This document shows positions 1 through 64,000 of a stretch of 64,000 nucleotides of DNA, piece by piece. Position 1 is the stretch's first letter, and the number at the start of each line of letters is the position of its first letter. Origin of the DNA: Arenicola marina (Eukaryota; Annelida; Polychaeta; Arenicolidae); assembly GCA_964019135.1 (NCBI GenBank), contig OZ025258.1:2604001-2668000 (forward strand), written 5' to 3'. The notes beneath the pieces were generated by a model. It worked only from the letters and a program-made list of their open reading frames with translations. It did no database searches and had not been told where the DNA came from. Position numbers and translations under genes: made by a program.

Positions 1-863
1 TGTATGAGCCGCAGCTGGTGGCAGTGTCTGGTTCAGTTATTCGCTCTATGAGCCGCAGCTGGTGGCAGTGTCTGGTTCAGTTATTCGCTGTATGAGCCGC
101 AGCTGGTGGCAGTGTCTGGTTTAGTTATTCGCTGTATGAGCCGCAGCTGGTGGCAGTGTCTGGTTCAGTTATTCGCTGTATGAGCCGCAGCTGGTGGCAG
201 TGTCTGGTTCAGTTATTCGCTCTATGAGCCGCAGCTGGTGGCAGTGTCTGGTTAAGTTATTCGCTGTATGAGCCGCAGCTGGTGGCAGTGTCTGGTTCAG
301 TTATTCGCTGTATGAGCCGCAGCTGGTGGCAGTGTCTGGTTGAGTTATTCGCTGTATGAGCCGCAGCTGGTGGCAGTGTCTGGTTTAGTTATTCGCTGTA
401 TGAGCCGCAGCTGGTGGCAGTGTCTGATTCAGTTATTCGGTGTATGAGCCGCAGCTGGTGGCAGTGTCTGGTTCAGTTATTCGCTGTATGAGCCGCAGCT
501 GGTGGCAGTGTCTGATTCAGTTATTCGCTGTATAAGCCGCAGCTGTTGGCAGTGTCTGCTTCAGTTATTCGCTGTATGAGCCGCAGCTGGTGGCAGTGTC
601 TTGTTCAGTTATTCGCTGTATGAGCCGCAGCTGGTGGCAGTGTCTGATTCAGTTATTCGCTGTACAAGCCGCAGCTGGTGGCAGTGTCTGGTTCAGTTAT
701 TCGCTGTATGAGCCGCAGCTGGTGGCAGTGTCTGGTTCAGTTATTCGCTGTATAAGCCGCAGCTTTTGGCAGTGTCTGGTTCAGTTATTCGCTGTATAAG
801 CCGCAGCTTTTGGCAGTGTCTGGTTCAGTTATTCGCTGTATGAGCCGCAGCTGGTGGCAGTGT
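1..863. repeat. 44-bp minisatellite array, about 19.6 copies
   Basis: Head-to-tail copies of a 44-bp unit that begins TGTATGAGCCGCAGCTGGTG and ends near GTTCAGTTATTCGC. The array runs off the left edge of the window and stops inside a unit at about 863. Copies differ by scattered single substitutions (for example TATGAG/TATAAG and GGTGGC/TTTGGC). The plus strand is G-rich over C. The period is not a multiple of three, so the short open frame across it cycles frames and is not a gene. Confidence 0.95.
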
Positions 864-1426
864 TCATACAGTACTTATTTCTCAAGGCGAAACCAACCAC
901 CCTCCGGGCCCCGGGAGAGGGCAGAAGGCCCCTCTTAGAGAGCTGGCACTCGACCAGGAACCCTGCACGACGCGCTGATAATGTGTTTCGGATGGAAGCA
1001 ACTTAAAATGACAGGTGAGCTATGTGTTACATTTATGGACTGTTCGTCCCACTTGGCAATATCGACCCTTATAAAAGAGCCCGGTTGGCCCTCACTGGCT
1101 GGTGCCTGTGCCTGTGTCGGAAGGCGTTTGCAGCACACAAGGCAACAACCAAGACGCACACTGGGCGTCAGTCATAAACATCATTGATTTCGACTGAACC
1201 ATAACTGCGAAAACAATCTCAATAATGGAACGTTTATGACGGCTGCTGCCGCCGACTCGGACGTAGTATTCCCGAGATTAACCCTCCCATAAACTGGCTC
1301 CCCACGTTCTCGGCGTAACAGACCGAGCAATAGGATGGCAGCGACAAGACGAGGATCGGGGGCCGCGAGGAAAGGCAATCTCACACCAACTGATTCCATG
1401 GGCGGCCGGGTCGTGACCGACTCAGT
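864..1426. other. single-copy spacer between two minisatellites
   Basis: About 560 bp of non-repetitive, fairly GC-rich sequence. A TATA-like ATAAAAG occurs near 1071 and a donor-like CAG/GTGAGC near 1013, but neither is attached to a recognisable exon. The short open frames on both strands resemble no protein family I know. I see no supportable gene here. Confidence 0.5.
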
Positions 1427-4400
1427 CCGTATCAAAGGTCGGTAGTTTTGGGAGAACGCCGTCTGAATCAAAGGTCGGTAGTTTGGGGAGAACGCCGTCT
1501 AAATCAAAGGTCGTTAGTTTGGGGAGAACGCCGTCCAAATCAAAGGTCGTTAGTTTGGGGAGAACGCCGTCTAAATCAAAGATCGCTAGTTTGGGGAGAA
1601 CGCCGTCTAAATCAAAGATCGCTCGTTTGGGGAGAACGCCGTCTAAATCAAAGATCGTTAGTTTGCGGAGAACGCCATCTAAATCAAAGGTCGGTAGTTT
1701 GGGGAGAATGCCGTCTAAATCAAAGATCGTTAGCTTGGGGAGAACACCATCTAAATCAAAGGTCAGTAGAGTGGGGAGAATGCCGTCTAAATCAAAGGTC
1801 GTTAGTTTGGGGAGAACACCATCTAAATCAAAGGTCAGTAGAGTGGGGAGAATGCCGTCTAAATCAAAGGTCGTTAGCTTGGGGAGAACACCATCTAAAT
1901 CAAAGGTCAGTAGAGTGGGGAGAACGCCGTCTGAATCAAAGGTCGGTAGTTTAGGGGGGGAACGCCGTCTAAATCAAAGGTCGTATTTTGGAGAGAACGC
2001 CGTCTAAATCAAAGATCGTTAGTTTGGGGAGAACGCCATCTAAATCAAAGGTCGGTAGTTTGGGGAGAACGCCGTCTAAATCAAAGATCGCTAGTTTGGG
2101 GAGAACGCCATCTAAATCAAAGGTCGTTAGTTTGGGGAGAACGCTGTCTGAATCAAAGGTCGGTAGAATGGGGAGAACGCAGTCTAAGTCAAAGGTCGGT
2201 AGAATGGGGAGAATGCCGTCTAAATCAAAGGTCGTTAGTTTGGGGAGAACGCCATCTAAATCAAAGGTCAGTAGAGTGGGGAGAACGCCGTCTGAATCAA
2301 AGGTCGGTAGTTTAGGGGGGGGGAACGCCGTCTAAATCAAAGGTCGTATTTTGGAGGGAACGCCGTCTAAATCAAAGATCGTTAGTTTGGGGAGAACGCC
2401 ATCTAAATCAAAGGTCGGTAGTTTGGGGAGAACGCCGTCTAAATCAAAGATCGCTAGTTTGGGGAGAACGCCATCTAAATCAAAGGTCGTTAGTTTGGGG
2501 AGAACGCTGTCTGAATCAAAGGTCGGTAGAATGGGGAGAACGCAGTCTAAGTCAAAGGTCGGTAGAATGGGGAGAATGCCGTCTAAATCAAAGGTCGTTA
2601 GTTTGGGGAGAACGCCATCTAAATCAAAGGTCAGTAGAGTGGGGAGAACGCCGTCTGAATCAAAGGTCGGTAGTTTAGGGGGGGGAACGCCGTCTAAATC
2701 AAAGGTCGTATTTTGGAGAGAACGCCATCTAAATCAAAGGTCGGTAGTTTGGGGAGAACGCCATCTAAATCAAAGGTCGGTAGTTTGGGGAGAACGCCGT
2801 CTAAATCAAAGATCGCTAGTTTGGGGAGAACGCCATCTAAATCAAAGGTCGTTAGTTTGGGGAGAACGCTGTCTGAATCAAAGGTCGGTAGAATGGGGAG
2901 AACGCAGTCTAAGTCAAAGGTCGGTAGAATGGGGAGAATGCCGTCTAAATCAAAGGTCGTTAGTTTGGGGAGAACGCCATCTAAATCAAAGGTCAGTAGA
3001 GTGGGGAGAACGCCGTCTGAATCAAAGGTCGGTAGTTTAGGGGGGGGAACGCCGTCTAAATCAAAGGTCGTATTTTGGAGAGAACGCCATCTAAATCAAA
3101 GGTCGGTAGTTTGGGGAGAACGCCGTCTAAATCAAAGGTCGTTAGTTTGGGGAGAACGCCGTCTAAATCAAAGATCGCTAGTTTGGGGAGAACGCCATCT
3201 AAATCAAAGGTCGGTAGTTTGGGGAGAACGCCGTCTAAATCAAAGATCGCTAGTTTGGGGAGAACGCCGTCTAAATCAAAGATCGTTAGTTTGGGGAGAA
3301 CGCCATCTAAATCAAAGGTCGGTAGTTTGGGGAGAATGCCGTCTAAATCAAAGATCGTTAGCTTGGGGAGAACACCATCTAAATCAAAGGTCAGTAGAGT
3401 GGGGAGAATGCCGTCTAAATCAAAGGTCGTTAGCTTGGGGAGAACACCATCTAAATCAAAGGTCAGTAGAGTGGGGAGAATGCCGTCTAAATCAAAGATC
3501 GTTAGTTTGGGGAGAACGCCATCTAAATCAAAGGTCGGTAGTTTGGGGAGAACGCCGTCTAAATCAAAGATCGCTAGTTTGGGGAGAACGCCATCTAAAT
3601 CAAAGGTCGTTAGTTTGGGGAGAACGCTGTCTGAATCAAAGGTCGGTAGAATGGGGAGAACGCAGTCTAAGTCAAAGGTCGGTAGAATGGGGAGAATGCC
3701 GTCTAAATCAAAGGTCGTTAGTTTGGGGAGAACGCCATCTAAATCAAAGGTCAGTAGAGTGGGGAGAACGCCGTCTGAATCAAAGGTCGGTAGTTTAGGG
3801 GGGGGGAACGCCGTCTAAATCAAAGGTCGTATTTTGGAGGGAACGCCGTCTAAATCAAAGATCGTTAGTTTGGGGAGAACGCCATCTAAATCAAAGGTCG
3901 GTAGTTTGGGGAGAACGCCGTCTAAATCAAAGATCGCTAGTTTGGGGAGAACGCCATCTAAATCAAAGGTCGTTAGTTTGGGGAGAACGCTGTCTGAATC
4001 AAAGGTCGGTAGAATGGGGAGAACGCAGTCTAAGTCAAAGGTCGGTAGAATGGGGAGAATGCCGTCTAAATCAAAGGTCGTTAGTTTGGGGAGAACGCCA
4101 TCTAAATCAAAGGTCAGTAGAGTGGGGAGAACGCCGTCTGAATCAAAGGTCGGTAGTTTAGGGGGGGGAACGCCGTCTAAATCAAAGGTCGTATTTTGGA
4201 GAGAACGCCATCTAAATCAAAGGTCGGTAGTTTGGGGAGAACGCCGTCTAAATCAAAGGTCGTTAGTTTGGGGAGAACGCCGTCTAAATCAAAGATCGCT
4301 AGTTTGGGGAGAACGCCATCTAAATCAAAGGTCGGTAGTTTGGGGAGAACGCCGTCTAAATCAAAGATCGCTAGTTTGGGGAGAACGCCGTCTAAATCAA

Positions 4401-7226
4401 AGATCGTTAGTTTGGGGAGAACGCCATCTAAATCAAAGGTCGGTAGTTTGGGGAGAATGCCGTCTAAATCAAAGATCGTTAGCTTGGGGAGAACACCATC
4501 TAAGTCAAAGGTCAGTAGAGTGGGGAGAATGCCGTCTAAATCAAAGGTCGTTAGCTTGGGGAGAACACCATCTAAATCAAAGGTCAGTAGAGTGGGGAGA
4601 ATGCCGTCTAAATCAAAGGTCGTTAGCTTGGGGAGAACACCATCTAAATCAAAGGTCAGTAGAGTGGGGAGAACGCCGTCTGAATCAAAGGTCGGTAGTT
4701 TAGGGGGGGAACGCCGTCTAAATCAAAGGTCGTATTTTGGAGAGAACGCCGTCTAAATCAAAGATCGTTAGTTTGGGGAGAACGCCATCTAAATCAAAGG
4801 TTGGTAGTTTGGGGAGAACGCCGTCTAAATCAAAGATCGCTAGTTTGGGGAGAACGCCATCTGAATCAAAGGTCGTTAGTTTGGGGAGAACGCTGTCTGA
4901 ATCAAAGGTCGGTAGAATGGGGAGAACGCAGTCTAAGTCAAAGGTCGGTAGAATGGGGAGAATGCCGTCTAAATCAAAGGTCGTTAGTTTGGGGAGAACG
5001 CCGTCTAAATCAAAGGTCAGTAGAGTGGGGAGAATGCCGTCTAAATCAAAGGTCGTTAGTTTGGGGAGAACGCCATCTAAATCAAAGGTCAGTAGAGTGG
5101 GGAGAACGCCGTCTGAATCAAAGGTCGGTAGTTTAGGGGGGGGAACGCCGTCTAAATCAAAGGTCGTATTTTGGAGAGAACGCCGTCTAAATCAAAGATC
5201 GTTAGTTTGGGGAGAACGCCATCTAAATCAAAGGTCGGTAGTTTGGGGAGAACGCCGTCTAAATCAAAGATCACTAGTTTGGGGAGAACGCCATCTAAAT
5301 CAAAGGTCGTTAGTTTGGGGAGAACGCTGTCTGAATCAAAGGTCGGTAGAATGGGGAGAACGCAGTCTAAGTCAAAGGTCGGTAGAATGGGGAGAATGCC
5401 GTCTAAATCAAAGGTCGTTAGTTTGGGGAGAACGCCATCTAAATCAAAGGTCAGTAGAGTGGGGAGAACGCCGTCTGAATCAAAGGTCGGTAGTTTAGGG
5501 GGGGGGAACGGCGTCTAAATCAAAGGTCCTATTTTGGAGAGAACGCCATCTAAATCAAAGGTCGGTAGTTTGGGGAGAACGCCGTCTAAATCAAAGGTCG
5601 GTACTTTGGAGAGAACGCCGTCTGAATCAAAGTTCGGTAGTTTGGGGAGAACGCCGTCTAAATCAAAGGTCGTTAGTTTGGGGAGAACGCCGTCCAAATC
5701 AAAGGTCGTTAGTTTGGGGAGAACGCCGTCTAAATCAAAGATCGCTAGTTTGGGGAGAACGCCGTCTAAATCAAAGATCGCTAGTTTGGGGAGAACGCCG
5801 TCTAAATCAAAGATCGTTAGTTTGGGGAGAACGCCATCTAAATCAAAGGTCGGTAGTTTGGGGAGAATGCCGTCTAAATCAAAGATCGTTAGCTTGGGGA
5901 GAACACCATCTAAATCAAAGGTCAGTAGAGTGGGGAGAATGCCGTCTAAATCAAAGGTCGTTAGTTTGGGGAGAACACCATCTAAATCAAAGGTCAGTAG
6001 AGTGGGGAGAATGCCGTCTAAATCAAAGGTCGTTAGCTTGGGGAGAACACCATCTAAATCAAAGGTCAGTAGAGTGGGGAGAACGCCGTCTGAATCAAAG
6101 GTCGGTAGTTTAGGGGGGGAACGCCGTCTAAATCAAAGGTCGTATTTTGGAGAGAACGCGTCTAAATCAAAGATCGTTAGTTTGGGGAGAACGCCGTCTA
6201 AATCAAAGATCGCTAGTTTGGGGAGAACGCCATCTTAATCAAAGGTCGTTAGTTTGGGGAGAACGCTGTCTGAATCAAAGGTCGGTAGAATGGGGAGAAC
6301 GCAGTCTAAGTCAAAGGTCGGTAGAATGGGGAGAATGCCGTCTAAATCAAAGGTCGTTAGTTTGGGGAGAACGCCATCTAAATCAAAGGTCAGTAGAGTG
6401 GGGAGAACGCCGTCTGAATCAAAGGTCGGTAGTTTAGGGGGGGAACGCCGTCTAAATCAAAGGTCGTATTTTGGAGAGAACGCCGTCTAAATCAAAGATC
6501 GTTAGTTTGGGGAGAACGCCATCTAAATCAAAGGTCGGTAGTTTGGGGAGAACGCCGTCTAAATCAAAGGTCGTTAGTTTGGGGAAAACGCCATCTAAAT
6601 CAAAGGTCAGTAGAGTGGGGAGAACGCCGTATGAATCAAAGGTCGGTAGTTTAGGGGGGGGAACGCCGTCTAAATCAAAGGTCGTATTTTGGAGAGAACG
6701 CCATCTAAATCAAAGGTCGGTAGTTTGGGGAGAACGCCGTCTAAATCAAAGGTCGTTAGTTTGGGGAGAACGCCGTCTAAATCAAAGATCGCTAGTTTGG
6801 GGAGAACGCCATCTAAATCAAAGGTCGGTAGTTTGGGGAGAACGCCGTCTAAATCAAAGGTCGTTAGTTTGGGGAGAACGCCGTCTAAATCAAAGATCGC
6901 TAGTTTGGGGAGAACGCCATCTAAATCAAAGGTCGGTAGTTTGGGGAGAACGCCGTCTAAATCAAAGGTCGTTAGTTTGGGGAGAACGCCGTCTAAATCA
7001 ATGGTCGGTAGAATGGGGAGAACGCCGTCTGAATCAAAGGTCGGTAGTTTGGGGATAACGCCGTCTAAATCAAAGATCGTTAGTTTGGGGAGAACGCCGT
7101 CTAAATCAAAGATCGTTAGTTTGGGGAGAACGCCGTCTAAATCAAAGATCGTTAGTTTGGGGAGAACGCCGTCTAAATCAAAGATCGTTAGTTTGGGGAG
7201 AACGCCGTCTGTATCAAAGTTCGGTT
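1427..7226. repeat. 36-bp minisatellite array with higher-order structure
   Basis: About 160 copies of a 36-bp unit containing TTTGGGGAGAACGCCGTCTA followed by AATCAAAGGTCG. Exact variants are GCCGTC/GCCATC, AAGGTC/AAGATC, GTTTGG/AGAATGG/AGAGTGG. Units carrying a run of 7 to 9 G (GTTTAG followed by the run), then GTATTTTGGAGAG, mark longer blocks; several are 361-364 bp apart, i.e. ten units. Because 36 is a multiple of three and stops are rare, frames on both strands read as 12-residue repeats (SLGRTPSKSKVV on plus, DGVLPKLTTFDL on minus). These frames start and stop with array variants, so I do not call them coding. Confidence 0.95.
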
Positions 7227-7480
7227 GACGGAAATGTTGTAGAAACAAACATCGATTAGGCTGAGGAGCCTCAACTTCCTTATGATGCATCGACGCAAGA
7301 CGCATCCAGTTAAGAAGTCATTTGTCACTTCACGTCATCAATCATCCTCGCAGTGGATCGAAATCTCATTTCGGCGCCTGTCGTAGACCAATATAGTGCA
7401 TTGAATTGCCTTGTCTAGTTTTACAGACTGTCATACTGACAAAATTAACCCCCTTATCGTAAAATGATCCGCTTTCTCCG
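7227..7480. other. single-copy spacer
   Basis: About 250 bp of ordinary sequence between the G-rich 36-bp array and the C-rich 53-bp array. No gene or motif could be supported. Confidence 0.5.
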
Positions 7481-10400
7481 CGGATTCTACCCAACACCCC
7501 GTCTCTCCCAGCACACACACCCGTTCCATCTCTCTTTCTCTACCCCACACCCCGTCTCTGTCAGCACACACACCCGTTCCATCTCTCTCTCTCTACCCCA
7601 CACCCCGTCTCTCTCAGCACACACACCCGTTCCATCTCTCTTTCTCTACCCCACACCCCGTCTCTCTCAGCACACACACCCGTTCCATCTCTCTCTCTCT
7701 ACCCCACACCCCGTCTCTCTCAGCACACACACCCGTTCCATCTCTCTTTCTCTACCCCATACCCCGTCTCTCCCAGCACACACACCCGTTCCATCTCTCT
7801 CTCTCTACCCACACCCCGTCTCTGTCAGCGCATACACCCGTTCCATCTCTCTCTCTCTCTCTACCCCACACCCCGTCTCTCCCAGCACACACACCCGTTC
7901 CATCTCTCTCTCTCTACCCCACACCCCGTCTCTGTCAACACACACACCCGTTCCATCTCTCTCTCTCTACCCCATACCCCGTCTCTGTCAGCACACACAC
8001 CCGTTCCATCTCTCTCTCTCTCTACCCCACACCCCGTCTCTCCCAGCACACACACCCGTTCCATCTCTCTCTCTCTACCCCATACCCCGTCTCTGTCAGC
8101 ACTCACATCCTTTCCCTCTCTCTCTCTCTACCCCACACCCCGTCTCTCCCTGCACACACACCCGTTCCATCTCTCTCTCTCTCTCTACCCCACACCCCGT
8201 CTCTCCCTGCACACGCACCCGTTCCATCTCTCTCTCACTCTCTACCCCACACCCCGTCTCTCCCAGCGCATACACCCGTTCCCTCTCTCTCTCTCTCTAC
8301 CCCATACCCCGTCTCTGTCAGCACATACACCCGTTCCATCTCTCTCTCTCTACCCCACACCCCGTCTCTCTCAGCACACACACCCGTTCCATCTCTCTCT
8401 CTCTCTACCCCATACCCCGTCTCTCCCAGCACACACACCCGTTTCATCTCTCTCTCTCTCTACCCCATACCACGTCTCTCCCAGCACATACACCCGTTCC
8501 ATCTCTCTCTCTCTACCCCACACCCCGTCTCTCCCAGCACACACACCCGTTCCATCTCTCTCTCTCTACCCCACACCCCGTCTCTCCCAGCACATACACC
8601 CGTTCCATCTCTCTCTCTCTCTACCCCACACCCCGTCTCTCCCAGCACACACACCCGTTCCATCTCTCTCTCTCTACCCCACACCCCGTCTCTCCCAGCA
8701 CACACACCCGTTCCATCTCTCTCTCTCTACCCCATACCCCGTCTCTGTCAGCACATACACCCGTTCCATCTCTCTCTCTCTACCCCACACCCCGTCTCTG
8801 TCAGCACATACACCCGTTCCATCTCTCTCTCTCTACCCCACACCCCGTCTCTCCCAGCACATACACCCGTTCCATCTCTCTCTCTCTCTACCCCACACCC
8901 CGTCTCTGTCAGCACACCCACCCGTTCCATCTCTCCCTCTACCCCACACCCCGTCTCTGTCAGCGCATACACCCGTGCCATCTCTCTCTCTCTCTACCCA
9001 ACACCCCGTCTCTGTCAGCACACACACCCGTTCCATCTCTCTCTCTCTCTACCCCACACCCCGTCTCTCCCAGCACACACACCCGTTCCATCTCTCTCTC
9101 TCTCTCTACCCAACACCCCGTCTCTCCCAGTACATACACCCGTTCCATCTCTCTCTCTCTCTACCCCACACCCCGTCTCTCCCAGCACATACACCCGTTC
9201 CATCTCTCTCTCTCTCTACCCCACACCCCGTCTCTATCAGCACACACACCCGTTCCATCTCTCTCTCTCTACCCCATACCCCGTCTCTGTCAACACACAC
9301 ACCCGTTCCATCTCTCTCTCTCTACCCCATACCCCGTCTCTGTCAGCACACACACCCGTTCCATCTCTCTCTCTCTACCCCACACCCCGTCTCTCCCAGC
9401 ACACACACCCGTTCCATCTCTCTCTCTCTACCCCACACCCCGTCTCTGTCAGCACACACACCCGTTCCATCTCTCTCTCTCTACCCCATACCCCGTCTCT
9501 GTCAACACACACACCCGTTCCATCTCTCTCTCTCTACCCCATACCCCGTCTCTGTCAGCACACACACCCGTTCCATCTCTCTCTCTCTCTCTACCCAACA
9601 CCCCGTCTCTCCCAGCACATACACCCGTTCCATCTCTCTCTCTCTACCCCACACCCCGTCTCTCTCAGCACACACACTCGTTCCATCTCTTTCTCTCTCT
9701 ACCCCACACCCCGTCTCTGTCAGCGCATACACCCGTTCCATCTCTCTCTCTCTACCCCATACCCCGTCTCTCCCAGCACATACACCCGTTCCATCTCTCT
9801 CTCTCTCTACCCCACACCCCGTCTCTGTCAGCACACACACCCGTTCCATCTCTCTCTCTCTACCCCATACCCCGTCTCTGTCAACACACACACCCGTTCC
9901 ATCTCTCTCTCTCTAACCCATACCCCGTCTCTGTCAGCACACACACCCGTTCCATCTCTCTCTCTCTCTCTACCCAACACCCCGTCTCTCCCAGCACATA
10001 CACCCGTTCCATCTCTCTCTCTCTCTACCCCACACCCCGTCTCTGTCAGCACACACACCCGTTCCATCTCTCTCTCTCTCTCTCTACCCAACACCCCGTC
10101 TCTCCCAGCACATACACCCGTTCCATCTCTCTCTCTCTCTACCCCATACCCCGTCTCTGTCAGCACACACACCCGTTCCATCTCTCTCTCTCTACCCCAT
10201 ACCCCGTCTCTGTCAACACACACACCCGTTCCATCTCTCTCTCTCTACCCCACACCCCGTCTCTGTCAGCACATACACCCGTTCCATCTCTCTCTCTCTC
10301 TACCCCACACCCCGTCTCTGTCAGCACATACACCCGTTCCATCTCTCTCTCTACCCCACACCCCGTCTCTGTCAGCGCATACACCCGTTCCGTCTCTCTC

Positions 10401-12772
10401 TCTCTCTACCCAACACCCCGTCTCTCCCAGCACACACACCCGTGCCATCTCTCTCTCTCTCTACCCAACACCCCGTCTCTGTCAGCACACACACCCGTTC
10501 CATCTCTCTCTCTCTCTACCCCACACCCCGTCTCTCCCAGCACACACACCCGTTCCATCTCTCTCTCTCTCTCTACCCAACACCCCGTCTCTCCCAGCAC
10601 ATACACCCGTTCCATCTCTCTCTCTCTCTACCCCACACCCCGTCTCTCCCAGCACATACACCCGTTCCATCTCTCTCTCTCTCTACCCCACACCCCGTCT
10701 CTGTCAGCACACACACCCGTTCCATCTCTCTCTCTCTACCCCATACCCCGTCTCTGTCAACACACACACCCGTTCCGTCTCTCTCTCTCTACCCCATACC
10801 CCGTCTCTGTCAGCACACACACCCGTTCCATCTCTCTCTCTCTCTACCCCACACCCCGTCTCTGTCAGCACACACACCCGTTCCATCTCTCTCTCTCTAC
10901 CCCACACCCCGTCTCTGTCAGCACTCACACCCGTTCCCTCTCTCTCTCTACCCCACACCCCGTCTCTCCCAGCACACACACCGTTCCATCTCTCTCTCTC
11001 TCTCTACCCCACACCCCGTCTCTCTCAGCACACACACCCGTTCCATCTCTCTCTCTCTCTACCCCACACCCCGTCTCTGTCAGCGCACACACCCGTTCCA
11101 TCTCTCTCTCTCTACCCCACACCCCGTCTCTCCCAGCACACACACCCGTTCCATCTCTCTCTCTCTCTCTCTACCCCACACCCCGTCTCTGTCAACACAT
11201 ACACCCGTTCCATCTCTCTCTCTCTCTACCCCACACCCCGTCTCTCTCAGAACATACACCCGTTCCATCTCTCTCTCTCTACCCCACACCCCGTCTCTCC
11301 CAGCACACACCCGTTCCATCTCTCTCTCTCCACCCCACACCCCGTCTCTCCCAGCACACACACCCGTTCCATCTCTCTCTCTCTACCCCACACCCCGTCT
11401 CTCTCAGCGCATACACCCGTTCCATCTCTCTCTCTCTACCCCACACCCCGTCTCTGTCAGCGCGTACACCTGTTCCATCTCTCTCTCTCTCTCTACCCCA
11501 CACCCCGTCTCTGTCAGCGCATACACCCGTTCCATCTCTCTCTCTCTACCCCACACCCCGTCTCTGTCAGCGCATACACCCGTTCCATCTCTCTCTCTCT
11601 CTCTACCCCACACCCCGTCTCTGTCAGCGCATACACCCGTTCCATCTCTCTCTCTCTACCCCACACCCCGTCTCTGTCAGCGCATACACCCGTTCCATCT
11701 CTCTCTCTCTACCCCACACCCCGTCTCTGTCAGCACATACACCCGTTCCATCTCTCTCTCTCTACCCCACACCCCGTCTCTGTCAGCGCATACACCCGTT
11801 CCATCTCTCTCTCTCTACCCCACACCCCGTCTCTCCCAGCACATACACCCGTTCCATCTCTCTCTCTCTACCCCACACCCCGTCTCTGTCAGCGCATACA
11901 CCTGTTCCATCTCTCTCTCTCTCTCTCTACCCCACACCCCGCCTCTGTCAGCGCATACACCCGTTCCATCTCTCTCTCTCTACCCCACATCCCGTCTCTG
12001 TCAGCACATACACCCGTTCCATCTCTCTCTCTCTAACCCACACCCCGTCTCTGTCAGCGCATACACCCGTTCCATCTCTCTCTCTCTCTCTACCCCACAC
12101 CCCGTCTCTGTCAGCGCATACACCCGTTCCATCTCTCTCTCTCTCTACCCCACACCCCGTCTCTGTCAGCGCATACACCCGTTCCATCTCTCTCTCTCTA
12201 CCCCACACCCCGTCTCTGTCAGCACATACACCCGTTCCATCTCTCTCTCTCTACCCCACACCCCGTCTCTGTCAGCGCATACACCCGTTCCCTCTCTCTC
12301 TCTACCCCACACCCCGTCTCTGTCAGCGCATGCACCCGTTCCCTCTCTCTCTCTACCCCACACCCCGTCTCTGTCAGCGCATACACCCGTTCCATCTCTC
12401 TCTCTCTACCCCACACCCCGTCTCTGTCAGCACATACACCCGTTCCATCTCTCTCTCTCTACCCCACACCCCGTCTCTGTCAGCGCATACACCCGTTCCA
12501 TCTCTCTCTCTCTACCCCACACCCCGTCTCTGTCAGCACATACACCCGTTCCATCTCTCTCTCTCTACCCCACACCCCGTCTCTGTCAGCGCATACACCC
12601 GTTCCCTCTCTCTCTCTACCCCACACCCCGTCTCTGTCAGCGCATACACCCGTCCCATCTCTTTCTCTCCCTGCCCCACACCCCGTCTCTGTCAGCGCAT
12701 ACACCCGTTCCATCTCTCTCTCTCTCTCTCTCTACCCCACACCCCGCCTCTCTCAGCACATACACCCGTTCC
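7481..12772. repeat. about 53-bp pyrimidine-rich minisatellite with embedded (CT)n
   Basis: About 100 copies of a unit of roughly 50-57 bp: CCCGTTCCAT, a (CT)n tract of variable length, TACCCCACACCCCGTCTCTG/C, then TCAGCACACACA or a near variant. Length differences come mostly from 2-bp steps in the CT tract. The plus strand is almost free of G. Variation is patchy: GTCAGCGCATACAC variants dominate the right end, and CCCAGCACACACAC and GTCAACACACACAC variants the middle and left. The 1,771-codon plus-strand open frame reflects the absence of stop triplets in this composition. Confidence 0.95.
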
Positions 12773-14283
12773 ACCTTAACACGCATCCATTCCACAAGTT
12801 ATACATTCTACATATGTACCTCACCACACTACCTTAACACACCCATTACACAAGTTATACATTCTACATCTATACCTCACCACACTACCTTAACACACAC
12901 CCATTCCACAAGTGATACATTCTACATATGTACCTCACCACACTACCTTAACACACCCATTACACAAGTTATACATTCTACATCTATACCTCACCACACT
13001 ACCTTAACACACACCCATTCCACAAGTTATACATTCTACATATGTACCTCACCACACTACCTTAACACACCCATTACACAAGTTATACATTCTACATCTA
13101 TACCTCACCACACTACCTTAACACACACCCATTCCACAAGTTATACATTCTACATATGTACCTCACCACACTACCTTAACACACACCCATTCCACAAGTT
13201 ATACATTCTACATCTATACCTCACCACACTACCTTAACACACACCCATTCCACAAGTTATACATTCTACATCTGTACCTCACCAAACTACCTTAACACAC
13301 ACCCATTCCATAAGTTATACATTCTACATCTGTACCTCACCACACTACCTTAACACATCCATTCCACAAGTTATACATTCTACATCTGTACCTCACCACT
13401 CTACCTTAACACACACTCATTCCACAAGTTATACATTCTACATCTGTACCTCACCACACTACCTTAACACATCCATTCCACAAGTTATACATTCTACATC
13501 TGTACCTCACCACACTACCTTAACACACATCCATTCCACAAGTTATACATTCTACATCTGTACCTCACCACACTACCTTAACACATCCATTCCACAAGTT
13601 ATACATTCTACATCTGTACCTCACCACACTACCTTAACACATCCATTCCACAAGTTATACATTCTACATCTGTACCTCACCACACTACCTTAACACACAC
13701 CCATTCCACAAGTTATACATTCTACATCTGTACCTCACCACACTACCTTAACACACCCATTCCACAAGTTATACATTCTACATCTGTACCTCACCACACT
13801 ACCTTAACACACATCCATTCCACAAGTTTTACATTCTACATCTGTACCTCACCACACTACCTTAACACATCCATTCCACAAGTTTTACATTCTACATCTG
13901 TACCTCACCACACTACCTTAACACATCCATTCCACAAGTTATACATTCTACATCTGTACCTCACCACACTACCTTAACACACCCATTCCACAAGTTATGC
14001 ATTCTACATCTGTACCTCACCACACTACCTTAACACACCCATTCCACAAGTTATACATTCTACATCTGTACCTCACCACACTACCTTAACACACACCCAT
14101 TCCACAAGTTATACATTCTACATCTGTACCTCACCACACTACCTTAACACACCCATTCCACAAGTTATACATTCTACATCTATACCTCACCACACTACCT
14201 TAACACACACCCATTCCACAAGTTATACATTCTACATCTGTACCTCACCACACTACCTTAACACACGCCCATTCCTGAAGTTA
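12773..14283. repeat. about 56-bp minisatellite array
   Basis: About 27 copies of a 54-58 bp unit built from CCTCACCACACTACCTTAAC, a variable ACAC stretch, CCATTCCACAAGTTATACAT and TCTACATCTGTA. At the left end units alternate between a TTCCACAAG/CATATGTACC form and a TTACACAAG/CATCTATACC form, giving a dimeric repeat of about 113 bp. Further right the units are near-uniform. It directly abuts the 53-bp array. Confidence 0.95.
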
Positions 14284-14738
14284 GCCGTAGATAGAGAATG
14301 TTTTATTTGGCAGATGTTACAAAGAATTAGTTTTGCTCATTCTTACGCTTTCAATTACCATGCTAGGGCTTTGCAAATCGACTATTGTAATAAGTGCACT
14401 GATCGAGTAATACGTGAGCAATAGTTCAATTCTTTTGTTTTAAAACGACAAAGCCATCAATTACGCCCACCAGTTTTCTCCATAATCCTTAAATGGTTTG
14501 CCTTGCATTCGATAAATTCAGATTTTATGTCATATTTCATGTTATGTCTGTGTGGTCGCAGGATAAGGATCCCATGTCCTTCTTCGCAAAGAGTAGGGAG
14601 TTACCGCCGGGGACATGGCTCCACTCTCCCTACCTTCTTTCGATTGGTGCCATATGAGCAAACCTGGTAAAAGCGTCGAGAATATTCAGCTTGCCGACCA
14701 ATCGAGTGGACCCAGTTACAACGTTGCGTGTATCAATC
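14284..14738. other. AT-rich single-copy sequence
   Basis: About 455 bp between the 56-bp array and the 3' end of a LINE. There is no recognisable coding exon, RNA gene or repeat. The minus-strand short open frame at the right edge runs into the LINE poly-A tract. Confidence 0.45.
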
Positions 14739-16935
14739 TTTTTTTTCTTTTTTTTTGTAAAATTGTTTATTTCGAATTCAAATAGTTGTGGGTACATAGC
14801 AGCCATACATCTGACATAAAACATTAGTTCACAGCAGGTATATAGTTAGGTATAATCTGACAATGTTGTCCAAATACTAATTTACTAAATTGTCGCTAAG
14901 TACTGTTGCATTCTATATAATATCTCTCGCGATTCTGTACTAAGTATATTCTTATATATTAATGATCGATAGTGCAGTTCTCTTCTAAGGAAAGGGACAG
15001 TTTCGCTCCAAGTTCTTGATTTCTGTCGGGCGTTGCATACCAGACATTCCTTATGAATAAAATAGGTCATAAGTGAGATAATAAAGTGGTTGTTGTATTC
15101 TTGTTCCCTAATACAACATTATGTAAACAAATGTCAATTTTTAATACATCGGCATTACACGACCATATTTTCTTTGCATGCTTACATTGGTATAGAAGGT
15201 GCCAGATATCTTCTTCGGTTCCCGCATATTTGACAACAATCGCTGATAGTTTTCCCCCATTTATACAAATTTTTATTACATGGGAGTATTAGGTTTAGTA
15301 TTTTGTATCTGAATTCTGCAAGTTTAAGATCTTGAATCTTTACCATACTTCGTTCATATACATCAAAGAACGTGATTTCTTGATCCGAAAACAATGTACT
15401 TAATTTCTCTTGCGCTATAGGTTTTTCTGCCTTTCTACGTAATAGTATATTATAAAACCCTTTACATTTGAGCTTTGTCAAATCAGTTATCATATCTGGG
15501 TTTGGGAAAAATATGTTACTGTTCTTAGGTACATGATCTCCTATTATTGCAATATATGGTCTTAGCCCTTTGGTATTTTTTTGCTCATTTCATTTCATGA
15601 AGAGGATACCATCATCGGCGTATTGAGTTACTTTCAGAATGCATCTGAGATCTTTAAAGTTAATCTTAAAACCCTGAAAATCCTGGTTTTGTTTCATTCT
15701 TGTAGCTAAAATGTATACAGCTATATTAAACAGTAAAGCAGATAGTGGACATCCTTGTTTTACACCTCTGTTTATATTAAACGACCGTGATAACTGCCCG
15801 TTGTTTTTTATGCGAGCAGATGGGCGGGAATAGATGGTTTGTACCCATCGTATGAAATCAGGCCGGAAGTTAAACTCTTGAAGTATTTGGAACATAGGAG
15901 CCCATTCCACCGAGTCAAAGGCTTTTTCGACATCCAGAAATAAAAGTATACCGTCTCTTTTACGTCTTGCTGAGTGTCTATGACATCGTCAACTAATCGA
16001 ATATTGTTACCTATAAATCTATTTTTAATAAATCCCGTCTGGTCTGGGCTTATGATCTGTCCTAGCACACTGTGTAATCTGTTAGATAGTATAAAGGCTA
16101 GAATCTTGTAGTCTGTATTTGTCAGGGTAATAGGTCTATAGTTTGATATATTTTTTCTACTACCTTTCTTAAAAATTAAAGACATCATTAATTAAATTAA
16201 AAATTAAAGATATCGTCATTATCATATTCACACCCTTTATCATCGGTAAGCTTATCGATTCGGTTACTTTCCTGACGATGTTTTTCCAAAGAAAGGAAGA
16301 AAGGTGTTGATCGCTCGCCCTCTTCTACCCACTGAATTCGTGAACGAATCTGGGCGCCTTTAGCACTTTGATATGTCAGGGAGTCTAGCTCTGTTTTCAG
16401 TGATTTCCTTAATGAAGATTTACATATATCAGAATTAGTATCGTCGATGTCATTAATTTCTTTCTCCAGTTCTCTAATTCTATCGCTTCTCACTCTCTTC
16501 ATCTTCGTCCCATATCGAACTGAGAACTCCTTTATGCTAATTTTAGTAAAATCCCATGATTCTCTGTAATTAACTATGTCTATTAATTCTCGTTCAGTAT
16601 CGTGGATAAAACTTTTAATGGCCAGATTGTACTCTTCGTCTTTTAAATAGGATGTATTCAGCTGCCAATACCCCTTTATGTCTATGTGTATATTTAAAGT
16701 GCGCTATAACAGCTTTATGATCTGGACCAGGTGCTGGTAGTACCTTAGAGCTGGTGACGTATCGTGCTAGAGTATCAGAAGTAAGCACGTAGTCTATTAC
16801 ATCTACCATCAAATATCTTTCACCATCGCACGGCATAATAAAGAAGATGATCACATCAATCACGTTATTATCATATCTCTTTTGGTGGCATTTACTCACC
16901 GGATTGTTGTTTATGTAGAAGGCGTGAAAATGCAT
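14739..16935 (-). mobile_element. L1/Tx1-like LINE remnant, ORF2 only
   Basis: On the minus strand the conceptual order is endonuclease C-terminus, linker, reverse transcriptase and C-terminal region. The endonuclease part reads IDYVLTSDTLARYV followed by GPDHKAV (about 16620-16800). The linker (16197-16502) has the L1-type AKGAQIRSRIQWVEEGERST. RT block KKGSRKNISNYRPITLTNTD lies near 16110-16165, motif A FLDVEKAFDSVEW near 15905-15945, RGVKQGCPLSALLFN near 15740-15785 and the catalytic YADD at about 15611-15622. A KWGKTISDCCQICG-type C-terminal zinc motif follows, then a poly-A tail seen as T-runs at 14739-14756. The 5' end is missing within the endonuclease. A segment between the linker and the first RT block is absent, and the frame changes several times, for example beside motif A. 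It is dead. L1/Tx1 assignment is by motif memory. Confidence 0.85.
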
Positions 16936-17801
16936 GTGTGGGTGACGTGTGAGCTTTACGGTCGAGTCCTATGCGGGCCGCTTTTCGCTGGTTGAGTATC
17001 TTGTACATTTCTTGCTGCGGTCAGTTTAGGCACGTGGTGGTCTATTTCACTCTAGCAGACCATCCCTTTCTTGATCTTTCGCTATCTGTTATTAATGTAT
17101 CTTGCGACCCACCACCCCCCACCCCCACCCCCGCCCCTTTACTCTGCTGTCCTTATTTCTCATTGGTCCAATGTTCCACGCCTGCGCGGAGTGTCTCCAT
17201 CCCACTACTCCACGGGTAAGATATATAAGCCTTACTCTTGGATGGTTAAGACACACCGTTGTCAACGAGCATCCAGACAGGGGGTGCGTTGCTTATGGGT
17301 GTCGACCGCGTGCGCACGCCATCGGCAAGGACTAATAAGGATTTGAACTTGGCGGATTGGTCAAGGACGCGTACAAGTGTAAACCGGAAGTGGGGTATGG
17401 TTTCGCCGCGATCAAGAGCAGTCCCGCATGATAATATTAAACTCTGGACGACGATTCTTCTCAAATAAGTGGGGATAACCCGTAAATATCGATGCTTTAG
17501 AGTTATCTTTTATTTATCAATATTTTACACCGTTTCGATCGTGCTGCTATTTCCAAAGTAAGTATAATTATTTAGTGAATATCCTCGCAACAAATGGAAA
17601 TAGTTTGAGGTGACCAATGTCGTTGCATAACGAGCTCCGAGTGAATAAAAATGTTCGCGGCGATCGACCATGCTCGGTAACTCAACCCTGAGCTGACATT
17701 ACCACATGTATGTTACAGGTAGGTGGGAAGTGGGATTTAACTTGATGGCTCTCGTCAGTATTTTATCGCTCGGTCAGATAGGCCTAATATATATGGATGT
17801 A
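16936..17801. other. intergenic sequence with a C-rich tract and short dispersed-repeat pieces
   Basis: No convincing gene. A tract at about 17107-17139 on plus consists of C-runs (CCACCCCCACCCCCGCCCC), so the minus strand could form a G-quadruplex. Two 29-bp pieces, 17250-17278 and 17690-17718, recur next to each other at 19076-19135. Several overlapping short open frames at 17071-17468 have no recognisable domain. Confidence 0.5.
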
Positions 17802-17827
17802 AGGCAAAGTGGGCTAATCTCGACCCC
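17802..17827 (+). repeat. left terminal inverted repeat of the MITE
   Basis: 26 bp, matching the reverse complement of 18704-18729 with two mismatches, preceded by TA. Confidence 0.7.
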
Positions 17828-18703
17828 TTAAGACAAAACAGCGTCTATTTTCTTCAATAATGTGAAATGAACTTATTTTTTGTTCAAACAGTATCCAGTG
17901 GTATTCCAATAATATGTTTCAATAGAAAAAACGAAAACGTCTGCAGTATGTGGGGAGTGCTCATTTTCTGAAAGGCAGCATGGGCATGGTGGAACCTCGA
18001 TCCCTGTGGTCTAACCTCGACCCCCTGGGATAGGTGGGTGACTGAATCTGCGTATCGTGATCGTTAGTGTGTGAAAGCAAAAATATGAATTCGCATAACT
18101 GTGCTTCTACTGCGCAACGATAGATAAAACGGTCTCATGAAACTAATTCTATTAGCCTTATTACACGGCAGGCATAACGCAAATATAGAATACTTCATGG
18201 GCATCACGCCAAGAAATGCCATTTGGAACGGATGCGTTACGATGCCAAAATAATTCCTTTATGTTACAACACATCTGAATATTAGTTTACGTCAGAATAT
18301 GCGTTCGGGAGAGTTATAGGACCACGGTCGTGAAAAAGGTGGGGTAACCTCGATCTCTCCCAAGGTCAAGTCCGATATGGGGAAGAACTGTCATGATGTC
18401 ACACTTGTTGTAAACATCGTCTGCTGTCACTCTTTATTATAAAATATCTTCTCATACTCAGTGCTAATAAGGCATATTGCTTGTTTTTGAAACTCATGTG
18501 TCTTAACTTTTGAGATAAGCTGCTTATGCACCTGTTAACGTTGGGTTGCAGGACTTATTTAATTCAAATTTGATACAAAATTACATGCTTGTTATCCAGC
18601 GTCTTTGTGTCTAGTTATCAGGGGTATCCCTGAGATCGTGATCGAAAAATCAAGTCGGCGAAATTTTTCCGATTGGTGACGTCATTAACAAAAATAGCAT
18701 GTG

Positions 18704-18729
18704 GGGATCGAGATTAGCCCACTGTGCCT
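18704..18729 (-). repeat. right terminal inverted repeat of the MITE
   Basis: 26 bp, inverted match to 17802-17827, followed by TA. Confidence 0.7.
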
Positions 18730-18731
18730 TA

Positions 18732-19305
18732 TAACATTTCACTGTACTTGTACTTTTCACTATACTTATTACGTAATATGATTACTTGATATAATTACTT
18801 GATTGATGTGGTTGATTGATTGATTGACTAAGATTATTTATATGATGTTGTGGTTTAGCGTTTAATATGTATATGGAATATAGGGAGGATAAGAGTGGCA
18901 TTGGCATGTGATTTGACCATGCCATCTGTTTAGAGAAGAATTCTCTACTCTCACTTATTAATATATCTTATTGTGTGGTTATCGTTTTGTGGCATCGTCG
19001 TCTTTATGCATATGAATTATAAGTTAGTCAATATTCTTATCCAGCCGTTATTGACGATGTTAGGAAGCGGACGAGGACACACCGTTGTCAACCAGCATCC
19101 AGACCGGAGCTGACATTACCACACGTATGTTACAGAAATAAAGCCATATTAACAACCCGGCGGTGTTCAGCGATTACATTTATTTTATGTTTAAAGCCCG
19201 TTACATACAGAATACCAGGCATTCCTAATTTCACACAGTATGCCTTCATTATACATGTATTCAAATCTGTGTAATATTGAATACTCATCTCCTAAAATGT
19301 ACTCT
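18732..19305. other. AT-rich intergenic sequence
   Basis: About 570 bp without a recognisable gene. It contains the 19076-19135 composite, two 29-bp segments shared with 17250-17278 and 17690-17718. The composite is followed directly by AAATAAA at 19136, which resembles a polyadenylation signal. Confidence 0.45.
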
Positions 19306-20758
19306 TCACATGCGGCTCATAGTCCAGTTTATATTCCGTAATTCGTCACAGTTGTACCAGTCCAGCAAGGCGGGTCTTTCACCTACGTATTGTCTTTTGA
19401 GTCTGATGGTGGAGGTGGAGTGCTGTCCTGGCGTGGAGTCTGTCTTGGTTGTATCCTCCGCTAGAGATCCTGACGGCTTTCTCTTTGCAGATCGCTCCCT
19501 TTGTTGGCTGATAAAGTGGGTGATATCCTCCTCAGTTGCCCTCCCGAGCCTCCGACGAGGATCGGGCGGCAATGATGAGGCGGGTGTTCGGATGCGTTGA
19601 TGTGTTGTCTTTCGACTGGGGTCCCGTCCACGGATGAAAACATCAGCCAGGACAGATGTCTCGCGTGTTGACTCCTTGTCAGACTTTGTCTCCTTTTTGA
19701 GTGTGGTCATGGTTTTGCTGTTCATTGACCGTGTTTTTGGCTGGTTCTTGTTGTGATAGATTGTGCCTTGATATCCACCAACAAAGCTCCAAGGATATTT
19801 CTCCCCGGCCAGCAGTCAGGCTTTGTCTTTGTGGTATTCTCGTAGTTGAGGCCACTCCCCCATCGTTTGTCGGATGTAGCCTCAGCTATGGTTTCCTTGT
19901 AACTCTTGCCTGAAGGTTGATACTTGGCTGGCTTTCTGCTCCAGCATGGCCTTCATTGTTGCCACGTTGTTATCCTCCCAAGTGTCAGACAACTTCGTCG
20001 CAATGTTCTTACTCAGCTTTCGGGCCTTACCGGCATGAGCTGCCTGTTGAATCTGATTCGCTAGATCAGGTAAATCACAGTCCATGGCTCTCTTCCATTG
20101 AAAGGCATGTTCCACGCTCAGGAATTCGTGTTCAAAAACACAAAATTCGGCCGTATGGAAATTTGACAGTATTTGCTCGTGTCCCCTGAATGCGGTGACA
20201 GTTTTCTCATTGCCTTTAGCCGGACAAGTGTCGTCACCGGCTTTGTGGCCAGGTTTGCCACATGCGTTGCATTTGCGACTAAACTGGCCGGCGCGGATAT
20301 TTGCCTGGGGAGGATTGGATCTACTGGAGCGTGCGCACAGCAGAACCGAGCGCCTGTTGTGTAGTCGGTTAGTCGCCCATTATCGTCGAGCGCTTTGGCT
20401 TCAATTATGTCAGATGCCAAACGTGGAGAAAGTTCCTTGGTGATCAACGGGTTGTTGTCATATAATGGGACCAGCACGCCATTGATACAGAGCTCTTTGC
20501 GAATGAGTAGCTCCACGCGTGCTTGTCGATTCTTGAAGTAGAGCCGCCAGCAGCCGTTGCCGTTTTCAGGGGCCTGTGCCCCATCGACCTTACCAGCGCC
20601 GACGATCTTCTTGATTGCTTCACAAACCGTGAAGGTCGTTAAGTCAGAGTGTAAATTTCCACTCTTTTCTCCTTTTTTCTGAAGTCTCTATATTTGAAGA
20701 ACAGAGGCTCAACTGACGCATTTGTGGTATGCTCAGTGTTAGTTCCGCCCTCGGCCAT
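19306..20758 (-). mobile_element. ORF1-like remnant with CCHC zinc knuckle and NADAR domain
   Basis: The minus strand opens with an ATG in good context at 20758 (MAEGGTNTEHTTNASVEPLF). An RRM-like region follows, with CEAIKKIVGAGKVDGAQ and FKNRQARVELLIRKELCING. Near 20250 is a zinc knuckle CNACGKPGHKAGDDTC (C-x2-C-x4-H-x6-C). After it comes a NADAR (YbiA-like) domain with FRGHEQILSNFH, SVEHAFQWKRAM, IAEATSDKRWGSGL and CWPGRNILGALL (about 20215-19780). A basic, serine-rich tail continues to 19306. NADAR proteins in bacteria and plants act on damaged riboflavin-pathway intermediates or ADP-ribosyl groups; the knuckle suggests nucleic-acid binding. This architecture looks like the first ORF of a non-LTR retroelement, which is inference from memory. 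The reading frame is not intact and changes more than once. No matching RT lies directly downstream. Confidence 0.7.
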
Positions 20759-21061
20759 GGTGTGAGTTGATTATCCTGTGCAATGGTGCAAAGAAACGAA
20801 CAGAAAATATCCAAAGCTAAATGTTTCAAAATCTGTATCAATCTATTTATTATCAAGACACTGCGCCGTTTTGTAGGTCACTATTTAAATAACGATTATT
20901 TTAAAAGCCCACTGCCAAGTCGGAAATAAAGAACTGTTTCCTGGTGCATTCGCATAAAAACTTAAGAGAAATGGTTTCGTCACACAGTAAAAACAAGATG
21001 GTTTTCAAAGTACTAATGGATATGCCGAATCAACGCATGAGGTGAAATAGCCTGCACCCAG
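20759..21061. other. short AT-rich spacer
   Basis: About 300 bp upstream of the ORF1-like start on the minus strand, possibly the 5' leader of that element. No motif beyond AT-rich stretches was recognised. Confidence 0.4.
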
Positions 21062-22217
21062 ATAAAGGTAATCGACATCCGTGGCCTCTAGAAATGGAAA
21101 GGTAACCGACCTCCGTGATCTCCACAGAGAGAAAGGTAACCGACCTCCGTGATCTCCACACAGAGAAAGGTAAACGACCTCCGTGATCTCTACACAGAGA
21201 AAGGTAAACGACCTTAGTGATCTCTACACAGAGACAGGTAACCGACCTCCGTGATCTCCACACAGAGAAAGGTAAACGACCTCCGTGATCTCTACACAGA
21301 GACAGGTAACCGACCTTAGTGATCTCTACACAGAGAAAGGTAACCGACCTCCGTGATCTCCACACAGAGAAAGGTAAACGACCTCCGTGATCTCCACACA
21401 GAGAAAGGTAACCGACCTTAGTGATCTCTACACAGACAGGTAACCGACCTCCGTGATCTCTACACAGAGACAGGTAACCGACCTCCGTGATCTCCACACA
21501 GAGAAAGGTAACCGACCTCCGTGATCTCCACACAGAGAAAGGTAACCGACCTCCGTGATCTCCACACAGAGAAAGGTAACCGACCTCCGTGATCTCTACA
21601 CAGAGAAAGGTAACCGACCTCCGTGATCTCCACACAGAGACAGGTAAACGACCTCCGTGATCTCCACACAGAGAAAGGTAACCGACCTCCGTGATCTCCA
21701 CACAGAGACAGGTAAACGACCTCCGTGATCTCCACACAGAGAAAGGTAAACGACCTCCGTGATCTCTACACAGAGACAGGTAACCGACCTCCGTGATCTC
21801 CACACAGAGAAAGGTAACCGACCTTAGTGATCTCTACACAGAGACAGGTAACCGACCTCCGTGATCTCCACACAGAGAAAGGTAAACGACCTCCGTGATC
21901 TCCACACAGAGAAAGGTAAACGACCTCCGTGATCTCCACACAGAGAAAGGTAAACGACCTCCGTGATCTCCACACAGAGAAAGGTAAACGACCTCCGTGA
22001 TCTCTACACAGAGAAAGGTAACCGACCTTAGTGATCTCCGCACAGAGAAAGGTAAACGACCTCCGTGATCTCTACACAGAGAAAGGTAACCGACCTAAGT
22101 GATCTTTACACAGAGAAAGGTAACCGACCTTAGTGGTCTTCACAGAGAGAAAGGTAACCGACCTCCGTGATCTCCACACAGAGAAAGGTAACCGACCTTC
22201 CTTGCCTCCATACAGAG
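21062..22217. repeat. 34-bp minisatellite array
   Basis: About 34 copies of a 34-bp unit combining CTCCGTGATCTCCACACAGA and GAAAGGTAACCGAC. Unit variants alternate CTCCGTG/CTTAGTG, CTCCACAC/CTCTACAC, AAAGG/ACAGG and GGTAACC/GGTAAAC. The first and last units are degenerate, as expected at array edges. The 257-codon minus-strand open frame reads a rotating peptide and is not a gene. Confidence 0.95.
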
Positions 22218-22548
22218 TGGTCACCAGGCAGCGGTTACCAGAGAGCGGTTACCAGGGAACGGTTACCAGGGAGCGGTTACCAGGGAACGGTTATGAGGGA
22301 GCGGTTACCAGCGAGGGTTACCAGGGAGTGGTCACCACAGAGCGGTCACCAGCGAGCGGTCACCAGGGAGCGGTTACCCGAGAGCGGTTACCAGGCAGCG
22401 GTCACCAGGGAGCGGTCACCAGGGAGCGGTCAGTAGGGAGTGGTCACCACAGAGCGGTCACCAGGGAGCGGTTACCAGGGAGCGGTCGCCAGGGAGCGGT
22501 CACCAGGGAGCGGTCGCCAGGGAGCGGTCATCAGGCAGCGGTCGCCAC
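22218..22548. repeat. 14-bp minisatellite array
   Basis: About 23 copies of a 14-bp unit, GAGCGGTTACCAGG or GAGCGGTCACCAGG. Each contains the palindrome GGTNACC. It follows the 34-bp array directly, and that array's core GGTAACC has the same palindromic form. Confidence 0.95.
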
Positions 22549-22822
22549 CTTGAGGTGTCACCTTAGGCTAGACTTGTTGTTGACTTTTGCGTCAATACCG
22601 CCTGGAACTAAGCCAAGACTATAGATCACAAACGAGTGATTTCCATTCTCGGCTCAATCCGGCCGCCACCGAAATAGCTGGGAAATCTCCCCAGCTTTCA
22701 CGTTATTGCACTTTATTGCCCACTTTGCCGCGGCGATCTAAAAGCCGAAATGAGCCTGAGATTATCAGTAAATGGCTGCATTTGGAAGTCCGCCTGGTGC
22801 TGAATGCAAGATGAGATCGTTA
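22549..22822. other. single-copy spacer
   Basis: About 270 bp of non-repetitive sequence between the 14-bp and 17-bp arrays, with no recognisable coding or RNA feature. Confidence 0.45.
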
Positions 22823-25654
22823 GTCACACAACTACCCCCACCCCCTTCACCCTACCCCCATTAACTACACCTCCCACCCTCACCAGCTACATACCACTCC
22901 CCGCAAGATAGCCCGCATCATATACACACCCACACCCCACCAATTACATACCCCACCCCCACCAACTACACCTCCCACCCTCACAAGCTACACATCCCAT
23001 CCACACCAGCTACACACCTCACCAGCTACACACCCCACCAGTTACACACTCCCACCCCCACCAGCTACACACCCCACCAGCTACACACCCCACCAGCTAC
23101 ACACCCCACCAGTTACACACTCCCACCCCCACCAGCTACACACCCCACCAGCTACACACCCCACCAGCTACACACCCCACCAGCTACACACTCCACCAGC
23201 TACACACCCCACCAGCTACACAGCCCACCAGCTACACAACCCACCAGCTACACACCCCCACCGGCTATACACCCCACCAGCTACACACTCCTACCGGCTA
23301 CACACCCCACCAGCTACACACCCCACCAGCTACACACCCCACCCCACCAGCTACACACCCCACCCCACCAGCTACACACCCCACCAGCTACACACCCCAC
23401 CAGCTACACACTCCACCAGCTACACACCCCACCAGCTATACACCCAACCAGCTACACACCCCACCAGCTACACACCCCCACCGGCTACACACCCCAACAG
23501 CTACACACCCCACCAGCTACACACCCCACCCCACCAGCTACACACCCCACCGCACCAGCTCCACACCCCACCAGCTACACACCCCACCCCACCAGCTACA
23601 CACCCAACCCCACCAGCTACACACCCCACCGCACCAGCTACACACCCCACCAGCTACACACCCCACCCCACCAGCTACACACCCCACCCCACCAGCTACA
23701 CACCCCACCTCACCAGCTACACACCCCACCAGCTACACGCCCCCACCAGCTACACACCCCACCCCACCAGCTACACACCCCACCCCACCAGCTACACACC
23801 CCACCAGCTACAAACCCCACCAGCTACACACCCCACCAGCTACACGCCCCCACCAGCTACACACCCCACCCCACCAGCTACACACCCAACCCCACCAGCT
23901 ACACACCCCACCAGCTACAAACCCCACCAGTTACACACTCCCACCAGCTACACACCCCTACCAGCTACAGACCCCACCAGCTACACACCCCATCAGCTAC
24001 ACACCCCACCAGCTACACACCCCATCAGCTACACACCCCATCAGCTACACACCCCACCAGCTACACACCCCACCAGCTACACACCCCATCAGCTACACAC
24101 CCCACCAGCTACACACCCCATCAGCTACAGACCCCACCAGCTACACACCCCACCAGCTACACACCCCACCAGCTACACACCCCATCAGCTACACACCCCG
24201 CCAGCTACACACCCCATCAGCTACACACCCCCACCAGCTACTCACCCCACCAGCTACACACCCCGCCAGCTACACACCCCACCAGCTACACACCCCACCA
24301 GCTACACACCCCTACCAGCTACACACCCCACCAGCTACACACCCCACCAGCTACACACCCCACCAGCTACACACCCCACCAGTTACACACTCCCACCGCC
24401 GCCAGCTACACACCCCATCAGCTACACACCCCCACCAGCTACACACCCCACCAGCTACACACCCCACCAGCTACACACCCCACCAGCTACACACTCCACC
24501 AGCTACACACCCCACCAGCTACACACCCCACCAGCTACACACCCCCACCGGCTATACACCCCACCAGCTACACACTCCTACCGGCTACACACCCCACCAG
24601 CTACACACCCCACCAGCTACACACCCCACCAGCTACACACCCCACCCCACCAGCTACACACCCCACCCCACCAGCTACACACCCCACCCCACCAGCTACA
24701 CACCCCACCAGCTACACACCCCACCAGCTACACACTCCACCAGCTACACACCCCACCAGCTATACACCCAACCAGCTACACACCCCACCAGCTACACACT
24801 CCCACCGGCTATACACCCCACCAGCTACACACCCCCACCGGCTACACACCCCACCAGCTACACACCCCACCAGCTACACACCCCACCAGCTACACACCAC
24901 ACCCCACCAGCTACACACCCCACCGCACCAGCTACACACCCCACCAGCTACACACCCCACCCCACCAGCTACACACCCCACCCCACCAGCTACACACCCC
25001 ACCCCACCAGCTACACACCCCACCCCACCAGCTACACACCCCACCCCACCAGCTACACACCCCACCAGCTACACACCCCACCAGCTACACACTCCACCAG
25101 CTACACACCCCCACCCCACCAGCTACACACCCCCACCCCACCAGCTAAATACCTCCACCAGCTACACACCCCCACCCCCACCAGCTACACACCTAACCAG
25201 CTACACACCCCACCAGCTACACCCCACCAGCTATACACCCCACCAGCTACACACCCCCACCAGCTACACCCCACCAGCTACACACCCCACCAGCTACACA
25301 CCCCACCAACTACACACCTCACCAACTACACACCCCCACCCCACCAGCAACACACCCCACCAGCTACACCCCACCAGCTACACACCCCACCAGCTACACA
25401 CCCCACCAACTACACACCCCACCAGCTACACACCCCATCAGCTACACACCCCATCAGCTACACACCCCACCAGCTACACACCCCACCAGCTACACACCCC
25501 ACCCCCACCAGCTACACACCCCCACCGGCTACACACCCCACCAGCTACACACCCCACCAGCTACACACCCCACCAGCTACACACCCCACCAGCTACACAC
25601 CCCACCAGCTACACACCTCACCAGCTACACACCCCACCCGACCAGCTACACACC
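22823..25654. repeat. 17-bp C-rich minisatellite array
   Basis: About 160 copies of CACCAGCTACACACCCC and close variants, some lengthened by an extra CACCC. The plus strand has almost no G outside CAGCTA. A distinctive run containing CCGGCTATACACC then CTCCTACCGGCTACAC occurs at about 23261 and again at about 24548, showing that blocks over 1 kb have been duplicated within the array. The left edge is degenerate. Confidence 0.95.
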
Positions 25655-28346
25655 TGTCACTTTACTGACGGACACGTTCCCATCTGTCACTTTGCTGACG
25701 GACACTTCCCATCTGTCACTTTACTAACGCACACTTTAATTACGGTCACTTTACTGACGCACACTTTTCCATCTGTCACTTTGCTGACGCGCACTTTAAT
25801 TACGGTCACTTTGCTGACGGACACTTTTTCATCTGTCACTTTACTGATGGACACTTCCCATCTGTCAATTGACTGACGGACACATTCCCATCTGTCACTT
25901 TACTGTCGGACACTTTCTCATCAGCCACTTTACTGACGGACACTTTCTCATCAACCACTTTACTGACGGACACTTTACCGTCTGTCACTTTGCTAACACA
26001 CACTTTAATTACGGTCACTTTACTGACTGTCACTTTTCAATCTGTTACTTTACTGACGGACACTTTTCCATCTATTACTTTACTGACGGATACTTTCAAA
26101 TCCGTCACTATACTGACGGACACTTCCCATCTGTCAATTTACTGACGAACACTTTCCCACCTGTCACTTTACTGACGGACACTTTTCCATCCGCCACTTT
26201 ACTGACGGACCCTTTTCCATCTGTCACTTTACTGATGGACACTTTCCCACTGTCACTTTACTGACGGACACTTTACTGACGAACACTTTCCCATTAGTCA
26301 CTTTACTAAAGGACACTTTTCCATCCGCCACTTTACTGACGGACCCTTTTCCATCTGTCACTTTACTGACGGACACTTTCCATCAGTCAATTTATTGACG
26401 GACACTTTCCCATCTGTTACTTTACTGACGGACACCTTCCCATCTGTCACTATGCTGACGGTCACTTTACAATCTGTCACTTTTGTGACAGACACTTTTT
26501 CATCTGTCACTACTGACTGACACTTCCCATCTGTCACTTTACTGACGGACACTTCCCATCTGTCAATTTACTGACGGACACTTTCTCATCGGTCAATTTA
26601 CTGACGGACACTTTACCATCTGTCACTTTGCTGACACACACTTTAATTACGGTCACTTTGCTGACGAACACCTTCTTATCTGTCACTTTACTTACGGACA
26701 CATTCTCATCTGTCACTTTACTGACGGACACTTTCCCATCTATCACTTTGCTGAAGCACACCTTAATTACGGTCACTTTGCTGACGGTCACTTTTCAATC
26801 TGTCGCTTTACTGACGGACACTTTTTCATCTGTTAATTAACTGACGGACACTTTCCAATCCGTCACTTTACTGACGGACACTTTACCATCTGTCACTTTG
26901 CTGACGGACCCTTTTCCATCTGTGACTTTACTGACGGACACTTTCCCATCTGTCACTTTACTGACGGACACTTTACTGACGGTCGCTTACTTACGGACAC
27001 TTTCCCATCAGTCATTTTACTGTCGTACACTTTTCTATCTGTCACTTTACTGACGGCCGCTTTCTCATCTGTCACTTTACTGACGGACACTTTCCCATCT
27101 GTCACTTTGCTGACGCACACTTTAATTACGGTCACTTTGCTGACGTACACTTTTTCATCTGTCACTTTACTGACGGACACTTTACCTTCTGTCAATTTAC
27201 TGACGGATATTTTTCCATCTGTCACTTTACTGACGGACACTTTTCCATATGTTCCTTTATTCACGGACACTTTCGCATCTGTCACTTCACTGAAGGACAC
27301 TTTTCCATCTGTCACTTTACTGAAGGACACTTTTTCCATCTGTCGCTTTACTGACAGACACATTCCCATCTGTCAGTTTACTGACGGACACTTTTCCATT
27401 TGTCACTTTGCTGACTGACATTTTTCCATCTGTCACTTTATTGACGGAGACTTTCCATCAGTCAATTTATTGACGGACACTTTCCCATCTGTTACTTTAC
27501 TGACGGACACCTTCCCATCTGTCACTATGCTGACGGTCACTTTACAATCTGTCACTTTACTGACAGACACTTTTTCATCTGTCACTACTGACTGACACTT
27601 CCCATCTGTCACTTTACTGACGGACACTTCCCATCTGTCAATTTACTGACGGACACTTTCTCATCTGTCAATTTACTGACGGACACTTTACCATCTGTCA
27701 CTTTGCTGACACACACTTTAATTACGGTCACTTTGCTGACGAACACCTTCTTATCTGTCACTTTACTTACGGACACATTCTCATCTGTCACTTTACTGAC
27801 GGACACTTTCCCATCTATCACTTTGCTGAAGCACACTTTAATTACGGTCACTTTGCTGACGGTCACTTTTCAATCTGTCGCTTTACTGAAGAACACTTTT
27901 TCATCTGTTAATTAACTGACGGACACTTTCCAATCCGTCACTTTACTGACGGACACTTTACCATCTGTCACTTTGCTGACGGACCCTTTTGCATCTGTGA
28001 CTTTACTGACGGACACTTTCCCATCTGTCACTTTACTGACGGACACTTTACTGACGGTCGCTTACTTACGGACACTTTCCCATCAGTCATTGTACTGTCG
28101 TACACTTTTCCATCTGTCACTTTACTTACGGCCGCTTTCTTATCTGTCACTTTACTGACGGACACTTTCCCATCTCTTATTTTACTGACGGACAGTTTCC
28201 CATCTGTCACTTTATTGACGGACACTTTCCCGCCTGTAACTTTACTGTCGCGTACTTTACTGACGGACACTTTACTGACGGTCTCTCTACTGATTGACAC
28301 TTTAATCATGAACACTTTAATGGCGGTTACTTTACTGATGGACAGT
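25655..28346. repeat. 30-bp minisatellite array with a 1,075-bp internal duplication
   Basis: About 90 copies of a 30-bp unit made of TTTACTGACGGACACTTTCC and CATCTGTCAC, with frequent variants such as TTTAATTACGGTCAC. The stretch from about 26358 recurs from about 27433 at a constant offset of 1,075 bp, including rare variants, so a long block duplicated recently. Since 30 is divisible by three, both strands give repetitive open frames (VSKVTDGK on minus), not annotated as genes. Confidence 0.95.
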
Positions 28347-28471
28347 ACAATGTACAACGCCCCCCTGCTTGGCATCAATGTGAGGGGAGGTGGTGCGGTA
28401 TTAAAAGCCAATACACTTACATAACACTACACATGGCACTCTGGGGAATGTTGCCATGGGACAAATCTTGG

Positions 28472-29407
28472 TTATGAGCCATAATAGATGTATCTAAAGA
28501 CCTCCCCCAGAGTGTTATTGAGCGACTTAATGGTGTGGGGGTCGTAGTCCGAGTCGTGAGTCCGGTACCATAAGTGAATCAGGTAATTCTCCGACCAGTC
28601 CCATAACTTGTCTTGCCGGAAGAGCCAATCCCGCTCAAACCAGTTGGGCCGCAGGATGGAGAACCACTCAATGTGGACGACATCCGGGTAGCTGCGAGCA
28701 AGCTTCATGGGCAGAATGACGGAATGGTAATTCCACCTGCGGTCGTCGAACGTGCGGTACTCCTGTCTCAAGAGGCGGATGAAGCTGGCGTTGGGTCTGG
28801 CGAAGATTACTCCGCTCCCCAACAAGTCCGGGGTCTCAGCACCAAGCGTGACGTCATAATGGAGGAGCGAGTCGACGCTCCTGAGGGCGATGACGTCCAG
28901 ATCCAGATAGATGCCGCCGTACTGGAGCAGTATATCCAGACGCGCCACGTCCGACTGATGCTCCACCGTGGCCACCGTCTGGTTGAAGACCGTGGTCGGC
29001 GGCTCGTACTTCATCAGGAAGATGTCCGGCACGACTTTCTTGGCGAAGGCCCACCAGGGACCAGTCGGCTCGTGGTCATACCACAGCACAATGCGGATGG
29101 GTTTGATGTGTTGTTTGATGGACATAATGCATAGCAGGTGATGGAATCTGAGGTCCGTGTTGGGCGGGTAGAACCAGATCAAGTGGACCAGTTTAGGCAC
29201 CACGGCCACCCTGGCGGGCGGGCTGGAGCCGGTCTCTGAAGCGGTCCCGTTGTGAATGGCGCTCAGGAGGCCGTAGTCCGACACTTTGGTGGCGGGACCG
29301 GGCACATTACCCATGATGGTGAAGAAGATGAGGACGGAGGGGAGAGTGAGGCACAGGTAGCGGCACAGCAGGCAGCGGGCCGCCAGGGGGCGACACGGAC
29401 ACACCAT
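28472..29407 (-). CDS. DXD glycosyltransferase, Gly_transf_sug / GT32-like, type II membrane protein
   Basis: A 311-residue protein predicted to transfer a sugar from a nucleotide-sugar donor in the Golgi lumen; acceptor and sugar are unknown. The N-terminus (residues 11-33, including LCLTLPSVLIFFTIMG) is a short cytosolic tail plus one membrane anchor. A stem follows, then the catalytic start VVPKLVHLIWFYPP (69-82). The signature QSDVARLDILLQYGGIYLDL (151-170) continues into the metal-binding DXD, here DLD at 169-171. NXS/T sites occur at about 53, 142, 206 and 298. ATG at 29407 is the first Met after an in-frame TGA at 29423-29425; TAA ends at 28472. A strong acceptor (TGTCTCTCTTCCAG, AG at 29456-29457) lies 48 bp upstream, so the coding part seems to sit in one exon behind a 5'UTR intron. 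The family is expanded in molluscs, from general knowledge. No poly-A signal was recognised downstream. Confidence 0.85.
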   Translation of the reverse strand: MVCPCRPLAARCLLCRYLCLTLPSVLIFFTIMGNVPGPATKVSDYGLLSAIHNGTASETGSSPPARVAVVPKLVHLIWFYPPNTDLRFHHLLCIMSIKQHIKPIRIVLWYDHEPTGPWWAFAKKVVPDIFLMKYEPPTTVFNQTVATVEHQSDVARLDILLQYGGIYLDLDVIALRSVDSLLHYDVTLGAETPDLLGSGVIFARPNASFIRLLRQEYRTFDDRRWNYHSVILPMKLARSYPDVVHIEWFSILRPNWFERDWLFRQDKLWDWSENYLIHLWYRTHDSDYDPHTIKSLNNTLGEVFRYIYYGS

Positions 29408-29455
29408 CGTCACCGTCACACGTCAGCGGCCGTCCGTCTCACGGCCTGCTGCACT

Positions 29456-29475
29456 CTGGAAGAGAGACAGCAATG
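29456..29475 (-). promoter_or_regulatory. predicted 3' splice acceptor upstream of the glycosyltransferase start
   Basis: On the minus strand a pyrimidine tract ends in TTCCAG, with exon sequence AGTGCAGC beginning at 29455. It implies a non-coding upstream exon further right. A possible matching donor, CAG/GTACATG on minus, is at about 30811. That pairing is only a suggestion. Confidence 0.55.
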
Positions 29476-29600
29476 GTGATAACAGTAACGGGGTCTTGTA
29501 TTGCTGGCCAAACAAGTATTTAGACAGTTTAGTAAACACTGACATGCCATCGCAACTACAACGAAAACCCCGAACGTTCCTTATTTGTTTACACAAGTCA

Positions 29601-29609
29601 CGTCATGTT
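29601..29609 (+). repeat. left target-site duplication CGTCATGTT
   Basis: Identical to 30745-30753 and directly outside the inverted ends. Confidence 0.85.
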
Positions 29610-29845
29610 TAGCCTGAAAACAAGACGTTACAGTCGTAAGACAGTTAGGGGATGGGACGACATAGTAACGTCTGAACTCATCCGCCCCGGCCTCTGTTAG
29701 CAATACCTATTTTGTGCAAAATGTCAAAACACTCACCTGCTAGACGAAATGTGAAATTACACAAATATTCCTCAATCAAGAATGATGCATGGGCACACGA
29801 TGTTGAAGAAATGTAATCACAGATAAATGTGTATTTGCAAAGTTT
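29610..29845 (+). repeat. left terminal inverted repeat
   Basis: 236 bp, inverted copy of 30509-30744 with one mismatch. Read on minus, it carries a donor-like CAG/GTGAGT and an acceptor-like TTTTCAG. Confidence 0.9.
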
Positions 29846-30443
29846 TGCATGTACCAAATTTAAAGATTCCCTGAGCAGCCATGATACATTCTTCACACTC
29901 AACCAACAGGTGGGGCTATAACGTTGTTGATTGGTAGAGATGTAAGCGATGTTTAGTTTGCAGGACGTTGGTCGCGGCGAAATGAATGATATGCGAGGCA
30001 AGGCTATTCTCTATACCCCTTCTTACAAGTCCCGCTGTGAAAAAAACATTGCACAAAAAGACAAGACCATATGCAAGTTATTGTTTATCAGAAATTGCTC
30101 ACTGATCGCTACTGCATTGGCTCTTCATGGATCTACTGCTCCTGCTGTCGCGCTAGACGTCTGGCCGCGAGTCTACGTTATTGTATTCAATTGTGACTCA
30201 AGTTAAGCAAACAAAGTGGACCGTAAAACCCAAGGAAAATTATTTGTTTCAATATTTATGTCTCATTATTTACTCATCTGGAATGAGTCTATCTATAAAA
30301 TAAAGAAAACTTTCCATTATGCCATCAGTATCGTCAGTATCGTGGCATGAATTGTACCACGTGTTAGGGACGACGCGAGTAAATTTAACGCTTAATGTGA
30401 GTTATATCGTGCGTCACCTCTAGTACAATAACTTGTGTACCTG

Positions 30444-30457
30444 CCGCTAGAGGGCAC
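30444..30457 (+). promoter_or_regulatory. CTCF-like motif inside the MULE-like element
   Basis: CCGCTAGAGGGCAC fits the consensus CCASYAGRKGGCRS at all but one position. A YY1-like ATGGCGGC follows at about 30471. Both are motif matches only and could be chance. Confidence 0.25.
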
Positions 30458-30508
30458 GGAATAAGGCATCATGGCGGCGTGTGGAAGTAGATAACTTTTA
30501 GACTTTAG

Positions 30509-30744
30509 AAACTTCGCAAATACACATTTATCTGTGATTACATTTCTTCAACATCGTGTGCCCATGCATCATTCTTGATTGAGGAATATTTGTGTAATTT
30601 CACATTTCGTCTAGCAGGTGAGTGTTTTGACATTTTGCACAAAATAGGTATTGCTAACAGAGGCCGGGGCGGATGAGTTCAGACGTTACTATGTCGTCCC
30701 ATCCCCTAACTGTCTTACGACTGTAACGTCTTGTTTTCAGGCTA
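30509..30744 (-). repeat. right terminal inverted repeat
   Basis: 236 bp, inverted copy of 29610-29845. Read on plus, it carries CAG/GTGAGT at 30617/30618 and TTTTCAG ending at 30740, three bases before the end of the arm match. Confidence 0.9.
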
Positions 30745-30753
30745 CGTCATGTT
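30745..30753 (+). repeat. right target-site duplication CGTCATGTT
   Basis: Identical to 29601-29609. Confidence 0.85.
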
Positions 30754-31420
30754 AAGCCGCCATTACCGCCCCCCCCCCCCCAGTCCCCCCCCCCCCCACA
30801 CACACATGTACCTGCCTCTGCAGCATGCTATAGCGCCATCAAGGTCTGACTTTGATGTTCCCACAGAGTCGCCGGTCCGGCTGGGACCCGCCCACGTGCG
30901 GCTCAGGGCCAGGCTGGGCCATGCACTCCATCAGCGACAAGGAAGGCTCATTCAGACGGCGCGAGATGCGGGTCGTGGGCCAGCTGCTGACGCCTCGCCG
31001 GCACCCGACATAGGTCACGTGGTCTGGCTGCTGACCGCGCCGGTGACCAGCATCCATCAGCCTCCAGCCATATCGCCAAGGCAGTCCACGAGAAGCACTA
31101 GATACAACTGTTTTTTTCCCGCTCGATGGATCTCTTTCTCTCTTCCGTTCACATATTGTGCCTGGACAACAGCGCCCCCGTGCGGCGGGGTGGCTCTGCC
31201 GCCGCCGTCAGTGGAACGGGGCGGGTCCGTGTCGCCCTCCGCCATTGGCTGGTCCCCAATCGATAGCGCCGGCGGGCGGGGGGGGCGCAGCGGGAGGGAG
31301 GGGGTGGATCTGGCGAGGGCGATTCCGTGAGAGACGAATTTCCCGCCTACCACATCCACAGTCCACGTTGGGCGACTCCGCATGGCTGATGACAGCCACT
31401 GAAAGGGTACAACCAGCGCC
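30754..31420. other. GC-rich single-copy region, candidate 5' region of the glycosyltransferase gene
   Basis: About 670 bp. The left end has long C-runs (30768-30797). A run with several G tracts at about 31271-31306 could form a G-quadruplex on plus. Near 31243 an inverted CCAAT (ATTGG) lies beside GC-box-like sequence, so the block looks like a CpG-rich promoter for the minus-strand gene; this is inference. An acceptor-like TTCCCACAG at about 30867 opens a 47-codon plus-strand frame with no recognisable family. I could not support a gene there. Confidence 0.35.
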
Positions 31421-32534
31421 ACGTAATGCCCCACTCGACTGTAATGCTCGCACTCCACTCAACCGTAATGCGCATAATCGACTCAACCGCAATGCTCACA
31501 CCCCACCCAACCGTAATGCTCACACCCCACCCAACCGTAATGCTCACACCCCACCAAACCGTAATGCTCACACCCCACCAAACCGTAATGCTCACACCCC
31601 ACCCAACCGTAATGCTCACACCCCACCCAACCGTAATGCTCACACCCCACCCAACCGTAATGCTCACACCCCACCCAACCGTAATGCTCACACCCCACCC
31701 AACCGTAATGCTCACACCCCACCAAACCGTAATGCTCACACCCCACCCAACCGTAATGCTCACACCCCACCCAACCGTAATGCTCACACCCCACCCAACC
31801 GTAATGCTCACACCCCACCCAACCGTAATGCTCACACCCCACCCAACCGTAATGCTCACACCCCACCAAACCGCAATGCTCACACCCCACCCAACCGTAA
31901 TGCTCACACCCCACTCAACCGTAATGCTCACACCCCACCCAACCGTAATGCTCACACCCCACCCAACCGTAATGCTCACACCCCACCCAACCGTAATGCT
32001 CACACCCCACTCAACCGCAATGCTCACACCCCACCCAACCGTAATGCTCACACCCCACTCAACCGTAATGCTCACACCCCACCCAACCGTAATGCCCACA
32101 CCCCACTCAACCGTAATGCTCACACCCCACTCAACCGTAATGCTCACACCCACCCAACCGTAATGCTCACACCCCACCCAACCGTAATTCTCACACCCCA
32201 CCCAACCGTAATGCTCACACCCCACTCAACCGCAATGCTCACACCCCACTCAACCGTAATGCTCACACCCCACCCAACCGTAATGCTCACACCCCACTCA
32301 ACCGTAATGCTCATACCCCACCCAACCGTAATGCTCACACCCCACCCAACCGTAATGCTCACACCCCACCCAACCGTAATGCTCACACCCCACTCAACCG
32401 TAATGCTCACACCCCACCATACCGTGATGCTCACACCCCACCCAACCGTAATGCTCACACCCCACCCAACCGTAATGCTCACACCCCACTCAACCGCAAT
32501 GCTCACACCCCACCCAACCATAATGCTCACACCG
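31421..32534. repeat. 24-bp minisatellite array
   Basis: About 46 copies of a 24-bp unit, CGTAATGCTCACACCCCACC plus CAAC, with variants at CCACCC/CCACTC/CCACCA. The first two or three units are degenerate. Being divisible by three, it gives repetitive open frames in several frames (NAHTPPNR on plus, VSITVGWG on minus), none annotated as a gene. Confidence 0.95.
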
Positions 32535-33190
32535 CAGACACTCTCTGACCATCTCCTATCTGTTCACATTTACTTCCCGCCATGATCGGTCGGCATTCCC
32601 TGACCATCTCCCGTCAGTTCACATTCACTTCCCACCATGATCGGTCGGCACCCCCCGACCATGTCCCGTCAGTTCACATTCACTTCCCTCCATGATCGGT
32701 CGGCACTCCCTGACCATCTCCCGTCAGTTCACATTCACTTCCCACCATGATCGGTCGGCACTCCCTGACCATCTCCCGTCAGTTCACATTCACTTCCCAC
32801 CATGATCGGTCGGCACTCCCCGACCATGTCCCGTCAGTTCACATTCACTTCCCACCATGATCGGTCGGCACTCCCCGACCATGTCCCGTCAGTTCACATT
32901 CACTTCCCACCATGATCGGTCGGCACTCCCCGACCATGTCCCGTCAGTTCACATTCACTTCCCTCCATGATCGGTCGGCACTCCCTGACCATCTCCCGTC
33001 AGTTCACATTCACTTCCCACCATGATCGGTCGGCACTCCCTGACCATCTCCCGTCAGTTCACATTCACTTCCCACCATGATCGGTCGGCACTCCCCGACC
33101 ATCTCCCGTCAGTTCACATTCACTTCCCACCATGATCGGTCGGCACTCCCTGACCATCTCCCGTCAGTTCACATTCACTTCCCTCCATGA
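32535..33190. repeat. 55-bp satellite array, left part
   Basis: About 12 copies of the 55-bp unit CCATGATCGGTCGGCACTCC, CTGACCATCTCCCGTCAGTT, CACATTCACTTCCCA. The first unit is diverged at the junction with the 24-bp array. The array is broken within a unit after CCATGA by a LINE and continues on the other side in the same phase. Confidence 0.95.
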
Positions 33191-36100
33191 TAAGATAAGA
33201 TAAGATAAGATAAAGTTTTATTTAACGTCGGTATGTAAAAGTCAACAATAAACATTAGCACACGTGCCATTGACCGACAATGATAAAATGACATGAGCGG
33301 ATGAGATATATATACATATGACAATGAAAATATAACAACCTTTGCATCTCATAAAACCTTACCCATTAGCTATGTTACATAATGTGCACGAATTACAGTG
33401 ACACAAGAACACATCCGAGGTTGACAGCGTTGTTTTAAATTTCTTGGCAGATTTGGCTAACTTCGTTTCCTTGTTGAGCATGTTCCATAGCTTGCTACCT
33501 TGATACTTCAATGAATTATGGCCATAAGCTGTTGTCTTAACGCGTGGCATACATATATTTGGCCCATTTTTTTAAATGTAATTGTTTTCCTTCACGTTAT
33601 ACATGTCCTGAAGATAACTAGGCCCAATCTTGTTGATACTCTTGTAAACTTCTAATGATATGCAGCGCAATCGTTCAACATATAGCAATGGTCTACCCGC
33701 TCTCTTCCTCAACTCTGCGTATTCTGATCTAAAGTCATTAAACACATACCTCAATGCCCGCTCCAGTATCTTTTCAATATTACGCATATTTTTCATATCA
33801 CAAAAATGCCATACAACGGGACAATAATTAAAATGTGAAAGAATAAAAGCATGAAATGACGTAAGTTTGCTGTCAAACTCCATTAATTTAGAAACTCTAG
33901 CTAAAACATTGAGAATTTTTCCAGCCTTCTTGCATAAACTTGATATATGGTTGCCGAAAGTTAACCTAGCGTCCAGTTGAATACCTAGTAATGTTACTTC
34001 CTGTTGTGCTGCCAGTTCTGTTCCAGAAATCGAAAACGATCTGTGCTGACTTAGTTCGTTTCTCTTTTCAAACACGATTGCCTGGTACTTACTTGGGTTC
34101 GCTTTCATGTAATTGTCGACGAACCACGTTGTTATCTCCGAAAACGCCTTCTCTAGAGTTACTTTAATCTTGTTAAACTCCTTACCTTGAGCCGCTGCAG
34201 TATTATCATCAGCATAATTATATTTATCGGTTCCCCGTGCGGTGGATACAAGCAGGTCATTCGTAAATACATTATACAGATGTGGACCAAAAACAGATCC
34301 CTGTGGTGCTCCTTTCTTTAGGGTAAGCCACTCGCTCCGATTATGTCCTAGTTTTACCCTCTGTTCGCGGTTCGTAAGATAGCTTGCAACTAGCGTACAT
34401 GATTGTTTACTTATGCCATAAGCGTTCATCTTGGTAATCAATAATCTGTGTGGAAGACAATCGAATGCTTTTGAGAGATCCATTAGTACAGCTCCCATAA
34501 CTTGATTATTATCTAATGCATTTTTGGAGTCTTCAACTAAGCGCATCAGTAGGCTTTGACAACTGTGTCCCTTTCTAAACCCAGATAGTCTGGGTGATAA
34601 CCTGGGTTCCATATAGGACATAAGCTGGTCACACAATATTTTTTCATATATCTTGGAGATACAGGGGAGAACACTTACTGGCCTGTAGTTTTCCTTATTT
34701 AAGTTGTCCTTCTTCTTGAAAATTGGTGTGACTTCAGCGTATTTTAGTTCTTTTGGAAACGTATTACAAGTAATCGTCATATTTAACACATACCTTAATG
34801 GCTCACACAGGATGGCAGCTCCCAGCTTGATAAGCTTCGGAGGTATCTTGTCGTAGCCACTAGCCTTCGACACGTCAATGCCTTTAAGTGCATTGTATAT
34901 TTCGTGGCTACTTACCGCCCGAAAGTTGAAAGTTTCCGTTATACCTTGGTTACCTTCCTTTATAGCCATAACGAATTTATGGTCTTTGTGATAAAGAAGG
35001 GTTTCGTCTATTGGTTGATCATCTGGTATGTCATCTTGTTGGCCTATGTCTTTGGCAACGTCTATGAAATATTGATTAAATATGTCACTTACCTTTGATG
35101 GATCTGATATTATTTCGTCTCGCTCTTTCAGTAACACGTTTCCGCTGCTTGCGTTTTTTCTTGATATCAGTGGTTTTACAACTTTCCAGAAATCCTTCTC
35201 GGTAGTCGTAGCTTCGCTACATTTCCCCTTTATGTACTTTTGCATGCTTACTTTCCGAAGACGTCCTATGAGATTCCTTTGCTTTCTGTATTTTTCCCAA
35301 TTCTCTTGGCTACTCAATTGCTCGTACTTTCGTCTCAGCATATTTTTTACATTTATGGCTTTGCGAAGATGGCTATTCATATAGGGCACACAGTTATTCT
35401 TAACTACCCGTTGCTTGGTTGGTGCATGTCTATCAACGACCTCTTTGATCAATGTGCTACAAAACCAATATGAATCATCAACATCTTCAAAGACTTCACC
35501 TACATGAAAAGGTACCGATGCTAGATCGTCTTTGTATTTAATCTCATCAAAATGTTTAAAGCTTCGATAATAGACACGTTTCTGCTGCCTAATGGGAACT
35601 TCTATTTTCGTTGCTACGCAAACCATATAGTGAAAATCGCTGAGGCCCGTATCTATACATGATACATCTCGTAAGCGCTTCGACACATTTGTAATCACAA
35701 CATCAATTAAGGTCGGTATTTTACCTTTGAAACAAGTTGGTGACTTAACGATATTTTTAGTACCATAGACCTCTAATACGTCATTCAGACAATTTTTATG
35801 GTTTAACATGTTTACATTTAAATCTCCCAACAGTACAAGGTTTACCTGTTCAGCAGCGATTGCATTCAGAAGGCTATCGATCTTTGTCACAAGTGATGCG
35901 TTTTTTACCTTCGGCTGCTTGTTTACACTGAGAAAGAGCCACTTTTCAGCATTCAGCGTCACTTCTATTGCCAGGGATTCGATACGCCCCTTCTCGTCTT
36001 CATTAATGTCTATAGCCTTGTGCCGCCGGTGTGGTATATCGTCTCTTACCTGCACCATTATGCCTCCAGAGCTGTCTGTATTATCATTTCGGTGGACCTT

Positions 36101-36202
36101 GTACTCATTTAAAGTAAATTGGCCTGCCGGAAAGCTATCGTCTATCTTAGTCTCTTGAATGAACAAGACATCTAACGCGCCTTTTCCCAGTGCTTGGCTA
36201 AG
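33191..36202 (-). mobile_element. CR1/Jockey-group LINE, 5'-truncated, inserted in the 55-bp satellite
   Basis: The element reads on minus. It begins inside the endonuclease at 36202 (LDVLFIQETK), so ORF1 and the extreme endonuclease N-terminus are missing. Endonuclease motifs VLLGDLNVNML and TGLSDFHYM follow. RT has ENYRPVSVLPCISKIYEKIL, motif A MDLSKAFDCLPHRLL, motif B KKGAPQGSVFGPHLYN and YADD at about 34206-34217. After FNYCPVVWHFC, a C-terminal GHNSLKYQGSKLWNMLN is typical of CR1/Jockey-like elements. The ORF runs 36202 to 33575 unbroken. One in-frame TAA (33572-33574) precedes the last 74 or so codons, ending near 33359. The 3' end is a (TAAGA)n-type tail at 33191-33213 (plus-strand view). 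Only one stop makes it young, but the truncation makes it immobile. Confidence 0.9.
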
Positions 36203-39200
36203 CGGTCGGCACTCACTGACCATCTCCCGTCAGTTCACATTCACTTCCCACCATGACCGGTCGGCACTCACTGACCATCTCCCGTCAGTTCACATTCACT
36301 TCCCACCATGACCGGTCGGCACTCACTGACCATCTCCCGTCAGTTCACATTCACTTCCCACCATGACCGGTCGGCACTCCCTGACCATCTCCCGTCAGTT
36401 CACATTCACTTCCCACCATGATCGGTCGGCACTCCCAGACCATCTCCCGTCAGTTCACATTCACTTCCCACCATGACCGGTCGGCACTCCGTGACCATCT
36501 CCCGTCAGTTCACATTCACTTCCCACCATGATCGGTCGGCACTCACTGACCATCTCCCGTCAGTTCACATTCACTTCCCACCATGACCGGTCGGCACTCC
36601 CTGACCATTTCCCGTCAGTTCACATTCACTTCCCACCATGATCGGTCGGCACTCACTGACCATCTCCCGTCAGTTCACATTCACTTCCCACCATGACCGG
36701 TCGGCACTCCCTGACCATCTCCCGTCAGTTCACATTCACTTCCCACCATGACCGGTCGGCACTCCCTGACCATCTCCCGTCAGTTCACATTCACTTCCCA
36801 CCATGACCGGTCGGCACTCCCTGACCATCTCCCGTCAGTTCACATTCACTTCCCACCATGATCGGTCGGCACTCCCTGACCATCTCCCGTCAGTTCACAT
36901 TCACTTCCCACCATGATCGGTCGGCATTCCCTGACCATCTCCCGTCAGTTCACATTCACTTCCCACCATGACCGGTCGGCACTCCCTGACCATCTCCCGT
37001 CAGTTCACATTCACTTCCCTCCATGATCGGTCGGCACTCACTGACCATCTCCCGTCAGTGCACATTCACTTCCCACCATGATCGGTCGGCACTCCCTGAC
37101 CATCTCCCGTCAGTTCACATTCACTTCCCACCATGACCGGTCGGCATTCCCTGACCATCTCCCGTCAGTTCTCATTCACTTCCCACCATGACCGGTCGGC
37201 ATTCCCTGACCATCTCCCGTCAGTTCTCATTCACTTCCCACCATGACCGGTCGGCATTCCCTGACCATCTCCCGTCAGTTCACATTCACTTCCCACCATG
37301 ACCGGTCGGCACTCCCTGATCATCTCCCGTCAGTTCACATTCACTTCCCACCATGACCGGTCGGCATTCCCTGACCATCTCCCGTCAGTTCTCATTCACT
37401 TCCCACCATGATCGGTCGGCATTCCCTGACCATCTCCCGTCAGTTCTCATTCACTTCCCACCATGATCGGTCGGCACTCACTGACCATCTCCCGTCAGTT
37501 CACATTCACTTCCCACCATGACCGGTCGGCATTCCCTGACCATCTCCCGTCAGTTCACATTCACTTCCCACCATGACCGGTCGGCACTCCCTGACCATCT
37601 CCCGTCAGTTCACATTCACTTCCCACCATGACCGGTCGGCACTCACTGACCATCTCCCGTCAGTTCACATTCACTTCCCACCATGATCGGTCGGCACTCA
37701 CTGACCATCTCCCGTCAGTTCACATTCACTTCCCACCATGATCGGTCGGCACTCACTGACCATCTCCCGTCAGTTCACATTCACTTCCCTCCATGACCGG
37801 TCGGCACTCACTGACCATCTCCCGTCAGTTCACATTCACTTCCCACCATGACCGGTCGGCACTCACTGACCATCTCCCGTCAGTTCACATTCACTTCCCA
37901 CCATGATCGGTCGGCACTCACTGACCATCTCCCGTCAGTTCACATTCACTTCCCACCATGATCGGTCGGCACTCCCTGACCATCTCCCGTCAGTTCACAT
38001 TCACTTCCCTCCATGATCGATCGGCACTCCCTGACCATCTCCCGTCAGTTCACATTCACTTCCCACCATGACCGGTCGGCACTCCCTGACCATCTCCCGT
38101 CAGTTCACATTCACTTCCCTCCATGATCGGTCGGCACTCACTGACCATCTCCCGTCAGTTCACATTCACTTCCCTCCATGATCGGTCGGCACTCACTGAC
38201 CATCTCCCGTCAGTTCACATTCACTTCCCACCATGACCGGTCGGCACTCACTGACCATCTCCCGTCAGTTCACATTCACTTCCCACCATGATCGGTCGGC
38301 ACTCACTGACCATCTCCCGTCAGTTCACATTCACTTCCCACCATGATCGGTCAGCACTCACTGACCATCTCCCGTCAGTTCACATTCACTTCCCACCATG
38401 ATCGGTCGGCACTCACTGACCATCTCCCGTCAGTTCACATTCACTTCCCTCCATGATCGGTCGGCACTCACTGACCATCTCCCGTCAGTTCACATTCACT
38501 TCCCACCATGACCGGTCGGCATTCCCTGACCATCTCCCGTCAGTTCACATTCACTTCCCACCATGACCGGTCGGCACTCACTGACCATCTCCCGTCAGTT
38601 CACATTCACTTCCCTCCATGACCGGTCGGCACTCACTGACCATCTCCCGTCAGTTCACATTCACTTCCCTCCATGACCGGTCGGCACTCACTGACCATAT
38701 CCCGTCAGTTCACATTCACTTCCCACCATGACCGGTCGGCACTCACTGACCATCTCCCGTCAGTTCACATTCACTTCCCACCATGATCGGTCGGCACTCA
38801 CTGACCATCTCCCGTCAGTTCACATTCACTTCCCACCATGACCGGTCGGCACTCACTGACCATCTCCCGTCAGTTCACATTCACTTCCCACCATGACCGG
38901 TCGGCACTCACTGACCATCTCCCGTCAGTTCACATTCACTTCCCTCCATGATCGGTCGGCACTCCCTGACCATCTCCCGTCAGTTCACATTCACTTCCCA
39001 CCATGATCGGTCGGCACTCACTGACCATCTCCCGTCAGTTCACATTCACTTCCCTCCATGACCGGTCGGCACTCCCTGACCATCTCCCGTCAGTTCACAT
39101 TCACTTCCCTCCATGATCGGTCGGCACTCCCTGACCATCTCCCGTCAGTTCACATTCACTTCCCTCCATGATCGGTCGGCACTCCCTGACCATCTCCCGT

Positions 39201-42200
39201 CAGTTCACATTCACTTCCCACCATGATCGGTCGGCACTCACTGACCATCTTCCGTCAGTTCACATTCACTTCCCACCATGACCGGTCGGCACTCACTGAC
39301 CATCTCCCGTCAGTTCACATTCACTTCCCACCATGACCGGTCGGCACTCACTGACCATCTCCCGTCAGTTCACATTCACTTCCCACCATGACCGGTCGGC
39401 ATTCCCTGACCATCTCCCGTCAGTTCACATTCACTTCCCTCCATGACCGGTCGGCACTCACTGACCATCTCCCGTCAGTTCACATTCACTTCCCTCCATG
39501 ATCGGTCGGCACTCACTGACCATCTCCCGTCAGTTCACATTCACTTCCCACCATGATCGGTCGGCACTCACTGACCATCTCCCGTCAGTTCACATTCACT
39601 TCCCTCCATGATCGGTCGGCACTCACTGACCATCTCCCGTCAGTTCACATTCACTTCCCTCCATGATCGGTCGGCACTCACTGACCATCTCCCGTCAGTT
39701 CACATTCACTTCCCTCCATGACCGGTCGGCACTCACTGACCATCTCCCGTCAGTTCACATTCACTTCCCTCCATGATCGGTCGGCACTCACTGACCATCT
39801 CCCGTCAGTTCACATTCACTTCCCACCATGATCGGTCGGCACTCACTGACCATCTCCCGTCAGTTCACATTCACTTCCCTCCATGACCGGTCGCCACTCA
39901 CTGACCATCTCCCGTCAGTTCACATTCACTTCCCTCCATGATCGGTCGGCACTCACTGACCATCTCCCGTCAGTTCACATTCACTTCCCACCATGATCGG
40001 TCGGCACTCACTGACCATCTCCCGTCAGTTCACATTCACTTCCCACCATGACCGGTCGGCACTCACTGACCATCTCCCGTCAGTTCACATTCACTTCCCA
40101 CCATGATCGGTCGGCACTCCCTGACCATCTCCCGTCAGTTCACATTCACTTCCCACCATGACCGGTCGGCACTCACTGACCATCTCCCGTCAGTTCACAT
40201 TCACTTCCCACCATGACCGGTCGGCACTCACTGACCATCTCCCGTCAGTTCACATTCACTTCCCTCCATGACCGGTCGGCACTCACTGACCATCTCCCGT
40301 CAGTTCACATTCACTTCCCTCCATGATCGGTCGGCACTCCCTGACCATCTCCCGTCAGTTCACATTCACTTCCCACCATGACCGGTCGGCACTCACTGAC
40401 CATCTCCCGTCAGTTCACATTCACTTCCCTCCATGACCGGTCGGCATTCCCTGACCATGTCCCGTCAGTTCACATTCACTTCCCACCATGACCGGTCGGC
40501 ACTCACTGACCATCTCCCGTCAGTTCACATTCACTTCCCTCCATGATCGGTCGGCACTCCCTGACCATCTCCCGTCAGTTCACATTCACTTCCCACCATG
40601 ACCTGTCGGCACTCCCTGACCATCTCCCGTCAGTTCACATTCACTTCCCACGATGACCGGTCGGCATTCCCTGACCATCTCCCGTCAGTTCACATTCACT
40701 TCCCTCCATGACCGGTCGGCACTCACTGACCATCTCCCGTCAGTTCACATTCACTTCCCTCCATGATCGGTCGGCACTCCCTGACCATCTCCCGTCAGTT
40801 CACATTCACTTCCCACCATGACCGGTCGGCACTCCCTGACCATCTCCAGTCAGTTCACATTCACTTCCCACCATGACCGGTCGGCACTCCCTGACCATCT
40901 CCCGTCAGTTCACATTCACTTCCCACCATGACCGGTCGGCACTCACTGACCATCTCCCGTCAGTTCACATTCACTTCCCTCCATGACCGGTCGGCACTCA
41001 CTGACCATCTCCCGTCAGTTCACATTCACTTCCCTCCATGACCGGTCGGCACTCACTGACCATCTCCCGTCAGTTCACATTCACTTCCCTCCATGATCGG
41101 TCGGCACTCCCTGACCATCTCCCGTCAGTTCACATTCACTTCCCTCCATGATCGGTCGGCACTCCCTGACCATGTCCCGTCAGTTCACATTCACTTCCCA
41201 CCATGATCGGTCGGCACTCCCTGACCATGTCCCGTCAGTTCACATTCACTTCCCACCATGACCGGTCGGCACTCACTGACCATCTCCCGTCAGTTCACAT
41301 TCACTTCCCACCATGACCGGTCGGCACTCACTGACCATCTCCCGTCAGTTCACATTCACTTCCCTCCATGATCGGTCGGCACTCCCTGACCATCTCCCGT
41401 CAGTTCACATTCACTTCCCACCATGACCGGTCGGCACTCCCTGACCATCTCCCGTCAGTTCACATTCACTTCCCACCATGACCGGTCGGCACTCACTGAC
41501 CATCTCCCGTCAGTTCACATTCACTTCCCTCCATGACCGGTCGGCACTCACTGACCATCTCCCGTCAGTTCACATTCACTTCCCACCAAGATCGGTCGGC
41601 ACTCACTGACCATCTCCCGTCAGTTCACATTCACTTCCCACCATGATCGGTCGGCACTCACTGACCATCTCCCGTCAGTTCACATTCACTTCCCACCATG
41701 ATCGGTCGGCACTCCCTGACCATCTCCCGTCAGTTCACATTCACTTCCCACCATGATCGGTCGGCACTCACTGACCATCTCCCGTCAGTTCACATTCACT
41801 TCCCTCCATGATCGGTCGGCACTCCCTGACCATCTCCCGTCAGTTCACATTCACTTCCCTCCATGATCGGTCGGCACTCCCTGACCATCTCCCGTCAGTT
41901 CACATTCACTTCCGACCATGATCGGCCGGCACTCCCTGACCATCTCCCGTCAGTTCACATTCACTTCCCACCATGACCGGTCGGCACTCACTGACCATCT
42001 CCCGTCAGTTCACATTCACTTCCCACCATGATCGGTCGGCACTCACTGACCATCTCCCGTCAGTTCACATTCACTTCCCACCATGACCGGTCGGCACTCA
42101 CTGACCATCTCCCGTCAGTTTACATTCACTTCCCTCCATGATCGGTCGGCACTCCCTGACCATCTCCCGTCAGTTCACATTCACTTCCCACCATGACCGG

Positions 42201-45200
42201 TCGGCACTCACTGACCATCTCCCGTCAGTTCACATTCACTTCCCACCATGACCGGTCGGCACTCACTGACCATCTCCCGTCAGTTCACATTCACTTCCCT
42301 CCATGATCGGTCGGCACTCACTGACCATCTCCCGTCAGTTCACATTCACTTCCCACCATGATCGGTCGGCACTCACTGACCATCTCCCGTCAGTTCACAT
42401 TCACTTCCCACCATGACCGGTCGGCACTCCCTGACCATCTCCCGTCAGTTCACATTCACTTCCCTCCATGATCGGTCGGCACTCCCTGACCATGTCCCGT
42501 CAGTTCACATTCACTTCCCACCATGACCGGTCGGCATTCCCTGACCATCTCCCGTCAGTTCACATTCACTTCCCACCATGACCGGTCGGCATTCCCTGAC
42601 CATCTCCCGTCAGTTCACATTCACTTCCCACCATGACCGGTCGGCATTCCCTGACCATCTCCCGTCAGTTCACATTCACTTCCCACCAGGACCGGTCGGC
42701 ACTCCCTGACCATGTCCCGTCAGTTCACATTCACTTCCCACCATGACCGGTCGGCATTCCCTGACCATCTCTCGTCAGTTCACATTCACTTCCCACCATG
42801 ACCGGTCGGCACTCCCTGACCATGTCCCGTCAGTTCACATTCACTTCCCACCATGATCGGTCGGCACTCCCTGACCATGTCCCGTCAGTTCACATTCACT
42901 TCCCACCATGACCGGTCGGCATTCCCTGACCATCTCCCGTCAGTTCACATTCACTTCCCACCATGATCGGTCGGCATTCCCTGACCATCTCCCGTCAGTT
43001 CACATTCACTTCCCACCATGACCGGTCGGCACTCCCTGACCATCTCCCGTCAGTTCACATTCACTTCCCTCCATGATCGGTCGGCACTCCCTGACCATGT
43101 CCCGTCAGTTCACATTCACTTCCCACCATGACCGGTCGGCACTCCCTGACCATCTCCCGTCAGTTCACATTCACTTCCCACCATGACCGGTCGGCATTCC
43201 CCGACCATGTCCCGTCAGTTCACATTCACTTCCCACCATGATCGGTCGGCACTCACTGACCATCTCCCGTCAGTTCACATTCACTTCCCTCCATGACCGG
43301 TCGGCACTCACTGACCATCTCCCGTCAGTTCACATTCACTTCCCACCATGACCGGTCGGCACTCACTGACCATCTCCCGTCAGTTCACATTCACTTCCCA
43401 CCATGACCGGTCGGCATTCCCTGACCATCTCCCGTCAGTTCACATTCACTTCCCTCCATGACCGGTCGGCACTCACTGACCATCTCCCGTCAGTTCACAT
43501 TCACTTCCCTCCATGATCGGTCGGCACTCACTGACCATCTCCCGTCAGTTCACATTCACTTCCCTCCATGACCGGTCGGCACTCACTGACCATCTCCCGT
43601 CAGTTCACATTCACTTCCCACCATGACCGGTCGGCACTCACTGACCATCTCCCGTCAGTTCACATTCACTTCCCACCATGATCGGTCGGCACTCACTGAC
43701 CATCTCCCGTCAGTTCACATTCACTTCCCACCATGACCGGTCGGCACTCACTGACCATCTCCCGTCAGTTCACATTCACTTCCCACCATGATCGGTCGGC
43801 ACTCCCTGACCATCTCCCGTCAGTTCACATTCACTTCCCACCATGACCGGTCGGCACTCACTGACCATCTCCCGTCAGTTCACATTCACTTCCCTCCATG
43901 ACCGGTCGGCACTCACTGACCATCTCCCGTCAGTTCACATTCACTTCCCACCATGACCGGTCGGCACTCACTGACCATCTCCCGTCAGTTCACATTCACT
44001 TCCCTCCATGATCGGTCGGCACTCCCTGACCATCTCCCGTCAGTTCACATTCACTTCCCTCCATGATCGGTCGGCACTCCCTGACCATGTCCCGTCAGTT
44101 CACATTCACTTCCCACCATGATCGGTCGGCACTCCCTGACCATGTCCCGTCAGTTCACATTCACTTCCCACCATGACCGGTCGGCACTCACTGACCATCT
44201 CCCGTCAGTTCACATTCACTTCCCACCATGACCGGTCGGCACTCACTGACCATCTCCCGTCAGTTCACATTCACTTCCCTCCATGATCGGTCGGCACTCC
44301 CTGACCATCTCCCGTCAGTTCACATTCACTTCCCACCATGACCGGTCGGCACTCCCTGACCATCTCCCGTCAGTTCACATTCACTTCCCACCATGACCGG
44401 TCGGCACTCACTGACCATCTCCCGTCAGTTCACATTCACTTCCCTCCATGACCGGTCGGCACTCACTGACCATCTCCCGTCAGTTCACATTCACTTCCCA
44501 CCATGATCGGTCGGCACTCACTGACCATCTCCCGTCAGTTCACATTCACTTCCCACCATGATCGGTCGGCACTCACTGACCATCTCCCGTCAGTTCACAT
44601 TCACTTCCCACCATGATCGGTCGGCACTCCCTGACCATCTCCCGTCAGTTCACATTCACTTCCCACCATGATCGGTCGGCACTCACTGACCATCTCCCGT
44701 CAGTTCACATTCACTTCCCTCCATGATCGGTCGGCACTCCCTGACCATCTCCCGTCAGTTCACATTCACTTCCCTCCATGATCGGTCGGCACTCCCTGAC
44801 CATCTCCCGTCAGTTCACATTCACTTCCCACCATGATCGGCCGGCACTCCCTGACCATCTCCCGTCAGTTCACATTCACTTCCCACCATGACCGGTCGGC
44901 ACTCACTGACCATCTCCCGTCAGTTCACATTCACTTCCCACCATGATCGGTCGGCACTCACTGACCATCTCCCGTCAGTTCACATTCACTTCCCACCATG
45001 ACCGGTCGGCACTCACTGACCATCTCCCGTCAGTTTACATTCACTTCCCTCCATGATCGGTCGGCACTCCCTGACCATCTCCCGTCAGTTCACATTCACT
45101 TCCCACCATGACCGGTCGGCACTCACTGACCATCTCCCGTCAGTTCACATTCACTTCCCACCATGACCGGTCGGCACTCACTGACCATCTCCCGTCAGTT

Positions 45201-48200
45201 CACATTCACTTCCCTCCATGATCGGTCGGCACTCACTGACCATCTCCCGTCAGTTCACATTCACTTCCCCACCATGATCGGTCGGCACTCACTGACCATC
45301 TCCCGTCAGTTCACATTCACTTCCCACCATGACCGGTCGGCACTCCCTGACCATCTCCCGTCAGTTCACATTCACTTCCCACCATGACCGGTCGGCACTC
45401 CCTGACCATGTCCCGTCAGTTCACATTCACTTCCCACCATGACCGGTCGGCATTCCCTGACCATCTCCCGTCAGTTCACATTCACTTCCCACCATGACCG
45501 GTCGGCACTCCCTGACCATGTCCCGTCAGTTCACATTCACTTCCCACCATGATCGGTTGGCACTCCCTGACCATGTCCCGTCAGTTCACATTCACTTCCC
45601 ACCATGACCGGTCGGCATTCCCTGACCATCTCCCGTCAGTTCACATTCACTTCCCACCATGATCGGTCGGCATTCCCTGACCATCTCCCGTCAGTTCACA
45701 TTCACTTCCCACCATGACCGGTCGGCACTCCCTGACCATCTCCCGTCAGTTCACATTCACTTCCCTCCATGATCGGTCGGCACTCCCTGACCATGTCCCG
45801 TCAGTTCACATTCACTTCCCACCATGACCGGTCGGCACACCCTGACCATCTCCCGTCAGTTCACATTCACTTCCCACCATGACCGGTCGGCATTCCCCGA
45901 CCATGTCCCGTCAGTTCACATTCACTTCCCACCATGATCGGTCGGCACTCACTGACCATCTCCCGTCAGTTCACATTCACTTCCCTCCATGACCGGTCGG
46001 CACTCACTGACCATCTCCCGTCAGTTCACATTCACTTCCCACCATGACCGGTCGGCACTCACTGACCATCTCCCGTCAGTTCACATTCACTTCCCACCAT
46101 GACCGGTCGGCATTCCCTGACCATCTCCCGTCAGTTCACATTCACTTCCCTCCATGACCGGTCGGCACTCACTGACCATCTCCCGTCAGTTCACATTCAC
46201 TTCCCTCCATGATCGGTCGGCACTCCCTGACCATCTCCCGTCAGTTCACATTCACTTCCCACCATGATCGGTCGGCACTCACTGACCATCTCCCGTCAGT
46301 TCACATTCACTTCCCCACCATGATCGGTCGGCACTCACTGACCATCTCCCGTCAGTTCACATTCACTTCCCACCATGACCGGTCGGCACTCCCTGACCAT
46401 CTCCCGTCAGTTCACATTCACTTCCCACCATGACCGGTCGGCACTCCCTGACCATGTCCCGTCAGTTCACATTCACTTCCCACCATGACCGGTCGGCATT
46501 CCCTGACCATCTCCCGTCAGTTCACATTCACTTCCCACCATGACCGGTCGGCATTCCCTGACCATGTCCCGTCAGTTCACATTCACTTCCCACCATGACC
46601 GGTCGGCATTCCCTGACCATCTCCCGTCAGTTCACATTCACTTCCCTCCATGATCGGTCGGCACTCACTGACCATCTCCCGTCAGTTCACATTCACTTCC
46701 CTCCATGACCGGTCGGCACTCACTGACCATCTCCCGTCAGTTCACATTCACTTCCCACCATGACCGGTCGGCACTCACTGACCATCTCCCGTCAGTTCAC
46801 ATTCACTTCCCACCATGATCGGTCGGCACTCACTGACCATCTCCCGTCAGTTCACATTCACTTCCCACCATGACCGGTCGGCACTCACTGACCATCTCCC
46901 GTCAGTTCACATTCACTTCCCACCATGATCGGTCGGCACTCCCTGACCATCTCCCGTCAGTTCACATTCACTTCCCACCATGACCGGTCGGCACTCACTG
47001 ACCATCTCCCGTCAGTTCACATTCACTTCCCACCATGACCGGTCGGCACTCACTGACCATCTCCCGTCAGTTCACATTCACTTCCCTCCATGACCGGTCG
47101 GCACTCACTGACCATCTCCCGTCAGTTCACATTCACTTCCCTCCATGATCGGTCGGCACTCCCTGACCATCTCCCGTCAGTTCACATTCACTTCCCACCA
47201 TGACCGGTCGGCACTCACTGACCATCTCCCGTCAGTTCACATTCACTTCCCTCCATGACCGGTCGGCATTCCCTGACCATGTCCCGTCAGTTCACATTCA
47301 CTTCCCACCATGACCGGTCGGCACTCACTGACCATCTCCCGTCAGTTCACATTCACTTCCCTCCATGATCGGTCGGCACTCCCTGACCATCTCCCGTCAG
47401 TTCACATTCACTTCCCACCATGACCGGTCGGCACTCCCTGACCATCTCCCGTCAGTTCACATTCACTTCCCACGATGACCGGTCGGCATTCCCTGACCAT
47501 CTCCCGTCAGTTCACATTCACTTCCCTCCATGACCGGTCGGCACTCACTGACCATCTCCCGTCAGTTCACATTCACTTCCCTCCATGATCGGTCGGCATT
47601 CCCTGACCATCTCCCGTCAGTTCACATTCACTTCCCACCATGACCGGTCGGCACTCACTGACCATCTCCCGTCAGTTCACATTCACTTCCCTCCATGATC
47701 GGTCGGCACTCCCTGACCATCTCCCGTCAGTTCACATTCACTTCCCACCATGACCGGTCGGCACTCCCTGACCATCTCCCGTCAGTTCACATTCACTTCC
47801 CACGATGACCGGTCGGCATTCCCTGACCATCTCCCGTCAGTTCACATTCACTTCCCTCCATGACCGGTCGGCACTCACTGACCATCTCCCGTCAGTTCAC
47901 ATTCACTTCCCTCCATGATCGGTCGGCACTCCCTGACCATCTCCCGTCAGTTCACATTCACTTCCCACCATGACCGGTCGGCACTCCCTGACCATCTCCC
48001 GTCAGTTCACATTCACTTCCCACGATGACCGGTCGGCATTCCCTGACCATCTCCCGTCAGTTCACATTCACTTCCCTCCATGACCGGTCGGCACTCACTG
48101 ACCATCTCCCGTCAGTTCACATTCACTTCCCACCATGACCGGTCGGCACTCCCTGACCATCTCCCGTCAGTTCACATTCACTTCCCACCATGACCGGTCG

Positions 48201-51200
48201 GCACTCCCTGACCATCTCCCGTCAGTTCACATTCACTTCCCACCATGACCGGTCGGCACTCACTGACCATCTCCCGTCAGTTCACATTCACTTCCCTCCA
48301 TGACCGGTCGGCACTCACTGACCATCTCCCGTCAGTTCACATTCACTTCCCACCATGACCGGTCGGCACTCACTGACCATCTCCCGTCAGTTCACATTCA
48401 CTTCCCTCCATGATCGGTCGGCACTCCCTGACCATCTCCCGTCAGTTCACATTCACTTCCCTCCATGATCGGTCGGCACTCCCTGACCATGTCCCGTCAG
48501 TTCACATTCACTTCCCACCATGATCGGTCGGCACTCCCTGACCATGTCCCGTCAGTTCACATTCACTTCCCACCATGACCGGTCGGCACTCACTGACCAT
48601 CTCCCGTCAGTTCACATTCACTTCCCACCATGACCGGTCGGCACTCACTGACCATCTCCCGTCAGTTCACATTCACTTCCCTCCATGATCGGTCGGCACT
48701 CCCTGACCATCTCCCGTCAGTTCACATTCACTTCCCACCATGACCGGTCGGCACTCCCTGACCATCTCCCGTCAGTTCACATTCACTTCCCACCATGACC
48801 GGTCGGCACTCACTGACCATCTCCCGTCAGTTCACATTCACTTCCCTCCATGACCGGTCGGCACTCACTGACCATCTCCCGTCAGTTCACATTCACTTCC
48901 CACCATGATCGGTCGGCACTCACTGACCATCTCCCGTCAGTTCACATTCACTTCCCACCATGATCGGTCGGCACTCACTGACCATCTCCCGTCAGTTCAC
49001 ATTCACTTCCCACCATGATCGGTCGGCACTCCCTGACCATCTCCCGTCAGTTCACATTCACTTCCCACCATGATCGGTCGGCACTCACTGACCATCTCCC
49101 GTCAGTTCACATTCACTTCCCTCCATGATCGGTCGGCACTCCCTGACCATCTCCCGTCAGTTCACATTCACTTCCCTCCATGATCGGTCGGCACTCCCTG
49201 ACCATCTCCCGTCAGTTCACATTCACTTCCCACCATGATCGGCCGGCACTCCCTGACCATCTCCCGTCAGTTCACATTCACTTCCCACCATGACCGGTCG
49301 GCACTCACTGACCATCTCCCGTCAGTTCACATTCACTTCCCACCATGATCGGTCGGCACTCACTGACCATCTCCCGTCAGTTCACATTCACTTCCCACCA
49401 TGACCGGTCGGCACTCACTGACCATCTCCCGTCAGTTTACATTCACTTCCCTCCATGATCGGTCGGCACTCCCTGACCATCTCCCGTCAGTTCACATTCA
49501 CTTCCCACCATGACCGGTCGGCACTCACTGACCATCTCCCGTCAGTTCACATTCACTTCCCACCATGACCGGTCGGCACTCACTGACCATCTCCCGTCAG
49601 TTCACATTCACTTCCCTCCATGATCGGTCGGCACTCACTGACCATCTCCCGTCAGTTCACATTCACTTCCCACCATGATCGGTCGGCACTCACTGACCAT
49701 CTCCCGTCAGTTCACATTCACTTCCCACCATGACCGGTCGGCACTCCCTGACCATCTCCCGTCAGTTCACATTCACTTCCCTCCGTGATCGGTCGGCACT
49801 CCCTGACCATCTCCCGTCAGTTCACATTCACTTCCCTCCATGATCGGTCGGCACTCACTGACCATCTCCCGTCAGTTCACATTCACTTCCCACCATGATC
49901 GGTCGGCACTCACTGACCATCTCCCGTCAGTTCACATTCACTTCCCACCATGACCGGTCGGCACTCCCTGACCATCTCCCGTCAGTTCACATTCACTTCC
50001 CTCCATGATCGGTCGGCACTCCCTGACCATGTCCCGTCAGTTCACATTCACTTCCCACCATGACCGGTCGGCATTCCCTGACCATCTCCCGTCAGTTCAC
50101 ATTCACTTCCCACCATGACCGGTCGGCATTCCCTGACCATCTCCCGTCAGTTCACATTCACTTCCCACCATGACCGGTCGGCACTCCCTGACCATGTCCC
50201 GTCAGTTCACATTCACTTCCCACCATGACCGGTCGGCATTCCCTGACCATCTCCCGTCAGTTCACATTCACTTCCCACCATGACCGGTCGGCACTCCCTG
50301 ACCATGTCCCGTCAGTTCACATTCACTTCCCACCATGATCGGTCGGCACTCCCTGACCATGTCCCGTCAGTTCACATTCACTTCCCACCATGACCGGTCG
50401 GCATTCCCTGACCATCTCCCGTCAGTTCACATTCACTTCCCACCATGATCGGTCGGCATTCCCTGACCATCTCCCGTCAGTTCACATTCACTTCCCACCA
50501 TGACCGGTCGGCACTCCCTGACCATCTCCCGTCAGTTCACATTCACTTCCCTCCATGATCGGTCGGCACTCCCTGACCATGTCCCGTCAGTTCACATTCA
50601 CTTCCCACCATGACCGGTCGGCACTCCCTGACCATCTCCCGTCAGTTCACATTCACTTCCCACCATGACCGGTCGGCATTCCCCGACCATGTCCCGTCAG
50701 TTCACATTCACTTCCCACCATGATCGGTCGGCACTCACTGACCATCTCCCGTCAGTTCACATTCACTTCCCTCCATGACCGGTCGGCACTCCCTGACCAT
50801 CTCCCGTCAGTTCACATTCACTTCCCACCATGACCGGTCGGCACTCACTGACCATCTCCCGTCAGTTCACATTCACTTCACACCATGACCGGTCGGCACT
50901 CACTGACCATCTCCCGTCAGTTCACATTCACTTCCCTCCATGACCGGTCGGCACTCACTGACCATCTCCCGTCAGTTCACATTCACTTCCCTCCATGATC
51001 GGTCGGCACTCCCTGACCATCTCCCGTCAGTTCACATTCACTTCCCTCCATGATCGGTCGGCACTCCCTGACCATGTCCCGTCAGTTCACATTCACTTCC
51101 CTCCATGACCGGTCGGCACTCCCTGACCATGTCCCGTCAGTTCACATTCACTTCCCTCCATGATCGGTCGGCACTTCCTGACCATCTCCCGTCAGTTCAC

Positions 51201-54200
51201 ATTCACTTCCCACCATGACCGGTCGGCATTCCCTGACCATCTCCCGTCAGTTAACATTCACTTCCCTCCATGACCGGTCGGCATTCCCTGACCATCTCCC
51301 GTCAGTTCTCATTCACTTCCCACCATGATCGGTCGGCACTCCCTGACCATCTCCCGTCAGTTCACATTCACTTCCCTCCATGATCGGTCGGCACTCCCTG
51401 ACCATCTCCCGTCAGTTCACATTCACTTCCCACCATGATCGGTCGGCATTCCCTGACCGACCATGTCCCGTCAGTTCACATTCACTTCCCACCATGATCG
51501 GTCGGCACTCACTGACCATCTCCCGTCAGTTCACATTCACTTCCCTCCATGACCGGTCGGCACTCCCTGACCATCTCCCGTCAGTTCTCATTCACTTCCC
51601 ACCATGATCGGTCGGCACTCCCTGACCATCTCCCGTCAGTTCACATTCACTTCCCTCCATGATCGGTCGGCACTCCCTGACCATCTCCCGTCAGTTCACA
51701 TTCACTTCCCGCCATGACCGGTCGGCACTCCCTGACCATCTCCCGTCAGTTCACATTCACTTCCCACCATGATCGGTCGGCACTCACTGACCATCTCCCG
51801 TCAGTTCACATTCACTTCCCACCATGACCGGTCGGCACTCACTGACCATCTCCCGTCAGTTCACATTCACTTCCCACCATGATCGGTCGGCACTCCCTGA
51901 CCATCTCCCGTCAGTTCACATTCACTTCCCACCATGACCGGTCGGCATTCCCTGACCATCTCCCGTCAGTTCACATTCACTTCCCTCCATGATCGGTCGG
52001 CACTCCCTGACCATCTCCCGTCAGTTCACATTCACTTCCCTCCATGATCGGTCGGCACTCACTGACCATCTCCCGTCAGTTCACATTCACTTCCCACCAT
52101 GACCGGTCGGCACTCCCTGACCATCTCCCGTCAGTTCACATTCACTTCCCTCCATGATCGGTCGGCACTCCCTGACCATGTCCCGTCAGTTCACATTCAC
52201 TTCCCACCATGACCGGTCGGCACTCCCTGACCATCTCCCGTCAGTTCACATTCACTTCCCTCCATGATCGGTCGGCACTCCCTGACCATGTCCCGTCAGT
52301 TCACATTCACTTCCCACCATGACCGGTCGGCACTCCCTGACCATCTCCCGTCAGTTCACATTCACTTCCCACCATGACCGGTCGGCATTCCCCGACCATG
52401 TCCCGTCAGTTCACATTCACTTCCCACCATGATCGGTCGGCACTCACTGATCATCTCCCGTCAGTTCACATTCACTTCCCTCCATGACCGGTCGGCACTC
52501 CCTGACCATCTCCCGTCAGTTCACATTCACTTCCCTCCATGATCGGTCGGCACTTCCTGACCATCTCCCGTCAGTTCACATTCACTTCCCACCATGACCG
52601 GTCGGCATTCCCTGACCATCTCCCGTCAGTTAACATTCACTTCCCTCCATGACCGGTCGGCATTCCCCGACCATCTCCCGTCAGTTCTCATTCACTTCCC
52701 ACCATGATCGGTCGGCACTCCCTGACCATCTCCCGTCAGTTCACATTCACTTCCCTCCATGATCGGTCGGCACTCCCTGACCATCTCCCGTCAGTTCACA
52801 TTCACTTCCCACCATGATCGGTCGGCATTCCCTGACCGACCATGTCCCGTCAGTTCACATTCACTTCCCACCATGATCGGTCGGCACTCACTGACCATCT
52901 CCCGTCAGTTCACATTCACTTCCCTCCATGACCGGTCGGCACTCCCTGACCATCTCCCGTCAGTTCACATTCACTTCCCTCCATGATCGGTCGGCACTCC
53001 CTGACCATCTCCCGTCAGTTCACATTCACTTCCCACCGTGATCGGTCGGCATTCCCTGACCATCTCCCGTCAGTTCACATTCACTTCCCACCATGATCGG
53101 TCGGCACTCCCTGACCATCTCCCGTCAGTTCACATTCACTTCCCACCATGATCGGTCGGCACTCCCTGACCATCTCCCGTCAGTTCACATTCACTTCCTT
53201 CCATGACCGGTCGGCACTCCCTGACCATCTCCCGTCAGTTTACATTCACTTCCCTCCATGATCGGTCGGCACTCCCTGACCATCTCCCGTCAGTTCACAT
53301 TCACTTCCCACCATGACCGGTCGGCACTCCCTGACCATCTCCCGTCAGTTCACATTCACTTCCCACCATGACCGGTCGGCACTCCCTGACCATCTCCCGT
53401 CAGTTCACATTCACTTCCCACCATGATCGGTCGGCACTCCCTGACCATCTCCCGTCAGTTCACATTCACTTACCTCCATGATCGGTCGGCATTCCCTGAC
53501 CATCTCCCGTCAGTTCACATTCACTTCCCACCATGATCGGTCGGCACTTCCTGACCATCTCCCGTCAGTTCACATTCACTTCCCTCCATGATCGGTCGGC
53601 ACTCCCTGACCATGTCCCGTCAGTTCACATTCACTTCCCTCCATGATCGGTCGGCATTCCCTGACCATCTCCCGTCAGTTCACATTCACTTCCCTCCATG
53701 ACCGGTCGGCACTCCCTGACCATCTCCCGTCAGTTCACATTCACTTCCCTCCATGATCGGTCGGCACTCTCTGACCATCTACGGTCAGTTCACATTCACT
53801 TGCCACCATGATCGGTCGGCACTCACTGACCATCTCCCGTCAGTTCACATTCACTTCCCGCCATGATCGGTCGGCATTCCCTGACCATCTCCCGTCAGTT
53901 CACATTCACTTCCCTCCATGATCGGTCGGCACTCACTGACCATCTCCCGTCAGTTCACATTCACTTCCCGCCATGATCGGTCGGCATTCCCTGACCATCT
54001 CCCGTCAGTTCACATTCACTTCCCACCATGATCGGTCGGCACTCCCTGACCATCTCCCGTCAGTTCACATTCACTTCCCACCATGATCGGTCGGCACTCC
54101 CTGACCATCTCCCGTCAGTTCACATTCACTTCCCTCCATGACCGGTCGGCACTCCCTGACCATCTCCCGTCAGTTTACATTCACTTCCCTCCATGATCGG

Positions 54201-54744
54201 TCGGCACTCCCTGACCATCTCCCGTCAGTTCACATTCACTTCCCACCGTGACCGGTCGGCACTCCCTGACCATCTCCCGTCAGTTCACATTCACTTCCCA
54301 CCATGACCGGTCGGCACTCCCTGACCATCTCCCGTCAGTTCACATTCACTTCCCACCATGATCGGTCGGCACTCCCTGACCATCTCCCGTCAGCTCACAT
54401 TCACTTCCCACCATGATCGGTCGGCACTCCCTGACCATCTCCCGTCAGTTCACATTCACTTCCCTCCATGATCGGTCGGCACTCCCTGACCATGTCCCGT
54501 CAGTTCACATTCACTTCCCTCCATGATCGGTCGGCATTCCCTGACCATCTCCCGTCAGTTCACATTCACTTCCCTCCATGATCGGTCGGCACTCCCTGAC
54601 CATCTCCCGTCAGTTCACATTCACTTCCCTCCATGACCGGTCGGCACTCCCTGACCATGTCCCGTCAGTTCTCATTCACTTCCCTCCATGATCGGTCGAC
54701 ACTCCCTGACCATCTCCCGTCAGTTCACATTCACTTCCCTCTAT
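36203..54744. repeat. 55-bp satellite array, main part, about 337 copies
   Basis: 18.5 kb of almost uniform 55-bp units continuing the array at 32535-33190. Most variation falls at a few positions: GATCGG/GACCGG, CACTCA/CACTCC/CATTCC, CATCTCC/CATGTCC and CCCACC/CCCTCC. Rare variants recur at long fixed spacings: GGCCGGC near 41930, 44836 and 49240; GTTTACATTC near 42118, 45032 and 49434; an extra C near 45267 and 46313; an extra GACC near 51456 and 52835. These show repeated duplication of blocks of 1 to several kb. Unit length is not divisible by three, so only short open frames occur. I see no inserted gene in the whole stretch. Confidence 0.97.
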
Positions 54745-54960
54745 GTTCGCTGCTCTGAGATGCAGTGTACATTGTGAGGGGACTTTGTCGGCTTGATGGT
54801 CCCCGAAATGAGTCTATAAAGGTTGACACTGGCGACCTGCGCCTGATGTATGTGGTCGAGTGTCTCGCCTGTCAGCAGGGCGGTCCCGGCGGACAGCCGA
54901 TAAGGAGCGTCGTACCGGGCGCCGCGCCCGCCCTGTCTGTGGACCACAGCCCTGACAGCT
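54745..54960. other. single-copy spacer between two arrays
   Basis: About 215 bp, GC-rich on its right half. It fades into the 30/32-bp array with no sharp edge (CTTCACATCACCCACAG), so it may be the parental flank from which that array grew. Open frames on both strands have no recognisable domain. Confidence 0.45.
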
Positions 54961-57900
54961 TCACATCACCCACAGTAACGACATAGACAACGCTACATCA
55001 CTCACAGTACCGACAGACAACGCTACATCACCCACAGTAACGACATGGACAACGCTACATCACACAGTACCGACAGACAACGCTACATCACCCACAGTAC
55101 CGACAGCCAACGCTACATCACCCACAGTAACGACATGGACAACGCTACATCACCCACAGTAACGACATGGACAACGCTACATCAACCACTGTAACGACAT
55201 GGACAACGCTACATCACCCACAGTACCGACAGACAACGCTACATCACCCACAGTACCGACAGACAACGCTACATCACCCACAGTAACGACAGACAACGCT
55301 ACATCACCCACCGTACCGACATGGGAACTATACATCACCCACAGTACCGACAGACAACGCTACATCACCCACAGTACCGACAAGGACAACGCTATATCAC
55401 ACACAGTGCCGACATGGACAACGCTACATCACCCACAGTAACGACATGGACAACGCTATATCACCCACAGTAACGAGAGACAACGCTACATCACCCACAG
55501 TAACGACAGACAACGCTACATCAGCCACCGTACCGACATGGACAACGCTACATCACACACCGTAACGACATGGACAACGCTACATCACCCAGAGTAACGA
55601 CATGGACAACGCTACATCACCCACAGTGACGACAGACAACGCTACATCACCCACAGTAACGACAGACAACGCTACATCACCCACAGTACCGACAAGGACA
55701 ACGCTACATCACACACAGTGCCGACATGGACAAGGCTTAATCACCCACAGTACCAACAGACAACGCTACATCACCCACAGTAACGACAGACAACGCTACA
55801 TCACCCGCAGTAACGACAGACAACGCTACATCACCCACAGTACCGACAAGGACAACGCTACATCACACACAGTAACGACATGGACAACGCTACATCACCC
55901 ACAGTAACGACATGGACAACGCTACATCACCCACAGTAACGACAGACAACGCTACATCACCCACAGTAACGACAGACAACGCTACATCACCCACAGTACC
56001 GACATGGACAACGCTACATCACACACCGTAACGACATGGACAACGCTACATCACCCACAGTAACGACATGGACAACGCTACATCACCCACAGTAACGACA
56101 GACAACGCTATATCACCCACAGTAACGACAGACAACGCTACATCACCCACAGTAACGACATGGACAACGCTACATCACACACAGTAACGACAGACAACGC
56201 TACATCACCCACAGTAACGACATGGACAACGCTACATCACCCACATTGCCGACATGGACAACGCTACATCACCCACAGTAACGACAGATAACGCTACATC
56301 ACCCACATAGCGACAGACATCGCTACATCACCCAGAGTAACGACATGGACAACTCTACATTACCCACCGTAACGACAGACAACGCTACATCACCCACAGT
56401 AACGACAGGCAACGCTACATCACCCACAGTACCGACAAGGACAACGCTACATCACACACAGTAACAACATGGACAACGCTACATCACCCACAGTACCGAC
56501 AGACAACGCTACATCACCCACAGTAACGACAGACAACGCTACATCACCCACAGTACCGACAAGGACAACGCTACATCACACACAGTGCCGACATGGACAA
56601 CGCTACATCACCCAGAGTAACGACATGGACAACGCTATATCACCCACAGTAACGACAGACAACGCTACATCACCCACAGTAACGACAGACAACGCTGCAT
56701 CACACACCGTAACGACATGGACAACGCTACATCACCCACAGTAACGACATGGACAACGCTACATCACCCACAGTAACGACAGACAACGCTACATCACCCA
56801 CAGTAACGACAGGCAATGCTACATCACACCCAGTACCGACAAGGACAACGCTACATCACCCACAGTACCGACAAGGACAACGCTACATCACACACAGTGC
56901 CGACATGGACAACGCTACATCACCCACAGTACCGACAGCCAACGCTACATCACCCATAGTACCGACAAGGACAACGCTACATCACACACAGTACCGACAG
57001 ACAAAGCTACATCACCCACAGTAACGACTAGGACAACGCTACATCACCCACAGTACCGACAGACAAAGCTACATCACCCACAGTAACGACTAGGACAACG
57101 CTACATCACACACAGTAACGACATGGACAACGCTACATCACCCACAGTAACGACATGGACAACGCTACATCACCCACAGTAACGACAGACAACGCTACAT
57201 CACCCACAGTAACGACAGACAACGCTACATCACCCACAGTAACGACATGGACAACGCTACATCACCCACATTACCGACATGGACAACGCTTCATCACACA
57301 CAGTAACGACAGACAACGCTACATCACCCACATAGCGACAGACATCGCTACATCACCCAGAGTAACGACATGGACAACGCTACATTACCCACCGTAACGA
57401 CAGACAACGCTGCATCACACACAGTAACGACAGACAACGCTACATTACCCACAGTACCGACAAGGACAACGCTACATCACCCACATTACCGACATGGACA
57501 ACGCTTCATCACACACAGTAACGACAGACAACGCTACATCACCCACAGTAACGACACGGACAACGCTACATCACCCACAGTAACGACATGGACAACGCTA
57601 CATCACCCACAGTAACGACAGACAACGCTACATCACCCAGAGTAACGACACGGACAACGCTACATCACACACCGTAACGACATGGACAACGCTACATCGC
57701 CCACAGTAACGACATGGACAACGCTACATCACCCACAGTAACGACAGACAACGCTACATCACCCACAGTAACGACATGGACAACGCTGCCTACATCACCC
57801 ACATTACCGGCAGACAACGCTACACCACCCACAGTAACGGCAGATAACGCTACATTACACATAGTAACGACATGGACAACGCTACATCACCCGCAGTAAC

Positions 57901-58090
57901 GACATGAACAACGCTACATCACCCACAGTAACGATATGGACAACGCTATATCACCCACAGTAACGACATTGACAATGCTACATCACCCACTGTAACGACA
58001 TGGACAACGCTACATCACCCACAGTACCGACAAGGACAACGCTACATCACCCACAGTAACGACATTGACAACGCTACATCACCCACAGTG
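54961..58090. repeat. 30/32-bp minisatellite array, left part
   Basis: About 100 copies mixing two unit lengths: ACAGTAACGACATGGACAAC plus GCTACATCACCC (32 bp), and a 30-bp form with GACAGACAAC instead of GACATGGACAAC. TACCGAC/TAACGAC and CCCAC/CACAC variants are frequent. The array is interrupted at about 58090 by a LINE and resumes at about 63301. Confidence 0.95.
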
Positions 58091-59539
58091 ATCACTCCGC
58101 ATTCCGGAGTCACCGTGGGGTCAGGAAAACTGTGTCCTTCTAATTCAGGATATCATGTCAACAAAATTGAACATGGAGCAGGCAGTCGATATCAAACTAC
58201 AACGTTGTCACAGGCTGGGCCCACACCCTACCCCTGCCATGAGAACCAAGGGGTCGCGGCCCATCATTGTCAGAGGCTGGGCCCACACCCTACCCCTGCC
58301 ATGAGAACCAAGGGGTTGCGGCCCATCATTGTCACAGGCTGGGCCCACACCCTACCCCTGCCACGAGAACCAAGGGGTTGCGGCCCATCATTGTCACAGG
58401 CTGGGCCCACACCCTACCCCTGCCATGAGAACCAAGGGGTTGCGGCCCATCATTGTCACAGGCTGGGCCCACACCCTACCCCTGCCACGAGAACCAAGGG
58501 GTCGCGGCCCATCATTGTCAGAGGCTGGGCCCACACCCTACTCCTGCCACGGGAACCAAGGGGTCGCGGCCCATCATTGTCACAGGCTGGGCCCACACCC
58601 TGCCCCTGCCACGAGAACCAAGAGGTCGCGGCCCATCATTGTCAGAGGCTGGGCCCACACCCTACTCCTGCCACGGGAACCAAGGGGTCGCGGCCCATCA
58701 TTGTCACAGGCTGGGCCCTCACCCTGCCCCTGCCACGAGAACCAAGAGGTCGCGGCCCATCATTGTCACAGGCTGGGCCCACACCCTGCCCCTGCCACGA
58801 GAACCAAGAGGTCGCGGCCCATCATTGTCACAGGCTGGGCCCACACCCTACCCCTGCCACGAGAACCAAGGGGTCGCGGCCCATCATTGTCACAGGCTGG
58901 GCCTACACCCTACCCCTGCCACGAGAACCAAGAGGTCGCGGCCCATCATTGTCACAGGCTGGGCCTACACCCTACCCCTGCCACGAGAACCAAGAGGTTG
59001 CGGCCCATCATTGTCAGAGGCTGGGCCCACACCCTACCCCTGCCATGAGAACCAAGGGGTTGCGGCCCATCATTGTCACAGGCTGGTCCCACACCCTACC
59101 CCTGCCATGAGAACCAAGGGGTCGCGGCCCATCATTGTCACAGACTGGGCCCACACCCTGCCCCTGCCACGAGAACCAAGGGGTCGCGGCCCATCATTGT
59201 CACAGGCTGGGCCTACACCCTACCCCTGCCACGAGAACCAAGGGGTCGCGGCCCATCGTTGTTCGTTACGCCTTCTTCGACGACCGCGAGAAAGTCTGGG
59301 CCCGGAAGACGCAGTCACGTGGGACTCGACTCTTCGTTGACGAGGACTTTCCGAAAGCCGTCCAGGACGAGCGCCGCATCCTGCTGCCTGTGATGAAGGC
59401 CGTCCGGTCGGACGGCGCCCGCGCCACCCTATCGGGAAACAGGCTACTAATCAACGGCAAGAGCTATGATGTTGGGACTTTGACCACACTACCGGAAGCC
59501 TGGCGGAGAAGTCCTCACGCGGTGCAAGTTGTATCGTAA
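58091..59539 (+). pseudogene. ORF1-like nucleic-acid-binding protein of the LINE, split by a minisatellite
   Basis: The left part reads IPESPWGQENCVLLIQDIMS, then MEQAVDIKLQRCHRLGPHPT (to about 58240). The right part reads SRPIVVRYAFFDDREKVWAR, GTRLFVDEDFPKAVQDERRI and ATLSGNRLLINGKSYDVGTL, ending at a stop at 59537-59539. The pattern QRCHRLG...RPIIVR...DREKVW...DEDFP is the RRM plus C-terminal domain layout of L1-type ORF1 RNA chaperones. Between the two lie about 17 copies of a 62-bp unit whose own translation is CHRLGPHPTPATRTKGSRPI. Extra units change the frame (62 is not divisible by three), so the gene is dead. Its N-terminal coiled coil is not present. Confidence 0.75.
58207..59255 (+). 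repeat. 62-bp minisatellite derived from ORF1 codons, about 17 copies
   Basis: The unit is AAGGGGTCGCGGCCCATCAT, TGTCACAGGCTGGGCCCACA, CCCTACCCCTGCCACGAGAA, CC. Variants are CACAGG/CAGAGG, CCATGAG/CCACGAG and GGGGTCG/GAGGTCG. In one frame each copy encodes the HRLG to RPIIV segment of the ORF1-like protein, and the first and last copies join the flanking ORF1 codons in frame. Three overlapping long open frames (up to 340 codons) are frame-rotating readings of the array. Confidence 0.9.
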
Positions 59540-60304
59540 GGACATATGAATGAGGTGGGGTCCTAAAAATTAATGTAATTTGATACTGACGCCGATATGA
59601 AAATTGGTATGCAATAGACCTATGGCTGTTATTTACCGGAAATTCGCTTTTGAGACTGTCCCTTGAGTGTGGTGTTGACCCACGTGGATTATATCTATGT
59701 TTATTTCATATTGTGCAAGGGGTGTATAGACGTGTATTGTATCAATTTGTTTTGCTCGTGACGTGACTGAAGTGGCCCGTGCTGAACGACTCCAGTCGAG
59801 TCGGAGCGCACTGCTAGTGTTTTTGTGATGGACGGTAATGTGCTGCTGCCTAGACGCAGTCAACCAAGACGGCGCCGAGTTCCCCGCCCCCCCCCCCTGT
59901 AAATGCTATTGCCTTCGTGTGCGTGTCATATGAAACACGTGTATTACTCCTGTGATCAAACACACATCGCCAGTGCCTAGAACGTGTTTAGAGAAATGAA
60001 ATGAACATTGGGCTCGACTCACAACGTAATTTAAAACGCCTTATGCATATTCATGTGGTGACGCTCTCGTGTTTTCCTAAGCACCTGTGCACAAAGCTGT
60101 GCTGCGCTACCTTGACCCCATTTTCCATGCGATGTTAATTTTTATTCTTATTTGTTTATTGTTTGTCTATTGTACTGATTCGTTGTACGCGTTTTGAGTT
60201 CTCGCCAGTTTGCGCTGTAAATACGATCAGCTTGATTCAGATCGACCTGAGTACGAATGGTAGAACCAAGGTAGTATGGAAAAATATACACTTGTACTTT
60301 TCAA
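59540..60304. other. non-coding stretch between ORF1-like and ORF2 parts
   Basis: About 765 bp with no recognisable domain on either strand. It includes a run of C at about 59882-59898 and AT-rich sequence before the ORF2 start. It may be an inter-ORF spacer of the LINE or sequence from another insertion. Confidence 0.4.
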
Positions 60305-63276
60305 ATGTTAGATGTGCATATCACTGAAAGTGAGGATTTCTTGAGGCAATTTGGCGATATTGAGCAGAATTCTCTGCTCAATACATTGAAGTCGAATGAT
60401 AGAAATGTAAAATATAACAATTCAGAGGTGGATTACATAAAACTATCACCCTATTACACAGAAGACCAAGTTTTATCGACTCTTTGTGAGGATCGGGATG
60501 AATTCTCTATTATGAGCTTAATTGTCGCCTCTATATCATCAAAATTTGACGAATTGAAAGTGTTAACAGATATGTTAGAAAGTAAAGGTATTGAATTATC
60601 TGCAATATGTTTACAGGAGAGTTGGCTGTCTGACGACTCTGACCTATCACTGTTTAACTTAGAGAATTATACACTTATCTCTACTGGGAAGTATTGTAGT
60701 GCTCATGGTGGACTAATTATATATTTAAACAACAAGCTTAAGTACAAAACTATTTCCCCGCATGTTCGATCTGATATATGGGAAGGGCAATTTATAGAAG
60801 TCGCGGGGCGGCACTCCACAGAGAAAAAAGTGATATTAGGAAACATTTATCGGCCTCCCCGGGATATTAATGATAATTATATTCAGTTTACAAAAGAATT
60901 ATCTTCTACCCTTCACCATCTTGAGAAAAACCCTTGCGAGGTTATCATTGCAGGCGATTATAATATAGATCTTCTCAGTCTGAATGAAAAACCAGTTTTA
61001 AGTGAGTACTTCGACACCGTTCTTTCCCGAAGCTTTTTCCCCATGATAACTCTCCCAACAAGACTGTCCAAATATAGGGGAACTTTAATTGACAATTTTC
61101 TCTGTAAACTGACTCCGAACACATTAAGTACAACTGCTGGTATACTGTTCAAAGGTCTGTCGGACCATTTGCCATATTTTATATCCTTCAATCTTAATAT
61201 TCGGCTTTCTCATAAAACACCGACCCATGTACAGGTAGAAACAAGGGACCTGAATTCCCTTCTTAACTTTAAAGCGTATCTTGCAAAGGCAGAAATTACC
61301 AGTAAAATGGAAAAAGATATGCACGCCGATCCAAACATTAACTACAAAATACTACAGGATGTACTCACAAAGGCCAAGCGTGATCTCTTGCCAAGTAGAC
61401 TAGTCAAATTTAATAAGCATAAACATAAGAAATCGGTATGGGTTACGCAGGGAATTATCAAATCTATTTCCTTAACAGACAAACTTTACAGGAGGCTAAA
61501 AGCAACGCTACCAGATTCCATGCAGTATGGAACATTGAAGACGAATTTAAAGACTTATAACATAATGCTAAAAAAGTTGATTGCACAAGCTAAAACTGAT
61601 TATTATCTTAAACGCTTTGACAAGTGCAAAAATGATATTAAAGGAACATGGAGAGAAAATCAAATGCTTACTGAATAATAAAAAGGACACGAAAGACTTT
61701 CCGGACTATTTTAATATCGAGGGCAAGCCGATGGAAAATAGACAACTGATAACAGATAACTTCAGTAGTTTCTTCCTCAATATCGGCATAACTATCTGCG
61801 GCAATTTAGATTGCGCAAACACAACACCCTACGAGTCTTATTTGAAACCTCTACCCACATTAAATAAACTATGTTTCACAGAAATTAATAAAGCCCAGAT
61901 ATTGGGGGCCATAAATGAACTAAAATCCAAATCAAGTTCAGGTCACGATGGAATTTCGGTAAAATTGCTCAAGATAGTCAAGGAAGAATTATGTGAGAGT
62001 ATTACTCTGATATTCAATCAATGCCTGACGACAGGGATCTTTCCCGACTAGTTAAAACTGGCCAAGATAATTCCAGTCTTCAAAAAAGATGATAACACAA
62101 ATATCGATAACTATCGACCAATATCTCTATTACCAGCAATTTCTAAAATCTTCAAGAAAATTGTATTTACCTTCTTGTATGATCATTTTCAGAAGAAAAA
62201 GCTCTTTAACTCTAACCAGTATGGGTTCAGAAAGAAGCACTCCACTGAACATGCTACATTAGAACTGATAGACAGAACTATACAAAAGCTTGATGAAGGT
62301 AAAATTTCTATTCATATATATCTGGATTTATCCAAAGCATTTGATACATTAAATCATAACATTTTATTAACCAAGCTTCATCACTAAGGCGTATCTGGAA
62401 CTGCACTAAATCTCATAAAAAGTTATCTAGATAATCGCAAACAGTACGTTATGATAGATAATATACGATCTGAAGAAATGCCTGTCACACGCGGGGTTCC
62501 ACAAGGCTCAATCCTAGGGCCGCTACTCTTTATAATCTATACCAATGATTTACCCCACGCCAGCGATGTTTTTAAGTTCATAGTATACGCTGATGATACT
62601 ACACTGTTTAGTACACTGGATGCATCAATAACCGGAATGAAACATAAATGATGAATTATCCAAGATAAACAATTGGTTAATGGTAAATGATCTGTGCCTA
62701 AGCATAACAAAAACTAAATATATGGTACTCTACAAGCCCCAGAAAATAAAAATTCCAGAACTATACATTGCCAGGAACAAACTAGAGTGCGTCGATACCT
62801 CTGATCTGCTAGGACTAACCATAGATAAACATTTAGCATGGCACAGCCATACAAACAAACTTGCTGCAAAATTAAGCAAAGTTGTTGGTATCCTAAAGAG
62901 GCTAGGAAACTTCCTTCCCCAACACATACTGTATACTACATATATGGCACTGTTTCAGAGTCAACTATATTACTGCATTCTGGCATGGGGATATCGAGTT
63001 GACAGGTTATTGAATCAAAAACAGGCAATTAGGATTAGAACAAAAAGTCATTATATCGCACACACGGACCCGCTATTCAAATATCTCAAAATCTTGAAAC
63101 TAAAAGTTATAAATACATCACAACGACTTAAATTTTACCACCAATTCATAAATAATAACCTACCAGCTTACTTTCTCGAACACATGACATTCCTCAAGAT
63201 AAATGACTTACATAGTCATAACACAAGACAAAACCACACATTTCATATCCCGACTATCAAACACAAATTCTGTTAA
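60305..63276 (+). pseudogene. LINE ORF2: endonuclease and reverse transcriptase, broken
   Basis: The first frame (60305-61678, 457 codons) holds an APE-type endonuclease: AICLQESWLSDD, GGLIIYLNN, ILGNIYRPPRD, VIIAGDYNIDLL, GTLIDNFLCKL and GLSDHLPYF. Reverse transcriptase follows in other frames: NYRPISLLPAISKIFKKI, NQYGFRKKHSTEHATLELID, motif A LDLSKAFDTLNHNILL, motif B TRGVPQGSILGPLLFIIYTN and YADD at about 62586-62597. A thumb and C-terminal part runs to a stop at 63274-63276. There is a frame change near 61660, an in-frame TAG at 62049, a TAA at 62385, and another frame change near 62640. The sequence style (KAFDTLNH, PQGSILGPLLF) fits L2/CR1-related clades. It cannot make a working protein. 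Confidence 0.85.
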
Positions 63277-63300
63277 CTTACCTTATGACATAGTCTCATC

Positions 63301-63774
63301 CATCACCTAAACGTCATCATCCAACGCTACATGACCCACAGTAACGTCATCGTCCAACGCTACATGACCCACAGTAACGACATGGACAACGCTACATGAC
63401 CCACAGTAACGACATGGAAAACGCTACATCACCCACAGTAACGATATGGACAACGCTACATCACCCATAGTAACGACATGGACAGCGCTACATCACCCAC
63501 AGTAACGACATTGACAACGCTACATCACCCACAGTAACAATATGAACAACGCTACATCACCCATAGTAACGATATGGACAACGCTAGATCACCCACGGTA
63601 ACGATATGGACAACGCTACATCACCCAAATTAACGACATGGACAACGCTACATCACCCACAGTAACGACATGACAATGCTACATCACCCACAGTAACGAC
63701 ATGGACAACGCTACATCACCCACAGTAATGACAAACAACGCTACATCACCCACAGTAACGACATGGACAACACT
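63301..63774. repeat. 30/32-bp minisatellite array, right part
   Basis: About 15 copies of the same unit as 54961-58090, beyond the LINE. The first copies are diverged (GTCATCATCCAACGCTACATGACCC-like), as at an array edge. Confidence 0.93.
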
Positions 63775-64000
63775 CGGTTAACTCCAGTGACAATGTTTTG
63801 TTGTATAATGTAGTTACGGCAGATTGTTCCATCCCTATACCTAGCTACAGTACGGCATAACAGCAAGTAATTAATTGCTTAATGGGACTGCTCTGAATTT
63901 CCGTCAAAAAAATGTACGTCATTCTCTTTGGAATTAACTGGAAGCTATTTGAAAGTTTCCTCCTAACACAGCTATATGTCTTTCCATAGCTTAAAATCTT
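63775..64000. other. AT-rich single-copy sequence at the window edge
   Basis: About 225 bp after the last array; no feature recognised. Confidence 0.4.

Follow-up and report, generated by a model that had tools for sequence, protein, structure and literature searches.

How does a minisatellite arise from single-copy DNA? The first step can seldom be observed, as the single-copy ancestor has in most cases disappeared. The window that we analysed, a stretch of 64,000 nucleotides (C11:2604001-2668000) from an assembly of 867,369,267 bases in 762 contigs, contains a 62-bp tandem array within the coding DNA of a LINE, and a preliminary description had claimed that this piece of ORF1 was tandemly amplified in place. 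The dispersed relatives of this element keep the single-copy state base by base, together with the junction and two outcomes, arrays of 17 and of 38 units. If the repeated use of the site was independent, a direct test becomes possible of what marks the place of a first duplication.

A 62-bp array within the ORF1 remnant of a LINE

Tandem Repeats Finder reported an array in the window at 58205-59262, with a period of 62, 17.1 copies, 95% matches and a score of 1878 (all window features given here lie on the plus strand). Together with a unit-by-unit list, this gives 17 full head-to-tail units, all equal in length (58205..59258) and comprising 13 distinct variants, followed by TTGT, the four bases of a partial 18th unit (59259..59262). 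The unit starts with TTGTCACAGG and ends with CCCATCA. When the unit junction was searched for across the 867 Mb at up to three mismatches, 53 matches were found, 16 on contig C11 and 37 on contig C3, all of them in two arrays and nowhere else, and a reversed control pattern gave 0 matches. The window array is far beyond chance.

Both flanks of the array belong to ORF1. On the left lies a part of the LINE ORF1 RNA-binding region that is cut at 58099 (58099..58204, from blastn against 20 fetched copies and an upstream comparison), and on the right the remainder of ORF1, from VVRYAFFDDREKVW to the stop (59259..59539, from translation and matches in relatives). The span 58091-59539 consists of this ORF1 remnant and a few non-LINE bases at the left; the LINE match starts at 58099. 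As the preliminary description had stated, the first unit is in frame with the left flank, where QRCHRLG (58200) reads into unit 1, and the last is in frame with the right flank, where TKGSRPI of unit 17 (59237) reads into VVRYAFF (59258). The unit length is not a multiple of three and the 16 extra units add 992 bp, which is 2 mod 3, so the left and right flanks are now in different frames. The array broke the ORF1 reading frame rather than extending it.

In a copy of the element with a single unit (L036), the unit lies inside an open ORF1 of 302 aa, at about residues 190-210 by hand count. Residues 93-224 of this ORF1 align to the human LINE-1 ORF1p structure 2ykp (E 2.2e-4), and the unit falls within the aligned stretch. 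Against Pfam Transposase_22 the same ORF1 scored 20.8 bits, under the cut-off of 22.4, and no Pfam family matched the 100-aa ORF1 piece of the window itself. The structure match thus bears out, weakly, the earlier assignment of the unit to the coding DNA of the ORF1 RNA-binding domain.

Comparison with relatives places the whole LINE fragment at 58099..63312, with both ends missing. Its ORF2 includes an endonuclease remnant (60305..61600) that matches Exo_endo_phos (E 3.7e-6; 27.3 bits, cut-off 24.5), and a reverse transcriptase remnant (at approximately 62047..62650) whose translation matches RVT_1 in two pieces with stops between them (E 7.3e-14 and 8.8e-12; 52.4 and 45.6 bits, cut-off 29.6). 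Judged by these remnants and its stop codons, the window element is a decayed fragment of a non-LTR retrotransposon. The matches of relatives to the window copy begin at 58099 or about one base later, with one that begins further in. Full-length relatives extend ~730 bp further in the 5' direction, and beyond 63312 relatives extend 3' by between 128 bp (the C3 copy) and ~505 bp (L034 compared with L030). Since relatives extend past both of its limits, the window copy is without both ends.

On its left the LINE fragment is bordered by a 32-bp minisatellite of ~100 copies (54963..58089), which resumes on its right with ~14 copies (63322..63771; both from Tandem Repeats Finder). Read by eye, unit position 14 is the last of the left array and the right array restarts at about position 15, with ~9 filler bases at the left, a phase across the gap that fits insertion of the LINE fragment into a pre-existing array. 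Any target-site duplication at the fragment would be indistinguishable from the 32-bp repeat. Over 58090-63322, the LINE fragment, with both ends missing, is set cleanly in the 32-bp minisatellite, an arrangement that does not resemble ordinary target-primed insertion.

Fifteen relatives of the element carry a single unit

A search with window positions 58091-58400 gave 24 loci, with 24 of 24 candidates scored and all counts being lower bounds, and 20 of the 23 loci outside the window were fetched for comparison. A search with the right flank additionally brought up copies that start 3' of the unit and distant relatives at ~70%; the counts given here are for the 24 loci. Fifteen of these (L030-L044) have the unit just once between the two flanks, with five distinct unit sequences among them, and two carry arrays. 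In five the unit is cut by a deletion: the sequences of four (L045-L048) show the unit cut by, or running into, deletions, and the match coordinates of the fifth (C3:15514425), which matches to mid-unit and then again past the unit, suggest the same. The remaining two are short or weak matches (C19:10355647, 70%; C1:12586599, 35 bp). The 15 single-unit copies are not all independent, as L031-L041 are close together, L042-L044 form another clade and L030 represents a third lineage.

The expectation that other copies of the element would hold one unit was thus confirmed at 15 of 24 loci, with only one further locus holding an array. Arrays occur in only 2 of the 24 loci, which does not fit an array that most copies of the element share, and relatives of the ORF1 do contain the unit. 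The single-unit copies support the tandem amplification of a piece of LINE ORF1 coding DNA to a 17-copy array at the window locus. That part of the original claim stands; that the amplification took place in situ is inferred, and a second array exists. That the array is foreign DNA, or that it is an artefact of assembly set into the LINE, seems to us extremely improbable. An assembly may misjudge copy number, and we found no other support for such an origin, whereas in the relatives the unit belongs to the coding DNA of the element itself and the window units differ from one another (13 of 17 distinct), unlike a pure duplication artefact.

In 11 of the 15 single copies TTGT is present at both ends of the unit, and the other four have TTAT at the left or TTGC at the right. 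TTAT stands left of the unit in L030 and L042-L044, and TTGC stands right of it in L042-L044 and in the C3 copy, where the right-edge repeat is TTG. The array junction, CCCATCA-TTGT-CA, is the product expected from joining two TTGT-bounded ends. With TTGT at both unit ends and the junction at TTGT, the period corresponds to the distance between two short direct repeats. Both the single-unit state and the junction at the short repeat can be read directly from the aligned copies.

We consider it highly probable that the ORF1 stretch of an inserted LINE fragment was duplicated between short TTGT repeats and then grown to 17 units. A LINE fragment, cut at both ends, would have come to sit inside the 32-bp minisatellite, where the 62-bp stretch between the TTGT repeats could have been duplicated by slippage or short-homology end joining. 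This duplication would then have grown to its present size via slippage, unequal exchange or gene conversion, in an element that was probably already dead when the array formed.

Other structural features were seen in the fetched copies. L041 contains an insertion of ~200 bp (~2802-3004) at the place that corresponds to the cut in the window copy. Of this insertion, perhaps a small mobile element, 185 bp match DNA downstream of L030 at 96%. In L042 (5113-5329) and L043 (5114-5330) the 5' end of the element occurs again in part, downstream of the first copy. L048 carries an 18-bp unit repeated 3.2 times with no mismatch (3714-3771), a possible young tandem duplication.

A second array in a diverged copy

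The second array, in L029 on contig C3, has 38 units of the 62-bp unit on the minus strand (C3:43432645-43435000, hand-converted), and its junction is identical to that of the window array. It lies among long minisatellites of 53 bp x 88, 40 bp x 48 and 34 bp x 103 (L029, C3:43428000-43437900, with L049 and L050).

A comparison of the window with 29.9 kb around the C3 array found no similarity outside the element, so a single origin by segmental duplication is unsupported. Within the element, the window and C3 copies are 90.3% identical over 2599 columns (~10% diverged); among the single-unit copies, identity to the window copy is 94.4-95.9% for L030-L041 and 90.4-91.2% for L042-L044. The two array copies did not group in a tree of the element or in one of its ORF1 flank only, at low supports (0.52-0.90 and 45-74). 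Positions 19-22 of the edge units read ACAC at both edges of the window array and AAAG and AAAA in C3, and the distances between the first units (6) and between the last units (7) are no smaller than the between-array mean of 5.95. The lack of grouping in the trees, the lack of shared outside DNA and the non-corresponding edge units count for the independence of the C3 array.

The units themselves also carry shared variants. The C20+C22 haplotype is present in all 17 window units and in 7 of the 38 C3 units, and C20 in none of the 15 single units. Of the alleles seen only in arrays, 13 in one and 37 in the other, five are shared, which gives p 0.21 by plain count and p 0.023 when weighted by frequency. 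G49 occurs in 17 of 17 window units, in 35 of 38 C3 units and in three single copies (L042-L044); it is absent from L030-L041, and L031-L041 are the closest relatives of the window copy. The haplotype, the weighted sharing and G49, together with the low tree supports, leave room for a shared history of the arrays. Such a history could be due to a single birth of the array and a subsequent spread of its units to the second locus through ectopic gene conversion or break repair, in which the recipient's one unit paired within the array of the donor. Transfer of this kind is favoured by the identical junction, by the distribution of the C20+C22 haplotype and by the weighted allele sharing. The plain count, however, argues against it, as do G47, which is found in 12 of 17 window units and is absent from C3, and the first 560 columns of the element, where no state is common to window and C3 alone among the informative columns (compared as group consensuses, with C3 partly gapped). 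We regard this transfer as possible but doubtful.

Alternatively, the array could have been inherited from an ancestral element, with the single-unit copies representing collapses during reverse transcription. Collapse between direct repeats is common, and the same array is present in two elements. Against this, single units are found in 15 copies from at least three lineages compared with two arrays, no full-length copy bearing an array is present among the loci found, the units at the array edges do not match between the two loci, and one gain followed by several losses would be required. This makes inheritance of the array improbable. Two amplifications in place, both at a single fragile site and perhaps followed by some exchange of units, are the reading that we somewhat favour: the C3 copy would have undergone a separate process at the same site, leading to 38 units and possibly involving some unit exchange, a step to which we give slightly better than even chances.

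Growth of the two arrays

Units differ on average at 3.31 of 62 sites (5.3%) in the window array and at 4.25 (6.9%) in the C3 array, while the terminal branches of the two elements are 0.026 and 0.065. In the window, unit diversity is about twice the terminal branch of 2.6%, which is in line with growth that began soon after insertion. The C3 units, in contrast, appear to be younger, or more homogenised, than their own element.

The preliminary description had proposed aligning the unit variants to infer the order of amplification. No significant polar order was detected in the window array by lag-1 or lag-2 similarity (p 0.13 each), and its identical unit pairs are 2/14, 5/11, 6/8 and 7/10. 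In the C3 array lag-2 similarity is above that of shuffled orders (p 0.0005), as seen for example in the pairs 25/27, 26/28 and 35/37, and this signal indicates that the C3 array grew by two-unit blocks.

What marks the site

Since L031 contains 2066 comparable pairs of repeats that are 4 bp or longer and lie 20-120 bp apart, short homology alone cannot explain why one pair was used twice, and we rejected microhomology as the full cause of site choice. It seems to us an even question whether the 62-bp ORF1 stretch is a strong hotspot of minisatellite birth, in which the identical 62 bp were independently amplified twice, in copies that are ~10% diverged, lie on different contigs and are each cut at the 5' side within ~160 bp of the stretch, with something beyond short homology marking the site.

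Candidate marks may include GC content, hairpin strength and a nearby truncated end formed on insertion. GC as high as that of the site occurs in 21 of 478 windows of L031 and 33 of 478 of L030, and folding as strong occurs in 10 of 478 (bottom strand) and 72 of 478 (top strand) in L031 and in 35 and 96 of 478, respectively, in L030. As hotspot features, GC and folding are suggestive only. Within the fetched DNA, the 5' part is missing in both array copies and in 2 of the 15 single-unit copies (L030 and L038); a post hoc hand calculation for this association gives 6/136 = 0.044. Minisatellite-rich surroundings may be a further cause: tandem repeats make up 71% of the window and 43% of the C3 stretch, but in the 2.9 kb upstream of the 19 other fetched copies their share ranges from 0 to 66%.

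Comparison with known minisatellites of transposon origin

By its title, a 1994 study by Kelly concerns two minisatellites of the mouse that share a similar origin in transposon-like LTRs. Going by that title, the mouse case is alike in having two arrays of similar origin in one kind of element and differs in that the element is an LTR, not LINE coding DNA.

Events of this general kind are already known: minisatellites derived from transposable elements (TEs), hotspots inside such elements and duplications across short repeats on either side have been described (PMC3389668; PMC6947457; PMC7004042), and the window holds an unusually complete example of the birth of a TE-derived minisatellite. 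The repeated segment belongs to the host element and is single in other copies of it, and the units are arranged head-to-tail and vary in sequence. In humans, the passages of Ahmed and Liang (2012; PMC3389668) on TE-derived tandem repeats give at least 7,276 such arrays, or 23% of minisatellites and satellites, and name regions of AluS and LTR12 as hotspots and a 17-copy array of a 52-bp unit in AluJo. The cases in these passages resemble ours in that part of an element is tandemly repeated at its own locus; ours differs in having a LINE ORF1 coding unit, the identical 62 bp in two copies and long arrays (17 and 38 units).

The model of Haber and Louis (1998), as quoted in PMC3389668, has direct repeats of 5-10 bp on either side of the unit. 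As in that model and in that of Taylor and Breden (2000), in the form in which PMC3389668 and PMC6947457 relay them, a short direct repeat bounds the unit and sets the period here; unlike that of the quoted Haber and Louis form, this repeat spans 4 bp (or 3 bp at the C3 right edge), under the 5-10 bp range. Slipped mispairing at noncontiguous repeats, the process of Taylor and Breden, predicts an incomplete terminal unit; the 4-bp partial unit that ends the array is what any duplication across a 4-bp repeat would produce. In Lathyrus, the part of PMC7004042 on Ogre-derived satellites describes retrotransposon sequence that was expanded into arrays at some loci. Expansion at some loci is common to both systems; the short arrays in that account are part of the Ogre elements, whereas here 15 relatives have a single unit and only 2 of 24 loci carry an array, so that element copies do not generally carry one. 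Our literature search found no minisatellite from LINE ORF1 coding DNA, which is not proof of absence.

Probes of neighbouring arrays

For four nearby arrays, with units of 56, 55, 34 and 36 bp, probes across the array boundary detected no single-copy relative of a unit, and the units occurred only within the window; very common words were skipped in these searches and one of the four was weak (2 of 3 candidates scored, its own query place unlisted). For the 56-bp array the flank, not the unit, has weak matches (70-84%) elsewhere. The suggestion in the preliminary description that the other minisatellites here may have been born in the way of the 62-bp array is not borne out by these probes. 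Confinement of the units to the window would agree with an origin in unique DNA, but no ancestor is visible. Tandem repeats of about 12 different unit lengths make up 71% of the window (1-64000); one of them, a 55-bp unit, is present in ~337 copies (36203-54739).
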